Virus record (IMG/VR): IMGVR_UViG_3300031251_000003
Location: 94,107-158,106 of that record
Length of the DNA stretch: 64,000 nucleotides
DNA from: a virus
Direction: 5' to 3' (one strand)
The translations under genes and the position numbers were made by a program. The first letter of the stretch is position 1; each line of letters starts with the position of its first letter. The notes beneath the pieces are model-generated. The model ran no database searches and had not been told where the DNA came from. It saw nothing but the letters and a program-made list of their open reading frames with translations. Shown piece after piece: positions 1-64,000 of this stretch.

Positions 1-356
1 CCTTAGCCAATAGGCGACCAAAACACCCTCATACATCTTCTCATACCCTAACACTACCTAATCACGGTCACTCCGATACAATTTCGGTTAGCGTTGTACC
101 TGATAATTCTGGTTCAGGTTATGAGTTCGTTACACACATCCCTGGTGCTAATAACTATGGGACATTCGGGATGTCAGCTAATTTCAATACAGGTGGTAAT
201 GAAGGTCACGTAGCAAATGCCGTGGCTACTAAAAGTGGATCAGTTGATAACCCTACCTCTAACCCGGCGATTAACGGTTCGGTAACAGTTGGATCCTCAG
301 GAGCAGCAAATGATGCACCTTCGTATATCGTCCTCAATTACATCATCAAAATATAA
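1..356 (+). CDS. Tail collar / short tail fibre protein, C-terminal part (enters from left)
   Basis: The frame is open from the first bases and stops at 354-356, so only about 117 C-terminal residues are visible. They contain a His-rich segment (HTSSHTLTLPNHGHS), a Gly/Asn/Ser-rich stretch and the ending PSYIVLNYIIKI, which resembles the last strand of phage tail-collar domains; in that family His residues coordinate metal in the receptor-binding tip. The stop overlaps the next start (TAATG), tying it to the baseplate genes. The assignment rests on the C-terminal motif only, so another fibre or adhesin is possible. Confidence 0.55.
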   Translation, partial: LANRRPKHPHTSSHTLTLPNHGHSDTISVSVVPDNSGSGYEFVTHIPGANNYGTFGMSANFNTGGNEGHVANAVATKSGSVDNPTSNPAINGSVTVGSSGAANDAPSYIVLNYIIKI

Positions 357-820
357 TGTCCAATAATTTCAAAATAGCCAATGGAGATCTAGTCGTACAG
401 AGTCGTTCGTATGATCGAGTCTCCGGTTTACAAAAACTACAACAGGATCTGATCCTCTGGATTCTAGAACATATCGGCACGGATCCATCCACTCCTACCT
501 ATGGAAGTTCATTGGACGGCGGTGTAATAGATGGAAGCCCTGTTCCTTCTTTCATAGGAGAACAGCCTACTCAAGCTCGTATCCAACAAATCGTGTCCGA
601 AGTTAGGAGAGTTCTTGAGCTTTACCAGCAAACCCAAATCAATAAGATGCAGTTAGAAATGTCTATCTTTAGAGGAAAGCACACCTTGAGCGCCGATGAG
701 GTTTTGGCTTCTGTTGATTCCATCAACGCAGTCGTTGAAGGAGATCAGGTGATCGTTCAGGTAGGAATTTCCACAGCTTCTAACCAGTCTCTACTTCTCA
801 CTATCCCGGCACAGGCTTAA
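356..820 (+). CDS. Baseplate wedge protein, gp25-like
   Basis: 154 residues. The N-terminal half (GDLVVQ..., then LQKLQQDLILWILEHIGTD and a PTYGSSL turn, about residues 10-52) matches the T4 gp25 / P2 gpW baseplate wedge family, which joins the wedge core to the sheath or tail tube. The rest is helical, with a C-terminal beta segment. It overlaps the preceding stop and abuts baseplate J, the usual order for these two genes. Family lengths are about 110-150, so it looks complete. Confidence 0.7.
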   Translation: MSNNFKIANGDLVVQSRSYDRVSGLQKLQQDLILWILEHIGTDPSTPTYGSSLDGGVIDGSPVPSFIGEQPTQARIQQIVSEVRRVLELYQQTQINKMQLEMSIFRGKHTLSADEVLASVDSINAVVEGDQVIVQVGISTASNQSLLLTIPAQA

Positions 821-2590
821 ATGGCACAGACATCAGCAGATATCTCGAATGCAATTAGAACGAATCTTCGCGTTCTTGATCCTGACATCTCGACCGAACC
901 TCTAACACCTGAACGTAAGATCATCGACACTGTTGCCGATGTCATCGCAGAGGCCGGTGTCGATACCTTTGTTTCTAATTATCAGTTTGATATCGATACC
1001 AAGGTTGGTACTGATCTTGACAAGTTCATAGCTCTCTGGGGATTTGCTCGCCAAGGTGGTAGAGCAGCTTCAGGGGTTGTCACACTTTCTCGTTTCGATA
1101 GCGCAACGGTAGATCTACAGATTCCAGCGGGTACTCAGATTGTCAAGCCTGCTACTAGTGTTTCTCCGGCTATCACGTTCCAGACTACCACGAGTACGAC
1201 AATCTATGTCGGCACGACATCTGCTAATGCTCCGATCCAATGTACGACGATAGGTAATCTCGGTAACGTTGCAGCTAATACCCTCACGGTTCTGTCCAGC
1301 TTAGCGGGTAGTGGTGTTTCGGCCGTTACGAATCCTAACCCTACCTCTGGTGGTACCGATCAAGAAAGTGATGCAGAGCTTCGTGTCCGCTTCAAGAACA
1401 CTGTCTTTAGGAACATCGCTGGTACTCAAGATCAGTTCCTCGCTCTAGCTATCGCCTCTAGGTTCGCTAACAAAGCAAACGTCATTGGGCCTACTAGCCG
1501 TTTCATCGAATATTTGCAGATTGCGGCTGGTGCAGCTACGTCAATTATCCCTTATTCAAAGAACACTTATAGCTTTGATTACTGGTTAACTGATGGGAAT
1601 TATACATCGGAGACTTTCTATACTCCTGCTGGTGCTGATTACACGTTCAATGCTACAACACCACCATCTATCACAGTAAACAACTCTACTCATCTTCCTA
1701 ACGGGAAGATCGTTCTCTTGGAACACACCTATACGTCTAAGAATTCACGTAATGTCCCTGCCAGTGGGATCATGAACTATGTAGATGTCTACGTCTCCGG
1801 TAGGGATGAAACAACGGCAACCGAGGCGTGTGTATTCCCGTCATCGGCCAACAATTTCGTCAGTACTCCTACCACATCTACGTTCTACAATCAGAGCTTC
1901 TTACGAGTCGCTACATCAGTGGCTCCTACTGTGGGGAATAGACTTCAGTTCCTTATGTGGCAACCTGTAGATATTCTACCATCTCAGATTATCATCGGCG
2001 CAAGCACATACAACTTGAACACTCACTACTGGTTCGTACGCGACGTAACGCTTTCTAAGGGATCAAGACGTGCCCTTAATGGTATTGAGTGGTCTACTAC
2101 CGTCACGGGCGCTGTGACGGCTGGTACGGCCTTCCAGGTGGTATATACGTTCAATAGACTTCCACTTACGTTGAATGAGCTTATGGAAGCTCACAAGCAG
2201 ATCGCCACAGACGTACTTGTTCATGCGGCTTTGGAACGATACTATCGAATCGCTTTAACTGTTATGTACTCTCCTGGATTCTCTCAGGCAGCGGTTGATA
2301 CGGCGATCACATCATCCTTGACAGATTTCCTTGAACGTCAGCAATTCGGTGCAGTCATCCAGGTATCAGATATCCTCGAAGTAGCCCATGAGGTTCCGGG
2401 TGTAGATAACGTAAGACTGACTACCAACGTCGAAAATGGAACTGTCTATGGTATCCAGGAAATGGCCATCGACGGTTCAACTGTTCTGAGCACTACTTCC
2501 GGGGACTTTACATTACCTGATTCTGATCTTCCAGTCCTCAACAACATCGTAACACTCGCTAAGAGTCAGAACACATGGAGCACCTTCTAA
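821..2590 (+). CDS. Baseplate J-like protein
   Basis: 589 residues, starting one base after the gp25-like stop. The N-terminal third (IRTNLRVLDPDI..., then RFDSATVDLQIPAGTQIV and GTDQESDAELRVRFK) and the C-terminal third (FLERQQFGAVIQVSDILE, then VPGVDNVRL) are the conserved parts of the baseplate J / T4 gp6 family, which forms the baseplate ring. A central stretch of about 170 residues (roughly 235-400), rich in Ser/Thr/Tyr, looks like an inserted beta domain, making the protein longer than a typical gpJ. Confidence 0.75.
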   Translation: MAQTSADISNAIRTNLRVLDPDISTEPLTPERKIIDTVADVIAEAGVDTFVSNYQFDIDTKVGTDLDKFIALWGFARQGGRAASGVVTLSRFDSATVDLQIPAGTQIVKPATSVSPAITFQTTTSTTIYVGTTSANAPIQCTTIGNLGNVAANTLTVLSSLAGSGVSAVTNPNPTSGGTDQESDAELRVRFKNTVFRNIAGTQDQFLALAIASRFANKANVIGPTSRFIEYLQIAAGAATSIIPYSKNTYSFDYWLTDGNYTSETFYTPAGADYTFNATTPPSITVNNSTHLPNGKIVLLEHTYTSKNSRNVPASGIMNYVDVYVSGRDETTATEACVFPSSANNFVSTPTTSTFYNQSFLRVATSVAPTVGNRLQFLMWQPVDILPSQIIIGASTYNLNTHYWFVRDVTLSKGSRRALNGIEWSTTVTGAVTAGTAFQVVYTFNRLPLTLNELMEAHKQIATDVLVHAALERYYRIALTVMYSPGFSQAAVDTAITSSLTDFLERQQFGAVIQVSDILEVAHEVPGVDNVRLTTNVENGTVYGIQEMAIDGSTVLSTTSGDFTLPDSDLPVLNNIVTLAKSQNTWSTF

Positions 2591-2593
2591 TTC

Positions 2594-5326
2594 ATGACAT
2601 CTGTAGCAGATTTAAGAGTAGTTAGTGATTCACTAACTGCCACGTCCTACCCTATACTTGAACCCCTCAATGCTCCCGAGATCTTTGGGAACAAACTTGC
2701 GCGGTTCGGTGACATCTATAATCTGGGTGGTCAATCTCATCTCTATCGTTACTTAGTCGCCCTTTGTGGAGATGCAGGAGCGGGTCAACTCAAGAAAGAA
2801 ATGCTACTCCCGAGATTAGAGCAGGCATTATCCGGGACGAACTTCGGAAATCTTGACAAGCTCTATGGGAATCCTCTAGCTCTACCTCGTATATCCGCTG
2901 AGCTTTATACCTATGATCCAGAAACTGATATTCTAACTGGTGCTCAGTGGGATGAAGTCTTCATGAAGGATGCCTCATATCGAGCAAGATGCCTCATTTG
3001 GATGAGAGCGCTCATTTATGGCCCTACTCCTGACGGTATAGCTCTGGCAGCCCTGGCCGCTACAGGGATCGAGGCAGACGTATGGGAAAGATACCAGTAT
3101 GTTCAAACCTCTCTAGGTACAGACTTCGGAAAGACTTCGAGCACCAATGAATTTGTGGTTATCCCAAGAACTACCTCATTGACATTAGACCAATCACGAG
3201 GTCTTAGTCGATTGCTGGATATCATCAAGCCAACAAATACAATTGGTACCGTTTACAACGGAGTATCACCCCGAACACAGAAAACAGTTCGCCTAACAGA
3301 CTCTTCTTCGACGTTCTTCAATATCCAGAGATTAGTTACCGGACGTTCTGATATAACCTGGCCGGTACTGGATTCATCAACTGGTTCTTGGATTAGTACA
3401 GCCGAAACAGAAGCTCCTACTCTTGCATTCATGAATCGTCAAGAGTCAGTAACCTACTTGAGTGTGCTTGGAACTACCTCGTCATCGATCCACGTAGGTC
3501 AGTTCAGTCCCGCCCAGCAAAGTCTATTCTCCCATCTCAATCATGACGTGGATGATTTCTTTGCCTTCCTGCCCGATTATTCCTTTGATACTAGCATTGC
3601 TCCGGTCAATATCACAATCGGGTGGAATGGTGGAGGGACAACCGGGGAGAACATCGTTGTCAATAACAACTATCCGGTTTCTTACTTCACTAATGAGCAG
3701 ACACCATTAGTCAACACTCTCGGAAAGTTCTTTTGGGCATCGGTAGAAGCCACAACCGGTAGCGAATGGATTACCTACGATCTCGGTAGACTTCGCCCAC
3801 TCAATTACATTCACTTTGAAATCTGTCAGAAGCCAATCGACTGGACTATCCAATACTACGATGGTTCAAACTGGATCAATATACCGACTAGAAGTGACTA
3901 CCCTGTTACTATGTCGTCCTCCTATCTTCCATCCTTGTCTAACCCTTGGATGGAATTCGATGTTTACTTCAATACCATTCAAGCTTCACAGGTTCGGATC
4001 AATTTCACTAGACGGAGTGATCCATTCCCGGTTAGTTCATCCGATCCTATTCCTTTCAGTATCGACCTTCGTGGTGTTAATCTCATGCATACTATGCCTA
4101 CAGCTAGTGATTTCGTAGCTGATACGGGGGTGGATATCTTGGGTAACAACTTCAGAACCGCAATAGTTTCCTATAGCCCAAGTTACACCAATGACGGCTT
4201 AGACACTCAATGGAAGTCTAAGCCTAATCCTTCTCGATGGGCTATTGAGTCTCTGTACTTTGATCTTAGATTAGGATCTACTGCCGGACTCATGAGTGTC
4301 TTGGACACCAAGTACATGGATGAACTTGACGATCTCGATATGGCAAACATTGAAACATTCCGTGCTGGTGGCCAGTTAGTCGATGAGATATTCATCGATC
4401 CGATTACCTATGGTCAGGATATGCACTTCTATTACAGTGATGATGACAGTACCGGCGTGTGGGATAACAAGCTATGGGTTCCCATTCCTCGTGACTATAT
4501 TCTAAAGAGGGGCTTCCATTCATTACCTCGACCGACGATGATCAAGTACTTCAAGATCGAATTCTCTAATCTATGTCCATTCCCGTACGAACCTGTACAG
4601 ACACCAACAATGCCACCTGTGACATTCAACAGATTCCCACTTTGGGTGAACAACTACTTCTTGAATGTCAATCCTATTACGACCAAGGATGTCATAATCC
4701 AAACGGATACTCTTAGCTTGGATCCACTTCAGTTTGGTTTCGTACTTGAAAACGATAACCTTGTCTCATCTTATGAGCAAGAGCGAACCTTGCAGTTGGC
4801 TGACACAACTCCCGAAGTTACTAGCTTCATCCAGGGTCTTGTCATCGGGCAAACTCCAACCACTGAGCAGACTTCCCTGGAATCTACCATCGAATATCAT
4901 TCTCCTGTAATGTGGCAGTCTGATCTAATCTCTAACTTAGATCCGACTCGTGCTCTTTCTAGAGTAGCACTTCAACCCCACGATAGCAATGTCAACAGTA
5001 CGGGATGGAATGCAGAGTTAGCTTTGCCTCAAACGTCTGCGAATATCCCTGTTCAGGCTTCTACGACTGATCTCTCTAAACCACTAGCCGAGAAGACTTT
5101 CCCAACTATGTTCTTCCCGATTAGATGTCGTCACTACTATCAAGTCTGTCAGGCTCCTTTGACGAACAAGATTGCCTATATGGTAGGTATCAAGGAAGTT
5201 GGCTTTTACCGCCGTGACTATACATCTCCGATTGATGAATCGATCTATGTCGAAACCTTAGACGATACGGCTCACATTTCGTCTAATGACTTTGTACAGA
5301 ACGATTGGAGATATGAGGTAAGCTAA
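2594..5326 (+). CDS. Large baseplate/tail protein with discoidin-like domain
   Basis: 910 residues, co-directional with baseplate J (3-nt gap). The first 150 residues are helical (RYLVALCGDAGAGQLKK...). Around residues 385-470 there is a lectin/discoidin-like signature: WITYDLGRLRPLNYIHFE followed by WTIQYYDGSNW. Such domains bind sugars or surfaces. The C-terminal half is beta-rich without a recognised motif. A role as a peripheral baseplate or host-contact protein is inferred from position and domain; I do not recognise the whole family. The final TAA overlaps the next ATG. Confidence 0.5.
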   Translation: MTSVADLRVVSDSLTATSYPILEPLNAPEIFGNKLARFGDIYNLGGQSHLYRYLVALCGDAGAGQLKKEMLLPRLEQALSGTNFGNLDKLYGNPLALPRISAELYTYDPETDILTGAQWDEVFMKDASYRARCLIWMRALIYGPTPDGIALAALAATGIEADVWERYQYVQTSLGTDFGKTSSTNEFVVIPRTTSLTLDQSRGLSRLLDIIKPTNTIGTVYNGVSPRTQKTVRLTDSSSTFFNIQRLVTGRSDITWPVLDSSTGSWISTAETEAPTLAFMNRQESVTYLSVLGTTSSSIHVGQFSPAQQSLFSHLNHDVDDFFAFLPDYSFDTSIAPVNITIGWNGGGTTGENIVVNNNYPVSYFTNEQTPLVNTLGKFFWASVEATTGSEWITYDLGRLRPLNYIHFEICQKPIDWTIQYYDGSNWINIPTRSDYPVTMSSSYLPSLSNPWMEFDVYFNTIQASQVRINFTRRSDPFPVSSSDPIPFSIDLRGVNLMHTMPTASDFVADTGVDILGNNFRTAIVSYSPSYTNDGLDTQWKSKPNPSRWAIESLYFDLRLGSTAGLMSVLDTKYMDELDDLDMANIETFRAGGQLVDEIFIDPITYGQDMHFYYSDDDSTGVWDNKLWVPIPRDYILKRGFHSLPRPTMIKYFKIEFSNLCPFPYEPVQTPTMPPVTFNRFPLWVNNYFLNVNPITTKDVIIQTDTLSLDPLQFGFVLENDNLVSSYEQERTLQLADTTPEVTSFIQGLVIGQTPTTEQTSLESTIEYHSPVMWQSDLISNLDPTRALSRVALQPHDSNVNSTGWNAELALPQTSANIPVQASTTDLSKPLAEKTFPTMFFPIRCRHYYQVCQAPLTNKIAYMVGIKEVGFYRRDYTSPIDESIYVETLDDTAHISSNDFVQNDWRYEVS

Positions 5327-7296
5327 TGTCAGGAATCTTTGCTAGTAAGCTGAACGAAAATTTTGATGCGCATGATGGGTCTATGACGAACTACCTACAA
5401 AGCGATCACTCGACGGCGCTCACCCCACGATACCACTATGACCTTCGAGCCTTTCATGCTCTGAACCCAACCGTCCCATTCACCCAGAACGATTATGATT
5501 TCTGGCATCTGTACGCATACAATTCCATGAATACCTATTCGGTTGCAGATAACAGACCACTTGGTACAGCATTCGGTACAGAAACATGGTCTAATGGAAC
5601 TGTAGCCAAGAACTCTTCTTATCGGTACTCTAATACTATGACTCTCTCTGTCAGTGCAGCAGGAAGTACAACCTACGGTGTGGGTCACTATGGAACAGAC
5701 ACATATGGTGTATCGAACCCGATCACATACTCGACTTTCGGAGACGACATTCTAACGGACTTCAATGTGGCAGGACATTCATACTTCCTACAGGTCGTCT
5801 TACGAAGTCTACCATCTCAGGCATCATCTCCTAAACTGGATCTCACAAACAGCTTTATCGATATTTCCAGTTCGGCTACATTCGATCCGACCGTGACAGA
5901 TACTCTCGCATTCAGTGCATCACTGAACAGCGTTTCTGGTGGTGGAGATTGTTACCTTAGTTACAATCGTAACTCACTCACCCATGCTGATCTTACAAAT
6001 ATCCAAGGGGTAAGGTTCAGATTGCTAAGCGTTGGAGGAACTGTAACGTTTATCATGCAGGCCATGAGATTAGTACGCGACGATTATTCGTTCCAGGTTA
6101 TTGACGTGGATACCAAGAGAGGCCAACTAGCTAGAAGTGTGCCACAGGCAGGAGGATCCGAATCTGGTTCCGTCTATGGCGACATCTATTTCAAGGGCAG
6201 CAAGCCTAAGGATTCCACTTACGTTGTCTCCTTCAATGCTGGGCACAATCCAACTGGAAATGATAATGTTTATCGACAATACTTCCGTACCCAGGCAAAC
6301 GGTGATCGTATCGAAGTCAATATAGCGGCGAGGGATACACAGTCTAGGCTCACAATTAAGCAGACTGTAAGCGGGGTCACGACGACGATCTATCAGTCAT
6401 CTATCAACACGAACATCCTTACCAACGAATCCTATTACTACCTCGTAATCAAGGTAATCGGAACAGTAGTGAACGCAACAGTGTATGCCAACAACGGGAT
6501 TCTATTGGGTTCGTCGGTCTATACGTCTGGGGATCAGACCACGACTCTTACCTCTCGTGGCCTAGTTGGTTATAGCTTTGAGCCTTACAACTACGATTTT
6601 ACGATTCAATACATTGCTCCACAGACAACAGCCTTCGCTACTTTCCAGACAACATCCTTCGCGTCTCATAGCCTGGTAATCGGTGCAACTCTGTATCCAC
6701 AGAATAGTACACCGTTGAATCTCATCAGCGATCTAACCCCTAAAGCATGGGCCGATGCTACTGTATCCACAGACGCTAATGGGGATCTTGTCGTTACTCG
6801 TGCAAATACTTTACCTCAGGGTGGAGTTAAATGGACGCCATTGACATTCACCGGAGACAGCAATCAGCTAATCATTCATGGATACCTCTGGACATCTCTT
6901 GTTCAGGGATCATATCGAGCGGCCTTACTCGATCAGTTCGATAGCGTGCAGTGGCTACTTACGATCCCCAATGTACTCGCCAACCAGTGGAACGAGTTTA
7001 CTCTCTTGGTCACACCTAATCTCTTACCGGAATCCTCTTATCTTCATATTCAACAACTAGGAACCTATGGTGGCTCTTTCAAGCTGCGTGATGTATCCTT
7101 GGGTTACAAGACTATTGAATGGGATATCTCAGGAGATAACGGAACCACATGGCAATCGTTTGTAAATGCAGTTGGAGCGCCCTATACTGGTGCAATGTTT
7201 GCGACTCCTTCAACAGCCTTTAAACTACGAGCTATAGCCAATACTGACCAAGGATGGATCGGTGGCTACCAGCTTGTACCGAATTACAAATTCTAA
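5326..7296 (+). CDS. Minor tail protein with lectin-like domain
   Basis: 656 residues, almost all beta-strand, rich in Ser/Thr/Tyr/Asn with no Cys clusters. The segment around residues 280-430 (GDIYFKGSKPKDSTYVVSF..., YYYLVIKVIGTVVNATVYA) resembles a laminin-G/concanavalin-like jelly roll, and a second beta sandwich occupies about 450-640. Its place as last gene of the tail operon, before a new promoter, fits a tail-tip or fibre protein. No catalytic motif is visible, so receptor binding is an inference. Confidence 0.45.
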   Translation: MSGIFASKLNENFDAHDGSMTNYLQSDHSTALTPRYHYDLRAFHALNPTVPFTQNDYDFWHLYAYNSMNTYSVADNRPLGTAFGTETWSNGTVAKNSSYRYSNTMTLSVSAAGSTTYGVGHYGTDTYGVSNPITYSTFGDDILTDFNVAGHSYFLQVVLRSLPSQASSPKLDLTNSFIDISSSATFDPTVTDTLAFSASLNSVSGGGDCYLSYNRNSLTHADLTNIQGVRFRLLSVGGTVTFIMQAMRLVRDDYSFQVIDVDTKRGQLARSVPQAGGSESGSVYGDIYFKGSKPKDSTYVVSFNAGHNPTGNDNVYRQYFRTQANGDRIEVNIAARDTQSRLTIKQTVSGVTTTIYQSSINTNILTNESYYYLVIKVIGTVVNATVYANNGILLGSSVYTSGDQTTTLTSRGLVGYSFEPYNYDFTIQYIAPQTTAFATFQTTSFASHSLVIGATLYPQNSTPLNLISDLTPKAWADATVSTDANGDLVVTRANTLPQGGVKWTPLTFTGDSNQLIIHGYLWTSLVQGSYRAALLDQFDSVQWLLTIPNVLANQWNEFTLLVTPNLLPESSYLHIQQLGTYGGSFKLRDVSLGYKTIEWDISGDNGTTWQSFVNAVGAPYTGAMFATPSTAFKLRAIANTDQGWIGGYQLVPNYKF

Positions 7297-7325
7297 TTGA
7301 CACACAATTAATTTTGTGATATAAT
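7297..7325 (+). promoter_or_regulatory. Sigma70-type promoter, leaderless
   Basis: TTGACA (7297-7302), 17-nt spacer, TATAAT (7320-7325). The predicted transcription start, about 7 nt on, falls at 7331-7334, immediately before the ATG at 7335; no Shine-Dalgarno sequence lies between them. Confidence 0.85.
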
Positions 7326-7334
7326 TAAAGGTAA

Positions 7335-9152
7335 ATGTCACAAGTCATTCGTTGGGATGATTCGCTTAAATCGGACTTCAAGAAATGGGTAGACGATAAA
7401 AGTTCGGTTCTTATCATTGAGAATCATCCCACCTATCTATCATATCTGGTTGTCAATTCCTTTAACCCAGACTTCGAGGAAATCTTCGAGTCGGTTATTG
7501 GCCCATACAAGGCAATCCATAAGCTAGATATTTACAAACTCTTAGAAGCGGCCGAGAAGGAACAGTTCTCTGTCGTCTTCATCAATGATCCCCAAGAAGT
7601 ATTCGACTTCGTAGATTCGTTGAATGATCCTCTGCCGGTTAAGCTCAACGTCAATCTCTTTCCCTTCCAGTTAAGAGGGTTCAACTACCTGAAGGATCTC
7701 GATGCATCCATTTGTAATTGGAGTACAGGCACGGGTAAGTCGGTCTGGGCAGTAACATGGTCTAAGTACCTGCTCGAAACCAACCAGATCGATAAGATTA
7801 TCGTCTTAAGCAAGAGTCATAACAAGTACAACTGGCAACGTCAGTACAAGGGGATTGGCGATTTGGATTCCATTACTGATGAAGATGTCAAAGGCAGTAA
7901 CAAAACGGATGTCAAGAGAGAACGACGTGAAACTCTCTACGCCGACAATCAGATCATCATCCTCAACTACGAGAAGCTACGCTTTAGACCGGAGAACGAG
8001 AAGGAGAGGTTCCTAGCAGGGCGCAAACTTCCTTCAAGCTCAGGAGACGGCGCAGAGCTTCTCAAGGCTCTCAAGGGCAAGCGAGTGGCCTGGATCCTCG
8101 ATGAAGCTCCGTCTAAGCTTAAGTCTATGAACACCGGCTGGTACAAGGGGCTTTCTAAGCTTCAAAGTAAAACAAAATCTAATAAGATTACAGCACTCAC
8201 GGCTACCAAGATAGAGAAGAACCCGGAAGATCTCTACGCCTGGATTAAAGTATTAGATAAACAGATCTGGCCCACCAAGGTTAACTTCAGATATGCCTAC
8301 GCTAGATCGATGATCGGTTATCAGGTTCTCTCGTGGGATGCTTCAAAATTACCCGAGATTGGAATGAAGATCGCCCACTTCACTTCAAAGGCCGACAAAT
8401 ATCTCGACCCCGATATCCGTGACCAGTTCCCTGAATCACACCATGAAGATGTCTACATTCAACTTTATCCTACCGAACGTCGGATCTATGATGCACTAAA
8501 GAAGGAGATCAAAGACCAGGATCTTCTCACCATTTCTTCTCTGGCTCCGTTACAGATCGCCGTCAACAATGTAAGCTACTTGAAGAACTCAACTAGTCCA
8601 CTGGCGCAGAAGATAGCCGATCAGTTCAGGCCATCCGATTCTCATGTGGCGAAGATCGACAAATTACACGATATGTTAGATGAGATCCCCGGTAAGGTTG
8701 TGATTTTCTCAGCCTATACAGAGTTTGGTTCTCTGATGCTGGCCGACTACCTGACAAAATGGGGATACTGGTTTGCTCTCTATGATGGAGATGCCAAGAA
8801 GAAGCAGATGGCTCAGGATGCTTTCAACAACAATCCAAAGATCAAGATCTTCCTCTCGTCAGACCAAGGTTCAGATAGCATCAACCTAGAACAAGCCGCT
8901 AGTGTTATCCATTATGATCTACCATGGAACTCTAGTACATTCATTCAACGAATGAATCGCATCCATAGGATCACGAGCAAACACCTACACGTCTACTCTT
9001 ACTCCCTTATCGCGGATAAAACTCTTGAAGAAGGTAAGCTAGATACGCTCGAAAGGAAGAGAGTAATGGAGCTAGCCGTTGACGAACACTTGACAAATCA
9101 GGAAGATTTGATGCGTTCATTCTCTAGCGACCAGTTACGGGAAATGATTTAG
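7335..9152 (+). CDS. SNF2/superfamily 2 DNA helicase
   Basis: 605 residues. Walker A TGTGKS (131-136), a DEAP box in WILDEAPSKLK, an LTAT motif III, and a C-terminal RecA lobe with VIHYDLPWNSS and QRMNRIHRI, the V/VI motifs of SNF2 enzymes. The protein should hydrolyse ATP to translocate on duplex DNA, probably in replication, recombination or defence. It stands alone behind its own promoter, and the ATG is essentially the 5' end of the mRNA. The 3' end overlaps a convergent minus-strand gene by 18 nt. Confidence 0.8.
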   Translation: MSQVIRWDDSLKSDFKKWVDDKSSVLIIENHPTYLSYLVVNSFNPDFEEIFESVIGPYKAIHKLDIYKLLEAAEKEQFSVVFINDPQEVFDFVDSLNDPLPVKLNVNLFPFQLRGFNYLKDLDASICNWSTGTGKSVWAVTWSKYLLETNQIDKIIVLSKSHNKYNWQRQYKGIGDLDSITDEDVKGSNKTDVKRERRETLYADNQIIILNYEKLRFRPENEKERFLAGRKLPSSSGDGAELLKALKGKRVAWILDEAPSKLKSMNTGWYKGLSKLQSKTKSNKITALTATKIEKNPEDLYAWIKVLDKQIWPTKVNFRYAYARSMIGYQVLSWDASKLPEIGMKIAHFTSKADKYLDPDIRDQFPESHHEDVYIQLYPTERRIYDALKKEIKDQDLLTISSLAPLQIAVNNVSYLKNSTSPLAQKIADQFRPSDSHVAKIDKLHDMLDEIPGKVVIFSAYTEFGSLMLADYLTKWGYWFALYDGDAKKKQMAQDAFNNNPKIKIFLSSDQGSDSINLEQAASVIHYDLPWNSSTFIQRMNRIHRITSKHLHVYSYSLIADKTLEEGKLDTLERKRVMELAVDEHLTNQEDLMRSFSSDQLREMI

Positions 9153-9416
9153 GGGACTATTGTTTCGTCGGATTTGGCTCAACGGTGAAGTGGCCGGTGA
9201 CTTAAATTGAAACGCTACTTCATCAGGCCAAAGAGATTCAATCATCTCAGCGAATCGATCCCTACTGATTAGACCTTCGGCCTTTAGTGGACGCTGACCG
9301 CCTCGTGGCCCTTCTTCTCCAAACACTTGGATAAGAACATCTCCTTCTCCGGTATCATGAAGCTTCAATTTCAATCTGCCGGTAGAAGAGACTACTGTTC
9401 TAATCACTGGTATCAT
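9135..9416 (-). CDS. Hypothetical protein
   Basis: 93 residues, beginning MIPVIRTVVSSTGRLKLK; strands alternate with a helix (RDRFAEMIESLWPD). No recognised domain. It is the last gene of the short minus-strand operon: its start overlaps the stop of the gene upstream (9413) by 4 nt, suggesting translational coupling, and its 3' end overlaps the convergent helicase gene. Function unknown. Confidence 0.6.
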   Translation of the reverse strand: MIPVIRTVVSSTGRLKLKLHDTGEGDVLIQVFGEEGPRGGQRPLKAEGLISRDRFAEMIESLWPDEVAFQFKSPATSPLSQIRRNNSPLNHFP

Positions 9417-9691
9417 TTAGAGTTAGGTGTAGAGAAGTCTTTAAAGAGGGTGTTCTTAATAGTAATCTCTTCCTCAGTCAACTTATAATCACTCGCCATT
9501 TTCTTTACGCAAACAGCACAAAGCTCCCTATAAATAGTGTACTGCTTCTTAAGAGGACTAGCTAGGTTTTCCCAACTCAATTCATAGGTGCTTCCGGCCC
9601 TAACCGGATAATTAAAGGGAACACGATACATATCGCTCGCGGGAACGTATGACTCACACTTGTCACAGATGTAGATTGTCTGATTAGCCAT
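9413..9691 (-). CDS. Small zinc-ribbon protein
   Basis: 92 residues from the ATG at 9691, chosen because GGGAG lies 6 nt upstream on the minus strand. Two knuckles, CDKC near the N-terminus and CAVC about 45 residues later, suggest one zinc site. The rest is helical and charged. Between minus-strand genes it overlaps both neighbours by a few bases. It may be a DNA- or protein-binding adaptor; no specific family recognised. Confidence 0.6.
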   Translation of the reverse strand: MANQTIYICDKCESYVPASDMYRVPFNYPVRAGSTYELSWENLASPLKKQYTIYRELCAVCVKKMASDYKLTEEEITIKNTLFKDFSTPNSK

Positions 9692-10073
9692 CAACACTCC
9701 CGATGTTTCTCACATGACTCCAATCAGACCCAAGTGAATCTCGTAGGGCCTCCCATCGATCTTCTTTGTGAGGCTTATCGAGCCAGTCCATCAGTAGTAC
9801 TACCTGTGCAACCGCAGCATCACGCTCAGCCTTCAGAGCCGCGGCGTCCTCGTAAGCCTCGCGGTACAGATCAGCCCAGAACGACGGCTGCCACTCGGCG
9901 GCGCGCTTCCAGCGGTCGCGTTCCCGTTCGGCTGTCTCTACCAGAGCGCGCAAAGCCGCCAACGACTCCTGAGCCAACGGAACACGAGCATCGCTCGCCA
10001 TGCAAGCCTCGCACACGTCATCGAGCACTTCGCGGATTCTAGCTATATGTTCTGCTACTGTCAGTTCCATCAT
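9684..10073 (-). CDS. Hypothetical Ala/Arg-rich coiled-coil protein
   Basis: 129 residues, nearly all helix, rich in Ala, Arg, Glu and Leu (AALRALVETAERERDRWKR). Two Cys near the start (CEACMASD) may bind metal. The codon use is visibly G+C-rich compared with both neighbours (blocks such as gcgcgcaaagccgcc on the + strand), which points to recent gain from a high-GC genome, perhaps the host. The ATG overlaps the stop of the upstream kinase-like gene. An antisense frame on + looks like a composition artefact. Function unknown. Confidence 0.6.
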   Translation of the reverse strand: MMELTVAEHIARIREVLDDVCEACMASDARVPLAQESLAALRALVETAERERDRWKRAAEWQPSFWADLYREAYEDAAALKAERDAAVAQVVLLMDWLDKPHKEDRWEALRDSLGSDWSHVRNIGSVDG

Positions 10074-10516
10074 CCATCGAGCCTTTCCATCTTCTCATAC
10101 ATCCGGTGGATAACTGTATCGGGGATCTGTCGATCAACAGGACGATCACTCTGCCGGTCAATTGCAACCTGAAGAGGAACCTGGACAGAGACGACCTGAA
10201 CGTCATAGTCGAAAATCTTGGCCATCACCATGTACGGCTCTGCATCCTTGCGAGTGATGTTCGTGTTGTCAATAATAATGTCACCAGAGTCAGGCGCTGC
10301 CATTTCCTTGACGGTGCGCTGCTGATTCCACTGGTGAGCTACACCAAGCTTTCCGGGATCGAAATCGTACTCCGTAGTATTACCATTCTTCTGATACCAG
10401 AAGTCATCAGTAGAGAAGATGGTTCCGCCTACCTTGTCGGCAATGACCTTGGCCAACGTAGACTTACCGCTGCCCGGAATGCCTTGCATAATCCAAAGAG
10501 TCTTGTTTTTAGCCAT
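10070..10516 (-). CDS. P-loop kinase (polynucleotide kinase / zeta-like)
   Basis: 148 residues from the ATG at 10516. Walker A GIPGSGKST (12-20), then IIIDNTNITRKDAEPY, the aspartate/asparagine motif of T4 PNK-type and N4BP2-like ATPases, and VVSVQVPLQVAIDRQSDR with the late Arg motif. Likely phosphorylates a nucleic-acid 5' end or a small substrate; RNA repair after host tRNA cleavage is a plausible role for such phage kinases. The start is set by a leaderless promoter (6 nt between -10 and ATG); an upstream in-frame start would extend through that promoter. Confidence 0.75.
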   Translation of the reverse strand: MAKNKTLWIMQGIPGSGKSTLAKVIADKVGGTIFSTDDFWYQKNGNTTEYDFDPGKLGVAHQWNQQRTVKEMAAPDSGDIIIDNTNITRKDAEPYMVMAKIFDYDVQVVSVQVPLQVAIDRQSDRPVDRQIPDTVIHRMYEKMERLDG

Positions 10517-10522
10517 TGATAT

Positions 10523-10551
10523 AGTATACCACAGATCTACACGTCTGTAAA
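10523..10551 (-). promoter_or_regulatory. Leaderless promoter of the kinase gene
   Basis: On the minus strand: TTTACA (10551-10546), 17 nt, TATACT (10528-10523), then 6 nt to the ATG. The -35 box lies inside the end of the small gene upstream. Confidence 0.75.
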
Positions 10552-10641
10552 CTGAAAGGCCAGTTCGGTGTCCTGCCATGAGCGAAGTCGCAATTTCCCC
10601 GCAGGAGATGCAACGATCTTCTCTACGACGATCTTAGCCAT
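10537..10641 (-). CDS. 34-residue leaderless protein
   Basis: Short gene, ATG at 10641, TAG at 10539-10537. The product begins MAKIVVEKIVASPAGKLR and ends AFQFTDV, a mix of strand and charge without a known motif. It is supported by a consensus promoter (TTGACA-N17-TACTAT) placed 6 nt before the ATG, the same geometry as other leaderless genes here. Its 3' end carries the -35 box of the next gene. Function unknown. Confidence 0.5.
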   Translation of the reverse strand: MAKIVVEKIVASPAGKLRLRSWQDTELAFQFTDV

Positions 10642-10647
10642 CTGGAT

Positions 10648-10676
10648 ATAGTATCAGGGATCTAGTTAGATGTCAA
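10648..10676 (-). promoter_or_regulatory. Leaderless promoter of the 34-residue gene
   Basis: Minus strand: TTGACA (10676-10671), 17-nt spacer, TACTAT (10653-10648); the ATG follows after 6 nt at 10641. Confidence 0.75.
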
Positions 10677-10979
10677 CTAACGGCCAATACGTTCATGGTG
10701 CCAGAGCATACCAAGAATGATACTACGGAACAGATATCCAGCAACAAGATTGGGATCCAACCCACCACGAGTCTTAACCCGTTCGGTAATTTCGGTCATG
10801 CGATCAGAGATGTAACGCTTAACGTCTTCCTCTTCCCAATCGGCTAAATGTAGATCGTGTGGCCATACATAACTATCTGAGATTTCTTCATCTGTCAAGA
10901 ACCCATCGGCAATAGCCTGGTCTAGTGAATGAGTGTAGATATCCCAGATCTCTGTTAATGGCTGAATAGATTTGTCCAC
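10677..10979 (-). CDS. Hypothetical protein
   Basis: 100 residues with a GTG start at 10979. Helical and acidic in the middle (ADWEEEDVKRYISDRMTEITERVKTRGG), with a C-terminal segment YLFRSIILGMLWHHERIGR. No known domain. It follows the upstream minus-strand gene by 28 nt; an AGGAG overlapping that gene's stop is far from the GTG, so the exact start is uncertain. Confidence 0.55.
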   Translation of the reverse strand: MDKSIQPLTEIWDIYTHSLDQAIADGFLTDEEISDSYVWPHDLHLADWEEEDVKRYISDRMTEITERVKTRGGLDPNLVAGYLFRSIILGMLWHHERIGR

Positions 10980-11007
10980 TTCATCTATTCAGACGAAGTT
11001 TGCTCTC

Positions 11008-11289
11008 CTAAGTGTGTGCGACCTTGGAGTCGGGATCTTTCTTCTTCCCAATAGGAGATTGTGCAACAGTCTCCTTGATCTCACGACCCTCAGCCAAAAA
11101 CTCAGCCCACTTACGAGACTCCTTGTAATCCTCGGTGATCAAGTTCGACTTGACCATCTTCTGTTCTACGTCATGCTTATGCTTCATGGTACAGTTATCT
11201 GCACAAGCGATCCAACCCTCATCGGGGTAGAAGATCTCATACTTACCGTCAAGTCTCTTGTGGAGAATGAGATAGTCGATCTTAGTCAT
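11008..11289 (-). CDS. Hypothetical protein
   Basis: 93 residues, MTKIDYLILHKRLDGKYEIF..., with a Cys/His pattern CADNCTMKHKH about residues 29-39 that could bind zinc. The C-terminal third is basic and charged. It is the first gene of the minus-strand operon; TATGCT lies 11 nt upstream of the ATG, but a convincing -35 is not seen. No function recognised. Confidence 0.55.
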   Translation of the reverse strand: MTKIDYLILHKRLDGKYEIFYPDEGWIACADNCTMKHKHDVEQKMVKSNLITEDYKESRKWAEFLAEGREIKETVAQSPIGKKKDPDSKVAHT

Positions 11290-11525
11290 GGATATAGTTT
11301 AGCATATCGGTCAAGTTTGTGCCGAAAGTCACCAGCCACTAAGTCCCTATCATCAACGTATTGTTAGAGGAAGGATTTAAAGGTAAGGACTTTCAACTAC
11401 TAACCTATATAAGTAATACATATATAAGTACTATGGGTTGGCAAGTGCCGATTGGTACAAACATTCGGACAGTTATTTCTCACAATGTACGACAGTGAAT
11501 AGATGAAGAAACTTTTAGGAGGAAT
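11290..11525. other. Divergent intergenic region
   Basis: No gene seen. The region separates the minus-strand operon from the holin-like gene. It contains a direct repeat of ATATAAGTA (about 11407 and 11421), A+T-rich and suitable for a regulator or promoter, and ends in a strong ribosome-binding site (TTAGGAGGA) at 11516-11524. Confidence 0.5.
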
Positions 11526-11966
11526 ATGCAACACTTACTATCAGAGGCCGGTCGTAGCTTTTTGAGAGCTTTCGGTGCCTCACTTATTGTTTTGATCCCT
11601 GGTATTTTGGCCGCGCCGAATATGAGTACGACGCTAGCTTTGAGCGTTGCTGGTCTGGTCGCAGCTTTAGCAGCAGGACTAAAGGCTGTCCAGGTCTTTG
11701 TACCACAGATTTCGTTCAAGTCTATTATGAAGGGAAAGATTGCACCGTACTACACTTGGGCCGACTCGTTTGTTCGAGCAGCAGTATCAGCTTTCATCGT
11801 CGGTATCTTGGGTTGGTTGGCAATGCCGACTCTAGACTTTAGCAAGTCAGTAATCTTCGGTTTACTCGTTGGTGCATTTGCAGCAGGGTTCAGAGCGCTT
11901 CAGGGTACCGGTACTGTAGGAGATGTCCCTCAGCCGGAAAAGGGGTTAGTTACTAAAAGCGGCTAA
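11526..11966 (+). CDS. Putative holin / four-helix membrane protein
   Basis: 146 residues. Two pairs of hydrophobic helices: FLRAFGASLIVLIPGIL, then a long Ala/Leu/Val helix near 34-55, FVRAAVSAFIVGILGWLAM, then VIFGLLVGAFAAGF. The two halves begin with similar (R)AFGASLIV / RAAVSAFIV patterns, suggesting an internal duplication. The size, four helices and hydrophilic tail fit actinophage holins, though no endolysin is adjacent. AGGAGG lies just before the ATG and an intrinsic terminator follows the stop. Confidence 0.55.
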   Translation: MQHLLSEAGRSFLRAFGASLIVLIPGILAAPNMSTTLALSVAGLVAALAAGLKAVQVFVPQISFKSIMKGKIAPYYTWADSFVRAAVSAFIVGILGWLAMPTLDFSKSVIFGLLVGAFAAGFRALQGTGTVGDVPQPEKGLVTKSG

Positions 11967-12013
11967 GTGTGCTACACTGCAAAGATCGGTTCAGGGAACC
12001 GGTATGTGTGGCT

Positions 12014-12059
12014 GGGAGTAGCAAGCTTTCCTCCTTTCCCTTGCTACTCCCAAATTTTT
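12014..12059 (+). terminator. Intrinsic terminator after the holin-like gene
   Basis: GGGAGTAGCAAG (12014-12025) pairs perfectly with CTTGCTACTCCC (12040-12051) over 12 bp, followed by AAATTTTTC. Confidence 0.85.
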
Positions 12060-12069
12060 CTGGTATAAT
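12041..12069 (+). promoter_or_regulatory. Candidate promoter overlapping the terminator
   Basis: TTGCTA (12041-12046), 17 nt, TATAAT (12064-12069). The -35 lies in the descending arm of the terminator hairpin. It would begin a transcript entering the tRNA island. Confidence 0.55.
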
Positions 12070-12125
12070 CCTTGTGTGGTTGACCCTTATTTTTGGTTCG
12101 TTTGAACAACTAACTTATAGAAGCC

Positions 12126-12154
12126 TTGACACAGGCGAAGAATTTTGGTATACT
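12126..12154 (+). promoter_or_regulatory. Main promoter of the tRNA island
   Basis: TTGACA (12126-12131), 17 nt, TATACT (12149-12154). Predicted start about 12161, nine bases before the first tRNA. Confidence 0.85.
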
Positions 12155-12169
12155 GTAGTAGATGAGTGA

Positions 12170-12241
12170 GTCCCTATAGCTGAGTGGATTTAGCGGCGGT
12201 CTTCTAAACCGCATACGAGGGTTCGAATCCTTCTAGGGATA
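12170..12241 (+). tRNA. tRNA-Arg(TCT)
   Basis: Acceptor GTCCCTA/TAGGGAT, anticodon stem GCGGT/ACCGC around loop CTTCTAA, T-arm with GGTTCGAATCC, discriminator A, no encoded CCA. Reads AGA, a codon rare in high-GC hosts. Confidence 0.92.
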
Positions 12242-12596
12242 TAGAATAAGGTGGTTCGACTCCATGAAAGTCCGGCGAAAATTCTTCTTGACAGCAAGAT
12301 CGTCAAGTGGTATCATGTAGTTAGCAAGAAAGGGTTCCTCCGGTCGAAAGACTATGAGCCTTGTAGGTGTCGGGTGACCAGCCTGCTTGGTGATTGGATG
12401 CAAAACCGGGAAGTGTCGATCCAGACTCTAATATCCTCCGCGAGAGGGTGGCGAGGAAGGGGAGCTTCGTAGGGGAGTAGAGAGAATCCTTCCGTATTTT
12501 GGAGAATAGACTGTATTGACGTGGGCGCACGGAACGACGACCATTCGTGGTATGCTAACCCTAGCCCCGTCAATAGAGTCTAGGCTCTATTTTATG
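12242..12596 (+). other. Non-coding spacer with internal promoter
   Basis: No convincing gene. A consensus promoter (TTGACA 12288-12293, 17 nt, TATCAT 12311-12316) lies inside, so about 250 nt downstream could be a separate RNA. A terminator-like hairpin (AATAGAG/CTCTATT, 12572-12591, then TT) closes it. An orphan T-arm-like GGTTCGACTCC sits near 12253. Open frames across it are short and conflict on both strands. Confidence 0.5.
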
Positions 12597-12665
12597 CTGT
12601 CCATCGTCTAATAGGAAGGACTCCGGCCTCTGCCGGGAACGGGAGTTCGATTCTCTCTGGGCCTA
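12597..12665 (+). tRNA. Degenerate tRNA-Glu/Gln-like unit
   Basis: The D-arm (GTCT...GGAC) and T-arm (GGGAG TTCGATT CTCTC) are clear and similar to Glu/Gln tRNAs, but the anticodon arm CCGGCCTCTGCCGG closes on a 4-nt loop and acceptor positions 1-2 do not pair. Probably a decayed gene, or one needing repair. Confidence 0.4.
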
Positions 12666-12671
12666 AGCAGA

Positions 12672-12758
12672 ACTAAGATTGAGGATCCCGGAAACGTCTT
12701 TTAAAACTGCTCCATCGCTAACATCGTTGGGGTGAGCGAAAGCTGGGGGAGTCTTAGT
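12672..12758 (+). ncRNA. Structured inter-tRNA RNA, GAAACGTCT/AGCGAAAGC family, copy A
   Basis: Outer stem ACTAAGA (12672-12678)/TCTTAGT (12752-12758). Inside, CCGGAAACGTCT (12688-12699) and the GNRA hairpin AGCGAAAGCT (12735-12744); TCCC before the first motif can pair with GGGG after the second. Three other copies share this layout. Confidence 0.55.
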
Positions 12759-12772
12759 GATGAGCATAACTT

Positions 12773-12844
12773 GGGGGATCAGTGCTAATGGGGAAACGTT
12801 GCGCTTGCACCGCAAAGAAAAGAGTTCGACTCTCTTATCCTCCA
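12773..12844 (+). tRNA. tRNA-Ala(TGC), first copy
   Basis: Acceptor GGGGGAT/ATCCTCC with the alanine-specific G3-T70 pair, anticodon stem TTGCG/CGCAA, loop CTTGCAC, T-arm AGAG TTCGACT CTCT, discriminator A. The D-stem is weak (2 bp), so activity is less certain than for the next copy. Confidence 0.75.
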
Positions 12845-12942
12845 CTGCAAGGAAGAAGAGTAGGTTGAGGGACGACGAATCCCAAAATTACCCGAATCGA
12901 TGAATCCTTTGAGGGTGTACGGGTCGTGCCGTTACCCAATAC

Positions 12943-13014
12943 GGGCGGTTAGTGCTAGTGGGAACACGCCGGTTTTGCATACCGGAGTCAGGAGTTCGAC
13001 TCTCCTACTGTCCA
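12943..13014 (+). tRNA. tRNA-Ala(TGC), second copy
   Basis: Acceptor GGGCGGT/ACTGTCC (G3-T70 present), D-stem GTG/CAC, anticodon stem CCGGT/ACCGG with loop TTTGCAT, T-arm GGAG TTCGACT CTCC, discriminator A. Confidence 0.88.
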
Positions 13015-13017
13015 TAT

Positions 13018-13090
13018 GAAAGCTGATGCGGGATATAAGATGGTGGTAAGAAGGGGTACCGCACCAAATGAGTAGCCACCTTAAGCTTTC
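13018..13090 (+). ncRNA. Tight pseudoknotted inter-tRNA RNA
   Basis: Starts 4 nt after tRNA-Ala. Outer stem GAAAGCT (13018-13024)/AGCTTTC (13084-13090). Inside, TGCGG (13027) pairs CCGCA (13059) and GGTGG (13042) pairs CCACC (13076) in crossing order, an H-type pseudoknot. Seen by eye; not folded. Confidence 0.5.
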
Positions 13091-13180
13091 AGAATTGCCG
13101 ATGCCATTAGATCAGGTGGCTTAAGCAACAGCGGAACCTGCTAAAGTGGTTCGCGGGCAACCGGCGACAGGTTGCAACAT

Positions 13181-13252
13181 GGGCGAGTAGTTCAGCGGGA
13201 GAATAGCTGCTTTACACGCAGAAGATCGTAGGTTCGATCCCTACCTTGCCCA
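13181..13252 (+). tRNA. tRNA-Val(TAC)
   Basis: Acceptor GGGCGAG/CTTGCCC, D-arm GTTC...GAAT, anticodon arm CTGC TTTACAC GCAG, T-arm GTAGG TTCGATC CCTAC, discriminator A, no CCA. Confidence 0.9.
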
Positions 13253-13365
13253 CTACATATTAGATTTGAATTAGCTGGCGAACCCCTTGACCGGGGTTGT
13301 GATGGGTTCGATTCCCAGGTGAGCGTGGTTGCCATGCGAGAGCCGTCAGTGAAGTTGAGTCATTC

Positions 13366-13440
13366 GGGATAGATCTCACGGTTACACTATTATTCTTAAA
13401 TAATGGTAGTGTGTTGGTTCGAGTCCAACGGTCTAGCCCC
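13366..13440 (+). tRNA. Irregular tRNA-Leu(TAA)-like unit
   Basis: T-arm GTTGG TTCGAGT CCAAC is perfect; outer strands GGGATAG and CTAGCCC pair with one mismatch and extend to about 10 bp. The anticodon arm, if TTATT/AATGG, gives loop CTTAAAT (TAA). The D-arm is not canonical and the variable arm is too short for leucine. Probably decayed. Confidence 0.35.
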
Positions 13441-13443
13441 TAT

Positions 13444-13514
13444 GTACCGCTGGAAGCCGGAAACGTCTCCGATGATACTTTAATCTAGGATATAGCGAAA
13501 GCTGGCTGAGGTAT
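13444..13514 (+). ncRNA. Structured RNA, GAAACGTCT/AGCGAAAGC family, copy B
   Basis: GTACC (13444)/GGTAT (13510) outer stem, AGCC (13455)/GGCT (13504) inner stem, GGAAACGTCT at 13459-13468 and AGCGAAAGCT at 13494-13503. The shortest copy, 71 nt. Confidence 0.55.
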
Positions 13515-13636
13515 TAGGGCGTCTTTGAATGACTTTATCTTAGACCGGAAGCGAATATGTACGGAGTCAAGCGTGACATATGGCTAACTCTAGTTGTCTC
13601 TAGAACTTGACAGAAGGAGACAACGTGGTCTTATAC

Positions 13637-13674
13637 GGCGGTCGAGTCCCATTAAGTTGGGATTCCCGCCACCA
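13637..13674 (+). other. Long hairpin ending CCACCA
   Basis: GGCGG (13637) pairs CCGCC (13666); GAGTCCC and GGGATTC pair inside it with a loop of 8. The 3' end reads CCACCA, like a tRNA 3' end, though no cloverleaf is present. Confidence 0.4.
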
Positions 13675-13813
13675 ATTTGAAACACCCGCTCCGGGGTAGG
13701 AGGCGTGAACTAGCGTAACTAGTTCGGAGGCTACTTGATCCTAATCGTAGCAGGGTTCGCCCTAAACAGCGTAATCAAGCGTGGTTAGCTCTAACGGGTT
13801 AATCACGCTCCAT

Positions 13814-13896
13814 ACCCCGCTGGTGAAATTAGGTAAACACGCAGGTCTTAGAAATCTGTGCCGCGAGGCTTACGAGTTCGATTCTCGTGTGGGGTA
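13814..13896 (+). tRNA. tRNA-Leu(TAG)
   Basis: Class II tRNA. Acceptor ACCCCGC/GTGGGGT, D-arm TGGTGAAATTAGGTAAACA, anticodon stem CAGGT/ATCTG, loop CTTAGAA, long variable arm TGCCGCGAGGCTT, T-arm ACGAG TTCGATT CTCGT, discriminator A. Confidence 0.92.
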
Positions 13897-14113
13897 CTTG
13901 GGGTGAGGTAGTCGTTGTCCGGGATAGCTTCCTAAGGAATAGGCTAGCGCTGGCTGATTTGCGTAAATCTGCACACCCTAAAACTTGAGTAAGGGCGAAG
14001 TCTGCTACATGCAGCAGATAGGTTAGCTTGTGCCGTGGTGTAAGGAGCCTGGGGTCATAGAATCCCGACAGACCCTCTGTATTTCTTCCATTACCGTGAT
14101 GGTAATGTGTAGG

Positions 14114-14350
14114 ATGTCTGGATACGAAAGAGAACAACAAAAAGAAACTCAGTACACCGATACGGCGGATTTCCCCCGTTACTCTGACTATGCTGGTTTT
14201 AGTTCTTATTCTTATCCTACCTATCCTGCTCAGAGTCGAACGTACGTCGTTCAAACTAGTAATTGGGATCAGACACAAGACTACACCGCTTCTGGTCTAG
14301 CTGCTACTCAAGCAACCTGGACAAGAACTGAACTGCATAACACTAATTAG
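14114..14350 (+). CDS. Small Tyr/Thr/Gln-rich protein
   Basis: 78 residues from the ATG at 14114, low complexity: many Tyr, Ser, Thr, Gln (YSDYAGFSSYSYPTYPAQS). An in-frame ATG at 14105 is an alternative start; no strong ribosome-binding site precedes either. It ends 8 nt before the next gene, whose AGAGG site overlaps its stop, so the two are probably expressed together. Composition suggests a virion-associated or disordered protein; no function known. Confidence 0.5.
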   Translation: MSGYEREQQKETQYTDTADFPRYSDYAGFSSYSYPTYPAQSRTYVVQTSNWDQTQDYTASGLAATQATWTRTELHNTN

Positions 14351-14358
14351 AGGTTAAC

Positions 14359-14970
14359 ATGGCTAAGAGAAAGTTTGACGATAAGGCTACGTGGCGCACC
14401 GATACTTGGGGTATCGATATGACCCAGCCTGCTCGTGCCGAGCGCGTATTTGACCCTAACGATACCGTTACCGATGATCCCACTAAGGGTGGAATCGCTG
14501 GTTCTGGTGATAATACCAAGGTCACTCATGCTGCTGGTGTTATGTACACAGGATTGAATGATAATCCGGCTGTCGCTGTAGCTCGTGCATACGACGATTT
14601 CCAGAATCTTACTCCTGCTGTAACTGCGACTTTGACAACATCTTTAACGGGCGCGAACAATGACGTGACTTTCAGTGCTCTTCGTTCCGGTGCATCAGGA
14701 AACGCAATATCTGTAACCTATGTCGATCCAGGTGGTGCTACTGCTACTCTTGGGGTAACAGTCTCCGGTACCGATATCACGGTCAACCTAGGTCGAGCAG
14801 CATCAGCTATTAACACCACAGGTACGTTGCTCATCGCAGCAGTACAGGCAGTTCCCGCAGCAGCGGCATTGGTCAATGTGGCCAACGCAGCAGGTAATGA
14901 TGGAACTGGTCTAGTAACTGCTTTGACTAAGACGAACCTTGCTGGTGGTTTGGAAGCTTTCTACTCTTAA
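14359..14970 (+). CDS. Putative virion/decoration protein with Ig-like repeat domain
   Basis: 203 residues. N-terminal 70 residues are Asp/Thr-rich (FDDKATWRTDTWGIDMTQ). The rest is a beta domain, ALRSGASGNAISVTYVDPGG... to AAGNDGTGLVTALTKTNLAGG, recognisable from phage structural proteins in which such modules repeat. Start preceded by AGAGG. It is unusual to find it in the middle of a tRNA array, separated from the head and tail genes, so its presence suggests that the array expanded between structural genes. Confidence 0.5.
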   Translation: MAKRKFDDKATWRTDTWGIDMTQPARAERVFDPNDTVTDDPTKGGIAGSGDNTKVTHAAGVMYTGLNDNPAVAVARAYDDFQNLTPAVTATLTTSLTGANNDVTFSALRSGASGNAISVTYVDPGGATATLGVTVSGTDITVNLGRAASAINTTGTLLIAAVQAVPAAAALVNVANAAGNDGTGLVTALTKTNLAGGLEAFYS

Positions 14971-14973
14971 CGC

Positions 14974-15002
14974 TTGACAGCCAGTACCCTGTGTGATATA
15001 AT
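14974..15002 (+). promoter_or_regulatory. Sigma70-type promoter with leader
   Basis: TTGACA (14974-14979), 17 nt, TATAAT (14997-15002). Unlike many genes here, the next start (15037) has an untranslated leader of about 28 nt with AGAAAGGA. Confidence 0.85.
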
Positions 15003-15036
15003 ACACAGGTAAGGGAAAACGACAGAAAGGATTCCC

Positions 15037-15393
15037 ATGGCACTTTCAGCAGCAGAGCGCGAGACAGTGATTGTCATCTCGGATGCAGACGACTTCTGGA
15101 CTATCCATACTTGTCAGCGCCGGATGGTGACCCAGCTTCTCAAGAACCCGGTCGCCAAGATCCTTGAGAACACCCTCTTCGAGGGTACTCGGTTCCTCGT
15201 TGCTGAGGTTCCTGCGAATGGTATCACTGTTCGCAAGTCGAACGGTCGCAAGGCCAAGTCTTCGCAGCCGCGTAAGGCGACTCTCCGGACAATGCCGGGT
15301 GAGAAGTGCGGCGGCACCAAGTCTGATGGAAGTAAGTGCGGTGCAATCGCAGTGAGTGGTACGGGGTTCTGCCGCCATCATCAGAGCAAGTGA
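15037..15393 (+). CDS. Small protein with C-terminal zinc knuckle
   Basis: 118 residues. The N-terminal half is globular (ETVIVISDADDFWTIHTCQRR), with a basic linker KSNGRKAKSSQPRK. The last 30 residues carry CGGTKSDGSKCGAI followed by GFCRHHQ, a C-x8-C-x10-C-x2-H pattern resembling small zinc modules seen in GcrA-type and phage proteins. Its own promoter and good ribosome-binding site imply strong expression. Nucleic-acid binding is inferred. It uses more G+C-rich codons than its neighbours. Confidence 0.6.
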   Translation: MALSAAERETVIVISDADDFWTIHTCQRRMVTQLLKNPVAKILENTLFEGTRFLVAEVPANGITVRKSNGRKAKSSQPRKATLRTMPGEKCGGTKSDGSKCGAIAVSGTGFCRHHQSK

Positions 15394-15442
15394 AGTGCAG
15401 TTGAAGTGAAGTAGTAGTTGAAATTGTAGTTAGTCTTCTTGG

Positions 15443-15525
15443 GAGGGTCAGGAGTCGGTTGTGTCCTTCGATCTAAGGAGGTATACAAATTACGACTAAG
15501 GTAGTAAGAGGGACTCCTGACCCTC
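15443..15525 (+). ncRNA. Stable 83-nt RNA with 14-bp terminal stem
   Basis: GAGGGTCAGGAGTC (15443-15456) pairs perfectly with GACTCCTGACCCTC (15512-15525). Inside is a hairpin TCCTT (15464)/AAGGA (15475) whose 3' strand, with the next bases, reads TAAGGAGG, an anti-SD-complementary sequence with no start codon after it. Lies between the zinc-knuckle gene and tRNA-Lys. Confidence 0.55.
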
Positions 15526-15539
15526 ACAGGGGACTTTAC

Positions 15540-15613
15540 GGGTGTGTAGCTAAGCGGTTCAAGGCAGGGGACTCTTAATCCCAAGATCACAGGTTCGAAT
15601 CCTGTCACACTCA
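15540..15613 (+). tRNA. tRNA-Lys(CTT)
   Basis: Acceptor GGGTGTG/CACACTC, anticodon loop CTCTTAA between GGGA/TCCC, T-arm ACAGG TTCGAAT CCTGT, discriminator A. Confidence 0.9.
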
Positions 15614-15955
15614 TCTAAGCACGGTGGATAGGAACTATCCGCAGGAGCGATACGAGGATACAAGACCGATCAGGGGCCACTGTGAGGTCTTCTCTACCTC
15701 TGGCAGGGTCGCGGTGGGTACTAACTCATCTAGTGTATATGCCGGTCTTAGCCCGAATGCAGATGTTTCAGCGTATACATCTAGTAGGGCTTTACTTTGT
15801 AACACCCCTCTCAAGTACACGGAGGAAGGATACGAACGGTACGCAGCCAAAAGGGTCTGCCATATTGAGAACCGAGTAACAATGCTCAATACTTACCTGA
15901 TTTAATCAGGTATTTTACCGTCATCCGTCTGGTCGTACCGGGATGACGTTAGAAA
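15614..15955 (+). other. Non-coding spacer with long-range stem and terminator
   Basis: No gene accepted; frames on both strands are mutually exclusive and lack start signals. CTAGTGTATA (about 15731) pairs with TATACATCTAG (about 15774) with one bulge, giving a stem-loop of roughly 55 nt. An intrinsic terminator follows at 15894. Confidence 0.45.
15894..15916 (+). terminator. Intrinsic terminator
   Basis: TACCTGAT (15894-15901)/ATCAGGTA (15905-15912), loop TTA, followed by TTTT. Confidence 0.7.
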
Positions 15956-16041
15956 CTCCAAGTGGTGGAATTAGGTATACACGTCAGGTTGAGAGCCTGA
16001 TGGCCATCGCGGTCTTGCAGGTTCAAATCCTGTCTTGGAGA
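15956..16041 (+). tRNA. tRNA-Leu(GAG)
   Basis: Acceptor CTCCAAG/CTTGGAG, D-arm TGGTGGAATTAGGTATACA, anticodon stem TCAGG/CCTGA, loop TTGAGAG, variable arm TGGCCATCGCGGTCTT, T-arm GCAGG TTCAAAT CCTGT, discriminator A. Confidence 0.9.
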
Positions 16042-16063
16042 TCTCTTACAGGAGGTAAGAAAT

Positions 16064-16192
16064 ATGAATCCAATCTTTTGGCTTCTCTTGATTCTCTTGA
16101 TTGTCATCCTTTTGGGTGGAGCAGTATTCAGCCATCTAATCTGGGTATTGATCATTGTAGTTGTCATCCTTTTCTTCCTCTTCGGAAGGTAA
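16064..16192 (+). CDS. 42-residue double-helix membrane protein
   Basis: MNPIFWLLLILLIVILL, then GGAVFSHLIW, then VLIIVVVILFFLFGR. Two hydrophobic helices joined by a Gly-containing turn, ending in a single Arg; this resembles the small Lmo0937/hydrophobic peptide type found in many Gram-positive genomes. A perfect AGGAGG lies 7 nt before the ATG. It starts 22 nt after tRNA-Leu. It may act at the membrane, for example in lysis timing, but no direct evidence. Confidence 0.65.
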   Translation: MNPIFWLLLILLIVILLGGAVFSHLIWVLIIVVVILFFLFGR

Positions 16193-16240
16193 GTCATGGC
16201 CGTTCCCTATTCTTATGCGGTCTGGGGTAACGGCCACCAT

Positions 16241-16313
16241 GGTTCTCTAGCTCCAACGGTAGAGCGGCTGTTTGAAGCACAGCGCGTTGGCGGTTCGAAT
16301 CCGTCGGGAACCA
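16241..16313 (+). tRNA. tRNA-Phe(GAA)
   Basis: Acceptor GGTTCTC/GGGAACC, D-arm GCTCCAACGGTAGAGC, anticodon stem GCTGT/ACAGC, loop TTGAAGC, T-arm GGCGG TTCGAAT CCGTC, discriminator A. Confidence 0.93.
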
Positions 16314-16485
16314 CTGTAGTCGAAGATCCAAGAGCCTCGCTCCACTAAAGTTGGCTGTCTTATAATACAGCACCGGAAGAGAAACTCAAGGGGAGACGAA
16401 ATTACGGAGACAAATAGATTAAGCTCCGTAAGATTTATGTTCTATCCTGATGCGTGAATGTTGATCACTAACAAAAGGAGAGAAC

Positions 16486-16686
16486 ATGAAGACAGCAGTA
16501 GGTACTGAAGATCTAACAGGCGCAGTAGTGGTTGATGTTGGCTACAATGATGTGACTCTTGAGAAGGATGGAGTCAGGTTTACTCTTGAACTTGAGTATG
16601 AAGCCGACTACAACAGTTTCTGCGAAGGTAGTTGCTCTTGTTGTGGTAGTTCTGGCTCATCGTACTTCCGGGCCTATAAGGAATAA
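16486..16686 (+). CDS. Small Cys-rich protein (DUF7448-like?)
   Basis: 66 residues: MKTAVGTEDLTGAVVVDVGY..., then a beta meander and CEGSCSCCGSSGSSYF near the end. The layout recalls small phage proteins of the DUF7448 type, with a Cys-rich late loop; the match is from memory. AAAGGAGA precedes the ATG by 6 nt. A TATAAT at 16361-16366 without a clear -35 may be its promoter. Confidence 0.55.
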   Translation: MKTAVGTEDLTGAVVVDVGYNDVTLEKDGVRFTLELEYEADYNSFCEGSCSCCGSSGSSYFRAYKE

Positions 16687-16736
16687 AGAATCGTCTGTCA
16701 CGCCGGATCCTGACGTAAAACTTAGTCCGGCCACAT

Positions 16737-16809
16737 GGCTCTATAGACTAGTTGGTTAGGTCGCTACCCTCTCAAGGTAGAAGTCGGAGTTCGAGTCTCC
16801 GTAGAGCTA
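16737..16809 (+). tRNA. tRNA-Glu(CTC)
   Basis: Acceptor GGCTCTA/TAGAGCT, anticodon stem CTACC/GGTAG, loop CTCTCAA, T-arm CGGAG TTCGAGT CTCCG, discriminator A. Confidence 0.9.
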
Positions 16810-16813
16810 CTAT

Positions 16814-16892
16814 GATCACGCAGCCACAGGGCAGGGCGCGGCGACCCGACACTTTCTCGGGGAACATGGAGGTTCGAATCCTCTCGGGATCA
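16814..16892 (+). tRNA. Irregular tRNA-like unit
   Basis: Acceptor GATCACG/CGGGATC (one mismatch), short D-stem GCC/GGC and a good T-arm GGAGG TTCGAAT CCTCT with discriminator A. The anticodon region CCCGA CACTTTC TCGGG lacks T33, so no anticodon can be assigned (TTC would be read only in a shifted loop). Probably a decayed gene. Confidence 0.35.
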
Positions 16893-17124
16893 CTGTGGGA
16901 TAGAAAGGGCAACAAAGCGATATAACTTGACGCATCAGGGAGAGTTAGTCCCCTACTATCCCCCTATACTTTAAGAACGTGTGTGTGACGCTGTGACGCA
17001 GCAGAGGCACACTTTCGGGCGGGGGCGTCACCCCACGGTACCGGCGCGGTTTGGGACAACCGTTGTAAGACGACCGGAGGCGGCTTAGCGGCTGCTGAGA
17101 GGGTTCTCAAATGTTCTTATACTA

Positions 17125-17195
17125 TGGCGTATCGTTCAACGGCAGGACGGGTGGCTGTTAACCATCTAATTCAGGTTCGAATCCTGGTATGCCAG
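17125..17195 (+). tRNA. tRNA-Asn(GTT), first copy
   Basis: Acceptor TGGCGTA/TATGCCA, anticodon stem GGTGG/CCATC, loop CTGTTAA, T-arm TCAGG TTCGAAT CCTGG, discriminator G. Confidence 0.9.
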
Positions 17196-17204
17196 CTTTA
17201 AATT

Positions 17205-17255
17205 CGTAGGGCACTACTCGCTGGTCGGACTAGTTTGCTGGCGAGCAACCCTACG
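17205..17255 (+). ncRNA. Two-tier hairpin spacer between the two tRNA-Asn genes
   Basis: CGTAGGG (17205-17211)/CCCTACG (17249-17255) encloses CTCGC (17217)/GCGAG (17241). It ends 11 nt before the second tRNA-Asn and may guide processing or block misfolding of the two similar tRNAs. Confidence 0.5.
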
Positions 17256-17266
17256 GCGCGTTTCAT

Positions 17267-17337
17267 TCCCCGGTCGTCTAACGGTAGGGCAGATGGCTGT
17301 TAACCATCGTATGAGGGTTCGATTCCTTCCTGGGGAG
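17267..17337 (+). tRNA. tRNA-Asn(GTT), second copy
   Basis: Acceptor TCCCCGG/CTGGGGA, anticodon stem GATGG/CCATC, loop CTGTTAA, T-arm AGGG TTCGATT CCTT, discriminator G. Acceptor differs from the first copy, so it is not a recent duplicate. Confidence 0.9.
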
Positions 17338-17501
17338 CTTCGCAGTACATTGTTCGTCGTCCGGGAGCATCGCGAGGCATAACGGGTAGCTCAGGGTTAA
17401 ATTCCCTGATAGGGCGGCTAGCCCTAGACTGAACGTATTGATCCTTACTTGTTAAAGCGGGTTTGGGGAATGTGGCAATGTATTGCGCCGGTTTTAATCG
17501 T

Positions 17502-17990
17502 CGCGGATTAGAGAAAAGGTCATCTCGTGAGTCTCATAAACTTTTCATGAGTTTACGAACACTAATAGTAGAGATGCCATACAAAGATCCCGAAAAACAG
17601 AAAGAAGCACAGGCTAGATTAAGTGCTGCTTATTATCAAAAGAATAAGAAAAAGATGAAAGTTCGTGCAAAGCAGTATACATACGAACATCGAGAACGTC
17701 TTAAGCAGTTTTTGATAGAGATAAAGTCTGCTCCATGTATGGACTGTGGAAATTCGTTTCCATCATGTGTAATGGACTTTGATCACCGTGAGGGTGAAGA
17801 GAAAAACGGTTGTGTGTCTGTAATGGTGAACCGCGCACTAAGCTTAGATAGAATTAAACAAGAAGTATCTAAGTGCGACCTAGTATGTGCGAACTGTCAT
17901 CGGATTCGAACCTCCACGCGGAAACAAGCCCTGGTGGGCTAGGGAGTCTCATAAACTCTCTCATGGTCAGTTCGATTCTGACTTCCGCTA
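17502..17990 (+). tRNA. Initiator-like tRNA-Met(CAT), interrupted by an HNH gene
   Basis: The 5' half (17502-about 17545: CGCGGAT, D-arm GAGA AAAGGTCA TCTC, anticodon loop CTCATAA) and 3' half (17943-17990: anticodon arm again, GTCAG TTCGATT CTGAC, TTCCGCT, A) flank an HNH gene. Joined, they form one tRNA with the C1-T72 mismatch seen in actinobacterial initiators. GAGTCTCATAAACT is duplicated at 17529 and 17944. Confidence 0.6.
17574..17942 (+). CDS. HNH endonuclease inserted in a tRNA gene
   Basis: 122 residues from the ATG at 17574. Basic N-terminal helix (MPYKDPEKQKEAQARLSAAY), CMDC knuckle, FDHREGEEK core with the catalytic His, and CDLVCANCHRIRT at the end: an HNH homing-type nuclease. 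Its stop codon (17940-17942) immediately precedes the second copy of the duplicated anticodon arm, so the gene and the 3' tRNA half are fused end to end. Two other HNH genes in the window end in the same way at their targets. An upstream in-frame extension would run through the 5' tRNA half and is not used. Confidence 0.8.
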   Translation: MPYKDPEKQKEAQARLSAAYYQKNKKKMKVRAKQYTYEHRERLKQFLIEIKSAPCMDCGNSFPSCVMDFDHREGEEKNGCVSVMVNRALSLDRIKQEVSKCDLVCANCHRIRTSTRKQALVG

Positions 17991-18075
17991 TTTCAAAATG
18001 CAACTAGGCCGACATAGTTGCGCCATATGGTGAAATGATCGGCATACAATTCTGTCTAACCTAGATAGGAGCGCA

Positions 18076-18131
18076 AATAATCATGAAGTAAGTTATAACC
18101 TTTGCTCGTATTTGAAGGTTAAATGATTATT
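18076..18131 (+). ncRNA. Long bipartite hairpin
   Basis: AATAATCAT (18076-18084)/ATGATTATT (18123-18131), 9 bp, and inside TAACCTT (18096)/AAGGTTA (18115), 7 bp, with an 11-nt asymmetric bulge. Confidence 0.5.
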
Positions 18132-18144
18132 CCGCATATACGTG

Positions 18145-18251
18145 AGACGAATGCCGCAGAAGCCGGAAACGTCTAGCAGGGTCAAGTCCGCGATAATCAG
18201 CTTGATGCATTCCCTGTGAATACAGCGAAAGCCGCCGCCGAGGTTGAGTCT
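18145..18251 (+). ncRNA. Structured RNA, GAAACGTCT/AGCGAAAGC family, copy C
   Basis: AGAC (18145)/GTCT (18248) outer stem, AGCC (18161)/GGTT (18242), GGAAACGTCT at 18165-18174, AGCGAAAGC at 18224-18232. The variable part folds as CAGGG-TCAAG...CTTGA...CCCTG. Confidence 0.55.
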
Positions 18252-18388
18252 GGATTACAGTGTATGTGATTATATGATATGATTTTAAGTTTGATTCATC
18301 TTGACTGTGGAGCCGAAAGCTGAGAAGCAGATCAAGAAACTAATGTAGATACATCGAGGGGTCGCGCATCTCTAACACGCGAATATTT

Positions 18389-18478
18389 GGATAGGTACTC
18401 AAGAGGCTTAAGAGGATGGTTTGCTAAACCATTAGAGGATGTCAAAGTCCTGCCAGAGTTCGAATCTCTGTCTATCCG
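18389..18478 (+). tRNA. tRNA-Ser(GCT)
   Basis: Class II. Acceptor GGATAGG/TCTATCC, anticodon stem ATGGT/ACCAT, loop TTGCTAA, long variable arm, T-arm CAGAG TTCGAAT CTCTG, discriminator G. Confidence 0.93.
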
Positions 18479-18549
18479 TGTAAGACGATCCGAAGACGAT
18501 GGGAACGTACGCGCATATCATGCGTGGTGACAGTCTATTCGAGGATCAG

Positions 18550-18622
18550 TGAATTGTAGCTCAACGGTTAGAGCGTTCCCTTCATATGGGAAAGGTAGTC
18601 GGTTCGACTCCGATCAATTCCA
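18550..18622 (+). tRNA. tRNA with CAT anticodon (Met or Ile2)
   Basis: Acceptor (T)GAATTG/CAATTC(C) with an unpaired 1-72, D-arm GCTC...GAGC, anticodon stem TTCCC/GGGAA, loop TTCATAT, T-arm GTCGG TTCGACT CCGAT, discriminator A. The anticodon stem lacks the GGG/CCC pairs of initiators, so elongator Met or lysidine-modified Ile is likelier. Confidence 0.85.
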
Positions 18623-18710
18623 TTAAAGAGGATGGTAGCCGATAGGTTGGCGTGGGTGTGCTGATTCGGTGAGATGGTTCGTCCTGCCTCATAAGACCAC
18701 GCGAGAATTT

Positions 18711-18797
18711 GGATATATGGCTGAGTGGATTAAAGCGCTAGTCTTGAAAACTAGTATGTGTGAAAGCGCATCCGGGGTTCGAATCCCTGTGTATCCG
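18711..18797 (+). tRNA. tRNA-Ser(TGA)
   Basis: Acceptor GGATATA/TGTATCC, anticodon stem CTAGT/ACTAG, loop CTTGAAA, variable arm TATGTGTGAAAGCGCATC, T-arm CGGGG TTCGAAT CCCTG, discriminator G. Confidence 0.92.
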
Positions 18798-18798
18798 T

Positions 18799-18873
18799 AG
18801 GATGGTTTACGACGTGGTAGTGTACGTTTGGCGCTTAAGTGCGTTCTGGCCGAGAATCAAAGGCATCCATCCT
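18799..18873 (+). ncRNA. tRNA-sized RNA with 7-bp acceptor-like stem but no T-arm
   Basis: AGGATGG (18799-18805)/CCATCCT (18867-18873). 75 nt, one base after tRNA-Ser. Inside, GCGC TTAA GTGC and GGCC...GGC can pair; no GTTCGA loop is present. Confidence 0.45.
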
Positions 18874-18880
18874 TGGGGTT

Positions 18881-18971
18881 AGAGACTTAGGATTCTGAGG
18901 CGAGCAACCTGAAATGGTAAGGAACGAATAACCGTTGCTGCGGCCTGTCGTTCAAACTGGATCAAGTCTCT
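18881..18971 (+). ncRNA. Self-closed inter-tRNA RNA
   Basis: AGAGACTT (18881-18888)/AAGTCTCT (18964-18971), 8 bp, around 75 nt; ends 6 nt before tRNA-Ser(GGA). Confidence 0.45.
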
Positions 18972-18977
18972 TCTTTT

Positions 18978-19064
18978 GGAAACGTGGCCGAGAGGATTAA
19001 GGCGCAGACCTGGAAAGTCTGTTGGTATTTACGTGCTACGCAGGTTCGAATCCTGTCGTTTCCG
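18978..19064 (+). tRNA. tRNA-Ser(GGA)
   Basis: Acceptor GGAAACG/CGTTTCC, anticodon stem CAGAC/GTCTG, loop CTGGAAA, variable arm, T-arm GCAGG TTCGAAT CCTGT, discriminator G. Confidence 0.93.
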
Positions 19065-19077
19065 CTCATGGGGTGAA

Positions 19078-19206
19078 AATGGAGAGTCGTCTAGTTCGAT
19101 TCTAGACTTGTGGATGGTTCCACGGCGGTTCAATTCCGCGTTATAAACTTGTGGCAGCAAATAGGGTAGCCCCCGCTCAGAGGGTTCAATTCCCTTACAC
19201 TCCATT
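19078..19206 (+). ncRNA. RNA with three T-arm-like hairpins
   Basis: AATGGAG (19078-19084)/CTCCATT (19200-19206) closes a 129-nt unit. Inside: GTCTAG-TTCGATT-CTAGAC (19089-19107), GTGGA-TGGT-TCCAC (19110-19123), GCGG-TTCAATT-CCGC (19125-19139), AGGG-TTCAATT-CCCT (19181-19195). Three loops follow the tRNA T-loop pattern. TTTATTT follows. Confidence 0.55.
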
Positions 19207-19237
19207 TATTTACAATTAGGATTACTAATTACTCTTG

Positions 19238-19243
19238 TATAAT
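19238..19243 (+). promoter_or_regulatory. -10 box of a leaderless promoter
   Basis: TATAAT, 7 nt before the ATG at 19251; the -35 region is poor. Confidence 0.5.
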
Positions 19244-19250
19244 AGATAGA

Positions 19251-19679
19251 ATGATTAATTCTAGAGTTTTAAATGAGAAAATAAAGGCCCAAAAGGAGAT
19301 TACGAATCAACGATTCGCTGATTCAGAAAAAGCTGTTGCAGCAGCTTTAGCTGCTCAAGAAAAGGCAACAGCGGCAGCATTTGCGGCTGCAAAGGAAGCT
19401 GTCATCAAGGCAGAAATTTCCCAACAGCGTGTCAATGAAAGTCAGAATGAATTCCGTGGCCAGCTTAAAGATCAAAATGCCGCTACGGAACGTAATATGA
19501 TGCCTCGTGCTGAAACAGAGTTATTGGTTAGAGAAATTCGAAGTAGTATTCAGGATCTTCAGAAGAGCCGAGATACCATCACAGGCAAGTCAATGGGGAT
19601 AGCTAACTTGACTAGCTCTGTCTATGCGTTTATCTTTGCTATTGCAGCTATTGCAGCTATCGCAGGCCACTTTCTCTAA
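19251..19679 (+). CDS. Coiled-coil protein with C-terminal membrane anchor
   Basis: 142 residues. Residues 5-110 form one long amphipathic helix, Ala/Lys/Glu-rich (KAVAAALAAQEKATAAAFAA), then IRSSIQDLQKSRD, and the last 20 residues (VYAFIFAIAAIAAIAGHFL) are a membrane helix. Tail-anchored with the coil facing the cytoplasm or envelope. Similar small proteins occur near phage lysis genes, but function is not established. No ribosome-binding site: the ATG follows a TATAAT by 7 nt, so it is probably leaderless. Confidence 0.65.
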   Translation: MINSRVLNEKIKAQKEITNQRFADSEKAVAAALAAQEKATAAAFAAAKEAVIKAEISQQRVNESQNEFRGQLKDQNAATERNMMPRAETELLVREIRSSIQDLQKSRDTITGKSMGIANLTSSVYAFIFAIAAIAAIAGHFL

Positions 19680-19684
19680 TATGC

Positions 19685-19690
19685 TATAAT
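19685..19690 (+). promoter_or_regulatory. Extended -10 promoter
   Basis: TGCTATAAT (TGn extension), 8 nt before the ATG at 19699. Confidence 0.55.
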
Positions 19691-19698
19691 GTGATCCC

Positions 19699-19851
19699 AT
19701 GAGGATCATTGGTGAACATTTCACTAGGCAGGGTAAGCCTAAGGTTACTTATGCGACCTTCCAGGGCGCTCAGAAGAAAGCACTGAAGCTTCATATGCGG
19801 GCTTATCAGTGTGGGTTTTGTGGCAAGTATTATCTAACGCATAAAGTTTAG
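19699..19851 (+). CDS. 50-residue zinc-finger protein
   Basis: MRIIGEHFTRQGKPKVTY..., ending AYQCGFCGKYYLTHKV: one C-x2-C knuckle followed by a His, like the short C2H-type modules common in actinophage small proteins. Basic, probably nucleic-acid binding. Leaderless (8 nt after an extended -10). The last base of its TAG is the first base of tRNA-Ser(CGA), so tRNA processing would cut at the gene's end. Confidence 0.6.
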   Translation: MRIIGEHFTRQGKPKVTYATFQGAQKKALKLHMRAYQCGFCGKYYLTHKV

Positions 19852-19933
19852 GAAGATATCCGAACGGTTAGGAAGCGCCCTCGAAAAGCGCCGGTGTTCA
19901 TAGCACTTGGGAGTTCGAATCTCCTGTCTTCCG
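19851..19933 (+). tRNA. tRNA-Ser(CGA)
   Basis: Acceptor GGAAGAT/GTCTTCC, anticodon stem GCGC/GCGC, loop CTCGAAA (31-39 unpaired), variable arm, T-arm GGGAG TTCGAAT CTCCT, discriminator G. Confidence 0.88.
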
Positions 19934-20055
19934 CTTATCGATAATCCGGGGATAGACCTAGGATTGTGACTGGATTAGGATCGCAACCTGATTACGGCAA
20001 TCTCATGATGGTCAGCTAGGGCCAGCACCTAGAATCGATTTCTAAAAGAACGACT

Positions 20056-20135
20056 CACGAAAGACTAGTGTAGGAAGGTAAGGGACGCAGGGTTGGGATG
20101 ACGATCTCGACGCGCCTATTTCTGTATCTTTCGTG
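20056..20135 (+). ncRNA. Self-closed inter-tRNA RNA with 9-bp stem
   Basis: CACGAAAGA (20056-20064)/TCTTTCGTG (20127-20135), perfect, enclosing 62 nt. Lies 14 nt before tRNA-Trp. Confidence 0.5.
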
Positions 20136-20149
20136 GGAAGGTTTAACAC

Positions 20150-20221
20150 ACGCCTTAGCCAATGGATAGGCAGATCGGCTCCAACCCGATCCAAAGGTGG
20201 GTTCGATTCCTACAAGGCGTG
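20150..20221 (+). tRNA. tRNA-Trp(CCA)
   Basis: Acceptor ACGCCTT/AAGGCGT, anticodon stem ATCGG/CCGAT, loop CTCCAAC, T-arm GTGGG TTCGATT CCTAC, discriminator G. Confidence 0.92.
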
Positions 20222-20243
20222 CTCAGTCTTATAAGGAGGATGT

Positions 20244-20576
20244 ATGCGAGTTCTATTACTGGTCTTGGTATTCTTGGTAATGGCAACGTCCGCGTTAGCA
20301 TCTCCACCCCGCCCTGCGAGGGCTTTCGATACCTTATGGTGTTGGCAATTGAAAGTTCAGTACACGCTCAAGCTGGGATGGCAAGCTAAGCATTGGAAAT
20401 GCAACCTAGGTAGTTGGGATCCGTATGCTAAAGAATGGACATATCGGGTCTGGGTTGATGAAGTAAAAGGTAGTCGTGTTTATCATGACTATGTGATCCT
20501 CTTTACAGACTTTGCTACTAAGAATTGGACACGAGTTCCCCATGGATATCCTGAAACAGGTGGTCTAAAGGGTTAA
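20244..20576 (+). CDS. Secreted protein of unknown function
   Basis: 110 residues. A signal peptide is clear: MRVLLLVLVFLVMATSALAS, cleavage probably after ALA. The mature part is Trp/Tyr/Lys-rich (DTLWCWQLKVQYTLKLGW, KHWKCNLGSWDPYAKEWTY) with two Cys that could pair, and beta-like. AGGAGG stands 5 nt before the ATG. The last 32 bases of the gene lie in a 186-bp tandem duplication, so a second copy of the tail, out of context, follows. May act in the envelope, e.g. exclusion; unproven. Confidence 0.65.
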   Translation: MRVLLLVLVFLVMATSALASPPRPARAFDTLWCWQLKVQYTLKLGWQAKHWKCNLGSWDPYAKEWTYRVWVDEVKGSRVYHDYVILFTDFATKNWTRVPHGYPETGGLKG

Positions 20577-20659
20577 AGTGTGTACATCTCTTTCACTGGA
20601 TTCCAATGGTGTTCATGATTACAGTGACTGTGGAGCGAGAGCTTAGCACCAAGCGCACT
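20577..20659 (+). ncRNA. Pseudoknot-like inter-tRNA RNA (duplicated)
   Basis: AGTGTG (20577)/CGCACT (20654) outer stem; CACT (20594)/AGTG (20623) crosses TGGTG (20607)/CACCA (20647); a GNRA hairpin AGCGAGAGCT lies at 20634. Repeated at +186. Confidence 0.4.
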
Positions 20660-20669
20660 CCTATTACTT

Positions 20670-20730
20670 GCACGGTTGGCTGATCGGTGTAAGCGCCACT
20701 CTTATAAGGTGGTTTAAGCTAGGTTCGACT
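20670..20730 (+). pseudogene. Truncated tRNA-Ile(TAT) copy
   Basis: Identical to the 5' 61 nt of the downstream tRNA-Ile but interrupted in the T-loop by the duplication junction, so it lacks the T-stem 3' strand and the acceptor 3' strand. Confidence 0.85.
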
Positions 20731-20855
20731 GATATCCTGAAACAGGTGGTCTAAAGGGTTAAAGTGTGTACATCTCTTTCACTGGATTCCAATGGTGTTC
20801 ATGATTACAGTGACTGTGGAGCGAGAGCTTAGCACCAAGCGCACTCCTATTACTT

Positions 20856-20929
20856 GCACGGTTGGCTGATCGGTGTAAGCGCCACTCTTATAAGGTGGTT
20901 TAAGCTAGGTTCGACTCCTAGACCGTGTA
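20856..20929 (+). tRNA. tRNA-Ile(TAT)
   Basis: Acceptor GCACGGT/ACCGTGT, anticodon stem CCACT/GGTGG, loop CTTATAA, T-arm CTAGG TTCGACT CCTAG, discriminator A. Reads AUA directly, without lysidine modification. Confidence 0.9.
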
Positions 20930-20936
20930 CTTGTGC

Positions 20937-20942
20937 TATAAT
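20937..20942 (+). promoter_or_regulatory. Extended -10 promoter of the sigma gene
   Basis: TGCTATAAT, then 6 nt to the GTG at 20949. It lies just after tRNA-Ile. Confidence 0.55.
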
Positions 20943-20948
20943 GTAGTC

Positions 20949-21443
20949 GTGAACGAAGAACGACAACAAGCTTGGAACCATTACTTCCAGACCGGCGATA
21001 GAGAACCAATCATCAAAGCCTACTGGAAGTCGATCAGTTACATTGCTCATGCTCGTTATCCGGCCTACGAAGAAGATATGTTCCAGGTCGGGCTAATGGG
21101 TTTGCTCAAGGCTATCAGTCGTATCGATGTCAATCGAGTCAAGTCTATTGATGCTTGGGTATGGTTGAATGTTCGTGGAGAAATGTTTAACGTAAAGCTT
21201 GCTAAGCCAACTCTTCCGATTGTTATCGAGTCAGAGAGGTTTGCTATCGAGGAAGACAAAGATCCAAAGATCTACATGCAACAGGCATTCGAGGTTCTAA
21301 ACGAGCGCGATAGGTATATTCTTGATAGTATTTACTATAAGAATAAGACACGTCAGGCTCTAGGCAAGGAGTTGGGCATTACCGGCATGAGAGTCGGCCA
21401 ACTAGAACAAAGAGCATTAAAGCAGTTGAGAGAAGTATTGTAA
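20949..21443 (+). CDS. Small sigma70-family sigma factor
   Basis: 164 residues from GTG 20949, leaderless. Region 2 is clear: YEEDMFQVGLMGLLKAISRI, then AWVWLNVRGEMFN (about residues 48-82), the core-binding and -10 recognition helices. Region 4 is at the end: LNERDRYILDSIYYKNKTRQ..., with a helix-turn-helix (GKELGITGMRVGQLEQRAL). Region 3 is short, as in SigF/FliA-type or phage sigma factors. It sits inside the tRNA array and its TAA touches tRNA-Ile(GAT). Probably redirects host RNA polymerase to phage promoters; which ones is unknown. Confidence 0.75.
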   Translation: MNEERQQAWNHYFQTGDREPIIKAYWKSISYIAHARYPAYEEDMFQVGLMGLLKAISRIDVNRVKSIDAWVWLNVRGEMFNVKLAKPTLPIVIESERFAIEEDKDPKIYMQQAFEVLNERDRYILDSIYYKNKTRQALGKELGITGMRVGQLEQRALKQLREVL

Positions 21444-21516
21444 GCACAGGTACTCAAGCGGTTAAGAGGCCACTCTGATAAGGTGGTATGCGAAAGTTCG
21501 AATCTTTCTCTGTGCA
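21444..21516 (+). tRNA. tRNA-Ile(GAT)
   Basis: Acceptor GCACAGG/TCTGTGC, anticodon stem CCACT/GGTGG, loop CTGATAA, T-arm GAAAG TTCGAAT CTTTC, discriminator A. Starts on the base after the sigma stop codon. Confidence 0.93.
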
Positions 21517-21604
21517 TAGGATCGGATTATTGATCCAAAGTAAGGCGACCAATATCGTGGCGCTAGCGAAAATCACAAAAACGACTTTACAGATATTTTC
21601 ATTT

Positions 21605-21679
21605 GTAGGTTCGAATCCTACTCCCCGCTCTTCACGCGGGGATGGCGAAATTGGCAAACGCGCTGGGCGATCAGCCCGG
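21605..21679 (+). tRNA. Circularly permuted tRNA-Leu-like gene
   Basis: Order is reversed: T-arm GTAGG TTCGAAT CCTAC (21605-21621), 3' acceptor TCCCCGC (21622-21628), 7-nt linker TCTTCAC, 5' acceptor GCGGGGA (21636-21642), Leu-type D-arm TGGCGAAATTGGCAAACGC, then a stem CTGGG/CCCGG (21663/21675). The two acceptor strands pair over 7 bp. The loop CGATCAG lacks T33, so the anticodon is not readable; CAG is the common Leu anticodon otherwise missing. Confidence 0.6.
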
Positions 21680-21769
21680 TTGTGAAATATCAATCAAGCG
21701 AAAGTTGTGTTAGCTAGAATAAGGCGCGTGATGCTAGCCTTTTATTTAAGGTTATATGCCTCTTATAGT

Positions 21770-21913
21770 CTAGTGAGGATCAAAGAAACGTCTCATGGTA
21801 TGGGCTTCCAAACCTATACTACGTGTAGCTCAAATGGGAGAGCCGCCGCCTGAAAAGCGGTGGGTTGGGGGTTCGAGTCCCTCCACGAAAGTAGCGAAAG
21901 CTTTGGGAGTTAG
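21770..21913 (+). ncRNA. Structured RNA, GAAACGTCT/AGCGAAAGC family, copy D with nested tRNA-Phe-like domain
   Basis: CTAG (21770)/TTAG (21910), CAAA (21781)/TTTG (21902), GAAACGTCT at 21785-21793, AGCGAAAGC at 21893-21901. Its variable region holds a tRNA-Phe-like cloverleaf (21819-21887; GCTC/GAGC D-arm, loop CTGAAAA, T-arm GGGGG TTCGAGT CCCTC) whose acceptor CTACGTG meets CACG-AAAG-TAG, split by four bases. Confidence 0.55.
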
Positions 21914-21945
21914 TCGAGTGAAAAGTGGTTAATTAGCCTTATTCC

Positions 21946-22268
21946 GGGAGCGTCCCGGTTTCGATGTGGAATTACGGTTCTGACTTCAATCCGTGGAAAC
22001 ATGATGGCCACGTAAAAAACATGTAACGTACTAAATGCAAACGCTAATATGAGCGTCCCGGACTTCATCCCTGATTGGGTAATGGATGAGTCCTTAGTTG
22101 CTGCTTAACTAGGAAACCTAATAAGCAGAGACTCTCAGGAAAGACTGAGTGGCGGAGGGGCGACTGCCCTCCATGCTTGACAAGTACGACCGTGATGGGT
22201 ATAATCTATGATTGTAAGCGTTAGTTCAACGATTACCGCAGACGCGAGTTCGACTCTCGCCGCTTCCA
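21946..22268 (+). ncRNA. ssrA: tmRNA
   Basis: 323 nt. 5' GGGAGCG pairs with 3' CGCTTCC, including the G3-T70 alanine identity pair; the T-arm GCGAG TTCGACT CTCGC and discriminator A close the tRNA-like domain, without encoded CCA. The tag frame starts at GCA (22037) and ends at TAA (22106-22108): 23 residues beginning ANANMS and ending DESLVAA, a ClpXP-type degron. It releases stalled ribosomes and marks the product for proteolysis. The tag is longer than, and unlike, the Streptomyces tag as I recall it. Confidence 0.93.
22178..22206 (+). promoter_or_regulatory. Sigma70 promoter inside the tmRNA gene
   Basis: TTGACA (22178-22183), 17 nt, TATAAT (22201-22206), between the tag frame and the 3' tRNA-like strand. 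Probably drives the gene at 22304. Confidence 0.7.
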
Positions 22269-22303
22269 TATGTACTATATTTCACTCCCTCCAAAGGAAG
22301 TTA

Positions 22304-22498
22304 ATGCACGATAGATCAGACTACCATATCCACAAGGATGAGCAAGGGAAACTACACAGGTGTTACCACAACTGCCGAAATATCTTACCCAACTGGCAGT
22401 TCTGGGTTGGTATGACGATGGGATTCCCTCTCGAACATCTGATTTGGCAACATCTTTGGCCCTTCTATTTAGTTAGTAATCTTTTGGGCCTTTCGTGA
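22304..22498 (+). CDS. Small Cys/His protein with membrane segment
   Basis: 64 residues from the ATG at 22304, with AAAGGAAG 4 nt upstream. MHDRSDYHIHKDEQGKLHRC then CYHNC-type Cys/His pairs, followed by a hydrophobic tail with many Trp (WQFWVGMTMGF, WPFYLVSNLLGLS). Could be a small membrane protein with a metal-binding head. An upstream in-frame extension runs through tmRNA and is ignored. Its TGA overlaps the first bases of tRNA-Cys. Confidence 0.6.
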   Translation: MHDRSDYHIHKDEQGKLHRCYHNCRNILPNWQFWVGMTMGFPLEHLIWQHLWPFYLVSNLLGLS

Positions 22499-22566
22499 CC
22501 TTGGCCGAGTGGTTTAGGTATGGCTCTGCAAAAGCTATTACATCAGTTCGAATCTGATAGGTCACT
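22495..22566 (+). tRNA. tRNA-Cys(GCA)
   Basis: Acceptor GTGACCT/AGGTCAC, anticodon stem TGGCT/AGCTA, loop CTGCAAA, T-arm ATCAG TTCGAAT CTGAT, discriminator T. Confidence 0.92.
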
Positions 22567-22595
22567 TGAAGTACAATGTTTCATACAGGATCTAC

Positions 22596-22666
22596 CTCTG
22601 GCTCATAGCTAGGCGGTTTAGATTTGAATGGTTGGAAAGGCTGGTTCGTAAACCTATAAACCAGAG
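22596..22666 (+). ncRNA. Self-closed stem-loop before the uS12 operon
   Basis: CTCTGG (22596)/CCAGAG (22661) encloses GGTTTA (22615)/TAAACC (22649). It ends right at the ribosome-binding site of the next gene and could be a 5' regulatory element. Confidence 0.45.
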
Positions 22667-22678
22667 ATGGAGAAGGTA

Positions 22679-22879
22679 ATGGCACAGTTGCAGAAGACAT
22701 TCATTGCACGATTCTACGATAGCTCACGACATCAATTTGCTACCAACAAGGTAGTCGCGGCAAACTTCGTGATGGCAGGAGAAGTTGCCCATGAGTGGGC
22801 AGAAGATCACTACCATGGACGTGCAACGAAGATCAAACTAGAATCCTCCAAAGGTGGAGAAGTTGTGTGTTCCGACTAA
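22679..22879 (+). CDS. Hypothetical 66-residue protein
   Basis: Start taken at ATG 22679 because GGAGAAGG precedes it; an ATG 12 nt earlier has no site. MAQLQKTFIARFYDSSRHQF..., a central helix (AANFVMAGEVAHEWAEDHY) and a basic strand end (GRATKIKLESSKGGEVVCSD). No known domain. Thirteen nt later the uS12 gene begins, so the two form an operon and the product may also work at the ribosome. Confidence 0.6.
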   Translation: MAQLQKTFIARFYDSSRHQFATNKVVAANFVMAGEVAHEWAEDHYHGRATKIKLESSKGGEVVCSD

Positions 22880-22891
22880 AAGGAAGGGTGT

Positions 22892-23293
22892 ATGGCGACA
22901 ATTAATCAGCTTGTAAGAAAGGGCCGAACGGCCAAGAGGAAGAAGGATAAGTCCCGTCATTTAAAGGGTAACCCTCAGGTTGCCGGTACTGTCTTGCGCG
23001 TCATGGTTCTCAACCCTTGTAAGCCGAATTCTGCCGAACGTCATTCGTGCAGGGTTAGACTCTCCAATGGCGGTGAGGTAACCTGTTACGTCCCTGGTCG
23101 TGGTATGAATATCCAGGAGCACAGCAGAGTCCTTGTTCGCGGCGGAATTGCTCCTGATCTCCGTGGAGTCAAGTACAAGGTTGTCCGTGGTAATCGTGAC
23201 TGTGCCGGGGTCAGTGATGAGATGGGTGGAAAGAAGAATTCCACACCAGTTCCTCGTAAGAATTCTCGTTCACTCTACGGAGTGAAGAAGTAG
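22892..23293 (+). CDS. rpsL: Ribosomal protein uS12 (phage copy)
   Basis: 133 residues, the full length of bacterial uS12. The N-terminal [12 protein letters not shown], the core [36 protein letters not shown] and the end SRSLYGVKK are unmistakable. uS12 lines the decoding site and sets accuracy. At the classical streptomycin positions (E. coli K42, K87, P90) this copy has C43, P88 and R91, while the methylthiolated Asp (D89 here) is kept. AGGAAGG lies just before the ATG. If incorporated, it should change accuracy or drug response of the host ribosome. The C-terminal insert [16 protein letters not shown] is unusual. Confidence 0.93.
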
Positions 23294-23303
23294 TGTTACA
23301 TCA

Positions 23304-23400
23304 CCTTATCGCTCGTTCCGATGCCTGTTGACGCAGGCTTAGGGAGCAAAACTGAAGCGTCAACTTCGTCTCAATATCGGCACAAGCCGAAGCGATAAGG
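23304..23400 (+). ncRNA. Long nested hairpin after uS12
   Basis: CCTTATCGCT (23304-23313)/AGCGATAAGG (23391-23400), CCGAT/ATCGG, and GTTGACGC (23327)/GCGTCAAC (23357), three stacked stems. Ends 5 nt before tRNA-Leu; might separate mRNA from tRNA. Confidence 0.55.
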
Positions 23401-23405
23401 ATCTT

Positions 23406-23489
23406 GCCCGCCTGGTGGAATGGTATACACGGTTGGCTTAAACCCAACTGCCTATAACGGGCTTGCGAGTTCGAATCTCGCGGTGGGTA
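23406..23489 (+). tRNA. tRNA-Leu(TAA)
   Basis: Acceptor GCCCGCC/GGTGGGT, anticodon stem GTTGG/CCAAC, loop CTTAAAC, variable arm, T-arm GCGAG TTCGAAT CTCGC, discriminator A. Confidence 0.92.
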
Positions 23490-23511
23490 CTTGGTAAGGA
23501 TGGTAGTTCAT

Positions 23512-23595
23512 ACCGGTGTGCTGGAATTAGGTATACAGGGGCGTCTCAAAAACGTCTGCTCAAAAGGCATGAGAGTTCGATTCTCTCCATCGGTA
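23512..23595 (+). tRNA. tRNA-Leu(CAA)
   Basis: Acceptor ACCGGTG/CATCGGT, anticodon stem GGCGT/ACGTC, loop CTCAAAA, variable arm, T-arm GAGAG TTCGATT CTCTC, discriminator A. Confidence 0.9.
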
Positions 23596-23894
23596 CTGTC
23601 GGTATCACGCTGGCGCTCTAAGGAGTCGAGGCCGAATATCGGGATGCATCTCGTGAGAGAAGGGGATCTTGACGCCCGGAGTTTTGTCTTTATGTCTGAA
23701 ACTCCTTTATGTTCAATAAACTAACTCATAACGGTACAGCACCTGAGTCAGTGGATGGAGTCGTCTAGTTCTCTAACAGTCAAATTGGCGTCCTTTCTAG
23801 ATAAGGTAATCCTCTAAGATTGAGATTGACTAGCGGCGAACTTGAGGTACGGAAGTACCTTAGCCGACGACATTTATGATAAACTGTAGTATTA
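23596..23894 (+). other. Non-coding spacer
   Basis: About 300 nt with no accepted gene. A hairpin AGGTACggaaGTACCT lies near 23844-23861. A short open frame at its start (to 23724) overlaps tRNA-Leu and has no start signal. TATGAT at about 23877 may be a -10 box for tRNA-Lys. Confidence 0.4.
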
Positions 23895-23967
23895 CCCTCC
23901 ATAGCTTCAACGGTAAAGCACGGGCCTTTTAAGCCATGAGTTCTGGGTTCGAATCCTAGTGGGGGGA
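23895..23967 (+). tRNA. tRNA-Lys(TTT)
   Basis: Acceptor CCCTCCA/TGGGGGG, loop CTTTTAA on a short stem GGC/GCC, T-arm CTGGG TTCGAAT CCTAG, discriminator A. Confidence 0.85.
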
Positions 23968-24044
23968 CTTGAGATCTAGGGTGTGGGTTATACGTCCACG
24001 TTTCCTTATAGGCGATGCGCTCGGTAGTGTCGTGATCTCTATTA

Positions 24045-24117
24045 GCCCTCTTAATTCAGTGGACAGAATGTTAGCCTTCGAAGCTAAACGTCGGGAGTTC
24101 GAATCTCTCAGAGGGTA
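24045..24117 (+). tRNA. tRNA-Arg(TCG)
   Basis: Acceptor GCCCTCT/AGAGGGT, anticodon stem TTAGC/GCTAA, loop CTTCGAA, T-arm GGGAG TTCGAAT CTCTC, discriminator A. Confidence 0.92.
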
Positions 24118-24131
24118 TCTAGAAAGAAGAC

Positions 24132-24160
24132 TTGACAACCAGACAACAATGAGGTATACT
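24132..24160 (+). promoter_or_regulatory. Leaderless promoter
   Basis: TTGACA (24132-24137), 17 nt, TATACT (24155-24160), then 6 nt to GTG 24167. Confidence 0.8.
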
Positions 24161-24166
24161 TAAGCC

Positions 24167-24385
24167 GTGGCTAAGAAACACAAGCCGAAGGAAAAGACTG
24201 AAACGAAGTTTTCGAAGTATCTTCCCGGCGAGAGTACATGGACGGGACGACGCAATAAGACGAGGCAGGATCTAATCCCAATGGGTCAACGTGATCGCGT
24301 TGAAACAGCACAGAAGATCAGATCCTTCTCGATGCAGCATAAGCCATCTTGCACTAAAGATTGGCTGAAGTTGCGAGTACATTGA
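24167..24385 (+). CDS. Small basic protein
   Basis: 72 residues with a GTG start, leaderless. Very Lys/Arg-rich: AKKHKPKEKTETKFSKYLPG, STWTGRRNKTRQDL, ending SCTKDWLKLRVH. No domain recognised. The charge suggests RNA or DNA binding; its place between tRNA-Arg and tRNA-Pro would suit a ribosome- or tRNA-linked role, but that is a guess. The consensus promoter supports it as a real gene. Confidence 0.6.
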   Translation: MAKKHKPKEKTETKFSKYLPGESTWTGRRNKTRQDLIPMGQRDRVETAQKIRSFSMQHKPSCTKDWLKLRVH

Positions 24386-24547
24386 TAACTTAGGTGGTGG
24401 TACCGGGAACCCCGATCCGGTGACGCGGAAGCGTATGGTGTAAGGGTTATGCACGCCACATGTACTAAGCCTTGGGATGCGATTCTCAAGGTACCCTTTC
24501 TAGCAGGGGATGTGCCTGGGCACCGCTCCAGAGCCAGCTAGATGTAA
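24386..24547 (+). other. Structured spacer
   Basis: GGTACC occurs at about 24399 and 24489 and can pair; a CTTGGG/CTCAAG hairpin mimics a T-arm but its loop is not canonical. TCTAGC/GCTAGA closes a second unit just before tRNA-Pro. No gene. Confidence 0.4.
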
Positions 24548-24621
24548 CTGGATGTAGGAAAGCTTGGTAATCCGTCTGCTTTGGGAGCAGAAGAGCGTGA
24601 GTTCGAATCTCACCGTCCAGA
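24548..24621 (+). tRNA. tRNA-Pro(TGG)
   Basis: Acceptor CTGGATG/CGTCCAG, anticodon stem TCTGC/GCAGA, loop TTTGGGA, T-arm GTGAG TTCGAAT CTCAC, discriminator A. Confidence 0.93.
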
Positions 24622-24843
24622 CTGAAGAGTTAGGAGGTTGGCCTAAAGGCAGCCACCCTTTAAAGAGTAGACTTACGTGAGCCGACCACGCTGAGCGAAA
24701 GCCTATTTGAGAGTCATGATCGCGCAAAGGTGACAATGATCCCGCGCCCGGAATGGCAACATGACGAAGACCAAGGAAACGACTTGGAAGAATAAACGGG
24801 TTAGTCTTTTGGCGTAACAGCACACTATCTCTTTTAGAATTGA

Positions 24844-24918
24844 CTGGATATAGCTCAGCCTGGTTAGAGTACGCCCTTGGGGAGGGTGAGGCCGCAAGTT
24901 CGAATCTTGCTATCCAGA
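24844..24918 (+). tRNA. tRNA-Pro(GGG)
   Basis: Acceptor CTGGATA/TATCCAG, anticodon stem CGCCC/GGGTG, loop TTGGGGA, T-arm GCAAG TTCGAAT CTTGC, discriminator A. Confidence 0.93.
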
Positions 24919-24921
24919 TAA

Positions 24922-24992
24922 CAGGATGTTGTATAGTGGTAATATACTTGCTTCGGGAGCATGAGTCAGAGGTTCGAGTCCTCTCATCCTGA
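24922..24992 (+). tRNA. tRNA-Pro(CGG)
   Basis: Acceptor CAGGATG/CATCCTG, loop TTCGGGA, T-arm AGAGG TTCGAGT CCTCT, discriminator A. Three nt after tRNA-Pro(GGG); the three Pro isoacceptors are clustered. Confidence 0.9.
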
Positions 24993-25048
24993 TATGTACT
25001 AGCTTTCTTATGGTGATCTCGCCCTACTAATGGGTAGGTGATAAATAA

Positions 25049-25216
25049 ATGAGACAACATATAGAAGGTGGATTACTTTCATTCTTAGGATTATGTGCTG
25101 CTGCTCTCTTCTTTGGTCTTCTCGTATTTGGAGGATCCATTAGCGATTGGCCATTAGAGGTAGCAGGCTTCTTTGCTCTAGCTATTGCGTTCGTTCTGGA
25201 ACGCTTAGGGTTGTAA
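25049..25216 (+). CDS. 55-residue double-helix membrane protein
   Basis: ATG 25049. MRQHIEGGLLSFLG, helix 1 LCAAALFFGLLVFGG, a short acidic turn SISDWPLEVAG, helix 2 FFALAIAFVLERLGL. A GGTAGG-like site lies about 9 nt upstream. It is one of several small membrane genes scattered among the tRNAs. Function unknown. Confidence 0.6.
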   Translation: MRQHIEGGLLSFLGLCAAALFFGLLVFGGSISDWPLEVAGFFALAIAFVLERLGL

Positions 25217-25451
25217 GACTCCGCTGGAATGCGGCGCATAGGGAGGTTCTTCGAGCCGTTGATCTATGTGATGGTGGAAACCGTGCCCGTTGAGCCGGGT
25301 AAAGGTACGACTAGCCATCGTATCGAAAGCGTAGGGCAGCGCGGTTGTAGCTGGTGGTGAGGGCGCAGCTATGGTATGGCTAAACGCCGAATCGTTCGAA
25401 GCGACAAGGCTTACGGGGTTGGTAATTCTCACGACTTGCCGATCCCGCCAA
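25217..25451 (+). other. Non-coding spacer
   Basis: 235 nt, G+C-rich and hairpin-rich (CCGC TGGAAT GCGG near the start; AGCTGGTGGTGAGGGCGCAGCT). No gene accepted on either strand. Confidence 0.4.
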
Positions 25452-25523
25452 TGCGGTGTAGTCTAATGGTAGTGACTTCCGGCTCTGAACCGGACAGTGT
25501 TGGTTCGAATCCAGCCTCCGCAG
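25452..25523 (+). tRNA. tRNA-Gln(CTG)
   Basis: Acceptor TGCGGTG/CTCCGCA (6-67 unpaired), anticodon stem TCCGG/CCGGA, loop CTCTGAA, T-arm GTTGG TTCGAAT CCAGC, discriminator G. Confidence 0.9.
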
Positions 25524-25674
25524 CTAACTCTAACGAGTAACAAGTGATTACAGCCGCTGATTGCCACGAGCGGTAAAGGATGGTCTTTTATGCCGGACGC
25601 TAGAATATGGCAGGTATAAAACTAAGTGTGTGGGTACCCGTAGCAATCACAGCCGCCGTTTTGTAATCCAGGAT

Positions 25675-25724
25675 GTGGATTGTCGAGGTATGGTATAGAC
25701 ACCACTTCTAGAAATCCACCATAC
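25675..25724 (+). ncRNA. Pseudoknot-like inter-tRNA RNA
   Basis: GTGGATT (25675)/AATCCAC (25713) and GTATG (25688)/CATAC (25720) pair in crossing order. Confidence 0.45.
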
Positions 25725-25775
25725 ATGCGCTACCTTGGAAAGGTGTAACGGTTCATAACCTGCCTTTCCTCCAAT

Positions 25776-25807
25776 CCCCACTTAGGCTGAAATATACCTA
25801 GGTGGGG
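25776..25807 (+). other. Strong 11-bp hairpin
   Basis: CCCCACTTAGG/CCTAGGTGGGG with a 10-nt loop; no T run follows. It ends 6 nt before tRNA-Tyr. Confidence 0.6.
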
Positions 25808-25813
25808 AACCAA

Positions 25814-25894
25814 GCATATGTTGAGCAAAGGCTAGCTCCGCTGTCTGTAAAACAGCCGTCTCCGACTATGTAGGTTCGAATCCTACCATATGCA
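25814..25894 (+). tRNA. tRNA-Tyr(GTA)
   Basis: Acceptor GCATATG/CATATGC, anticodon stem GCTGT/ACAGC, loop CTGTAAA, long variable arm, T-arm GTAGG TTCGAAT CCTAC, discriminator A. Confidence 0.94.
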
Positions 25895-25898
25895 CTGA

Positions 25899-25970
25899 TG
25901 GGAAATCGGTTAATGGTTAAACCAAGAGCCTTTGAAGCTCTGACTTTGGGTTCGAGTCCCAATTTCCCTA
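25899..25970 (+). tRNA. tRNA-Gln(TTG)
   Basis: Acceptor (T)GGGAAA/TTTCCC(T) with 1-72 unpaired, anticodon stem AGAGC/GCTCT, loop CTTTGAA, T-arm TTGGG TTCGAGT CCCAA, discriminator A. Confidence 0.9.
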
Positions 25971-26007
25971 TAGGTCAAGCTGGTGGGCCTGAAGCACTAG
26001 CATTTAC

Positions 26008-26081
26008 GGAAGCGTAGCTCAGTTGGTTAGAGCACCGGCCTGTCACGTCGGTAGTCGCGGGTTCGAGTCCCGTCGTTTCCG
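26008..26081 (+). tRNA. tRNA-Asp(GTC), first copy
   Basis: Acceptor GGAAGCG/CGTTTCC, anticodon stem CCGGC/GTCGG, loop CTGTCAC, T-arm GCGGG TTCGAGT CCCGT, discriminator G. Confidence 0.94.
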
Positions 26082-26111
26082 CTCTTTGGACGATGACCTG
26101 TGGAAGGATTT

Positions 26112-26282
26112 ATGCCAAACTTCCTAAAGGGTAAAAAGCTAGCGAGTAAGGCGAAGCTGGGGCACCACAAAATGCGTCAGTGGATGAAAGCTAGCGAATC
26201 AAGCTGCTGTAGGCATAACGGTAGTGTAATGAGCGAGTCTAACTCAAGTATTTTCGCTCCACCGTCCAAGGTTTTAAGTTGA
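26112..26282 (+). CDS. Possible small basic protein
   Basis: 56 residues from ATG 26112, with GGAAGGA just upstream. MPNFLKGKKLASKAKLGHHK, then WMKASESSCCRHNG and a Ser-rich tail. The second half overlaps a hairpin GAGCGA.../TTCGCTC, so the reading frame could be chance. Kept because of the ribosome-binding site and basic start. Confidence 0.35.
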   Translation: MPNFLKGKKLASKAKLGHHKMRQWMKASESSCCRHNGSVMSESNSSIFAPPSKVLS

Positions 26283-26307
26283 CCAATCATAATTTGTATG
26301 ATATACT
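26279..26307 (+). promoter_or_regulatory. Leaderless promoter
   Basis: TTGACC (26279-26284), 17 nt, TATACT (26302-26307), 5 nt to ATG 26313. Confidence 0.75.
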
Positions 26308-26312
26308 AAGTC

Positions 26313-26486
26313 ATGGTTACTAAAACGGACATAAAAACTCTTGAATTCGATGTAGATGGGAAGACAATCGAGCTTCAAGTTAAATGTGAGTTGGTTAGTA
26401 AAACTTGGAAACTTACGATTAATTGTAAGGATCCCGGTCGTGTTGAGTTTGAAACCATCATGAGTAAGATGGGTGTTATAAGATAA
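26313..26486 (+). CDS. Hypothetical 57-residue leaderless protein
   Basis: MVTKTDIKTLEFDVDGKTIE..., mostly beta strands (KTWKLTINCKDPGRVEFET), two Cys. No known domain. A consensus promoter ends 5 nt before the ATG and no ribosome-binding site is present, the leaderless pattern repeated in this genome. The stop lies 4 nt before the second tRNA-Asp. Confidence 0.6.
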   Translation: MVTKTDIKTLEFDVDGKTIELQVKCELVSKTWKLTINCKDPGRVEFETIMSKMGVIR

Positions 26487-26490
26487 ATAA

Positions 26491-26566
26491 CGGGGTGTGG
26501 TGTAGTCCGGTCTAACACGCTTGCCTGTCACGCAAGAGAACGAGGGTTCAAATCCCTTCATCCTGA
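26491..26566 (+). tRNA. tRNA-Asp(GTC), second copy
   Basis: Acceptor CGGGGTG/CATCCTG, anticodon stem CTTGC/GCAAG, loop CTGTCAC, T-arm GAGGG TTCAAAT CCCTT, discriminator A rather than the usual G73, so charging by AspRS may be weak. Confidence 0.82.
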
Positions 26567-26635
26567 TTGAAGATCGTCTAAAGTAGGACGCCTGGTTTAA
26601 CGGGAGATTCTAGAGGTTAACGTCTCTGGCTTCAA
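26567..26635 (+). ncRNA. Self-closed inter-tRNA RNA
   Basis: TTGAAG (26567)/CTTCAA (26630), starting on the base after tRNA-Asp; inside CGTC/GACG and GAGA/TCTC. Confidence 0.45.
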
Positions 26636-26642
26636 AATACTT

Positions 26643-26717
26643 GCCTCGTTGGTCTAGCGGTCTAGGATACCGGGTTTTCACCCCGCGTGAACAAGGGTTC
26701 GAATCCCTTACGAGGTA
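26643..26717 (+). tRNA. tRNA-Glu(TTC)
   Basis: Acceptor GCCTCGT/ACGAGGT, anticodon loop TTTTCAC on CGGG/CCCG, T-arm AAGGG TTCGAAT CCCTT, discriminator A. Confidence 0.9.
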
Positions 26718-27101
26718 CCTTAATAAAAATTAGACACCAGGGTTTCAGAGCAAAGCGGTAGCTCCGAGCGCTCTTATGAGATCTTGGGTGTTGTGACGGA
26801 AAAGTGCCTATCTTGCTTCCGCAAAGCGGTGAGCTAGGTATTGAACGTATAAGCGGCGAAAGCTCTGGGCAACCGGAGCCGGTAGCAGCCGAAGTAAAGG
26901 AATCGAAACCAGCGGCTTAGCGGCTGAGGGACTAGGTTCTGGGCGGGGGTTGTACCTCGTACAGTGGTGGCTCGACAGGGCAGCGGAAGTAGAAGAGAAA
27001 CCATATGACAAGGTAGCTTGCCTCTTCTTGCGGGATACCAAGACCCGCCAACACAGTCTAAATCTTGGGGATGTTTGGGTAAAACTGAGCATCCCCACCA
27101 A
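26718..27101 (+). other. Non-coding stretch with structured RNAs
   Basis: About 380 nt without a gene. ACACC (about 26737)/GGTGT closes a 55-nt unit; another GCGAAAGC hairpin lies near 26854; GGGGATG (27067)/CATCCCC (27090) ends 5 nt before the next tRNA-like unit. A minus-strand frame (26808-27101) is judged chance. Confidence 0.45.
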
Positions 27102-27177
27102 CCTTCAGTAGCTCAACGGTAGAGCGGTACGCTGTATGGAAGCGTTCGGGTTGCGAGTTCAATTCTCGTCTGAGGGT
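27102..27177 (+). tRNA. tRNA-like unit, anticodon apparently ATG (His)
   Basis: Acceptor CCTTCAG/CTGAGGG, D-arm GCTCAACGGTAGAGC, anticodon stem ACGCT/AGCGT with loop GTATGGA, T-arm GCGAG TTCAATT CTCGT. A34 and purine 32 are unusual, and there are two extra bases before the anticodon stem. It lacks the G-1/C73 of real tRNA-His. Confidence 0.5.
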
Positions 27178-27242
27178 CTTCTCGCTCGACACTCCCCTCC
27201 TAGGCCAATGATCTAGCCCGTGGGAAAGTGCGGCGAGTTCTA

Positions 27243-27315
27243 GCCAGCCTCGTATAACGGCATATTACACCGCACTTGTAATGCGGGTATTTCGGTTCAA
27301 TTCCGAAGGTTGGCT
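27243..27315 (+). tRNA. tRNA-Thr(TGT)
   Basis: Acceptor GCCAGCC/GGTTGGC, anticodon stem CCGCA/TGCGG, loop CTTGTAA, T-arm TTCGG TTCAATT CCGAA, discriminator T. Confidence 0.92.
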
Positions 27316-27420
27316 CTCGTGTGTGGAAATGAAACTATGTGACGAGCGCGTTCCGGCATAGAAGTAGTGGCCTTTCTGGGTTCGAGTCCCAGCACCGATT
27401 TATCAAAACAAGGAGGCACT

Positions 27421-27774
27421 TTGCTGAAATGGCTAAAGTTGCCGATACTAACTGTACTAATCCTAAGTAGTTTGGGAAATCTCAGGACAAACGGCGCTAA
27501 AGCTGTCTCAGTTCGTAGTCTCACTGTTTTAGAGACTGCCTATTGTCTTAGGGGAACTATGGCCAACGGCCACTATGTTCACCCTGGGGCAATAGCGGTT
27601 GATCCAAGAGTTATTCCTATGGGATCTCGTATCTTTGTCCCCGGCTATGGTTGGGGAACAGCAGAGGATACGGGTGGTGCAATTATCGGCTATCATATCG
27701 ATGTATGGATGAGCGATTGCTCACAAGCTATGAGATCTACCCGATGGAATGTACGGATCAAAATTTCACGTTGA
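27421..27774 (+). CDS. Secreted 3D-domain protein (cell-wall lytic/RlpA-like)
   Basis: 117 residues from TTG 27421, chosen because AGGAGG sits 4 nt upstream; longer in-frame starts run into a tRNA fragment. A signal peptide or anchor (LKWLKLPILTVLILSSLG) is followed by the 3D fold: TAYCLRGTMANGHYVHPGAI, PMGSRIFVPGYGWGTAEDTG, then HIDVWMSDCSQA. The Asp residues of the family (AVDP, EDTG, DVW) are all there. 3D domains cut or bind peptidoglycan, so a role in lysis or entry is likely. The 3' end overlaps an HNH remnant in another frame. Confidence 0.75.
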   Translation: MLKWLKLPILTVLILSSLGNLRTNGAKAVSVRSLTVLETAYCLRGTMANGHYVHPGAIAVDPRVIPMGSRIFVPGYGWGTAEDTGGAIIGYHIDVWMSDCSQAMRSTRWNVRIKISR

Positions 27775-27911
27775 GTGGGAAGGTAACAAATATAGGTGGC
27801 ATTTGGGGCCAAATGGCTATGCCGAAATTACTAGAAGAGTTAGCTAAATGTGATGTTGTTTGTGCTAACTGCCATCTTCGTAGACATCATTCCGCGTTGT
27901 TCGTAGACTAA
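27744..27911 (+). pseudogene. HNH endonuclease remnant ending in tRNA-His
   Basis: 55 residues: MECTDQNFTLSGKVTNIGG..., then LLEELAKCDVVCANCHLRRH, the C-terminal part of the HNH family seen at 17574. The N-terminal CxxC half and the DH core are missing, so it is probably inactive. Its stop (TAG, 27909-27911) lies inside tRNA-His, again an HNH gene terminating in its target. Confidence 0.7.
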
Positions 27912-27970
27912 TTGGTTAAGTCCCTACCCTGTGAAGGTAGCCTATACGGGTTCGAATCCCGCCGAACAAC
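27896..27970 (+). tRNA. tRNA-His(GTG)
   Basis: G-1 (27896) opposite C73 (27970), the His hallmark. Acceptor TTGTTCG/CGAACAA, anticodon stem CTACC/GGTAG, loop CTGTGAA, T-arm CGGG TTCGAAT CCCG. Confidence 0.92.
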
Positions 27971-27973
27971 TCA

Positions 27974-28033
27974 AGGGGATCTCCTTGATATGCCGTGGTT
28001 CGTCGGTTACGAATTCTTGGAGCAAGATCCCCT
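27974..28033 (+). ncRNA. Self-closed inter-tRNA RNA, 9-bp stem
   Basis: AGGGGATCT (27974)/AGATCCCCT (28025), 60 nt, ending 4 nt before the next tRNA. Confidence 0.5.
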
Positions 28034-28037
28034 CCAT

Positions 28038-28151
28038 GCAGCAGTCGCTTAAGTGGGAAAGCACCTACTGATAAAGAAGTCTCCATGGTTATAGACCGGT
28101 CAAACGGTGGAGATTTGTAGGAGATCATTGGTTCGAATCCAGTCTGTTGTT
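28038..28151 (+). tRNA. tRNA-Ile(GAT) with 43-nt insertion in the anticodon loop
   Basis: Acceptor GCAGCAG/CTGTTGT, D-arm GCTT...AGC, T-arm TTGG TTCGAAT CCAG, discriminator T. The anticodon loop begins CTGATAA (GAT at 28070-28072), then 43 extra bases (28075-28117) with a hairpin TCTCCA.../TGGAGA come before the stem strand TAGG (28118). The insertion follows position 38, close to the canonical intron site after position 37. Confidence 0.6.
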
Positions 28152-28155
28152 CTTT

Positions 28156-28230
28156 GAGAGATTAGCATAATTGGACTAATGTTCCAGGTTGTGATCCTGG
28201 CTAATTTCGGTTCGAATCCGAAATCTCTCT
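28156..28230 (+). tRNA. tRNA with GTG anticodon (His-like, lacks G-1/C73)
   Basis: Acceptor GAGAGAT/ATCTCTC, anticodon stem CCAGG/CCTGG, loop TTGTGAT, T-arm TTCGG TTCGAAT CCGAA. Position 73 is T and -1 is T, so histidyl-tRNA synthetase may not accept it. Confidence 0.8.
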
Positions 28231-28280
28231 TGCCTTGATAACCCCAGTCGCTTCGGCGGCTCCGAGATAGGCACGGAATG

Positions 28281-28321
28281 AAACAGACCATTGGGAGCAG
28301 ATGGCTTTAGCCGATCTGTTT
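28281..28321 (+). ncRNA. Short self-closed hairpin
   Basis: AAACAGA (28281)/TCTGTTT (28315), ending 2 nt before tRNA-Thr. Confidence 0.45.
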
Positions 28322-28323
28322 TC

Positions 28324-28396
28324 GCCTGAGTAGTGATAACGGTCAGCACACATCCTTGGTAAGGATGGAGTTTGGGTTCGATTCCCAGCTTGGGCT
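28324..28396 (+). tRNA. tRNA-Thr(GGT)
   Basis: Acceptor GCCTGAG/CTTGGGC, anticodon stem CATCC/GGATG, loop TTGGTAA, T-arm TTGGG TTCGATT CCCAG, discriminator T. Confidence 0.92.
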
Positions 28397-28397
28397 T

Positions 28398-28529
28398 ATG
28401 AGTAACTTCAAACGCAAGAAATCAAGACGTTCGGTAAAGTGTACCATGTGTACACCATTTAGATGGTTAGGAAATACCAAAGAACGGCGACCCTTTAAAG
28501 ACCGTCGCCAACTTCAGAAGGAGGAATAG
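28398..28529 (+). CDS. 43-residue basic CxxC protein
   Basis: MSNFKRKKSRRSVKCTMC then TPFRWLGNTKERRPFKDRRQ. Strongly basic with one CxxC; I recall similar tiny proteins in actinophages, without known function. It begins 1 nt after tRNA-Thr and its last codons contain the AAGGAGG of the VWA gene, so it is the first gene of a two-gene operon. Confidence 0.6.
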   Translation: MSNFKRKKSRRSVKCTMCTPFRWLGNTKERRPFKDRRQLQKEE

Positions 28530-28531
28530 CA

Positions 28532-29260
28532 TTGGCAGCAGTTGATCAGGCAATCTATGTTATCATCGATGGCAGTGGCTCGATGAGTAGCGTGAAGCAT
28601 GATGTAGTCAAGGGCATTAACGATTTCATTACGGAACAGCAGGACGACATCAAGGGCACACAGGATGTTGTGTTGTTTTCTCTGACATCCTTTGACACGA
28701 ATGTCCAGGAAATCTACGTGAGAGAGAATCTAGAGCTAGTCAATCCTGTCTCTTTGAAGGATACTTACTTGGGCGGTGGTACATCTCTTCTAGATGCTAT
28801 TGGCCGTACACTGACTAAGGCTGAGGATGAACAGGCTGATCGTAACATCGTCGTGATCTATACCGATGGTGGCGAGAATTCAAGTCATGAGTTCACTAAG
28901 ACTCAGGTTGGTGATTTGATCGACAAGCTGACTGGTACAGGAGATTGGCAGATCATCTATCTCGGTGCTGAGTTTGCCGACTTCGCAGAAGATCGTCAGG
29001 GCTTTGGTGCTATTGCTGGTGCCGCAGCGGGTGGTACCTTTACTGGTATGAACACGTCGAAGAATGATGTTGGTGCCACGTTCTCTAACCTGTCCCAGAC
29101 ATCCATCTATTACAGAGGGATGCACACCAATTCTGCTAAGAATCTTGTTGCTCGCGGTGGAGTCGTGGCCGCAGCAGCGGAGGATATTGGCCTTACCTGG
29201 AACGAGGATGACACAACGGTTATTCCGGCCGATGTAGTGGAACCTAAGAAGAAAGCCTAG
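28532..29260 (+). CDS. VWA-domain protein
   Basis: 242 residues with a TTG start set by AAGGAGG 8 nt upstream. One von Willebrand factor A domain: strand 1 and MIDAS motif AIYVIIDGSGSMSS (7-20), the Thr loop YLGGGTSLLDAIG, and VVIYTDGGENSSHE. VWA domains bind partners through a metal. Similar proteins occur in tellurite-type stress operons and beside RNA-binding Ro proteins, but no TROVE domain is present here. The C-terminal 60 residues are extended and charged. The partner is unknown. Confidence 0.8.
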   Translation: MAAVDQAIYVIIDGSGSMSSVKHDVVKGINDFITEQQDDIKGTQDVVLFSLTSFDTNVQEIYVRENLELVNPVSLKDTYLGGGTSLLDAIGRTLTKAEDEQADRNIVVIYTDGGENSSHEFTKTQVGDLIDKLTGTGDWQIIYLGAEFADFAEDRQGFGAIAGAAAGGTFTGMNTSKNDVGATFSNLSQTSIYYRGMHTNSAKNLVARGGVVAAAAEDIGLTWNEDDTTVIPADVVEPKKKA

Positions 29261-29301
29261 GGGAGAGGACGCCATCTGCTCTCTAAAAAATGATGGCACT
29301 A

Positions 29302-29372
29302 GCCAGTTTAGTATAGTGGGAATACTCGCCTTTCGTAAGGGCGAAACTAGGGTTCGATTCCCTAATCTGGCT
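29302..29372 (+). tRNA. tRNA-Thr(CGT)
   Basis: Acceptor GCCAGTT/ATCTGGC (6-67 unpaired), anticodon stem CGCCT/GGGCG, loop TTCGTAA, T-arm TAGGG TTCGATT CCCTA, discriminator T. Confidence 0.9.
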
Positions 29373-29408
29373 CTGCTTATCAGGCGCGTCCCGGTAGCTC
29401 CGGGTTAA

Positions 29409-29480
29409 GAGCGTGTAGTTCAGCGGGAGAACGTCTGGGTGACAACCAGAAGATCGTAGGTTCGATTCCTACCATGCTCA
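29409..29480 (+). tRNA. tRNA-Val(GAC)
   Basis: Acceptor GAGCGTG/CATGCTC, anticodon stem TCTGG/CCAGA, loop GTGACAA, T-arm GTAGG TTCGATT CCTAC, discriminator A. Confidence 0.92.
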
Positions 29481-29548
29481 TACGGCCCTTGTGGGGTCCA
29501 AAACAATACAAATTCTATTTAGATCTGAAAGGGATAAGGTGAATAGAT

Positions 29549-29737
29549 ATGAAGACTCGTTGGATGATTATTCCGACCGTGGTGGCCCTTTTAGGTATGA
29601 TTGTTGTGTTCGTAGTCGGGTATCTTACTTACGGTATTTGGGCCGGTTTCTTTGTTTCTATTCTTTTCGGAGTTATTAGCTTGATTCTTCTCATCTGGGC
29701 TGCTATAATGGATGGAGAAGATAATACGCATGTATAG
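29549..29737 (+). CDS. 62-residue double-helix membrane protein
   Basis: MKTRWMIIPTVVALLGMIVV, then VGYLTYGIWAGFFVSILFG and LILLIWAAIMDGEDNTHV: two long hydrophobic helices with an acidic tail. A GGTG site lies 8 nt upstream. The 3' end carries a TGCTATAAT (extended -10) and overlaps the first bases of tRNA-Gly, so the gene end doubles as a tRNA promoter. Function unknown. Confidence 0.6.
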   Translation: MKTRWMIIPTVVALLGMIVVFVVGYLTYGIWAGFFVSILFGVISLILLIWAAIMDGEDNTHV

Positions 29738-29800
29738 CAAAGTTGGTATTGCGCTTCCTTGCCATGGAAGAGGCCACGAGTTCGAGTCTCGTTACATGCT
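29728..29800 (+). tRNA. tRNA-Gly(GCC)
   Basis: Acceptor GCATGTA/TACATGC, anticodon stem CTTCC/GGAAG, loop TTGCCAT, T-arm ACGAG TTCGAGT CTCGT, discriminator T. Confidence 0.93.
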
Positions 29801-29804
29801 TTAC

Positions 29805-29876
29805 GCACCAGTAATGTAGTGGTTAACATGACAGTCTTCCAAACTGTATACCAGAGTTCGAATCTCTGTTGGTGCA
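29805..29876 (+). tRNA. tRNA-Gly(TCC)
   Basis: Acceptor GCACCAG/TTGGTGC, anticodon stem ACAGT/ACTGT, loop CTTCCAA, T-arm CAGAG TTCGAAT CTCTG, discriminator A. Confidence 0.93.
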
Positions 29877-29880
29877 TCGT

Positions 29881-29953
29881 TGCTCCGTAGATTAGAGGAC
29901 AAATCACTTCCCTGCGAAGGAAGAAATCACGAGTTCGAATCTCGTCGGGGCTA
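29881..29953 (+). tRNA. tRNA-Arg(GCG)
   Basis: Acceptor (T)GCTCCG/CGGGGC(T) with 1-72 unpaired, anticodon stem CTTCC/GGAAG, loop CTGCGAA, T-arm ACGAG TTCGAAT CTCGT, discriminator A. Confidence 0.88.
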
Positions 29954-29956
29954 TAG

Positions 29957-29984
29957 TTCAGCTAACACCGATTTATGATATAAT
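29957..29984 (+). promoter_or_regulatory. Promoter of the RNase P RNA candidate
   Basis: TTCAGC (29957-29962), 16 nt, TATAAT (29979-29984). The predicted start near 29991 falls 2 nt before helix P1. Confidence 0.6.
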
Positions 29985-29990
29985 AGGTAT

Positions 29991-30316
29991 CTCAGTAGAT
30001 GGACATACGCTGCATCGTGTATCTATCGGTGTAGAGGAAGTTCGGGACATCCTTCTAGGGGAGCCAAGGAACCTAGAGAAAAACGTGCGGCAGTAGTGGG
30101 AGTCAGGTGCATTGGGTAAACCTTCGGGCATAATGCGGTGCTATCACCCTCCTGACGCCTTACCACGAGAATCGGCGGGATGCGATCACAAGCAGATACA
30201 TCAGCTACGATGATATCGGGTAGTGAGCAGCCCTTCGGGGCCAGGGATTGAACAGACCCTGAGATAGATGTATGTCGCCCTTGACAGGGTACAAAATTCC
30301 GGCTATAATCTACTGA
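29991..30316 (+). ncRNA. rnpB: RNase P RNA candidate
   Basis: About 325 nt. P1 is CAGTAGA (29993)/TCTACTG (30309). CR-I reads GAGGAAGTTCGGGA (30034-30047) and CR-V ACAAAATTCCGGCTATA (30291-30307); together they form P4 with the single bulged U typical of all bacterial RNase P RNAs. Upstream of CR-V, TAGATGTATG matches the conserved ...AGATGAATG... segment, and GGTAAACC...GGGCA resembles CR-IV. It would cleave tRNA 5' leaders with the host protein. Middle helices are too divergent to align by eye, hence not certain. Confidence 0.68.
30281..30309 (+). promoter_or_regulatory. Sigma70 promoter overlapping the 3' end of the RNase P RNA
   Basis: TTGACA (30281-30286), 17 nt, TATAAT (30304-30309); would start transcription about 10 nt before tRNA-Met. 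Confidence 0.7.
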
Positions 30317-30326
30317 AGCAATGTAC

Positions 30327-30398
30327 GGCGATAAGCCTGCGGTGGGCAACTTCTCTCATAAGGAAGTCTGAGGTAAGGTTCGATTCCTACTATCGCTA
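30327..30398 (+). tRNA. tRNA-Met(CAT)
   Basis: Acceptor GGCGATA/TATCGCT, D-arm GCC...GGC, anticodon stem CTTCT/GGAAG, loop CTCATAA, T-arm GTA(A)GG TTCGATT CCTAC with a bulged A, discriminator A. Confidence 0.85.
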
Positions 30399-30400
30399 CT

Positions 30401-30661
30401 ATGAGCAAACACAACAAAACCAAGATCGAAAAGGTACTAAGGAACGAAGTCAACGTACTACGTTTCAAGCCGAAGACAGATCCTAAGGACTCTAAGCCAG
30501 AGAAGAAGATCGGCAAGTTCGCTAACTGGTGTCGTCTTCAGGGTCATCCTGCAACGTGCGGGTGTGCCTATAGCAAGATCGAAATCTCGGCTAAGAACCA
30601 TCCAGTTAGTAATGGAGACTGTGTTAACGGCAGAGACTGCCCTAACCACCCGAGAAGGTAG
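30401..30661 (+). CDS. Small Cys-rich basic protein
   Basis: 86 residues starting 2 nt after tRNA-Met, so RNase P/RNase Z processing would leave a leaderless mRNA. Lys-rich N-terminus (SKHNKTKIEKVLRNEVNVLR), then a Cys/His-rich half: WCRLQGHPATCGCAYSK and GDCVNGRDCPNHPRR, probably two zinc sites. No family recognised. Confidence 0.6.
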   Translation: MSKHNKTKIEKVLRNEVNVLRFKPKTDPKDSKPEKKIGKFANWCRLQGHPATCGCAYSKIEISAKNHPVSNGDCVNGRDCPNHPRR

Positions 30662-30675
30662 TGTACCCAATCTAA

Positions 30676-30747
30676 TCCCTTGTAGGTTAGAGGATAAACC
30701 AGTGGTTTCCTAAACCACAATCCCGAGTTCGAGTCTCGGCAGGGGGA
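30676..30747 (+). tRNA. tRNA-Arg(CCT)
   Basis: Acceptor TCCCTTG/CAGGGGG, anticodon stem GTGGT/ACCAC, loop TTCCTAA, T-arm CCGAG TTCGAGT CTCGG, discriminator A. Last tRNA of the island. Confidence 0.92.
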
Positions 30748-30749
30748 CT

Positions 30750-30950
30750 ATGAAAAGAAAACTAAAGTGCAGCACTTGTGGCACCACGACAAATACAGCT
30801 ACAGGGAAGCCTTTGTATCTGTTAGGTTCCAGTGATGCGTCTCTAATGCTTCTTCCCGCTGAGATAGAATGTTGGGAATGTGGGGAGAAGAGACGCGATG
30901 CCGATCAGAAGAGAAAGACCTTAGATCGGTACGCTAAGGCAAAATCTTAG
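30750..30950 (+). CDS. Small zinc-ribbon protein
   Basis: 66 residues, ATG 2 nt after tRNA-Arg, the same arrangement as the gene at 30401. CSTC near the start and CWEC about 35 residues later form a four-Cys ribbon; the tail is basic (KRRDADQKRKTLDRYAKAK). Nucleic-acid or protein binding likely, target unknown. Confidence 0.65.
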   Translation: MKRKLKCSTCGTTTNTATGKPLYLLGSSDASLMLLPAEIECWECGEKRRDADQKRKTLDRYAKAKS

Positions 30951-30964
30951 AATACGGTAAATCC

Positions 30965-31003
30965 AGCCCGGATGAGAGAAAATCTCATCCGGGCTTTCCT
31001 TTT
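30965..31003 (+). terminator. Intrinsic terminator ending the tRNA island
   Basis: AGCCCGGATGAGA (30965-30977)/TCTCATCCGGGCT (30983-30995), 13 perfect pairs, loop GAAAA, then TTCCTTTT. Confidence 0.93.
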
Positions 31004-31073
31004 GTGGAAAATGGAAAATACGAGTGCGTAATTAAGGAGAGTACCTTTTGTTTAGTTAAAGTGAGGTCGGGAT

Positions 31074-31226
31074 ATGTTAGGTGTGTTAGCTTATGATTGT
31101 GTACAGTGGGCTTGGGTACTGCTTCTTCCTTTCTGGTTAAGTGGGTATGGTGTGGGGTACTGGTTGGGTAGTAAAAAGCGCAAAGAGCGAAAGAGGACGA
31201 GAAACAATAATGTCAAAGGCAGATAG
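31074..31226 (+). CDS. 50-residue membrane peptide
   Basis: MLGVLAYDCVQWAWVLLLPF, then WLSGYGVGYWLGSKKRKERK: one hydrophobic helix with many Trp and a strongly basic C-terminus, an N-out/C-in topology. No clear ribosome-binding site, and the 3' end overlaps the next gene by 17 nt. Possibly a lysis-related peptide; moderate support only. Confidence 0.45.
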   Translation: MLGVLAYDCVQWAWVLLLPFWLSGYGVGYWLGSKKRKERKRTRNNNVKGR

Positions 31227-31407
31227 ATTTATTCGCAATTCGTTGTTAATTGTTATGCTCGTTCTATGGCTTGCTTCGGCGGTAGATGCTTTCCTAACCC
31301 AGAACTTTACAGGACTAGCATTAATAACGACAGCCGTAACAACCTTAGGAGGAATTTATCTAGGGTTCCAAGGCGGCAAGAAGGATGACAACAAAAATGA
31401 CAAATAA
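31210..31407 (+). CDS. Small two-helix membrane protein (holin-like)
   Basis: 65 residues from the ATG at 31210. NSLLIVMLVLWLASAVDAF and TGLALITTAVTTLGGIYLGF are two membrane helices, followed by a charged tail KKDDNKNDK. This is the profile of class II holins; no lysin is adjacent. The stop overlaps the next gene by 23 nt, suggesting coupled membrane genes. Confidence 0.6.
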   Translation: MSKADRFIRNSLLIVMLVLWLASAVDAFLTQNFTGLALITTAVTTLGGIYLGFQGGKKDDNKNDK

Positions 31408-31801
31408 AGCAAAGAGATGGTATAGGGGTGTTGATAAGATTGCGCTTCTCATCATGATCGTGGCCGCTGCTGGTTTCTTGATTTTGTATTTCAGGACTAC
31501 TAACCTGAATTCAGATATTAAGAATACACAGAAGAATCAAACGGCTTTGGTCAAGAAGCAGGCCACTTTAACAAGGTGTATAACCTCGTGGGCTAATGAG
31601 TTTGGTGATCGATCTATCATTCTAAGTGATCTTAGTGTCGATAGACAACAGAAGTTGGATGCATTGATCAGATCCGTAGCGACTGGCAAGGCTGATATCT
31701 TCAAGGCAAAGCTTGCTGATTACATTCACTCTTCGAATGTATACAACACGGCAGCTAAGAAGCATCCGATCCCTTCACCACCGAAGATAGCGTGTAAGTA
31801 A
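31385..31801 (+). CDS. Membrane-anchored protein with external coil
   Basis: 138 residues. A single membrane helix (KIALLIMIVAAAGFLILYF, about 18-36) after a basic N-terminus, then an extended outer domain with coil character (SDIKNTQKNQTALVKKQATL) and two Cys far apart. ATG at 31397 is an alternative start. It may be a spanin-like or other envelope protein coupled to the holin-like gene; not proven. Confidence 0.55.
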   Translation: MTTKMTNKAKRWYRGVDKIALLIMIVAAAGFLILYFRTTNLNSDIKNTQKNQTALVKKQATLTRCITSWANEFGDRSIILSDLSVDRQQKLDALIRSVATGKADIFKAKLADYIHSSNVYNTAAKKHPIPSPPKIACK

Positions 31802-31809
31802 TAGATGTA

Positions 31810-32169
31810 ATGATCAATATTAGTCTTCATACCCTAGACCTGTTAAGGTTCGCGGGCCTGTTTGAGATTTTCTTCTCGATAGGGTTTGTCTTGGCTTCTG
31901 TTAACAAGGTTGCAGATACTTACAAATTCCCGGTGTATATTTGGGGAATGACTTTTTCTTATGTGCTGTTCGCTCTTGGTGGAGCTTCAGAAATACTCGT
32001 AGGATTGGGTCATTCCTTTGATATGATCACCATTTTTGCCATAGTAGGTGCGACGATTTCTATGGCGACTCAGTTGTATACCTTATTCCTCTTGGAGTCA
32101 GAACCTAGGCGGATCACTTCTTTAACCAGTTTCAGAAAGTATAGACCTGAGAGAGTAAGAATAAGATAG
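31810..32169 (+). CDS. Integral membrane protein
   Basis: 119 residues with about four hydrophobic segments (FAGLFEIFFSIGFVLASV, VYIWGMTFSYVLFALGG, ITIFAIVGATISMATQLYTL) and a basic C-terminal tail. No known family. It follows the upstream membrane gene by 8 nt in the same direction. The real start may be the ATG at 31810 with weak ribosome-binding sequence. Confidence 0.55.
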   Translation: MINISLHTLDLLRFAGLFEIFFSIGFVLASVNKVADTYKFPVYIWGMTFSYVLFALGGASEILVGLGHSFDMITIFAIVGATISMATQLYTLFLLESEPRRITSLTSFRKYRPERVRIR

Positions 32170-32172
32170 CCC

Positions 32173-32201
32173 TTGCACTGATGCCCTATTTGTGGTATCA
32201 T
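32173..32201 (+). promoter_or_regulatory. Leaderless promoter
   Basis: TTGCAC (32173-32178), 17 nt, TATCAT (32196-32201), 8 nt to ATG 32210. Confidence 0.7.
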
Positions 32202-32209
32202 TGTGGTAG

Positions 32210-32515
32210 ATGATCAGCAGGGTTGAGAAAGTAAAAAAGACATCGGCTAATGCGGTTCCACGCTTAGAGGTATATGTCTCCAACTTAACACCTTCTCCCC
32301 TGCCGATCATCGAGCATTTTTCAATGCTTGATGACTCTGAGGCGGCTGAAGAGGATCTAGTGGCCTCGCTCTTGGCCGTTATTGGTTATTCGGCTCAATC
32401 TTTGGAGCTTGGTCGGAACAAAGAACAGATCATCAAACACTTAAGATCAGAGCAGCAGCGGATTCAAATTAAGTATAAGTGTGCGTACATGCGGCTGGGT
32501 TTTGGCGGCTCCTAA
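32210..32515 (+). CDS. Hypothetical protein
   Basis: 101 residues. A short strand/helix N-terminus and a helical core (EEDLVASLLAVIGYSAQSLE, KEQIIKHLRSEQQRIQIKYK). No known domain. Leaderless behind a consensus promoter, and 34 nt upstream of the ribonucleotide reductase gene, so this promoter probably also serves nrdJ. A regulatory or accessory role to the reductase is a guess. Confidence 0.6.
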   Translation: MISRVEKVKKTSANAVPRLEVYVSNLTPSPLPIIEHFSMLDDSEAAEEDLVASLLAVIGYSAQSLELGRNKEQIIKHLRSEQQRIQIKYKCAYMRLGFGGS

Positions 32516-32549
32516 TAAGAGATAACTGAAGATACGGAGTAAAATTTGA

Positions 32550-34355
32550 ATGGATGAAACTTTCTTTCCCTCAGGATTGGGGGATATTATTTTTAGGGAC
32601 AGATACGCACGAAGTCCTGAAGAGACGTGGGAAGAGGCGTGTCATAGAGTCGCTAGTCATGTTGCCCAAGCCGAAGAAAACGGCAGGGTAAAGAAGTACA
32701 CCGAGAGGTTTTACCAGCAGCTTGTTTCCGGGCATTTTAGCCCTGGTGGACGTATTTGGTATGGCGCTGGAAGACCTAAGGCACAGCTTTGTAATTGTTT
32801 TGTTATACCATCCGGTGACTCCCGAGAAGCATGGGGTAAAACTGCATCAGATACCATCGTTGTCAGTGGCCTTATGGGTGGAGTGGGTATTAACCTTTCT
32901 CCGATTCGTGGTCGTGGCTTCGCTATTAAGGGAACGGGCGGTGTAGCTACTGGTGCTGTTTCGTATGGTCAGTTGATCAACGGTATTGGTGACATCATCG
33001 TTGGTGGTGGTGGTCGCAGAATGGCCCTCATGCTTGCGTTGGCTTTGAACCATCCAGATATCGAAGAGTTTCTTGAAGTGAAGCTCGACAAAGAAGAGCT
33101 TAACAACGCTAATATTTCGCTCATCATCCCCGATAATCTACCGACCGATAAGTTTGTAGAGATGGTAAGAGGTAATGAAGAGATTGAGCTTGAGTTCAAC
33201 GGTGTTCCCACCGGTAAGACTATCAGAGCTAAGTGGCTATGGGACAAGCTGGTCGAAAATGCCTACAAGTCGGGTGAACCGGGTGTTCTTAACGGGTACC
33301 TGGCCAATAGGCAGAACAATATTTGGTATTACAAGGCTCTTGAATGCACTAACCCATGTGGAGAGATCTGGCTAGAGCCGTACGGAGTTTGTGACCTTGG
33401 TGCCTTGGTGCTCCCTAGGTTCGTGGAAGAGGGCCAGTTCAATTGGGATCGATTGGAGGAATCTATTCGTCTTGGTGTTCGATTCCTTGATGATGTTCTC
33501 ACCGTGAACCATTATCCTCTCCCCGAGATCAAGGAGAACAGTGATAACGTTCGACGCCTTGGTATGGGAGTCATGGGTCTTCACACAATGCTTTTAGAAA
33601 TGGGTCTAACCTATGATTCAGAGGCTTCTTTTGCGTTTGTGGATCACTTATTTGACGTGATCAAGAACACCGCTTATGATACCTCTATCAATCTTGCTAT
33701 TGAACGTGGCCCCTTCCCGGCCTACGATCCTAAGTTTCTTGAAGGTCAGTTCGTCAAGGGACTGAAGCGGGGTATCCGTAACAAGATTAAGGAGTACGGT
33801 ATCAGGAACTGTGCTTTAATGACTATTGCTCCTACGGGAACGACATCATTAGTAGCCGGTGTATCCTCTGGCATCGAGCCAATTCCTTCTCCCGTTTATT
33901 GGAGGAATTACTACAAGCCGACCAAGGATGGTAGCCGAGTACTGGATCGGGAGCTAGTCGTAGAAGATGCATTTCATTTGTACCACGATATCGTTCAGTC
34001 TGCTATCGACATCCCCGTAGAGCACCACTTCCAGATGCAGAAGATCGTTCAGAAGCACATTGATAACGCTGTATCGAAGACCATTAACATGGCAGAGGAT
34101 GCCGACATTGAAGCATTTTCTGAGGCATGGTTGAATGCACTTCCTTATCTCAAGGGAACAACGGTTTACCGATTCGGATCTCGTGAGAATGAGCCAATCA
34201 ATCCGGTACCCAGAGAAGAGTGGGATAGTGTAGTTGAGAGTTCAACCACGACTGCGGAAATGACTGTTGATGAGTTTATGCTACAGGATTGTACTAATGG
34301 GAGTTGCGAGGTTGCCTTCAAGAAGTTCGATGAGGGTAAAGTCGCCACAGTTTAA
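32550..34355 (+). CDS. nrdJ: Adenosylcobalamin-dependent (class II) ribonucleotide reductase
   Basis: 601 residues. CNCFVIPSGDS with the first redox Cys, SGLMGGVGINLSPIRGRG, the active-site strand ECTNPCGEIWLEP carrying the thiyl-radical Cys, and MTIAPTGTTSLVAGVSSGIEP; the pair CTNGSC lies near the C-terminus. It makes dNTPs without oxygen, using host B12, a cofactor Streptomyces makes. No class I small subunit is present. The start ATG has GGAG 13 nt upstream. Ends overlapping the next gene by 1 nt. Confidence 0.92.
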   Translation: MDETFFPSGLGDIIFRDRYARSPEETWEEACHRVASHVAQAEENGRVKKYTERFYQQLVSGHFSPGGRIWYGAGRPKAQLCNCFVIPSGDSREAWGKTASDTIVVSGLMGGVGINLSPIRGRGFAIKGTGGVATGAVSYGQLINGIGDIIVGGGGRRMALMLALALNHPDIEEFLEVKLDKEELNNANISLIIPDNLPTDKFVEMVRGNEEIELEFNGVPTGKTIRAKWLWDKLVENAYKSGEPGVLNGYLANRQNNIWYYKALECTNPCGEIWLEPYGVCDLGALVLPRFVEEGQFNWDRLEESIRLGVRFLDDVLTVNHYPLPEIKENSDNVRRLGMGVMGLHTMLLEMGLTYDSEASFAFVDHLFDVIKNTAYDTSINLAIERGPFPAYDPKFLEGQFVKGLKRGIRNKIKEYGIRNCALMTIAPTGTTSLVAGVSSGIEPIPSPVYWRNYYKPTKDGSRVLDRELVVEDAFHLYHDIVQSAIDIPVEHHFQMQKIVQKHIDNAVSKTINMAEDADIEAFSEAWLNALPYLKGTTVYRFGSRENEPINPVPREEWDSVVESSTTTAEMTVDEFMLQDCTNGSCEVAFKKFDEGKVATV

Positions 34356-34657
34356 TGGCTAAAGTAGTAGTTTGTGAGACTCTAGTTCGCCCCCGTGAGA
34401 TTCCCATCCCTAGCAGCATCGGGGATGGGACTTACTACATTGTTATAGCAAAAACGATCTTCAATGACTCCGTTTGTGACTGCAAGGGGTTCCAGTTTAG
34501 AGGTACTTGCAAACACGTCACGATGGTTGATGAGGCGATCTGTCAATTTCATAGGCTGCCCTCTGAAATCGAGCTAGAGACGGGAGCAGCCCGTGGTCTA
34601 TGCCCCGATTGTGGAGAAGAACTTCTACTCTACGAATTAGAGCCAGAATTCGATTAA
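34355..34657 (+). CDS. SWIM-like zinc-finger protein
   Basis: 100 residues, ATG overlapping the nrdJ stop. CDCKGFQFRGTCKHV (about 45-59) matches the C-x-C-xn-C-x-H SWIM finger, and CPDCGEE near the end is a second knuckle. Such fingers bind DNA or proteins. Coupling with nrdJ suggests a link to nucleotide metabolism or replication, not proven. Confidence 0.65.
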   Translation: MAKVVVCETLVRPREIPIPSSIGDGTYYIVIAKTIFNDSVCDCKGFQFRGTCKHVTMVDEAICQFHRLPSEIELETGAARGLCPDCGEELLLYELEPEFD

Positions 34658-34658
34658 G

Positions 34659-34868
34659 ATGTTAAGTGAACGAGAAGTTATTTTTTTAAAAAGCAAAGCA
34701 TTTAATGAACGTAATGATTCTGATGGGGAGGCGGACTGGTTTTATTGGTGTGGATATCTCCATGGGTTAGAAGGACGTTCACCGCATACTATTCCTGGTG
34801 CTAATTATAGGTGGTATGATATGGGATTTTTGGATGCTATAGGAGACAAGGATGCAGAGACAGGATAG
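34659..34868 (+). CDS. Hypothetical protein
   Basis: 69 residues, MLSEREVIFLKSKAFNERND..., with an aromatic cluster WFYWCGYLHGLEG and YDMGFLDAIGD. It resembles the short helical repeats (GY..G, GF.DA) in phage proteins such as that at 62648. Starts 1 nt after the upstream stop and overlaps the downstream gene. Confidence 0.55.
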   Translation: MLSEREVIFLKSKAFNERNDSDGEADWFYWCGYLHGLEGRSPHTIPGANYRWYDMGFLDAIGDKDAETG

Positions 34869-35454
34869 GCTCAGAGAAATAGGTCGGCAGTTTTACGCCG
34901 CCAAGGAGAAGGAGAAGATCTCTTCAACCGAAGTGAAAGAACTTCGGGAGGAATTCTTTCGTCTCTACAATGAAGAGTTCAAGCACAAGGATCATCTCCT
35001 ACCCGTTAAGACCGTCGAAGTCCCTGATGAGTTCTGGACATCTACGGGGATGAACAAGGATGAGTTTGTTGAGTCTAGGTTTCCTGGCTGGCTGGTTGAG
35101 CACGTCGAACGGAATGTTTCGACTAACAATACTACCTTTGTGCTCCGAAAGGATCCCAAATATATAGCAGGAACTATCGATATCGATGACACCGATAAGA
35201 CTATTCGGATCTCTAAAGAAGTTTCCGAGTATACTCCCGAAATCGATTGGAAGACTCTTAAGGAAGAGCGGCCTGATCTTTTTGATAAGCTAGCCCAACC
35301 AATAACCTCTTACGAGATCGATGAAGGGGCTTGGGATAGTATGGTATCTGAGACTCCCGAGGAACTAGCTACCATCCAACGACATATGAACGTGCGCTCT
35401 CCTGTGTTGAGAGCCACGGCTAAGAGGATCAAAGATGCCCGAAAAGATCAGTAA
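34852..35454 (+). CDS. Hypothetical protein
   Basis: 200 residues, acidic/basic mixed, helical at both ends (LREIGRQFYAAKEKEKISST; RATAKRIKDARKDQ) with strands between. No recognised domain. It overlaps both neighbours by about 17-20 nt in the replication operon, so expression is coupled. Confidence 0.6.
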   Translation: MQRQDRLREIGRQFYAAKEKEKISSTEVKELREEFFRLYNEEFKHKDHLLPVKTVEVPDEFWTSTGMNKDEFVESRFPGWLVEHVERNVSTNNTTFVLRKDPKYIAGTIDIDDTDKTIRISKEVSEYTPEIDWKTLKEERPDLFDKLAQPITSYEIDEGAWDSMVSETPEELATIQRHMNVRSPVLRATAKRIKDARKDQ

Positions 35455-35737
35455 AGATTCAATCTCGGAAGGGATGTTTGACTGTCCATATAGTCAGCTA
35501 TCCTCCTGGGGTCAGCGGCAAGTAGATACAGCTTGGCATAAGTTCACCAAGGTTCATTCCCCTATTACGGCGCATTTGCCAACCGGACTAGATTCTGCTA
35601 CACTTAGACGAGACAACGAGCGGCTAGCTAGAGAGCTAGAGTCGGCTCGTTTGGAGGTACTAGAATTATGGGACGAAGTAACAGACCTAAAGAACGAACT
35701 AAGCACACTACAAGCGGAATTCAACCCACCTTCATAA
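35435..35737 (+). CDS. Coiled-coil protein
   Basis: 100 residues. The last 45 form a coiled coil (RRDNERLARELESARLEVLE, LWDEVTDLKNELSTLQAEF). The first half has no known fold. It overlaps the P-loop gene downstream by 70 nt in another frame, which is long for this genome; the pair may be co-regulated or one start may be later. Confidence 0.55.
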   Translation: MPEKISKDSISEGMFDCPYSQLSSWGQRQVDTAWHKFTKVHSPITAHLPTGLDSATLRRDNERLARELESARLEVLELWDEVTDLKNELSTLQAEFNPPS

Positions 35738-36261
35738 TTGTAGGTGCTCCTGGCACCCGTAAAAGTCAGATCGCAGAGGATCTATTATCCTTATTTCCTG
35801 AGCAGCTTTTGTTTCCTACTGATCCAGTGACGAACAGTGGGACTTTCGCGCTAGGATCGCTGGCTGACTATAGAATTGAGTTGAAGCTTGCTCTGGGCAG
35901 GATCTTGGAAACTCCTACCTCGGATCTTCCTACATTGAGGATTCATAGCCTCATCGATAACCTTGCGTACATCACTTTTGCTCTATCAAGATATCAAATG
36001 GGCACTGTTAGTCAGAAGACAGCCGAGCGAGCAGTACTGATCTTCACGGTCATCGGTAACTTACTGGTTGATTCATTCGAGGCCGATCATGTGTTCTTCT
36101 TAATGGGAGACTTTGATCCAGTCGATGACTATGAACAGTACGAGTTGCAATCTATCTTGCAGATGATTCTGGATGAGTACTCGATCCCCTATTCCCTTAT
36201 CGAATCGAACGAGGATGCAACAGAAAAGATCGCCGTCACAATAGGTGCCTATCTTGGATAG
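35668..36261 (+). CDS. P-loop NTPase
   Basis: 197 residues. FIIVGAPGTRKSQIAEDLL (about 23-41) is a Walker A variant GxPGTRKS, followed by helical segments and a strand VFFLMGDFDP that may be the Walker B/Asp motif. Similar to small nucleotide or nucleoside kinases of phages, but the family is not clear. An internal start nearer the P-loop would avoid the long overlap. Confidence 0.6.
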   Translation: MGRSNRPKERTKHTTSGIQPTFIIVGAPGTRKSQIAEDLLSLFPEQLLFPTDPVTNSGTFALGSLADYRIELKLALGRILETPTSDLPTLRIHSLIDNLAYITFALSRYQMGTVSQKTAERAVLIFTVIGNLLVDSFEADHVFFLMGDFDPVDDYEQYELQSILQMILDEYSIPYSLIESNEDATEKIAVTIGAYLG

Positions 36262-37045
36262 AGACGTACTGCTCTCCAACCTAAGAAAGCCTCTTGACGA
36301 CACGACCTATGATAGGATCACGTCCATGTACCCCGTTGCAAGCGTCTGTCCGACCTGTGGAGGGGCAAAGAAGTACAACTTGGACTTCGTTACCCATGAG
36401 TGTGATTGTGAGATACAGAAGCTCCTACAGCGTCACTACTTCGCGGCCAATATCGGTCGAGAGTATCACGATATCTGTCTAAAGGATTTTGATGGCCCAG
36501 ACAGTGATCAAGTTGTATCTCAGACTCAGGCGTATATTGATAATTTTCAGGATAATTTCCATTATGGGCTAGGACTGACCTTCAGTGGGAAGGTAGGAAC
36601 GGGAAAGACTTTTGCGGCTACATGCGTAGGTAAGGAACTGATCAAGTTAGGTCAGGATATCTACTTTGTCGGGTTTGAAGATCTAATCAATATTTGGGGT
36701 CGAAGTTGGCACGATGATGATGCTAAGAAGATTCTTGAGAAGCGACTCAAGACCTCTTCTGTTCTAATCCTCGATGAATTGCGTACAGATCAACGTAACC
36801 TGAAGGGTTTTCTAGCTCAAGGGCTAGAGTCAGTCATCCGACATCGTACCGCAAACCTGTTGCCTACATTGGTTACCACAAATATGGACGCCGAGGAAGA
36901 ACTTGACCAGTTTGGTAAGACTTATTCACTACTCTCAGCTAAGAACACTCGTATCATTACGACCGGTTATGACCGTCGTATGAGAGAAGTGAGGAACCGC
37001 AACTTTGAGCTATCGAAGCGGAAAGAACGCCGACCGATATGCTAG
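36245..37045 (+). CDS. DnaC-like helicase loader
   Basis: 266 residues, GTG start. An N-terminal zinc module CPTCGG...CDCE, then an AAA+ domain: SGKVGTGKTFAATCVGKEL (Walker A), VLILDELRTD (Walker B), sensor 1 LVTTNMDAEE and an Arg-containing end GYDRRMREVRNR. This is the plan of DnaC/DnaI loaders, which place the replicative helicase. It sits directly before the DnaB-like gene, as expected. Confidence 0.85.
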   Translation: MPILDRDVLLSNLRKPLDDTTYDRITSMYPVASVCPTCGGAKKYNLDFVTHECDCEIQKLLQRHYFAANIGREYHDICLKDFDGPDSDQVVSQTQAYIDNFQDNFHYGLGLTFSGKVGTGKTFAATCVGKELIKLGQDIYFVGFEDLINIWGRSWHDDDAKKILEKRLKTSSVLILDELRTDQRNLKGFLAQGLESVIRHRTANLLPTLVTTNMDAEEELDQFGKTYSLLSAKNTRIITTGYDRRMREVRNRNFELSKRKERRPIC

Positions 37046-37055
37046 GGAATCGTAG

Positions 37056-38315
37056 ATGACAACTTTAGTTAGTTCGGCAATTGACATAGAGCAAGATTTT
37101 GTAAACCATCTTCAGGATCAGACATCCTTGGAGTTTGTCATGCACGAGGGTATCTCTTCGGAGTTACTCCTAAGCCCCCTCTCTAAGAGTATCTTCCAGT
37201 TCGTACAGCATCAGCACAATGCGACTGGTAAGGTGCCTACCCTTCGTGTTCTACAGACAGAGTTCCCTGCTTTCACATTCGATACTCCTGAGACGACGGT
37301 GCAATACATCATCGAGAAACTACGTATCCGTTATCAGCGTAATCAGGTGGGTGCTACTCTGGAAGAGGTAGCAATGGTAGCCAACAGTGACCCACAGTTG
37401 GCTCTATCTAAGCTCCGTGATAAGGTATTTGAGATCGAGCGTACAAGTCTCTCACAGAGGCAGGTTTTCAAGCCGGGAGATCATAAGCTCTTCATTCATG
37501 ACCTTCAACAGAAGGTTATTGCTGGACTCTATAAGGGTGTCTCTATGGGCTTTGCTGATATCGATGCATTTACTGGTGGAATCAAGCACGGTAACCTTGC
37601 CTATATTCTCGCCCGACCTAAGAGGAAGAAGACCTTCTTCACCTTACAAGCCTTTATCCAACAGGTTTACAACGACGAATTTCCGTACCTGTTTACCCTT
37701 GAGAACACCGATGAAGAAATCAAGCTCAGGATTTCTTGTATGCTCTCTGGTGTTTCCTGGGATACAGCTATCAAGGGTGGTTTGACCAAGAAAGATTGGA
37801 AGGACATTGAAGTAGCTTGGGATAACTTCTCACAGCATGAATTCAGAATCGAAATGCCTCCGTTGGATGAGCGTACCGTTAATCACTTTACGTTGCGAGC
37901 CGATAAGGTAGGCGCAGGCCCGATCCTAATCTCTCAGTTCAAGTACATTAAAGGAACCAAGGATTGGTATCGTACTGAGACAGAAGAGAAAGCAGAGGTT
38001 GCGGTGGAGTTGAAGCAGGCTGCTACACGTCCAGGTCACGAGCGCCCTATCATTGTAGAGGCTCAGTTCAACCGTGGTGGAGACAGCATGGAAGAGCTTG
38101 AAGACTTCGATGCAAGTAAGGTAGGTCTTACCGATATGATCCCGCAGTCAGCAGATATTCTCTTCGGGATCTTCGAGAACAAGGATATGCGATTGAATCA
38201 GATCTCAGAATATGGTATACTAGAGAGCAGGAATACCAATAAGGCTGCTTGGTTTATCGAAACCGAGCTTATCACCAGGACTGATATCAGTATGCAGGCT
38301 GGAAGCCAGCACTAG
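37056..38315 (+). CDS. DnaB-like replicative helicase with altered Walker A
   Basis: 419 residues. The N-terminal helical domain (1-100) and a RecA-type C-terminal half: GFADIDAFTGGIKHGNLAYILARPKRKKTFF occupies the Walker A region (runs about 167-197). Normal DnaB reads ARPxxGKT; here both glycines of the loop are replaced, leaving ARPKRKKT. EAQFNRGG replaces the usual DYLQL motif region. Either the enzyme uses a non-standard loop or depends on a partner ATPase. Position between loader and primase supports a helicase role. Confidence 0.75.
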   Translation: MTTLVSSAIDIEQDFVNHLQDQTSLEFVMHEGISSELLLSPLSKSIFQFVQHQHNATGKVPTLRVLQTEFPAFTFDTPETTVQYIIEKLRIRYQRNQVGATLEEVAMVANSDPQLALSKLRDKVFEIERTSLSQRQVFKPGDHKLFIHDLQQKVIAGLYKGVSMGFADIDAFTGGIKHGNLAYILARPKRKKTFFTLQAFIQQVYNDEFPYLFTLENTDEEIKLRISCMLSGVSWDTAIKGGLTKKDWKDIEVAWDNFSQHEFRIEMPPLDERTVNHFTLRADKVGAGPILISQFKYIKGTKDWYRTETEEKAEVAVELKQAATRPGHERPIIVEAQFNRGGDSMEELEDFDASKVGLTDMIPQSADILFGIFENKDMRLNQISEYGILESRNTNKAAWFIETELITRTDISMQAGSQH

Positions 38316-38326
38316 AAAGGTGGAAG

Positions 38327-38623
38327 ATGGCAAACAGAGATATTCGTTGGGATGACTATAAGGACACCGCCGCCTTGGTAGTAGATATCGAGCAGATGGT
38401 CAAAGATATGCAGAGAGAGGTAGAAGAAGTATCTAAGGTGCCCAAGAGTGAAGTTAAGGTACCATTGTTCGCTGATGCAAGAACCATCTTGGCTGCTCTA
38501 AGCAAACAGCTTGAAATTCTTGAAAGTCTTGAAGAGGATCTGGAAGGCGAAGCTGCTGATCAAGTAAGAGATGCAATCTTCTATCTGAAAGAAACATTGG
38601 ACGCGCTAAAAAAGATCAAGTGA
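38327..38623 (+). CDS. Helical hypothetical protein
   Basis: 98 residues, nearly all acidic/amphipathic helix (DIEQMVKDMQREVEEVSKVP, LSKQLEILESLEEDLEGEAA). An AAAGGTGG ribosome-binding site precedes the ATG. It is placed between helicase and primase and overlaps the primase start (GTGA), so it may be a small replisome subunit; no homology recognised. Confidence 0.6.
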   Translation: MANRDIRWDDYKDTAALVVDIEQMVKDMQREVEEVSKVPKSEVKVPLFADARTILAALSKQLEILESLEEDLEGEAADQVRDAIFYLKETLDALKKIK

Positions 38624-39762
38624 AAAAAGAATTCAGACGAGGGATAACAGTAGATTCGGTCGAGTACGGTCACCTACGGGGCCGACTCGATACCGAGTCT
38701 GTGCTCGAAGACCTGGGAATTGATGTAGCCTACAAGCTAAGAGAGAATCAATGGATGGCGCACTGCCCAGACCTCCAAGGATATCACAGTAACGGTGATT
38801 CCAACCCATCTTTCGGGTTCAATGATGAGAAACTAGCTTTCAACTGTTTCAAGTGTGGTGGCGGTAACATCGTTGAACTAGTACAGATGATGAAGCCCGA
38901 GTTTGCCCGCCGATTCAAGAATGACATCGAGAAAGATCAAGAGGCGATCAGATATCTAGAACAGTTTGCAGACTTCAACAAGAGTGATGGACTAGAGGCC
39001 AGAATCCAGGCTATTCTTCATCCCCAGAAAGAGGAAGTATTACCGATGCCCGACTACCCCTTAGAAAACCTTTTCCAATACCATAAGATCCATCCCTATC
39101 TCTACGAGAGGGGGTTGGTTAAGGATGTCATCGTGGATATGCAGGTAGGATTCGATATGGATCATCTCTCCATCGTAATCCCGCATATCTTTATGAACAA
39201 ACTGGTTGGTATCCAGCGTCGGCACATCGTTCAGGATGAGACTGGCAAGTTCTTGTGCCCAAAGTGCGAGCTTCTAAACAAGCCCGTCCCGAAGTACAAG
39301 AATACCCCTAACTTCCCGAAGGTCAACACTCTTTATGGGTACGATTACATGAAGAACAGGATGAGGGTCGAGGGTGGTAACTCTGTCATTGTCGTTGAGT
39401 CACCCATGACGATGCTCAAGTTGGCTTCTCTGGGATTCCATCGTACTGTGGCCACGTTCGGGCAGTTCAGTAAGGAACAAGGGATGCTGCTCTTGGCTGT
39501 TCCTCTCCTTTACTATTGGCCCGATAATGATGCGGCTGGGTATGAGAATACTCAGCGTTTCATCGAGACAATGAGCCGTTACACGAATGTCAAGATTGTT
39601 CCTGCGCTACCCTCGCTGAAGGGTGATGCAGCGGAACTCAATACCGCAGAAGAAGTATCCAAATACCTACAACATTCCTATAGTTCATCCCTGTTTGGAC
39701 TCTACTCGAAGGACAAGAAGCTCCCTGTACTAGACGGTATTTTGACCTTCAGCGACGGCTAA
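38620..39762 (+). CDS. DnaG-type primase
   Basis: 380 residues, GTG start overlapping the previous TGA. Zinc-binding domain AHCPDLQGYHS...NCFKCGGGN near 46-90, then the TOPRIM core: SVIVVESPMTMLKLASLGF (about 258-276), where E is the catalytic acid, and YYWPDNDAAGYEN. Synthesises RNA primers for the lagging strand. Shorter than bacterial DnaG (about 600) because the helicase-binding C-terminal domain is missing, typical of phage primases. Confidence 0.88.
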   Translation: MKKEFRRGITVDSVEYGHLRGRLDTESVLEDLGIDVAYKLRENQWMAHCPDLQGYHSNGDSNPSFGFNDEKLAFNCFKCGGGNIVELVQMMKPEFARRFKNDIEKDQEAIRYLEQFADFNKSDGLEARIQAILHPQKEEVLPMPDYPLENLFQYHKIHPYLYERGLVKDVIVDMQVGFDMDHLSIVIPHIFMNKLVGIQRRHIVQDETGKFLCPKCELLNKPVPKYKNTPNFPKVNTLYGYDYMKNRMRVEGGNSVIVVESPMTMLKLASLGFHRTVATFGQFSKEQGMLLLAVPLLYYWPDNDAAGYENTQRFIETMSRYTNVKIVPALPSLKGDAAELNTAEEVSKYLQHSYSSSLFGLYSKDKKLPVLDGILTFSDG

Positions 39763-39786
39763 TTAATAGGAATATCGGAGGTAGAT

Positions 39787-39975
39787 ATGCAAAAGTATGG
39801 TGATGTAGAAAAGTTAGATGTCCTAGTTGGCGAAGAGGCTCAGGTACTTAACGAGCATATGGAACGCACCGGCAGATACAAGGTAAGCGACTTCACTAAG
39901 GCTCAGAAGGAAGAGCTTCAGCGTGACCTAGAATCTATCAAGCAAGACGAAGCAGTAGAAGAAGAGACTGCGTAG
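39787..39975 (+). CDS. Small acidic hypothetical protein
   Basis: 62 residues, MQKYGDVEKLDVLVGEEAQV..., helical and acidic, ending VEEETA. GGAGG lies 6 nt before the ATG. It is last in the primase operon, before a new promoter. No domain recognised. Confidence 0.6.
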   Translation: MQKYGDVEKLDVLVGEEAQVLNEHMERTGRYKVSDFTKAQKEELQRDLESIKQDEAVEEETA

Positions 39976-40004
39976 TATAGCAGAAGATAAGTATATCTTA
40001 TTGC

Positions 40005-40033
40005 TTGACATAGACCTCATAATGAGGTACAAT
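40005..40033 (+). promoter_or_regulatory. Sigma70-type promoter
   Basis: TTGACA (40005-40010), 17 nt, TACAAT (40028-40033); ribosome-binding site AAGGAGA at 40051-40057, 13 nt before the ATG at 40071. Confidence 0.85.
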
Positions 40034-40070
40034 ATAAACAGTAAACTCACAAGGAGATACACATAAACTT

Positions 40071-40883
40071 ATGGCAACTAGAAAGTTTCAGCGCGGTACA
40101 GAATTAATCAAGCAAGCAGCAGAAAGCAAGGGTGGGGGACGAAGGTTCACACCGAACATCTTTTGGAAGCCCGGAGATGTCAAGACAATTGCCTTTGCAA
40201 CAGAGGCAGAACAGATCCCTAAGGTTCTCGTCCATCAGGTAGTTAGAATCCCTGATGACAGATTTGATTCTGGTTTTAGGATCGAGAACATCATCTGTAA
40301 GAAGGATCCCTCGATGATCGAGGAATTCGGTGGGTCGTGCGAGTTGTGTGATGAAGTAAAGCACGATGCAACCGAAAGGTTCGTCGCTCTAGCAGTTGAA
40401 CTAGAACCCATCAAGGATGGGAAGAAGGTTACTGGCTTAAAGGTCAAGACGAACCGAGCAAAGAACAAGGATGGCGTCGAGACTGATTATCCTCAGTGGG
40501 GATTGGTCATGCAGGCATCGTCTAACTTCTTCTCATACTTCGCAGCCTATTCGGATGCCGGTAACGACATTCGTGAGGTAGGTTGGGAGATTCAGCGTGA
40601 GGGTGGATCACGGGATACCAAGTATCACCCGTTCATTGTCATGAATGGCCCGAATGCTGTCGCTCTTCCTGATCTCAGTGAAGTATTGGAGAACGTTCCT
40701 AGCTTGGACGAACTTCTTGAGGGAATGGCTTCAGAAGAGAAGTATGCCGAGGTAGCTGGTCTTGATCCAGGTACACAGATCTCATTCGGTGGCAAGAACA
40801 AGACCGCCGAGAGTGGAACTGTACCGTCTGGTGATCGTCAGACCGAGTTCGAAAGAATTCGAGAAGAACTAAACGCATACTAA
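40071..40883 (+). CDS. Putative single-stranded DNA-binding protein
   Basis: 270 residues. Strong own promoter; basic N-terminus (MATRKFQRGTELIKQ), a beta core with a CELC zinc knuckle (about 90), and an acidic C-terminal end (RQTEFERIREELNAY). This is the plan of phage SSBs such as T4 gp32 (zinc, acidic tail). Placement just before RNase H and DnaE supports it. Sequence identity to a known SSB is not obvious to me. Confidence 0.6.
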   Translation: MATRKFQRGTELIKQAAESKGGGRRFTPNIFWKPGDVKTIAFATEAEQIPKVLVHQVVRIPDDRFDSGFRIENIICKKDPSMIEEFGGSCELCDEVKHDATERFVALAVELEPIKDGKKVTGLKVKTNRAKNKDGVETDYPQWGLVMQASSNFFSYFAAYSDAGNDIREVGWEIQREGGSRDTKYHPFIVMNGPNAVALPDLSEVLENVPSLDELLEGMASEEKYAEVAGLDPGTQISFGGKNKTAESGTVPSGDRQTEFERIREELNAY

Positions 40884-40889
40884 GCGGTA

Positions 40890-41462
40890 ATGGCTGTAAC
40901 TATCATCACTGATGGTTCAGCATGTAATAGCACCGGCAAGGGTGGTTGGGCTTGCGTTGTACGTAACTCCATCACCCTTGCCGAGCTAACAGGCTGGGCA
41001 GAAGACACAACTTCTAATCGAATGGAGCTAACAGCAGCCGTTGAGGGGCTGAAGTTTGTTAGTATCCCTTCGGAGATTACGGTTGTAACCGATTCGGCTT
41101 ATCTTCTCAATACAATGCGGCATCACTGGTATGAAAGGTGGTTCGCGGAAGAGGGTAAGACGAAGCCCAGACCCAACTTGGACCTCTGGTATGAGTTAGT
41201 TGGTTTGTCCAGCTATCACGATATCTCCTGGATCAAGGTAAAGGGGCATTCAGGTGACTACTGGAATGATCGAGTCGATAAGCTAGCTGACTATGCTCGC
41301 CGGGAGAAAGTAACAATTAACACAGAGTTTAAGTTCGAAGGAATCCAGTGTAATGGGATGAGCTATGGCAAGCAGTGTTACCTCTATGAGACTCATAGTG
41401 GAGACTGTAAGTTTGGTAATCTTGCAAGGTTCACCAACGGATTGATTGATCTCAAGACATAA
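40890..41462 (+). CDS. rnhA: Ribonuclease HI
   Basis: 190 residues. Catalytic acids in ITDGSACNSTGKGGWA (D8), SNRMELTAAVEGL (E46), VVTDSAYLL (D68) and the late WNDRVDKLAD, plus KGHSGD with the conserved His. It removes RNA primers from DNA. A C-terminal extension of about 45 residues with three Cys is unusual for RNase HI. Its TAA overlaps the ancestral ATG of dnaE (TAATG at 41460-41464). Confidence 0.93.
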   Translation: MAVTIITDGSACNSTGKGGWACVVRNSITLAELTGWAEDTTSNRMELTAAVEGLKFVSIPSEITVVTDSAYLLNTMRHHWYERWFAEEGKTKPRPNLDLWYELVGLSSYHDISWIKVKGHSGDYWNDRVDKLADYARREKVTINTEFKFEGIQCNGMSYGKQCYLYETHSGDCKFGNLARFTNGLIDLKT

Positions 41463-41475
41463 TGGCCACACCAAT
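41462..41475 (+). pseudogene. Detached 5' end of dnaE
   Basis: ATG GCC ACA CCA AT, the start of the polymerase (MATPI), is cut off from the rest by the HNH element; in the present sequence the frame reads on to a TAG after four more codons. A synonymous second copy (GCT ACT CCG ATC) follows the element at 41972. Confidence 0.75.
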
Positions 41476-41510
41476 ACTACAAGTTTAGGGATAACCAAAT
41501 CGTAATATGT

Positions 41511-41972
41511 ATGAGAGAATGTAGACGGTGTAAGATAGAAAAATCATTAGATCAATTTTACACAAGAAATGATGGAAAGTATCTACGATATATATGTAAG
41601 GCGTGTACTAATAAGGTAAAGTATGCAAGTCGTAAGGCGAATGGCAAAGATAATGGAGAATCAAAGGGATCTAGAATGGATCGTCATGAACGTTTGAAAC
41701 GAGAAGTGTTTCAGGCTTATGGCAATAAATGTGTATGCTGCGGAGAGAAAGAATTGCACTTTTTAACTATCGATCATATCAATGGACTCCCAGACCGACA
41801 CCGACAGTTGGATGGTAGGCGCGTTTCGGGTACTCGATTGTTATATTTGCTTAGACAAGAGGGATATCCTAAGGATTGTCGCATTCTTTGTTGGAACTGT
41901 AATTGCTCGTATGCCTACTATGGGTTTTGTCCACATCAACCTCATGATATTTCTGAGAGGCGATACCAATAG
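41511..41972 (+). CDS. HNH endonuclease at the start of dnaE
   Basis: 153 residues. An N-terminal zinc module CRRCKIEK...CKACTNK, then CVCCGEK, LTIDHINGLPDRHR and CRILCWNCN: an HNH nuclease with the catalytic His in IDHING. It is inserted 14 nt into dnaE. Its TAG (41970-41972) overlaps the codon where the displaced polymerase frame resumes (ATAG). Flanks carry two versions of the first polymerase codons, differing only at third positions. Too little non-coding sequence remains for a group I intron, so it looks like a homing element that reuses target sequence. Confidence 0.85.
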   Translation: MRECRRCKIEKSLDQFYTRNDGKYLRYICKACTNKVKYASRKANGKDNGESKGSRMDRHERLKREVFQAYGNKCVCCGEKELHFLTIDHINGLPDRHRQLDGRRVSGTRLLYLLRQEGYPKDCRILCWNCNCSYAYYGFCPHQPHDISERRYQ

Positions 41973-44900
41973 CTACTCCGATCCATAACCATACATACGC
42001 TTCTGCCCTCGATGGTTTGTCTAAGCCGGAAGAGATAGTACAACGCTGCAAGGAATGCGATTTTGCCTCAGTAGGAATCACGGATCATGATGTTGTAGCT
42101 GGTCACGTAGACTTCTTCAAAGAGGTAACTGAAGCTGGTATCAAGCCTCTCCTGGGGATCGAAACGTATCAGACCATCGGGACGAGGTTTCAGAACTATG
42201 GTGGTCTAAGCAAGCGCGACGATCAGGGCGTCAAGAATCGTATCGATAACTTTCATCTGATCTTGGTGGCCATGAATAACACTGGCCTCAAGAATCTATG
42301 GGCTATGAATAGTAGTGCTCACTTGGATGGGTTCTACTACAATGGGCGTGTGGATTGGGAGCTTCTAGAGAAGTACAACGAGGGGATTATCTGTACCTCC
42401 GCGTGCAACCTCGGTATGCTCTCTCAGTCATTACAGAATAACCCTTATCTGCCCGACACAGAGACTTTGCTATCCAAGTATCAATCGATCTTCGGTGATC
42501 GATTCTATATAGAACTTTCAACATATTCAGAGGCATGGCAGCGCGATAAGAACTACCAGCTATCGCAGTTAGCGAACGAGCATGGCGTCCCCATGGTCTA
42601 TGCTAACGATGCACACTATGCCTTCAAGGGTCAGTACGAATTGCATGAGCTTGTGCTCTGTATGCAATACCAGGAGAAGTACGCTAAGTTAGAGGAACCC
42701 CATCACACTCCTGATCTCTATATCATGAGTGAACAGGAGGTCAACGATTCTTTCTTTTATCTCCCTCAAAGCATCGTTGACGATATCCTCGACAACACTG
42801 ATGAACTGGCCTCTCGGTGTGACGTTACTCTTCCAGGGCACAAGATGCACGTCCCGGTTTTTATCCCCGAAAGCAAGTGGGCTACAAGCCGGGATATGCT
42901 CTTTGATCTAGCAGTACAGGGGTACGAGAAGAAGATCGCCGCTCGTGGTCTTCCCGATGATGTCTACATGGAACGTTTCAAGATGGAGATGGGCGTCATC
43001 AGTCAGGCAAACCTAACTGATTACCTACTGACGGTTAGAGATTTCATCATCTGGGCTAAAGAGGAAGAGGGAATCCTAGTAGGCCCAGGTCGTGGGTCTA
43101 TTGGTGGTTCTCTGGTGGCTTATCTCATTGGTATCCACGAGATCGATCCGATCAGATATGGTCTGATCTTCGAACGATTCTATAACATCGGCCGTGAGGC
43201 ATCCCTACCTGATATTGACGTAGACTTTCCTACATGGGCACGAGAACTAGTGAAAGAATATCTCACTAAGAAATACGGCACTGAACTGTGCGCCGATGTG
43301 GGTAACGTAGGTTCATTCCAGGGTCGTAATGCAATCCAGAAGCTTGGTACAGCATTGGAGATTCCGTTCCCCGATGTACGAGCCATCTCTAAGATCATCG
43401 AAGGGTGTATCGAGTCTGGTCAGCAGCCTAAGTGGGAAGGGGAGAAAGGAATCTGGGCCAAGGCTGGTACAGAACTTGAACCCTATAAGCGTAAGCATCC
43501 TAAGCTATTCGAGTATGCTGAAACTCTTTATGGTAGGACTCAGAACTACGGTGTCCACGCATCGGGATTCATTGTCTCTGACGTACCGCTGAAGGATAAC
43601 TTCCCTCTCCGTTGGAACACGAAAGAGAAGAAGCCCGTTACTCAGTGGGATATGACAGTTGCTGAAAAGCTTGGGTTCATGAAACATGATATCCTGGGTG
43701 TTCGTAACCTCGACACACTGATGGAATACAACAAGATCCTCAAGGGTCGTGGGAAGCCCACAGTTGACTTCTATGACGTTCGCAGGATGGACGAGGACGG
43801 AGAGCTTCCCGAAGAGATGTGGCAGCTTCTAGACACGGGTAAGACGGTCGGTATCTTTCAGATCGAAGACACTGTGTTTGTCAAGAACCTAGCCAAGAAC
43901 ATTCGTCCACGTAATCTGGAAGAGCTTTCGCTCGTTACCGCTCTCAATAGACCTGGCCCTATCAAGTCAGGTGCTTGGAGTCGTTATGTCGATGCTCGTA
44001 ATGGGAACCAACATGAGACTATCCACCCCATTTTCCTCGACGTAGCTAAGGAATCCTATGGGGAGATCGTATACCAGGAGCAATTCATTGGGTTCTTCGA
44101 GGCTCTGGGATACGATCTAAAAGAGGCCGATAGTATCCGTGCTATTGTAGGTAAGAAGAAGAGGGATAAGATGGCCGAAGTAAAGCCTGATTTCATTAAG
44201 CGTTTCCGAAAGATCAATGAGGCTACTATCACTGATGAGCTATCACAACAACTTGTGGATAGTCTTGGTGAACAGATCTGGAAGAACCTAGAGCAGTTTG
44301 CCGACTACGCCTTTAACAAGGCTCACTCAGTCGAGTACGGATTGATTACCCTCTGGACTCTCTATGCTAAGTGGCTCAACCCAATCGAATTTTATCTAGC
44401 TTCAATCAAGTCTCTTGTGTCTGAAGGGATGAAGGGTGAGGTTCCGCGTTACATCCGTGAAGCACGGGCAGCGGATATCCCTGTCCTGCCCGTAGATATG
44501 AACCGCTCCTTGGCTCAGACTTCTATCGAGGATGATTCAATTCGGTATGGTTTCCAAGATATAAAGGGCATAGGTGCTAACGTTGCTAGATGGATAATCG
44601 AGCATAGACCTTACAGGGATTTCGATGAGATAATTGAAAAGGCTGAAGACCCCAACAACAAGATTCGTCTCAAGAATGGCGTCATGACCATGGCGGTCAA
44701 TCGTGGCCACGTAGAGAAGATGCGTCGGCTTACAGATACGGAAGGAGAGGAACTACTTGAAGCTGAGGAAGAGCTATTAGGATATGCGCTGTCCGATAAG
44801 TCTGCTAACATACTAGATGAGTATGCAGACGACATTGAACAGCTTTGTGTTCCATTCTCAGCCGCCGATTCCCCCGGTCGTTACACAATTGCGGGCGTTA

Positions 44901-45121
44901 TCACAGAGATCAAAGAGACTACGACGAAGAAGGGTAGTCCAATGGCCTGGGTAACATTAGAGAACAGCGGTGAGACTCTTCAGTGTACTGTGTGGGATTC
45001 AGAACTAACTAGATTGTCGTTCATTTGGAGACGAAGACAGGCACTCATAGCAAATATCCAAGTAAATGATCGAGGTATCAATATCAAAGGAGCTAAGCCC
45101 CTTTACGCAAAGAAACAATAA
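41969..45121 (+). CDS. dnaE: DNA polymerase III alpha subunit
   Basis: 1050 residues if read from ATA 41969, the position matching the original ATG; TTG 42017 would give 1034 but lose the first PHP metal motif (IHNHTYASALDG). PHP domain follows (GITDHDVVAGH), polymerase core with VGPGRGSIGGSLVAYLIG and the catalytic LPDIDVDFP (about 412), NRPGPI, a helix-hairpin-helix, and an OB fold at the end. GAGAGG lies 7 nt before the ATA, and its codon overlaps the HNH stop, suggesting termination-reinitiation at an unusual AUA. Replicative polymerase of the phage. Confidence 0.92.
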   Translation: MATPIHNHTYASALDGLSKPEEIVQRCKECDFASVGITDHDVVAGHVDFFKEVTEAGIKPLLGIETYQTIGTRFQNYGGLSKRDDQGVKNRIDNFHLILVAMNNTGLKNLWAMNSSAHLDGFYYNGRVDWELLEKYNEGIICTSACNLGMLSQSLQNNPYLPDTETLLSKYQSIFGDRFYIELSTYSEAWQRDKNYQLSQLANEHGVPMVYANDAHYAFKGQYELHELVLCMQYQEKYAKLEEPHHTPDLYIMSEQEVNDSFFYLPQSIVDDILDNTDELASRCDVTLPGHKMHVPVFIPESKWATSRDMLFDLAVQGYEKKIAARGLPDDVYMERFKMEMGVISQANLTDYLLTVRDFIIWAKEEEGILVGPGRGSIGGSLVAYLIGIHEIDPIRYGLIFERFYNIGREASLPDIDVDFPTWARELVKEYLTKKYGTELCADVGNVGSFQGRNAIQKLGTALEIPFPDVRAISKIIEGCIESGQQPKWEGEKGIWAKAGTELEPYKRKHPKLFEYAETLYGRTQNYGVHASGFIVSDVPLKDNFPLRWNTKEKKPVTQWDMTVAEKLGFMKHDILGVRNLDTLMEYNKILKGRGKPTVDFYDVRRMDEDGELPEEMWQLLDTGKTVGIFQIEDTVFVKNLAKNIRPRNLEELSLVTALNRPGPIKSGAWSRYVDARNGNQHETIHPIFLDVAKESYGEIVYQEQFIGFFEALGYDLKEADSIRAIVGKKKRDKMAEVKPDFIKRFRKINEATITDELSQQLVDSLGEQIWKNLEQFADYAFNKAHSVEYGLITLWTLYAKWLNPIEFYLASIKSLVSEGMKGEVPRYIREARAADIPVLPVDMNRSLAQTSIEDDSIRYGFQDIKGIGANVARWIIEHRPYRDFDEIIEKAEDPNNKIRLKNGVMTMAVNRGHVEKMRRLTDTEGEELLEAEEELLGYALSDKSANILDEYADDIEQLCVPFSAADSPGRYTIAGVITEIKETTTKKGSPMAWVTLENSGETLQCTVWDSELTRLSFIWRRRQALIANIQVNDRGINIKGAKPLYAKKQ

Positions 45122-45139
45122 ACGGACGAGGTATAATGA

Positions 45140-46213
45140 ATGAGTATAGACAATCTTTTGAAAGAACTACAGAAGGATCTAGGCGACAGAGCTTTCTTAG
45201 CTAGTGAGGCACCATCCGTGAGAGTAATTTCAACAGGTATAACAAGTTTAGATGTAGCCACCGGTATTGGTGGGTTCCCTCGCGGTACTTTGGTCGAGGT
45301 TTTTGGTCGTGAGTCAAGTGGTAAAACGGCATTAGCTGTTTATGCTATGGCAGAAGTCCATCGAAATAAGGGCTACACTGGTTTAGTCAACTTGGAGTCT
45401 AACATTACTGAGGAAGGATGGAAACAATGGGCTGTTAGTATTGCTCCACCATGGTTTGATCCTGCCAGAGTACTTGTAACAAATCCAGATCCAGGTACAG
45501 AATCTCTTATCACATTTAGTAAGATGATCGCCAGTGGCAGTATGGATCTAGTAGTTTATGACTCTATCGGAGCTATGTCTACCGATAAAGAACTTCAGAT
45601 AGGAGAGTCTAAACAGGCATTCGGTCAGTCAGCTATGGTAACACAGTTGATCAAGCAGGCTGCTCACTTCGCTTATGAGGCTCAGTGTGTCCCTATATTT
45701 TTGAACCAGATCCGCGATGATTCAGCAGGTAGATTCGTTATCGAAAAGGCTCCGGGTGGCCATGCTAAAGATCACTTTGCAACACTGCGTATCCATCTCA
45801 AGACTACTACTCAGAACTGGAAGAAGATCAAGATTGATGATGAAGATGAATTCCCTGGTTTCCGAGTAACCGCTAGAATTGTCAAGAACAAGGTAGGTTC
45901 ACCAAGGCGTCGTGCGGGTTGGAACTATTGGAACTATCTATCACCTGATGGAGTCATCGGGATTGATACATTCCAGGATACCATTGATGTAGCTTTGCGG
46001 CAGGATGTATTCAAGTCTAGTGGGTCATGGTATTACCACGAAGCATTCCCAGATGGGAAACTACAGGGTGGTCAGAAGGTCATTGACTTTCTTCGTAATG
46101 ATCCAGATCTAACCAAGAAGGTACGACAACAGCTTGTGCTCAATGCCTACAACGATGGGAACATCATGGCAGAAGAAGAATCTAGAGAGGTATTAACCGA
46201 TGGGGTTATTTAA
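45140..46213 (+). CDS. recA: RecA-like recombinase
   Basis: 357 residues. Walker A FGRESSGKT (55-63), VYDSIGAMS as Walker B, and IFLNQIRDD followed by GGHAKDHFATLRIHL, the L2/ATP-sensing region. The loop NLESNITEEGW corresponds to the usual NAEG/EHAL segment. Catalyses strand exchange in phage recombination or repair. GAGG lies 8 nt before the ATG; an overlapping TATAAT is too close to act as a leaderless promoter. It ends overlapping the next gene by 14 nt. Confidence 0.9.
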   Translation: MSIDNLLKELQKDLGDRAFLASEAPSVRVISTGITSLDVATGIGGFPRGTLVEVFGRESSGKTALAVYAMAEVHRNKGYTGLVNLESNITEEGWKQWAVSIAPPWFDPARVLVTNPDPGTESLITFSKMIASGSMDLVVYDSIGAMSTDKELQIGESKQAFGQSAMVTQLIKQAAHFAYEAQCVPIFLNQIRDDSAGRFVIEKAPGGHAKDHFATLRIHLKTTTQNWKKIKIDDEDEFPGFRVTARIVKNKVGSPRRRAGWNYWNYLSPDGVIGIDTFQDTIDVALRQDVFKSSGSWYYHEAFPDGKLQGGQKVIDFLRNDPDLTKKVRQQLVLNAYNDGNIMAEEESREVLTDGVI

Positions 46214-46520
46214 TCTTCATAAGAAACTTGATTCGGGTGAAATGAGATCTTGGATAGAATCTTCACCAATAGCAGTAGTACCACCTTCTACCAGTAATAC
46301 CGGTAGTGCAGTCTCAACTGTAACAGGGGTTAATTCTGGGCCGGTTTCTCAACAGTATTTTACCACTACTAATGTGAGTAGTCCGGATCCAACCGATGTA
46401 GCTATCCAAGAGTTGAAGGCAGGACAAGCTGCAATAGTGGAACTGCTTAATGGCATGGTGGATAAACTTGATTCACTTCAGGAACGGATTGAGTTACTCG
46501 AAGACGACATAATGGAATAA
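46200..46520 (+). CDS. Coiled-coil hypothetical protein
   Basis: 106 residues. Ser/Thr/Val-rich linker in the middle (VPPSTSNTGSAVSTVTG) and a C-terminal coiled coil (AIVELLNGMVDKLDSLQERI). No known domain; it overlaps recA and is followed closely by the nuclease gene. May be a recombination accessory factor. Confidence 0.55.
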   Translation: MGLFNLHKKLDSGEMRSWIESSPIAVVPPSTSNTGSAVSTVTGVNSGPVSQQYFTTTNVSSPDPTDVAIQELKAGQAAIVELLNGMVDKLDSLQERIELLEDDIME

Positions 46521-46522
46521 TA

Positions 46523-46918
46523 TTGCGAAGTAAATCAACCACAGGAATGGGTAAGGAGCATGAAGAGGCAGTAGTCTCTTCGTTTTCATGGGCTAATGCT
46601 CATCGAAGTAGGAGTTCGGGTGCATCTTTCCATGATCCAGTAGACGTAACGACAGAGGTATCTGTTATAGAATGCGAGGCTACGGAGAATAAGTCCTATA
46701 GTCTCAAAGAAAGTTTCTGGGAAGAGGTAAAGGAGAAACAGCACTCTGGTAAGATGCCCATGTTAGCGATTAGGTTCCGTCATCCTACCGATGGAAAGCA
46801 CACAGATTTAGGTATCATCGATCTAGATAATCTATCTGCACTACTAGAAGAATTGGAGGTATATAGAAATGAATCCCTTGTCCCTGAGCAAAGAAAAGAC
46901 CATAGCCATCATCACTAA
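46523..46918 (+). CDS. Putative Holliday-junction-resolvase-type nuclease
   Basis: 131 residues, TTG start. GKEHEEAVVSSF then SRSSGASFHDPVDVTTE and IECEATENKSYSLKE follow the E...SG...D...ExK-type pattern of archaeal Hjc/PD-(D/E)XK nucleases, although the catalytic Lys is less clear (ECEAT). It would cut branched DNA. Lies in the recombination operon; a second, RuvC-type resolvase is encoded at 47918. Confidence 0.55.
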   Translation: MRSKSTTGMGKEHEEAVVSSFSWANAHRSRSSGASFHDPVDVTTEVSVIECEATENKSYSLKESFWEEVKEKQHSGKMPMLAIRFRHPTDGKHTDLGIIDLDNLSALLEELEVYRNESLVPEQRKDHSHHH

Positions 46919-47051
46919 TGCTATCGCATGGGAAATGATTCCCCATGAAAAGAATGATGATGGGGAGATTACTCTTAGTAAGGATGAGGTTGCTCTATGT
47001 AAACGAGCAGCCGAACGTGTCTATCGACAAGCAATAGAAGGACGCGATTAA
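46869..47051 (+). CDS. Small hypothetical protein
   Basis: 60 residues, MNPLSLSKEKTIAIITNAIA..., a charged helical protein ending CKRAAERVYRQAIEGRD. GGAGG lies about 10 nt before the ATG within the previous gene, with which it overlaps by 50 nt; the stop overlaps the next ATG. No family recognised. Confidence 0.55.
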   Translation: MNPLSLSKEKTIAIITNAIAWEMIPHEKNDDGEITLSKDEVALCKRAAERVYRQAIEGRD

Positions 47052-47824
47052 TGGACTCACGTAAATTACGTAAGACTATGACCGCTGGACAGGGAGCGAT
47101 TTTAGTTCCTCTCATTGAGAAGTACCAGCAAAAGGCTAGGTTCCCAGAGAAATGGGACATCGAGATTCAGAACGTGAAGAAGAATGATGGGCATTTCCAT
47201 CCGTCTTCCCATTGTTTCACAGATCCTTATGATCTATGGCTCTACAAGCAAGGTAGACTAGCTCCTAGTCCTATCTCTCCTGCGTTGAGGCGAACCTTCG
47301 ACGTGGGCCATATGGTTCACGGGTATCTTGAGAGTATCGTGATCCACATGGGTCTAGTAAAGAAGACCAACGTGGAACGTCACGTTACTCATGAGATCAC
47401 AACCCAATACGGAATCGTAATAGGATCAGGTACCGGAGATATGATCGATGTCCAGATCCCCGGCTACGGTTCTTGGTTAGTCGATATTAAGACAATGAAT
47501 AAGACCGAGTTTGAACAGGGAGGTAGAGCAGAGACACTCAAGAAGTGGAATGCTCAAGTCTCTTGTTACATGGATTGGTTCGGTGCAGATAAGGCTATGA
47601 TCTTAGCGTTCTGCAAGGATTCTCCGCATCAGATGAGAGAGTTTCAGATCGTCAAGGATCAGAGTTTGCTCAATGAGATCTATGATCGTTGGGGTTATGT
47701 ACAGCACTGTATAGATACTAACAAGGAACCGGATATGGAGTATGCAGTAGATCCTTTGCTTCTAAATCCTGGTGATAGTGTATTGGACGTGGAGTTAGCA
47801 AATAGTTTAGCCCAAGAAAAGTAG
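47051..47824 (+). CDS. RecB/Cas4-family exonuclease
   Basis: 257 residues. FDVGHMVHGYLES (the N-terminal His/helix), SGTGDMIDVQIPGYGSWLVDIKTMNKTEF (D...DxK catalytic core, spread over about 135-163) and NAQVSCYMDWFGADKAMILAF, the QxxxY motif, define a PD-(D/E)XK nuclease like RecB C-terminal domains and Cas4. Likely resects DNA ends with RecA. No Fe-S Cys cluster typical of Cas4 is seen. Confidence 0.8.
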   Translation: MDSRKLRKTMTAGQGAILVPLIEKYQQKARFPEKWDIEIQNVKKNDGHFHPSSHCFTDPYDLWLYKQGRLAPSPISPALRRTFDVGHMVHGYLESIVIHMGLVKKTNVERHVTHEITTQYGIVIGSGTGDMIDVQIPGYGSWLVDIKTMNKTEFEQGGRAETLKKWNAQVSCYMDWFGADKAMILAFCKDSPHQMREFQIVKDQSLLNEIYDRWGYVQHCIDTNKEPDMEYAVDPLLLNPGDSVLDVELANSLAQEK

Positions 47825-47856
47825 CACCAACAATCACATAATTATTGCGAAGGGAT

Positions 47857-47888
47857 AAATAGGCAGATTATTTGACATCTGCCTATTT
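47857..47888 (+). promoter_or_regulatory. 11-bp inverted repeat enclosing a -35 box
   Basis: AAATAGGCAGA (47857-47867) and TCTGCCTATTT (47878-47888) are perfect inverted repeats. The TTGACA lies in the 10-nt loop. As DNA it would suit an operator; as RNA it could end the upstream transcript, but no T run follows. Confidence 0.65.
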
Positions 47889-47900
47889 GTATGTTACAAT
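47872..47900 (+). promoter_or_regulatory. Sigma70-type promoter of the RuvC-like gene
   Basis: TTGACA (47872-47877), 17 nt, TACAAT (47895-47900); start codon at 47918. Confidence 0.85.
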
Positions 47901-47917
47901 ACGTTTCATAAACAATA

Positions 47918-48478
47918 ATGGTTATCGTAGGAATTGATGGTGGGTTCGTTCGACTTGGACTTTCAGCCATCTCACTAACAGATGAGGGGATTAGACTCCT
48001 GAATTTTGGATTGATTAGAAACCAAAGAGGGGAAGAAACCTTCAACGAATTTCTCACGGCTGGTATCGAACAGATCACCATGGATTTCCCTAGGTTTTTG
48101 GCACTGAATCAGCCGAACCTTATTGTGTCAGAGACTATCCCGGTCGGTAAATTGGGATCAAGTAATAGTCAGGTAGTAGCAGCCGTCACTACTTGTCACG
48201 TTATAGCAATCCAGCAAGGTATTCCATGGCAAAATCTGGGTGCCAATACTGTGAAGAAAGCTGTTACCGGAGATGGTAAGGCTAGCAAGACCTTGATCCG
48301 TAATACGATACTGGATAGGTTCCCCTCTATAGCACAGAAACATGCAGAGTTGAAGCGAGAACAGAAAGAAGCTGGCGACAAGACACGCCCTGGGTTACCT
48401 CAAGATGTCTTCGATAGTGTGGCCGTCGCTTTGACGGGGGCCATGAAAACGGAGTTAGATGAAAAGGAAACGATGTAA
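47918..48478 (+). CDS. RuvC-like Holliday junction resolvase
   Basis: 186 residues. First acid in VIVGIDGGFVRLGLSAI, second in LIVSETIPVGKLGSSNSQ, and the last pair in LPQDVFDSVAVALTG, spaced as in RuvC/RNase H-fold resolvases. Cuts four-way junctions before packaging. Has its own promoter with an inverted repeat around the -35, so it is probably repressed at some stage. It overlaps the next start by 20 nt. Confidence 0.85.
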   Translation: MVIVGIDGGFVRLGLSAISLTDEGIRLLNFGLIRNQRGEETFNEFLTAGIEQITMDFPRFLALNQPNLIVSETIPVGKLGSSNSQVVAAVTTCHVIAIQQGIPWQNLGANTVKKAVTGDGKASKTLIRNTILDRFPSIAQKHAELKREQKEAGDKTRPGLPQDVFDSVAVALTGAMKTELDEKETM

Positions 48479-48974
48479 GGGATGCAAGCAACTTAAAAGA
48501 GAAAGTCTATTCTCACTAGGCAAGAATGGCCGCAATGAAGTTTGTCGTGCTTGTAACTACGATGGCTTAACGGCCAATGAGAAGCACAAGATTCTACGCG
48601 AAGCGTACAGGAATTACCTTACCTGGAAGGATCTTCTTACTTATGGTGGTGGAAGTGAACACCCCGTATCGAATAGAGAAGAGCTAGAGGTATTGACATA
48701 TAGCATACCGGTAGAGAAAGGATCAGATGAATATGTTCCTATCTCTATTTCTTTTTATGATCTTGAACGTGCATTGAAAACCTTCAATGGTGAGATGCAA
48801 CGTGACGGAACTATCCTCTCCAAACGCAAGGAAGAAGCATTCTATTTGAATGTTATTCGGGATATGCTACAGCGTGACGTGGCTGAGAAGATGGGCATAA
48901 CAACTGTCTCGGTGGGTCAGTATGTCGAGCAATCTATGAGACAAATAGAGAAGTATTTCTTTGAAGAAGTATAA
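48459..48974 (+). CDS. Zinc finger plus sigma region 4-like regulator
   Basis: 171 residues. N-terminal CKGCKQLKR...CRACNY is a zinc knuckle; the C-terminal 60 residues (KRKEEAFYLNVIRDMLQRDV, AEKMGITTVSVGQYVEQSMR) form a helix-turn-helix like sigma region 4. Region 2 is absent. This combination suggests a transcription activator, or an accessory sigma-like factor, positioned before the late head genes. Family not recognised beyond these parts. Confidence 0.6.
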   Translation: MKRKRCKGCKQLKRESLFSLGKNGRNEVCRACNYDGLTANEKHKILREAYRNYLTWKDLLTYGGGSEHPVSNREELEVLTYSIPVEKGSDEYVPISISFYDLERALKTFNGEMQRDGTILSKRKEEAFYLNVIRDMLQRDVAEKMGITTVSVGQYVEQSMRQIEKYFFEEV

Positions 48975-49005
48975 AATCTCCTATCCCGGACAGTAAATAA
49001 ATAGA

Positions 49006-49350
49006 ATGGCACAACGTACACCGTATTCCACTCGTAAGGAAGCTCTGTTAGAATTACCAGAGTTCGATCCTACTCGTACTGATTATACCGAGTATGAATT
49101 ATCGCTGTATACAGATCAGATGCTGAGAAACGCTGGTGCAGCCGACGACGCACGTTTCCTCTTCCAAGAGCACATCGAACCTAGGTGGCGCAAAGAGGTA
49201 CGTGTTGAGTCAGGCACACCAGACGCAACTATCACTCATTCACTCTCCCCGGACGGTGTTACCATGTACAACAGGCAGCATAAGAATGGGCGAAAGGTGA
49301 ATAGTGATAAGCAGAGAAAAGATAGCGGCGCTTCCTATTATCGGACGTAA
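49006..49350 (+). CDS. Hypothetical protein
   Basis: 114 residues, rich in charged and Tyr residues (DPTRTDYTEYELSLYTDQML). No known domain. First gene of the packaging cluster, 24 nt before the small-terminase candidate. The C-terminus is basic (NRQHKNGRKVNSDKQRK). Confidence 0.55.
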   Translation: MAQRTPYSTRKEALLELPEFDPTRTDYTEYELSLYTDQMLRNAGAADDARFLFQEHIEPRWRKEVRVESGTPDATITHSLSPDGVTMYNRQHKNGRKVNSDKQRKDSGASYYRT

Positions 49351-49374
49351 GGGTGGGGAATAGGAGGAATACCT

Positions 49375-49977
49375 ATGGCCTCTAAAGGGAACATAGATAC
49401 GCTTACAAATAAGATGCCGCTCAAGACTGAGAAGCGGTGTAATGTCTGTACCTCATCCAGTAGGATGAAGGTTGATCGTCTTCTTGCAGCACAGTTTTCC
49501 AACACAGCTATCGCAGAAGAATTGATTATGTCTGACCCTGATTTCCAGGGCAAGCAAGTAGACACAGTTCGTAGAAATGTAGAACGTCACGGCAAGAACC
49601 ACGTTGATATTCGTAACCGATCTATCCGACGTATGGTTGAGAAGCGTGCTCAAGAACAGGGCATGTTGTTGGATGTGGCTGAAGGTAGGATTACTTCAGG
49701 CCGCGCTCTGCTCGATACCCTGATCGCTCAGGCTCAGGAGCAGCTAGCTAACCCCGATAGTCGTGTGCGTTATGCAGATGCTATCGAGGCTGTCAAGCTT
49801 CTTGAGGATGTTCAGAAAGCAGAGTTCCAATCACAGCTTGAAGTCTTACAGCGCCAGGTCTATTGTATTTCGACAGCCGTTAAAGAGATTGTACCTGAAG
49901 CTCTACTACCAAAGTTGGTAGAGCGGGCTGATCAACTATTCAAGGGTACAGAGATCAAGGAGTTAAGTGCCAAGTAA
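49375..49977 (+). CDS. Small terminase subunit candidate
   Basis: 200 residues. CNVCTSSSRMKVDRLLAAQF and a helix-turn-helix-like region (SNTAIAEELIMSDPDFQGKQ, VDTVRRNVERHGKNH) near 20-75, then a long helical oligomerisation part. DNA-binding N-terminus plus helical core, directly upstream of the large terminase, is typical for TerS. AGGAGGA stands 7 nt before the ATG. Assignment rests on context and fold pattern. Confidence 0.55.
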   Translation: MASKGNIDTLTNKMPLKTEKRCNVCTSSSRMKVDRLLAAQFSNTAIAEELIMSDPDFQGKQVDTVRRNVERHGKNHVDIRNRSIRRMVEKRAQEQGMLLDVAEGRITSGRALLDTLIAQAQEQLANPDSRVRYADAIEAVKLLEDVQKAEFQSQLEVLQRQVYCISTAVKEIVPEALLPKLVERADQLFKGTEIKELSAK

Positions 49978-50285
49978 TGATTGACCTTTATGAGAATGAA
50001 GTAGAACTAGTCTACGATACTGTGCAGTACGTGCAGCGTAAGTTCAGTGGGAAGATGGCTTCAGGTGAGAACCTAACCTTGCTTCAGAAAGAACTGGTTG
50101 GTAGACTAGAAGACTTAGGATTTGGTTGCACCGTCGATGTTACCCCTATCGCACAGGGGTTGCCGATCTCTTTACGGATCGATTCCCGTCTAGAGAATAG
50201 ACTCTTTGACGCTGAGCGAAAGAGATGGGAGGTTCAGCGACGAGATGATGACACGCCGGTCAGTGAGATCGAGGGTCTTGTTTAA
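49977..50285 (+). CDS. Hypothetical protein in the terminase operon
   Basis: 102 residues, start and stop overlapping both neighbours by 1 nt (TAATG junctions). Helical N-terminus (VELVYDTVQYVQRKFSGKM) and a beta part with FGCTVDVTPIAQGLPI. No known domain; may assist packaging. Confidence 0.6.
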   Translation: MIDLYENEVELVYDTVQYVQRKFSGKMASGENLTLLQKELVGRLEDLGFGCTVDVTPIAQGLPISLRIDSRLENRLFDAERKRWEVQRRDDDTPVSEIEGLV

Positions 50286-52246
50286 TGTCATCAATGCCCG
50301 ATCTAATCGAGCAGTTTGGCAACGCGATCATCAAAGATCGCGTTGACATTATTGAGTTTGTTGAGTCTCCGAAGTTCTTAGGTCGTCAACTATACCCTAG
50401 GCAGAAAACTCTTCTTAAGATCATCTATCTTCTAGACCTAGATGAGTATGATAAGGCCGTCATCGCTGAGTGGGAAGATCCAGAAGGGGAATGCACAGTC
50501 TGTACCAAACTCTATGATCGTATCGAGTTCCTTAAGAAGGAAGGTTACCCACATTTCAAGACTATTCAGTTGGTCGGTGGACGACGATCCTCCAAGGGTT
50601 TCATCACCGGGATTTGCATCGCGTATGAGATCTATTGTCTCACGTTACATGATGATCTTCATCAGCAGTTTAACCTACCTTCAGGTAAGGAAATCTACTT
50701 CAACATCGTAGCCGACTCATTGGATCAAGCCAAGGCTCACCAGTTCTCCGACGCTGCTGATGCTGTCATGGATACCAAGCCATTCCAGAAGCAACGTCTT
50801 TTCGGTAAGGGCTTAGCTGAATCTCTGAGTATCAATACTCCCGGCGATCTTAGACGCCTTGCCGACCTTCGAGCGGGTGGGTTGAAGGTAGATCGAGATA
50901 TGGGATCGCTAATTGTCAAGGCCAACGGGACTAACTCCAAGACGATCCGAGGATCCGCTAGCTTGATGTTCGTCTTTGACGAGATGGCCCACCTTGTAGC
51001 GGGTGAATCTCGTATGTCCGATGAAGAGCTATGGAAGGCAGCTATCCCTTCAGTTCAGCAGTTCCGTGAGGAAGGAATGATCTTTGCTAACTCATCGCCA
51101 TACCAGAAGCTTGGGAAATTCTACGAACTATATGAACAGTCATTAAAACTAGATCCCCCAGAAGAAGGTAAGCCAGAGTTCCCGGATCAGTTCATGTTGC
51201 AATTTCCTTCTTGGGAATTGTATAAGGATTATGAAAAGTTTGGGATGCCGATCCCCGCTGCTCTCCCTCCCGAAGTAGATCCGATGATGCGTTACGAAGA
51301 GATGCGTGATCCTGTATCCTTCAAGGTCGAGAACCGTGCTCAGTTCGCTGAAGTCGAGGACTCATTCCTCAGACCTGAGCTTGTGGATCGTATGTTCGAT
51401 CCGATCTTCACCGAAGAGAGCATCGGTAGAACGATCCACCCGATGGCTGGCGCTGTGGGCTTCATGAAGTACAAGGGTCACGGCGACCCTGCATCCGTGG
51501 GTGCTAACTTCGGTATAGCTATCGGCCATGTAGAAGAGGTAGAGAATCTCAACACAGGGATCCTTGAACCTCATGTTGTCTTTGATTTCATCGATGCTTT
51601 CTACCCTGATGACTTCAAGGATCCTCAGTTCCCTGACCATCCGGGAACCATTGACTGGTTGGAAGTTATCCCCACCATTACATCTTTGATCAACAACTTC
51701 CGCCCATTCGAATTTACATTCGACCAGTTCAACTCAGTCATGGCCATCCAGCAGTTGCAAGAGAACCTGCGAAAGATGAGTATCCAGGACTCACTAGTTT
51801 ATGAGAAGTTCGCAACCCCTAAACTCAACCAGAGGCGAGCATATAACTTCCGAGAAGCACTAAACCTAGGCCGCGTTCATGCGCCACACCCTGAGACATT
51901 CAATCCAATTGCTACCAAGAATCCTATTGAGCTAGCTAGAAATGAGCTTAAGTTCCTCAAGGAAAAACTAGGTAAGGTAGACAAGCAAACCATCGGCCCT
52001 GTAAGGACTAAGGATATTGCAGACTGTTTGATGGAAGTTACCGACGCCTTAATTGGTGATACATTGGGATCAATTTATGATGGATTAGGAGGAACACCAG
52101 CATTAGGTGCTCAAATGACACCCGCTGGTTTCCTTCATGGAAATACAATGCAATTCTCAGAACTAAGAGATTGGGCTAATCATCATAATACAATGAAGGA
52201 TGTGAGAATACCGGGTCGAGGAATAAATCGATCCAGAAAGCATTAG
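50285..52246 (+). CDS. terL: Large terminase subunit
   Basis: 653 residues. Walker A in LVGGRRSSKGFITGI (about 97-111), Walker B SLMFVFDEMAHLVAG and the coupling motif IFANSSPYQK in the ATPase half; the nuclease half has acids in HVVFDFIDAFYPDD and KDIADCLMEVTDALIG, as in RNase H-fold terminases. Cuts and pumps phage DNA into the head. The length and motif order are normal for TerL. The 3' end (52040-52240) is notably A+T-rich. Confidence 0.9.
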   Translation: MSSMPDLIEQFGNAIIKDRVDIIEFVESPKFLGRQLYPRQKTLLKIIYLLDLDEYDKAVIAEWEDPEGECTVCTKLYDRIEFLKKEGYPHFKTIQLVGGRRSSKGFITGICIAYEIYCLTLHDDLHQQFNLPSGKEIYFNIVADSLDQAKAHQFSDAADAVMDTKPFQKQRLFGKGLAESLSINTPGDLRRLADLRAGGLKVDRDMGSLIVKANGTNSKTIRGSASLMFVFDEMAHLVAGESRMSDEELWKAAIPSVQQFREEGMIFANSSPYQKLGKFYELYEQSLKLDPPEEGKPEFPDQFMLQFPSWELYKDYEKFGMPIPAALPPEVDPMMRYEEMRDPVSFKVENRAQFAEVEDSFLRPELVDRMFDPIFTEESIGRTIHPMAGAVGFMKYKGHGDPASVGANFGIAIGHVEEVENLNTGILEPHVVFDFIDAFYPDDFKDPQFPDHPGTIDWLEVIPTITSLINNFRPFEFTFDQFNSVMAIQQLQENLRKMSIQDSLVYEKFATPKLNQRRAYNFREALNLGRVHAPHPETFNPIATKNPIELARNELKFLKEKLGKVDKQTIGPVRTKDIADCLMEVTDALIGDTLGSIYDGLGGTPALGAQMTPAGFLHGNTMQFSELRDWANHHNTMKDVRIPGRGINRSRKH

Positions 52247-52286
52247 ATACTTCTAAAACTATATCGAACGGGGAGAAATAGATAGA

Positions 52287-53189
52287 ATGGTCATTGAGGA
52301 AGCGGGTAAAGTATACCATATAGATGATGAAACTGGCCTTGTAACTGAGGCGAGTCTAATCGAGGACGCTGAAGCATTGAGCGATGAGTTCAGAATTGGT
52401 GATCGCGTTGTAGTTTCTGGGCAATTCGGTGAGGTCGTCAGTGTTATCCCAAGTTACTATGGCGCAGCCTTTGGCGTCCAGTTTGATAACGGTGACGTTG
52501 ATGAATTTGGTGAGTCTCAGATGGCTCGTACCGCAGCAGAGAAGAAGGCTTCTTATGAGTCTCCGATCTTGGAGATCTTTGCTCGTTATGCAGCCTATCA
52601 GGAGATGGAAATCTATACTCCTGAAGAGCAGGAAGCTAAGAGAGCAGAGGCACGTTGGCTTAGTCTTAGTGCTAGCTCCTTGCGTGCTCACACCGGAGCT
52701 TACGGTGAAGCAGATCCTAAGTTGGATGAGATAGTTCTCACCACAAGATCTGATCTAAAGGATCTTGACGAGCTTAGATTGCTCGTGGACACTGAGGCAA
52801 ACCAGAAGTACCTAACTAGTCTCAATCGTTACAAGATCTCAGATGAGATCCATGGTTATGGTGCTAGCATGGGCGGTAAGGATGATGCATCGTGGCTCTC
52901 TCTTGAAGAGGACAACCTTGAAGTAATAGTTACCACTGATGCTGATCTAGCAGCCCGAGCAACTGAAGTCGTTGCTTTCCTTTCACGAGAGCAGCTTCTA
53001 GATGATGACTTTATGCGGGTAGCAGGCACTTACCAGTACGAGTATCTACAAATGGATCCCACCCAGAAGAAGACCTTTGATCGTCTTCTTTCTAAGGCTC
53101 GTGTTGAGAAGATTAAGGAGCTTCCTGTTGAAACCAAGACAGCTTCTACTACTTTCGATTTAGAAGACACTACAGATATCTTCATTTAG
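52287..53189 (+). CDS. Head-region hypothetical protein
   Basis: 300 residues. A KOW/SH3-like beta barrel near 35-75 (FRIGDRVVVSGQFGEVVSVI, GVQFDNGDVDEFGESQM), then helices with long acidic runs. GGGGAG precedes the start by about 10 nt. The barrel may bind nucleic acid or another head protein. Position between TerL and portal suggests a virion or assembly protein; not recognised. Confidence 0.5.
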   Translation: MVIEEAGKVYHIDDETGLVTEASLIEDAEALSDEFRIGDRVVVSGQFGEVVSVIPSYYGAAFGVQFDNGDVDEFGESQMARTAAEKKASYESPILEIFARYAAYQEMEIYTPEEQEAKRAEARWLSLSASSLRAHTGAYGEADPKLDEIVLTTRSDLKDLDELRLLVDTEANQKYLTSLNRYKISDEIHGYGASMGGKDDASWLSLEEDNLEVIVTTDADLAARATEVVAFLSREQLLDDDFMRVAGTYQYEYLQMDPTQKKTFDRLLSKARVEKIKELPVETKTASTTFDLEDTTDIFI

Positions 53190-53197
53190 GAGAAGAG

Positions 53198-54790
53198 ATG
53201 TTATACGATCTAACTGTTAGTGAACGAGCAAACAAATCTGCACTACTCCTGGTCAATGAGAGATATTCTACACAACTCGCCCCGTTCGTAAAGAATTCTA
53301 AGGCTAGGTTGACGTATGTACAGGCAGATCTTCAGCGTATTATCGAGGCTGTTTGTGAAGAGACTGGTGCTGACCCCGAGTGGGTAACGGAGAGGTTCTC
53401 CGTGATCGCTCCTGTTCTAGAGAAGTCTCCTGCTAAGCACGAAGATCTCACTAATCCAGATCCTAACTCTCCTTACGCAACAAATTTAGATCCTGATTCA
53501 CAGGTCGGTCGAGAGGGTATCCTTGAGGCCGACGTTACTGATCGTGGTGAGGTTCCCGGTGCAGGTTTAGCCGAGTCTATGACCCCTGGTGCTCGTGTAG
53601 ATCTCAATGATGAGACAGCCGATCCCAAGGGTGAGACTGAGGTAGACTACAAGACTACGAATCTCAAGGAAGCTATGACGGCTCGTGACTTTGTAGCCAT
53701 CGCTGGTATTCTAGCACAGAATAATGCTGATGAGAATCTGATAAATTCATTCGCAGATATGTTACAGGGAACTAATCCTCTCTTTGATCGAGATCGATTT
53801 ATTGCAGCCGCACAGGGTTCTCCCCTTTCGGGTCGAGATGCCCCACGCATGATGTCTTGCTTTCGATGCGGGACAGATCTAGCAAAGACCTCTTCCTCTA
53901 CCGTCTGTGAGACGTGTACTCAGGAGCTAACCAAGCTTGCAGTTCCAGCACCGCCTGGAACAGATGGAAGCAATGGTATCGGTGCTGGCGCACCGGCACC
54001 TGGACTTCAGGAAGAATTCGCTCCACCCGCAAACCCTAATGTGCCATACGTCTGCCAATTGTGCGGACGCGAAGGGAACAGGGAAGAGATTCTTACCCAT
54101 ATTAACCGTGAGCACGCTGATGTTCTAAACAAGCAGCAGCAGGATATGTCCACGGAGAACATGGGTCAGGATGATCTTGGTGTAACTGGTGGTAAGACAG
54201 CCGATGTCCCTCGTAATGAGGACGCCGCTGAGGTACAACCATTGCCCGAGAACCCTGGTGACAAGTTCGATGACTACGTACAGAAGCTAGCTGAGACAGC
54301 AGCAGCCCGTAAGTTTTCACAGTTGACTGATGAGGATATTCATTCGATTGCTAGCCAGGTAGGTCAGAGTCCTGATGATGTAAAGAACTCTGTCAAGTGT
54401 GTAGCTGTCTTTGGTGATCAGGTTGCTGTCAATGGTCAACTTGGTGGTGATCCTGCACCACCAGAGGGTTACGAAGAGATCTCTGTTCAGGGTCTTAGTG
54501 GTCAGCAGCCTAGTCATGACGCCTTGGTTCCGACAGATCTAATCCTCACGGCAGTAGCTGATCAGATGAATATGTCCAAGGATCTTGCGTACAACATGGT
54601 CAAGGATAAGTATGGCGCTGACCTACCTGATAAGTACCACGCCTCTGTAGGCGGTCAGGTTCACTACTACTTGCCTACGGATATGGCAGGTAATCAGCAA
54701 CAGCAACAGCAGAACCCTCAGGTAGGGCCGACAGCACCACCGGCACCGGTAGCTCAGCCGCAACAGCAGCCACAGCAGCCTATGCAATAG
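53198..54790 (+). CDS. Head-assembly protein with zinc fingers and Q-rich tail
   Basis: 530 residues. Two zinc modules: SCFRCGTDLAKT...CETCTQE (about 223-247) and a C2H2-like VCQLCGREGNREEILTHINR (about 286-305). Long Asp/Glu/Pro-rich linkers and a C-terminal Gln/Pro tract (residues 497-530). Could be a scaffold or minor capsid protein. GGAG lies just before the ATG. Confidence 0.5.
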   Translation: MLYDLTVSERANKSALLLVNERYSTQLAPFVKNSKARLTYVQADLQRIIEAVCEETGADPEWVTERFSVIAPVLEKSPAKHEDLTNPDPNSPYATNLDPDSQVGREGILEADVTDRGEVPGAGLAESMTPGARVDLNDETADPKGETEVDYKTTNLKEAMTARDFVAIAGILAQNNADENLINSFADMLQGTNPLFDRDRFIAAAQGSPLSGRDAPRMMSCFRCGTDLAKTSSSTVCETCTQELTKLAVPAPPGTDGSNGIGAGAPAPGLQEEFAPPANPNVPYVCQLCGREGNREEILTHINREHADVLNKQQQDMSTENMGQDDLGVTGGKTADVPRNEDAAEVQPLPENPGDKFDDYVQKLAETAAARKFSQLTDEDIHSIASQVGQSPDDVKNSVKCVAVFGDQVAVNGQLGGDPAPPEGYEEISVQGLSGQQPSHDALVPTDLILTAVADQMNMSKDLAYNMVKDKYGADLPDKYHASVGGQVHYYLPTDMAGNQQQQQQNPQVGPTAPPAPVAQPQQQPQQPMQ

Positions 54791-54796
54791 AGAGTA

Positions 54797-55069
54797 ATGA
54801 AAGGCAAGGAGTGGAAAAGAAAGAGAAAGCAGGTATTAGATCGAGATGAATACCAGTGCAAGCAAGTCGAGAATGAAGTTAGGTGTTCCAGTATCACAGA
54901 TTTAACCGTCGATCATATACTACCAAGATCACAGGGCGGGACGAATGATCTCAGTAACTTACAAACTTTATGCTTAGAACATCACAGAATAAAGAGTCGC
55001 TGGGAACAAGAATACTACAAACAAGTTGGGGATACAGATAATGGATGTCTTGCGTTCGACGGAACTTAA
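54797..55069 (+). CDS. HNH endonuclease
   Basis: 90 residues, GKEWKRKRKQVLDRDEYQCK, then TDLTVDHILPRSQGGTNDLS and LQTLCLEHHRIKSR: a compact classic HNH (HILPRSQGG...N...C..HH). HNH proteins of this size near terminase and portal genes often help packaging nicking. Its end overlaps the portal start by 29 nt. It differs in type from the longer homing-like HNH genes at 17574 and 41511. Confidence 0.85.
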   Translation: MKGKEWKRKRKQVLDRDEYQCKQVENEVRCSSITDLTVDHILPRSQGGTNDLSNLQTLCLEHHRIKSRWEQEYYKQVGDTDNGCLAFDGT

Positions 55070-57113
55070 CAATTATGAAAGGTTAGCATTACATAAGTCC
55101 AAGGGTACACCAAGACCAGTTCTAGTAGACAGAAATGGTAGAGGGAATCTCTTCAGAGACGCTAACCAACAAGATCTTATAAGTGATTTCGCTAATCGTC
55201 GTGCATTGTCACGACGAACTGCATCTATGGGTGGTGATGATGTCTTCGCCGCAATGCCTAGGATGTATAGCCCGATGGAATACTTCCAAGCTCAGAAGAT
55301 TCCGTATCGGATCGATCAGGATCAGGAAAGATTCAAGCTGTATCAGTGGCTGGATCTGTTCTATAGAACTCACTACTTGATTCCGATTCTGGTTGACATC
55401 TTCACTCGATTCCCCCTAGTTGGAATCGAACTAGAGTCACCCGATCCAGAACTCAAGACCTTCTATGAAGATCTCTTCTTCGAGCGCATGGACTACGAAC
55501 ATTTCCTAGTCGATCTCGGAAGAGAATACTGGACGTTAGGGCAGGCATTCCCATTAGGTCACTTCAATGAGACGCTTGGTATCTGGGAAGAGGAAGAGCT
55601 TATCGATCCCACGATGGTCAAGGTACGTAAGTATCCGATCATTGGTGGTGAACAGTTCTTCTTTGCCTCTGAGGGTATGGAAACTCTACGTAACATCGTA
55701 GAGAAGCAGCAGCCTCGTGAGATATTTTACCTATTGGAGAGAGACTATCCAGAATGGATCCCGTTCTTGAAGAATAAGAAGGACATCCCCGTTAGCAACG
55801 TACTGCTCAAGCAGGTAGCTTTCAAGTCTAACCCCCGTGATCTTCACGGTACACCTATCTTGCTCCGTGCATTACGTACATTGCTGCACGAAGAGAAGCT
55901 TATCGCATCACAGGATGCTGTAGCTGAACGACTTTACAACCCGGCCATCCTCGTTAAACTAGGTATTCAGGATATGGGTCAGAACCGTGGCCCTTGGATC
56001 CCGACCCCTGCTGAAGTGCAGGATGTCCGAGATCAGTTTGACCTGATGCTTGCAAGCGACTTCCGTTTGATGGTTCACCACTTCGGAATCGAGGTACAAC
56101 AGGTCTTCGGTAGGGATCAGATGCCTAGATTGGATCAGGACTTTGATCGTATCGAGACACGACTTATGATGACCTTCGGTGTCAATCCGTCCCTTCTTCA
56201 AGCTGGTAGTGCTAGTCAGCCGTATGCTTCTAGTGCTTTGCAGGCAGAATTCCTTAACCAGATTCTTCGCACGTACCAGAAGTTCCTCATCAACCACTAC
56301 AAGACTCGTGCTAGAATAGTAGCTGAAGCACAAGAGCATTTTGCCTACGAGAAGCGTGGAGATACAAGAATCCCAATCATGGAAGAAGTTCTTACCATCG
56401 ATGAAGATGGAAACGAGGTAATCGAGGAACGAAACAAGCTCATGATTCCTGAGATGAGGATGAAGGTGCTTGACCTTAGAGATGAGGCAACGCAGCGCCA
56501 GTTCTATCAGGCACTCAAGCAGCAGGGCGTACCTCTACCGGATCAGGATCTCGCAATGGGTATGCACTACGACTTCGTTGAGTCTCTTGCTAAGACGGAA
56601 GAGGAAATGATTCAGAAGACTGTCAGCCAGCAGGAAGCTAAGGTTAAGACTTATGATATCCTTACCGCTAAGGGTCTTCCGATCCCGCCAGATCTAAAGC
56701 AAGAGGTAGAAGGTATGGCTGGGTTCCAGCCGCCACAACCTGGCGAGGGTACTGACATTGGTGTCACACCCCCGATGCCTGGTGAAGATATTGCGATGCC
56801 TCCACCGCCTGGTGGTGGAACAGGGCCGATTGGCCCGTATGATGCTGAACGTGGCGGAAGACCGGAGCAATCTGATGAAGGTAATCCGATCCCACCGCCT
56901 GGTCAAGTGCCGACACAGCCTCAGATTCCTGGGGTACCGGGACAGCCTGGTCTATTGGGAATCCCTGGCGCACCTAAGCCAGCGATCAGTAGCAGCACTA
57001 AGTTACCAAGAAAGAAAGCTAAGAATTTCACCGTACCTGACTTGACAAAGGTGGATGGGACTGCTACACTTAGCCAAGATGAAGATTCGATTACAGAATC
57101 TCCCGCAGAATAA
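55041..57113 (+). CDS. Portal protein
   Basis: 690 residues from ATG 55041 (a TTG 15 nt earlier lacks a ribosome-binding site). Portal features: YQWLDLFYRTHYLIPILVDI, LGREYWTLGQAFPLGHF, NPRDLHGTPILLRALRTLL and ARIVAEAQEHF in the central clip/stem region. The C-terminal 130 residues are Pro/Gly-rich and disordered (GEDIAMPPPPGGGTGPIGPY). A motif TYDILTAKGLPIPPDLKQEV recurs in a small protein at 58229. Forms the DNA gate of the head. Confidence 0.85.
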   Translation: MDVLRSTELNNYERLALHKSKGTPRPVLVDRNGRGNLFRDANQQDLISDFANRRALSRRTASMGGDDVFAAMPRMYSPMEYFQAQKIPYRIDQDQERFKLYQWLDLFYRTHYLIPILVDIFTRFPLVGIELESPDPELKTFYEDLFFERMDYEHFLVDLGREYWTLGQAFPLGHFNETLGIWEEEELIDPTMVKVRKYPIIGGEQFFFASEGMETLRNIVEKQQPREIFYLLERDYPEWIPFLKNKKDIPVSNVLLKQVAFKSNPRDLHGTPILLRALRTLLHEEKLIASQDAVAERLYNPAILVKLGIQDMGQNRGPWIPTPAEVQDVRDQFDLMLASDFRLMVHHFGIEVQQVFGRDQMPRLDQDFDRIETRLMMTFGVNPSLLQAGSASQPYASSALQAEFLNQILRTYQKFLINHYKTRARIVAEAQEHFAYEKRGDTRIPIMEEVLTIDEDGNEVIEERNKLMIPEMRMKVLDLRDEATQRQFYQALKQQGVPLPDQDLAMGMHYDFVESLAKTEEEMIQKTVSQQEAKVKTYDILTAKGLPIPPDLKQEVEGMAGFQPPQPGEGTDIGVTPPMPGEDIAMPPPPGGGTGPIGPYDAERGGRPEQSDEGNPIPPPGQVPTQPQIPGVPGQPGLLGIPGAPKPAISSSTKLPRKKAKNFTVPDLTKVDGTATLSQDEDSITESPAE
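57042..57070 (+). promoter_or_regulatory. Promoter inside the portal gene end
   Basis: TTGACA (57042-57047), 17 nt, TACACT (57065-57070), within the last codons of the portal; would drive the genes from 57127. Confidence 0.6.
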
Positions 57114-57126
57114 CGCGGCTGAAGAT

Positions 57127-57438
57127 ATGAGTAGACCCGTTTGTAAATGTCATGGGTTTCCCATGCGTAAGCACGGGTTCAGGCAGAATGGCAAGCAGAC
57201 GTGGAGTTGTTCGTTGAAACGACGGGGCATAGTCCAGAAGTACCGTGATACTGCGGTGGCGATGGGACTATGCCCCTCTTGTTGTATCCGAAAACGACCA
57301 TTGGGTCAAAGTAAATGTAATTACTGTGCAACATATCAAGTCAACAAGACAATAGATAAATACACATATTTGTTATCGCTGGATCGAAATGATCCAGAGT
57401 ACATAGCAATAGTTCAAGGAGGTAGTGTTAATGGCTAA
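57127..57438 (+). CDS. Cys-rich zinc protein
   Basis: 103 residues from ATG 57127. CKCHGFPMRKHGFRQNGKQT followed by WSCSLKRR resembles the zinc module of InsA/transposase and HNH-associated fingers; a second set CPSCC...CNYC follows. Likely DNA binding. It may derive from a mobile element, but no transposase domain or terminal repeats are seen. Confidence 0.55.
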   Translation: MSRPVCKCHGFPMRKHGFRQNGKQTWSCSLKRRGIVQKYRDTAVAMGLCPSCCIRKRPLGQSKCNYCATYQVNKTIDKYTYLLSLDRNDPEYIAIVQGGSVNG

Positions 57439-57652
57439 ACCAAATAGGCCCAAGGTAACCGACGAGGTTAGAAGGGCTAAGCTAAAGACGAGCGCCGTTC
57501 TTCGTGCTCAATTTAATTTGAAGACAGCATTAGATCGTGTGGACTTCGCCTTTGATGTGGTTAAACCAGCACTTGCAGAGGTTGAGCTAGGTGCAACCAA
57601 GGGTGAACTACCCCAATTCGTGATTGAAGATGATAGTAAGAAAGACAACTAA
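57431..57652 (+). CDS. Hypothetical protein
   Basis: 73 residues from ATG 57431, with AGGAGG 8 nt upstream (57417-57422). Basic N-terminus (AKPNRPKVTDEVRRAKLKTS) and an acidic end (FVIEDDSKKDN). Overlaps the previous stop by 8 nt. Function unknown. Confidence 0.55.
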   Translation: MAKPNRPKVTDEVRRAKLKTSAVLRAQFNLKTALDRVDFAFDVVKPALAEVELGATKGELPQFVIEDDSKKDN

Positions 57653-58229
57653 GAAACTACGCATCCTCGATTTCGATATCGAGAACAGGCCATTGTCCTA
57701 CTGGTTTGATGGACGATGTACCGCAGAGATCACCGCTATCGCTTGTTCGTGGAGCGATAGTGACAAGGTAAACGTGTGGTTGCTGGGTGAAGATGACCCC
57801 GAAGCTATCCTTGAAAACTTTGTCGAGCAGTACGACCAAGCTGACATCGTTACTGGCCACTACATTCGTAAGCACGACTTGCCGATCATCAATGCTCATT
57901 TGTTTGAGTATGGGATGAACCCGTTACAGTCAAAGCTTACGTCAGATACCAAGCTAGACCTGATGAAGATGGGTAGCTTTTCAATGTCACAGGAAGCTCT
58001 AGCGGCTTACTATGACCTGCCCGAACCCAAGCATCACATGGATCAGGCAGCTTGGAGATCAGCTAATAGGCTTACTGCCGCTGGTATTACCAAGACTCGT
58101 AAGCGAGTCGTAGATGATGTCATCCAGCACAAGGCTCTTCGAGAAAGACTAGTTGCCGATGGCGTCCTAGGTGAACCTGTTTGGTGGGAGTCTAAGGGAA
58201 CACCTGTAATAGGTTCGTATACACCGTAA
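57630..58229 (+). CDS. DEDD 3'-5' exonuclease
   Basis: 199 residues from ATG 57630. LRILDFDIENRPL (DxE, exo I), VTGHYIRKHDLPIINAHLF (exo II Asp in a His-Asp-Leu setting) and VVDDVIQHKALRERL near the end (exo III Asp). This is the RNase H-fold proofreading exonuclease of DnaQ/PolB type. It may proofread for the phage DnaE, which has no exonuclease of its own. The start overlaps the upstream gene by 23 nt. Confidence 0.7.
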   Translation: MIVRKTTKKLRILDFDIENRPLSYWFDGRCTAEITAIACSWSDSDKVNVWLLGEDDPEAILENFVEQYDQADIVTGHYIRKHDLPIINAHLFEYGMNPLQSKLTSDTKLDLMKMGSFSMSQEALAAYYDLPEPKHHMDQAAWRSANRLTAAGITKTRKRVVDDVIQHKALRERLVADGVLGEPVWWESKGTPVIGSYTP

Positions 58230-58549
58230 TGGAAAGAGCGTACGCACCACACTGCGATTCATCTATCTTGCACAAGCCCGGTGAGTGTAAGTATTGTGAT
58301 GAGTATGCAGACTGGCAGGAGATGAGAACGACCCAGCGGATCAATTTCACTGGTCACTTCGATAAAGATAAGGCTCCATGCCCGTCCCATTACTTCAGAG
58401 ATCCAGAGATCGCTGAGTTGTGGGGCGGGAACATGCCTACCAGTATGGTGGATGAAGCACAGAGAGAAGTAATGTTAAAGACTTACAATATTTTAACCGC
58501 TCGTGGATTAGCAGTACCACCAGATTTGAGAAAGGAGATAGAAGGGTAG
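58229..58549 (+). CDS. Small Cys-containing protein sharing the portal tail motif
   Basis: 106 residues, ATG overlapping the exonuclease stop. N-terminal CDSS...CKYCDEYADW may bind zinc. The last 26 residues (LKTYNILTARGLAVPPDLRK...) match the portal segment VKTYDILTAKGLPIPPDLKQ closely, so the two proteins share a module, perhaps for a common partner or by duplication. Confidence 0.6.
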   Translation: MERAYAPHCDSSILHKPGECKYCDEYADWQEMRTTQRINFTGHFDKDKAPCPSHYFRDPEIAELWGGNMPTSMVDEAQREVMLKTYNILTARGLAVPPDLRKEIEG

Positions 58550-58555
58550 GGTCGT

Positions 58556-58601
58556 TTCTGGCGGCGCGAGCATAGTCAATGGTTGTCAGAATAGTAAACA
58601 G
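58556..58601 (+). repeat. Intergenic repeat, copy 1
   Basis: TTCTGGCGGCG (58556-58566) and, after a spacer, a 25-nt block CAATGGTTGTCAG...AGTAAACAG (58577-58601), both repeated at 62875-62919 before the IMP dehydrogenase gene. Probably a phage promoter or operator. Confidence 0.7.
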
Positions 58602-58613
58602 TTGGGAGGGAAA

Positions 58614-59096
58614 ATGAGTGACGGTTCTAATTTAGGAGTAACAGCAAGGCGAGCATTAGACACGATTCTGGGTGGAGATCCGTCTCCTACTGAGGATGAG
58701 ATCCAGACTCCCGAGCAGGTATCGGCTCGTATCATGAATGCTCCTAGTCCATTAGAGGGCGGGCATGTATTCGAAACTTACGGTGAAGATGGTTATGCTG
58801 TCGCCGCAGATGCAATCGCCAAGGCGTTCTTGCTGGTTGCTCTGGACGATCCTGACATTCTTGACCGGCCTGTATATTGGGGGCCAGAGAACACGGAGAT
58901 TGAAGATCTCTGGGGTAAGCAGGCTTCTAGTCCCGAGACAGCAGTGTGGGATAAGGTTTGTGCCCAATGGCCTGGGTTCGATGAGTGGCTGGGCGGTGCG
59001 TCTGGGTTCATGGTTAGTTTCGCCTACAACACAGTCAAGTACATCATCGGCCAGGAAGTTACAGGTAATTCAGCAATCGTGGAGATCAATGTCTAA
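58614..59096 (+). CDS. Hypothetical protein
   Basis: 160 residues from ATG 58614, preceded by GGGAGGG. NLGVTARRALDTILGGDPSP, a low-complexity acidic stretch, then a folded helical part (AVAADAIAKAFLLVALDDPD; WDKVCAQWPGFDEWLGGASG). No known domain. It follows the repeated element, so its expression may match that of guaB. Confidence 0.55.
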   Translation: MSDGSNLGVTARRALDTILGGDPSPTEDEIQTPEQVSARIMNAPSPLEGGHVFETYGEDGYAVAADAIAKAFLLVALDDPDILDRPVYWGPENTEIEDLWGKQASSPETAVWDKVCAQWPGFDEWLGGASGFMVSFAYNTVKYIIGQEVTGNSAIVEINV

Positions 59097-59262
59097 GAAA
59101 CCAACAGGAATGCAGGTTACTGTCTATGATCTAGGCAGTAATCCCTTGCCCACAGAAGCAATCGAAGAGGTAGAAAAGGCTGTCGTCAATGTTCTTAAGC
59201 GACTTAAGAATCAGGATAGCTCGAAGTATTCTACCCTTGCTCATCTAGTGGTAACTGAATGA
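59089..59262 (+). CDS. Small hypothetical protein
   Basis: 57 residues: MSKKPTGMQVTVYDLGSNPL..., helix EEVEKAVVNVLKRLKNQDSS, ending LAHLVVTE. GGAG precedes the ATG by 5 nt; the start overlaps the previous stop by 8 nt and the stop overlaps the next start (ATGA). A single beta-alpha-beta unit; function unknown. Confidence 0.6.
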   Translation: MSKKPTGMQVTVYDLGSNPLPTEAIEEVEKAVVNVLKRLKNQDSSKYSTLAHLVVTE

Positions 59263-59408
59263 GGCTAGTACCAGTTCACCACATGGCTCCGTGCCATGAG
59301 CAACCGGGTAAACAGGAGTGGTTTCATTGGCAGTGTATCGCACTGCATCCTATCAGATATATTCGATCACGAGGGCCAGTGCGCTTTCGTTATGGAGGAA
59401 AGGTATGA
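59259..59408 (+). CDS. 49-residue Cys/His protein
   Basis: MRLVPVHHMAPCHEQPGKQE, then WFHWQCIALHPIRYIRSRG. ATGA overlaps with both neighbours make it a good operon member. It has two Cys and six His that could bind zinc. No homology recognised. Confidence 0.5.
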   Translation: MRLVPVHHMAPCHEQPGKQEWFHWQCIALHPIRYIRSRGPVRFRYGGKV

Positions 59409-60028
59409 TTATTGGGTTAAACGGTAGGCTTAGATCAGGTAAGGATACAACATTTCATCTTATCAATGAGATGTATGGTGATGAGTTCAAGATTCAGCAG
59501 GTTAGTTTCGCTGCTAAGCTAAAGGACTCAGCAGCGGCTTCTATTGGTGTAACTCGTGCGGTTCTTGAAGAACTTAAGAACGATGAGGATCTTTACTTCA
59601 TCCTCTATCGTCGTAAGAAATTACAGACTTCCAATGTTCAAGAAGACAGGGCTGTAAGATTCAATGTACGTGAGTATCTTCAGTGGTACGGTACGGAAGG
59701 ACACAGGGAGATCTTCGGTGATGATTTCTGGGTAGATCAAGCTCTACCTTTAGACAAGGACTACAGTGATGGTCTTTATGTCGTCACCGATATGAGATTT
59801 CCAAATGAGGTTCAGCGTGTGAAGGATCTCAATGGTTTGTGCGTCAAGGTAGAGCGGGAATCTGCTACTGCCCATGGAGAACATGCTTCAGAGCAAAACC
59901 TCGATCATATGATCGATTATGTACTGGACAATACGGGATCATTAGATGATCTTCGTAACCATATAGCCGAGATGTTCGATCTGACCATCGCAACGAATGG
60001 AAGGGTGCTAAATGCTATTACAGGTTGA
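59405..60028 (+). CDS. Deoxynucleoside monophosphate kinase
   Basis: 207 residues. Walker A GLNGRLRSGKDTTF at the N-terminus, then a substrate region RYLQW-like (VREYLQWYGTEGHREIFGDD) and VVTDMRFPNEVQRVKD, hallmarks of T4 gp1-type dNMP kinases. Phosphorylates dNMPs for DNA synthesis, complementing the phage reductase and nucleotidase. ATG overlaps the stop of the 49-residue gene; ends overlapping the next gene by 17 nt. Confidence 0.82.
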   Translation: MIIGLNGRLRSGKDTTFHLINEMYGDEFKIQQVSFAAKLKDSAAASIGVTRAVLEELKNDEDLYFILYRRKKLQTSNVQEDRAVRFNVREYLQWYGTEGHREIFGDDFWVDQALPLDKDYSDGLYVVTDMRFPNEVQRVKDLNGLCVKVERESATAHGEHASEQNLDHMIDYVLDNTGSLDDLRNHIAEMFDLTIATNGRVLNAITG

Positions 60029-60650
60029 TATAGATTCAACTCTCTACGACGCCGATAAGCTGTTCGGTGATCTAGCTGAAGAGGCAGGGATCAAGTGGCC
60101 TCGTAGAGACAATGGATGGAAGTCTCCTAGTGAGGTCTTCAAGGAAGATGGTACAGCTTGTAGCGTTGATGATCTCAAGAAGTTGTTCCGTAAGGCACAC
60201 TCACGAGAGTACGTGATGCTCAACAAGCCGTACCCAAATTCGGTCAAGGTTCTTGGGGATCTTGTCCAAGATCACCCCGACTTAGAGATTGCCTATGTAT
60301 CTGACCGTAACGAGCAGCAGACTTCTGCTCTTCGGGAGTGGTTGGATGATTGTGGGTTCCTCTTCAGTGAGGATACTCATGTAGCAGCAACCAAGGACAA
60401 GCGACACTGGATGCGCGAGCGCCGTCCCGAGATTGTCATCGATGACCGTGTTCGTACGATGCTGATGGCAAGGTACGAGCTAGGATCTTATGTTGTGTCG
60501 CTTCAGCACAACCATAACGTTAATCTCAAGGGCGAGTGTGAAAATATCCATATCGTCAAGGACTGGAAAGAGATTGATAAGGTATTACGGGAGAATATCC
60601 TCCCGCATGTTCAGCACAAAGCAGTAAGCAGAGAACGGGAGTTGGTATAA
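60012..60650 (+). CDS. HAD-family 5'-deoxyribonucleotidase
   Basis: 212 residues. QVDIDSTLYDADKLF (DxDxT, 5-9) is the HAD nucleophile motif; AYVSDRNEQQTSALREWL gives motif II, and IVIDDRVRTM motif IV. Matches NT5C-type deoxynucleotidases found in phages. It may balance dNTP pools or clear host dNMPs. Overlap with the dNMP kinase gene links both. Confidence 0.8.
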   Translation: MLLQVDIDSTLYDADKLFGDLAEEAGIKWPRRDNGWKSPSEVFKEDGTACSVDDLKKLFRKAHSREYVMLNKPYPNSVKVLGDLVQDHPDLEIAYVSDRNEQQTSALREWLDDCGFLFSEDTHVAATKDKRHWMRERRPEIVIDDRVRTMLMARYELGSYVVSLQHNHNVNLKGECENIHIVKDWKEIDKVLRENILPHVQHKAVSRERELV

Positions 60651-60890
60651 ATGGATGATGAAGTAAGAGAAGAACAACAGAACGAACCCCGAGTACAGAT
60701 CGGGCCGCATCCTCTTGGAGGTATTGCGGTCACGGCTCGTGGCCCTTCAGGGGATGTTGTAACCTCACGGATTGATTTGCCAGAGGCTACAATTCTGATG
60801 GCTCATTTGCAGTCATTGATTACGATGATGTTCCAGAGTATGTACGCTCAGGCAGCGCAGCAGTCTAATCTGGTGCAGGGGATCAAGTAA
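60651..60890 (+). CDS. Hypothetical protein
   Basis: 79 residues starting on the base after the nucleotidase stop. IGPHPLGGIAVTARGPSGDV looks like a beta hairpin, followed by an amphipathic helix (LPEATILMAHLQSLITMMFQ) and Gln-rich tail. No known domain. Confidence 0.55.
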   Translation: MDDEVREEQQNEPRVQIGPHPLGGIAVTARGPSGDVVTSRIDLPEATILMAHLQSLITMMFQSMYAQAAQQSNLVQGIK

Positions 60891-60891
60891 G

Positions 60892-61194
60892 ATGGGCCAG
60901 ATAGGGCCAGCAGAGAAGAAGACAACTGGTGGGGGAGACTTTCCCCCACCACAAGCACCACCTGAATTGGCGATTACCCCTGCGTTCATGTATGATCTTT
61001 ATCAGGCTGGGGTCGTGGGTACCAAGGAGTTTCGTAACTTCCTGGCCAAGATCGATCCTCGGTTCGCTGAGATCAGAGATCCAGATGTCGATAATCAGAT
61101 CGATGAAGAGGCTCGCCGCCGCTATCAGTTGTTCACACCGGCAGATGATGGAGTTGTCATTGACCGTGATGGGCAACTGAAGGGTGACGAATAG
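60892..61194 (+). CDS. Hypothetical protein
   Basis: 100 residues. Pro-rich N-terminus (GGGDFPPPQAPPELAITP), then a helical region with GVVGTKEFRNFLAKIDPRFA and an acidic tail. It may be a small structural or scaffold-linked protein. One nt after the upstream stop. Confidence 0.55.
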   Translation: MGQIGPAEKKTTGGGDFPPPQAPPELAITPAFMYDLYQAGVVGTKEFRNFLAKIDPRFAEIRDPDVDNQIDEEARRRYQLFTPADDGVVIDRDGQLKGDE

Positions 61195-61223
61195 TTGCAT
61201 TTCCGTGGCTCTTATGATATTAT
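61195..61223 (+). promoter_or_regulatory. Leaderless promoter
   Basis: TTGCAT (61195-61200), 17 nt, TATTAT (61218-61223), 7 nt to ATG 61231. Confidence 0.7.
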
Positions 61224-61230
61224 AGGTGCC

Positions 61231-61473
61231 ATGGAAACTTCTACAGCAATACTTGAGCGGTTACTTGAGATGGAGCAAGAGATTCAATCTCTCCGTGGTC
61301 AAGTTCACACTCTGGATAGCACTTTAACTGGTATCAAGCACTTCCTCAAGGTTGGTGCTGACTACAAGAACGAGAACCCAGAGCAGATCATCGCAGCTAT
61401 TCAGGCCGCATTGGGTAAGGCTGCTGAGTATCACAAGCCTGGTAAGGCTAAGAGACAAAGGAGAAATAGATAA
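61231..61473 (+). CDS. Coiled-coil protein
   Basis: 80 residues from ATG 61231, leaderless. A leucine-rich coil (STAILERLLEMEQEIQSLRG, VHTLDSTLTGIKHFLKVGAD) and a basic tail (KPGKAKRQRRNR). May oligomerise and bind nucleic acid. An upstream TTG frame would run through the promoter. Confidence 0.6.
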   Translation: METSTAILERLLEMEQEIQSLRGQVHTLDSTLTGIKHFLKVGADYKNENPEQIIAAIQAALGKAAEYHKPGKAKRQRRNR

Positions 61474-61474
61474 C

Positions 61475-61636
61475 ATGCCGTTACTGTTACTAGTTGTTGC
61501 TGGACTGGTGTTGATCCTTGCCACCAGCTATACAATGCTGGGATGGGCACTGTTAGGATTGGGTGTCGGGCTATTCCTTTTGTGGCTCGCCTTCGTCTTC
61601 GGTGTCATCGCATACTTCTGGAACCAGGAGTTATAA
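61475..61636 (+). CDS. 53-residue membrane protein
   Basis: MPLLLLVVAGLVLILATSYT then MLGWALLGLGVGLFLLWLAF and VFGVIAYFWNQEL: two or three hydrophobic helices with almost no charge. AAGGAG lies about 12 nt upstream. It is placed between a coiled-coil gene and the nucleotidyltransferase. Unknown function. Confidence 0.6.
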   Translation: MPLLLLVVAGLVLILATSYTMLGWALLGLGVGLFLLWLAFVFGVIAYFWNQEL

Positions 61637-61637
61637 G

Positions 61638-62351
61638 TTGGGATTGTTTGGGTCAAAGTCGCAGGGCAGCACTGTGAATGAAGAGTTAGTTACCCTCTAC
61701 AGGGGCGAATCTATTCATCCTCAGTTAGCTAAGGCATTTGACTGGTTTGATGAGGATGTCAAGCCATTTATGAACCAGGATGATATCATCATCGCCGGTG
61801 GAGCGATGCGTTCTCATTTCACGGGCACACCAGTTAGAGACTATGATCTTTATGTCCCGAAGAAGTATCTTGGCCAATTAGGGGGCGCTACCACCGATCT
61901 ATTCAAGAATCTTAGTGGTGGGTACTGGAAGAAATCGGTCGAGTCAGATATGTCATGGGTTTATAGATGTATAGAGTACGATCCTTTCAATCAACGGATG
62001 ACCGATAGGGCATTCAATGTATGTAAGAAGCCCTTTGAGTCTCCGCAGGATGTAATCGATACATACGATTTCACCGTATGTATGTGTGCAATGACGCAAG
62101 ACTCAATCACTCACCACCCTGATTACTTTACCGACCTAGCTACAAAGACCATTAGGATCCACGACTTGCATGATCCCATGGCTCTACTCTGGCGGTTGCA
62201 GAAGTACAATCGTTATGGATTCCAGATTGATAAGACTGAACTGTGGAGAGTAGTCGAAGCCGTCCATGAATTAGACGCACTACCTAAATTGAATACAGAG
62301 AACACAGAAACCAAGATCGTGAGCCTCAATGAGATCTTCCGGTCGTCGTAG
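61638..62351 (+). CDS. CCA-adding-enzyme-like nucleotidyltransferase
   Basis: 237 residues from TTG 61638, chosen because AGGAG precedes it by 7 nt. IIIAGGAMRSHFTGTPVRDYDLYV is the GG...RD..D-x-D head motif of class II CCA-adding/poly(A) polymerases (runs about 49-72), and DPMALLWRLQKYNRYGFQID matches their DPxRxxRxxxFxxxxGF segment. Shorter than typical CCA enzymes (about 400), so the tail domains are missing or reduced. None of the window's tRNAs or the tmRNA encodes CCA, so this enzyme may complete them; other nucleotidyl transfer is possible. Confidence 0.65.
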   Translation: MGLFGSKSQGSTVNEELVTLYRGESIHPQLAKAFDWFDEDVKPFMNQDDIIIAGGAMRSHFTGTPVRDYDLYVPKKYLGQLGGATTDLFKNLSGGYWKKSVESDMSWVYRCIEYDPFNQRMTDRAFNVCKKPFESPQDVIDTYDFTVCMCAMTQDSITHHPDYFTDLATKTIRIHDLHDPMALLWRLQKYNRYGFQIDKTELWRVVEAVHELDALPKLNTENTETKIVSLNEIFRSS

Positions 62352-62358
62352 GTGAAAC

Positions 62359-62655
62359 ATGAGTGATGAAAAGACAATAGAAGGAATGAGATATGAGTTA
62401 GGCCGTGAGTCTGCTCAGAAGGGTGACCCTTTACATGAGGGGGCTTCTGAAGAGTTCTATCACGGCTATACGGACGCTAGACCGACTGCTTGGGCAGGAT
62501 CGTCAAATGTCATGCCTCGCCTCTTTGGTAAGGGAAGAGTTGTTCGAGAAGATCCTTGGGATTGCGTGTGCGGTGAACGAAACCGTCACTACTATCCAAG
62601 GTGCCAGATGTGTGGTATCTCGTACTCCCTAGCTAAGGAAGCTCTTAGTGAATGA
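62359..62655 (+). CDS. RanBP2-like zinc-finger protein
   Basis: 98 residues. The last third WDCVCGERNRHYYPRCQMCG is a W-x-C-x-C...N...C-x2-C finger of the RanBP2/RNA-binding type. The N-terminal half is charged and helical (GMRYELGRESAQKGDP). Could bind single-stranded RNA. It lies just after the nucleotidyltransferase gene and overlaps the next start. Confidence 0.65.
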   Translation: MSDEKTIEGMRYELGRESAQKGDPLHEGASEEFYHGYTDARPTAWAGSSNVMPRLFGKGRVVREDPWDCVCGERNRHYYPRCQMCGISYSLAKEALSE

Positions 62656-62890
62656 AGAAATTAATATCGATTGGGAGTTCGTAACTCTGTACAGTGACAA
62701 GGATTGTCGTGTGATAGGCGATGTCTATTACAAGGCAGGGTACAATCATGGCCTAAATAGAACTGATTGTACTTTAGCCACTGAACATCCCGATCTAATC
62801 AAAGCGTATAGGATGGGATGGACTGATGGTGAAGGGGATCGTCTTGAACGATCTCTACAAACCCTATGGTCGTCTTCTGGCGGCGAGTAG
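62648..62890 (+). CDS. Hypothetical protein
   Basis: 80 residues, GTG start overlapping the previous stop. Contains the repeated pattern YYKAGYNHGLNRTD and AYRMGWTDGEGD, similar to the short helical motif in the protein at 34659. Its 3' end overlaps the second copy of the intergenic repeat. Function unknown. Confidence 0.55.
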   Translation: MNEEINIDWEFVTLYSDKDCRVIGDVYYKAGYNHGLNRTDCTLATEHPDLIKAYRMGWTDGEGDRLERSLQTLWSSSGGE

Positions 62891-62919
62891 GGTTCAATGG
62901 TTGTCAGAATAGTAAACAG
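62875..62919 (+). repeat. Intergenic repeat, copy 2
   Basis: TTCTGGCGGCG (62875-62885) and the same 25-nt block as at 58577 (62895-62919), ending just before the AAGGAG of the IMP dehydrogenase gene. Confidence 0.7.
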
Positions 62920-62937
62920 AAAGGAGTTGAAAACCGC

Positions 62938-63924
62938 ATGAGAGTTAGAGAAGACGTAGGACTCAGTTACGACGATGTGCTACTTTTGCCCAAATTAGGT
63001 GTTCTGCGAAAACGAGCAGATGCCGATATTTCCGCAGAAGTGGTCAAAGGGGCAAGAATCGGTGTCCCGATCATTTCGGCCCCAATGGATTCCGTTACAG
63101 AATGGGAAATGGCGGCAGCTATGACTCAATGCGGTGGATTCAGCTTTATTCATCGAAATCTAACTCCGAAGGAACAGAAAGAGCAATTTCTCAAGTCTAC
63201 TCTGGGTAAAGAGCAGTATATTGGCTTTGCGGGCGTTTCTATTGGGATCGATGAAGGTTATGAGCGATGGAATCTATTGCGAGAGGCCGGATGTGAGATT
63301 TTCGTCCTAGATGTTGCTCATGGTCACCATAAGTCAGTAGGTGAATTCATTGAGAAGACTCCGGTGGATCTTTTTGAGTCATCTAGCCTAATTGTCGGTA
63401 ATATCGCTACAGCGGAAGCTGCACACTACTTTGCTGATCTGGGTGTTGCTGGTGTGAAGGTTGGTGTAGGCCCAGGAGCCGCCTGTTCGACCCGTGCAGT
63501 AACGGGTCACGGCGTACCGATGCTCACAGCTATTAATGATGTCTATTGGGCTATCTTCGACTATGGAATTACCCTAATCGCTGATGGTGGTATCAAGACC
63601 AGTGGGGATATCGTTAAGGCTTTGGCGGCTGGTGCAGATACAGTGATGATTGGTCGGCTTCTAGCTGGTGCTGATGAATCGCCTCATCCTGGTCTTTATT
63701 GGGGTATGGCGTCCCAGCGGGTCAATGGTCATCGTGCTCCTGAGGGTGTTGAGGGCGTAGTGGATCGCACTGGCCCTGTTGAAAACACTATTAAGCCATT
63801 AGCTTGGGGTATCAGAAGTGGCCTCTCATATGCGGGTGTTACCAACTTACAGGATCTTAGAGATATAGCGGAATTTATTCGTGTAACCCCTCAATCTACT
63901 CTTGAGTCGGGAGTAAGAATCTGA
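62938..63924 (+). CDS. guaB: IMP dehydrogenase / GMP reductase family enzyme
   Basis: 328 residues from ATG 62938 (AAGGAG about 12 nt upstream). [20 protein letters not shown] at the start, [38 protein letters not shown] with the catalytic Cys and Thr, and [31 protein letters not shown] (runs about 216-246). CBS domains are absent, as in short phage forms. Makes XMP (or IMP from GMP), raising guanine nucleotide supply. A repeated element stands upstream. Confidence 0.9.
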
Positions 63925-64000
63925 TGGGTCATGTTCCTATGAGAGGGCTATATGAATCGGCATTCACTAAAGTAAGCATGGCTCGTGGCCCAATCCCTCC
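63924..64000 (+). CDS. Partial gene leaving the window
   Basis: ATG overlaps the guaB stop (TGATG). The visible 25 residues, [20 protein letters not shown]..., are not recognisable. The frame stays open to the end of the window. Confidence 0.5.
   Translation, partial: MGHVPMRGLYESAFTKVSMARGPIP

Follow-up and report, generated by a model that had tools for sequence, protein, structure and literature searches.

A 64,000-nucleotide stretch of viral DNA (the window), the last 64 kb of the 158,106-bp IMG/VR virus record G000, encodes a 133-aa ribosomal protein uS12 at positions 22892-23293 (+). We put the chances at about even that newly made host 30S subunits take up this phage uS12, which would yield hybrid ribosomes with a decoding center, and probably a handling of stalled ribosomes with tmRNA, that are tuned for the phage. 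The basis for this reading is the gene itself, its changes, the selection acting on it, the retained decoding motifs, the tmRNA neighborhood, and the recurrence of the gene in unrelated phages. The gene starts with ATG, is preceded by AAGGAAGG as the ribosome-binding site, and is the sole uS12 copy on the record. An earlier note, made from the letters of the window, had identified it as uS12, and this was borne out by alignment to cellular uS12 and by the match to the Pfam Ribosom_S12_S23 profile (PF00164; E 2.7e-25; 88.7 bits vs. a cut-off of 22.3). Identity to bacterial uS12 is about 55-60%, and the best Foldseek matches of the modeled protein are all uS12 chains of ribosomes (probability 1.00), the model being a modest one (pLDDT 69, TM-score about 0.6).

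In an ungapped alignment with cellular uS12, positions 43, 88, and 91 of the window protein (E. coli K42, K87, and P90) are C, P, and R, while the methylthiolation site D89 is retained, exactly as the earlier note had read them; the PNSA decoding motif is also kept. The K43C codon lies at 23018-23020 (+) and the P91R codon at 23162-23164 (+). The same loop also carries R86I and V87A (R86I/V87A/K88P codons, 23147-23155, +) and now reads I86-A87-P88-D89-L90-R91. In addition, 19 residues separate D103 from the conserved R122, vs. 7 in cellular uS12, and this extended C-terminal loop corresponds approximately to codons 23216-23251 (+). R86I, V87A, and the longer loop were absent from the earlier note, as were the ten-member family and the tmRNA neighborhood discussed below.

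The cellular panel contained 109 distinct uS12s from Pseudomonadota, Bacillota, Bacteroidota, Actinomycetota, Thermus, and one plastid; Pseudomonadota dominate it and three sequences are actinobacterial. K43, K44, R86, V87, D89, P91, and G92 are invariant (109/109), position 88 is K in 106 sequences and R in 3, and the D103-R122 loop has 7 residues in all 106 proteins measured. Since K43 and P91 are invariant and K88 is replaced at most by R, the changes of the window uS12 are not ordinary variation. The phage protein shares with bacterial uS12 (RpsL, PF00164) its full-length homology, the OB-fold core, PNSA/H77/D89, and the C-terminal RSxYG tail. Unlike the bacterial gene, the phage gene stands alone, without uS7 or EF-G, and its product has K43C, R86I, V87A, K88P, P91R, and the 19-aa loop.

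The position among tRNAs and a tmRNA, also reported by the earlier note, was confirmed, with an array of 46 tRNA genes (12170-30748, +) surrounding uS12 and the one tmRNA (21946-22268, +; tag ANANMSVPDFIPDWVMDESLVAA). Between the last two lie a small ORF (22304-22498, +), tRNA-Cys (22495-22566, +), and, directly upstream of uS12, a 66-aa ORF of unassigned function (22679-22879, +) that has no PHROG or INPHARED match and for which no family was found. Downstream, tRNA-Leu(taa) and tRNA-Leu(caa) (23406-23596, +) have the same order in two relatives of the phage, G001 and G002. The "other translation genes" that the earlier note placed nearby were not recovered; beyond the tRNAs and tmRNA, the scanned ORFs, apart from unknowns, encode a sigma factor, a polynucleotide-kinase-like protein, and a VWA protein. 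A divergent sigma-70-like factor is encoded within the array at 20925-21443 (+), with a G001 partner only 43% identical. Coding genes of unknown function also lie inside it at 14030-14970 and 15037-15393 (+), at 52-65% in G001, the second being present in G002 as well. tRNA-His calls with anticodon ATG, at 27102-27178 in the window and at L099 17927-18001 in G002, stand beside normal GTG ones and are either unusual or mis-called.

Scanning 2.9 million IMG/VR viral contigs by motif and by alignment, where the motif search did not use position 88 and the final scan added nothing new, brought the stand-alone phage uS12 genes to ten: those of the window and G001, and eight more (L113/L130, L114/L119, L122, L127, L128, L129, L132, and L134). 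No uS7 is found on any of the ten contigs. Structural phage genes are present on G006 (tail sheath), G007 (portal and major head protein), and G009 (baseplate wedge), and phage-type replication, transcription, or head-protein-like genes on G008, G010, G011, G012, and G013. The uS12 of L115/L135 was set aside as host, not phage. PHROGs contain no match to the uS12 family, and in 50,697 phage records tblastn recovered only bacterial uS12, with adjoining uS7 in the records inspected. The INPHARED uS12 records OR848167, OR850101, MT839901, MT836617, MT836236, and CAKLQH020000044, all labeled as phages, are bacterial str-operon fragments (uS12 then uS7), that is, database contamination.

K88P is found in half of the phage proteins (window, G001, L114, L122, and L127), and K43 and P91 are each changed in three. 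For example, L114 has R43/S86/P88/G91 and L127 has R43/I83/N86/R87/P88/G91. All ten have kept K44, PNSA (45-48), H77, D89, L90, and G92, as well as the SRSxYG/GRSxYG tail. The D103-R122 loop has 13-23 residues in nine of the ten and marks the phage family better than the drug-site residues do. A tree built without the trait columns, with long branches, places the phage uS12s on one side of a branch of modest support (79/81), and the minimum changes on it are at least two for K88P and at least three each for K43 and P91. The concentration of changes in the accuracy loop relative to the remaining protein is only weak (Fisher p 0.11 for the window, 0.04 for L114, and 0.04 for L127), so we make no claim of positive selection. 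The family suggests that host ribosomes may be retuned. In a broader proposal, a tentative one that we hold at somewhat below even, large phages from several lineages would share a separate viral uS12 family that has a C-terminal loop of its own, is often coupled to tmRNA, and enters new host 30S subunits. The resulting infection-specific ribosomes would have altered decoding and rescue, which would amount to a change in the ribosomal decoding center specified by a virus.

tmRNA genes were found on six contigs and were not detected on the remaining uS12 contigs, most of which are fragments. The start of uS12 lies downstream of tmRNA on the same strand by 623 nt in G000, 209 nt in G001, 513 nt in G006, and 200 nt in G011, and these four have what we propose to call a tmRNA-uS12 gene pair (uS12 <1 kb downstream, same strand); G010, with tmRNA 62 kb from uS12, does not. 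With G000 and G001 counted once, the two genes are within 1 kb in three of the four independent lineages that have both, for which p is about 1.5e-6 at random positions and 8e-5 if both are confined to the tRNA array. The 13 kb surrounding the pair in G011 contain no tRNA, and a terminator-like hairpin comes after uS12 there. No SmpB gene is present on any contig, so host SmpB would be used. The title of one study (Holberger and Hayes 2009) reports a modulating effect of S12 on A-site mRNA cleavage and on tmRNA activity, and the structural work reviewed elsewhere contains no S12-SmpB contact (PMC3929946, PMC3989591); the putative partnership with tmRNA is thus drawn mainly from gene neighborhood. 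The tmRNA of G010 (L139 7569-7907) has a very short predicted tag, AEEQLQEAA, and that at L129 11716-12069 (-) scored 95.5 bits with Rfam and was missed by ARAGORN.

From these observations we infer expression of the phage uS12, its incorporation into ribosomes, an effect on accuracy, and a partnership with tmRNA. The protein would be made during infection and would enter newly assembling host 30S subunits to give hybrid ribosomes, where phage tmRNA and phage uS12 together may tune the handling of stalled ribosomes for phage protein synthesis. uS12 is a core decoding-center protein deep in the 30S subunit, unlike the easily exchanged proteins that viruses usually carry, so it would be taken up only by new subunits and its entry during assembly is likely. 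S12 also helps to nucleate, and speeds, early 30S assembly (PMC10296100). The retained decoding residues, together with purifying selection, speak for a function in the ribosome.

uS12 is also known to act as an RNA chaperone, on phage T4 introns and on nascent rRNA (PMC10931766, PMC10296100), and the phage protein could instead act outside the ribosome in folding tmRNA, tRNAs, or nascent pre-16S rRNA, leaving the decoding residues free to drift. The location of uS12 within tRNA/tmRNA arrays in most of the ten phages and the changed decoding positions in several of them are compatible with such a role. However, a chaperone would need neither PNSA, H77, and D89, which are unchanged in all ten, nor the drug/accuracy loop, which is kept whole in five. 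Moreover, tRNAs are few or absent around uS12 in G008, G010, and G011, and no group I intron was found within window positions 8000-40000. We consider this role unlikely.

The tmRNA neighborhood, the tRNA arrays, and the polynucleotide-kinase-like gene would also fit the repair of an attack on translation, in which uS12 shields the decoding center from a host toxin or nuclease acting at the A site in abortive infection, with stalled ribosomes being cleared by tmRNA. G007, with similar loop changes, has an RF-1/GGQ-domain gene and no detected tmRNA, which agrees with such counter-defense. No matching defense system was identified, however, and the scenario is purely inferential; we regard it as quite improbable. 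An RF-1/GGQ-domain peptide release factor (phrog_3122) is encoded at L119 9277-9648 (-) of IMGVR_UViG_3300045141_000199, the phage with the R43/S86/P88/G91 uS12.

For the hybrid ribosomes that we favor, the changed loop I86-A87-P88-D89-L90-R91 together with C43 would probably restrict decoding further and loosen the contacts with streptomycin. We know of no reported effect on accuracy of K88P, K43C, or their combination. Bacterial alleles indicate that the window uS12 probably restricts decoding: P90R confers streptomycin dependence in Klebsiella (PMC4182516), and P90Q is an error-restrictive change (PMC5774297). Streptomycin-resistant, streptomycin-dependent, and error-restrictive rpsL alleles affect the same residues as C43, P88, and R91, but the phage changes are natural, fixed, and several together, and K88P and K43C are absent from the alleles in these two papers.

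The earlier note had proposed that the phage swaps uS12 into new ribosomes during infection, which is still the best reading, and thereby gains drug tolerance or a change in accuracy. The change in accuracy is in line with the P90R and P90Q alleles, while drug tolerance has fared poorly as a purpose. Bacterial changes at K43, K88, and P91, the classical positions for streptomycin, lead to resistance or dependence, and altered residues there could let infected cells translate in the presence of streptomycin or other aminoglycosides in soil. Nevertheless, all three are canonical in five of the ten phage uS12s, three of these lying beside tRNA arrays or tmRNA, and with half of the family unaltered, drug tolerance is unlikely as the general purpose. 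G001 differs only at K88 among the three, and bacterial P90R brings dependence with slow growth rather than simple resistance. As the explanation of the window gene, we rate drug tolerance very unlikely.

G001 (IMGVR_UViG_3300004463_000262, 72 kb) is collinear with the window phage and carries uS12 at the same place, 69% identical and with K43 and P91 kept. Its order is tmRNA, a 66-aa ORF (45% identical to that of the window, and directly upstream of uS12), an overlapping uS12 with a TTG start, a 59-aa ORF starting in the uS12 stop codon, tRNA-Cys, and tRNA-Leu. The window order differs in that the homolog of the 59-aa ORF, the third gene of the G001 uS12 unit (22304-22498 in the window), and tRNA-Cys precede the 66-aa ORF and uS12. 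G002 (71 kb, portal 70%) is also collinear, with a full tRNA array and tmRNA, and has no uS12, so part of this phage group has either acquired the gene or lost it. The RtcB of G001 is absent from G000. Between the window and G001 uS12s, pN is 0.255 and pS 0.733, for a dN/dS of about 0.11 with dS near saturation. By this measure uS12 is under purifying selection, less tight than that on portal or terminase. An accidental, functionless host gene in neutral decay would account for the long branch (0.5) and the substitutions at 19 of 73 conserved positions in the window protein, but is barely credible, and was already disfavored, given the intact frame, this dN/dS, a phage-like GC3 of 0.50, the place conserved in two phages at 69% identity, and the phage-specific loop common to nine of the ten.

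That viral ribosomal proteins exist for other families, as the earlier note stated, is documented. Virus-encoded bS21, bL12, bL9, bL31, and bL33 are reported in the main text of Mizuno 2019 (PMC6375957), where bS21 and bL12 of viral origin enter 70S ribosomes when expressed; PhiMa05 has bS1, bL21, bL27, bL33, uL11, and uL1 (PMC13157829), and huge phages have S4, S1, S21, and L7/L12 (PMC7162821). S12/uS12 is absent from that main text, the full list of 14 being in a figure and supplement, and from the six PhiMa05 proteins. We found no report of a phage uS12 in cultured phages or in the accessible literature, a search that most subscription papers lay outside, and no description of changed active-site residues or tmRNA adjacency for the known viral ribosomal proteins. 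Like these, the window uS12 comes from a single ribosomal protein gene on the contig of a tailed phage and is presumed to take the place of the host protein; uS12 differs from them in being universal and located in the decoding center. The viral ribosomal proteins known so far are mostly peripheral and easily exchanged. If our reading is true, a viral version of a universal decoding-center protein, altered where the sampled bacteria never vary, would mean that phages can edit how accurately the host ribosome decodes and how it is rescued. The phage uS12 makes specialized ribosomes during infection a testable idea, links phage tmRNA to a putative partner gene, and offers natural variants, K88P among them, that seem not to have come out of laboratory selections.

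The window also encodes baseplate, portal, and terminase proteins, DNA polymerase III alpha, UvsX, primase, and ribonucleotide reductase. Host contamination or misassembly was rejected as the source of its uS12, and a virus-genome origin is supported, by these hallmark genes, with phage genes throughout, by the lack of uS7, and by G001, with the same gene in the same place and context. The portal is 39% identical to those of Gordonia Pupper, Rhodococcus E3, and cluster C mycobacteriophages, and since it points to Mycobacterium/Gordonia/Rhodococcus-type myophages, the host is probably actinobacterial. A Streptomyces host was rejected on the same grounds, megablast having given only tRNA-sized matches to Stanwilliamsviridae. 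The cluster C/Bxz1-type, Rhodococcus E3, and Gordonia Pupper myophages resemble this phage in their genomes of about 155 kb with a tRNA array and tmRNA; unlike it, they have no uS12, the INPHARED uS12s being host str-operon fragments only.

Finally, an exact sigma-70-type promoter sequence, TTGACA-N17-TATAAT, lies within the 3' part of the tmRNA gene (22177-22205, +) and points at uS12. Exact TTGACA-N16-18-TATAAT occurs six times in G000 (158 kb) and four times in G001, with none in each of 20 shuffles. From these motifs, the phage seems to use the host housekeeping RNA polymerase at promoters of the tRNA array. The six copies in G000 are at window positions 7297, 14974, 22177, and 30281 (+), with two more on the minus strand outside the window, and the four in the window are spaced at 7-8 kb across the tRNA array.
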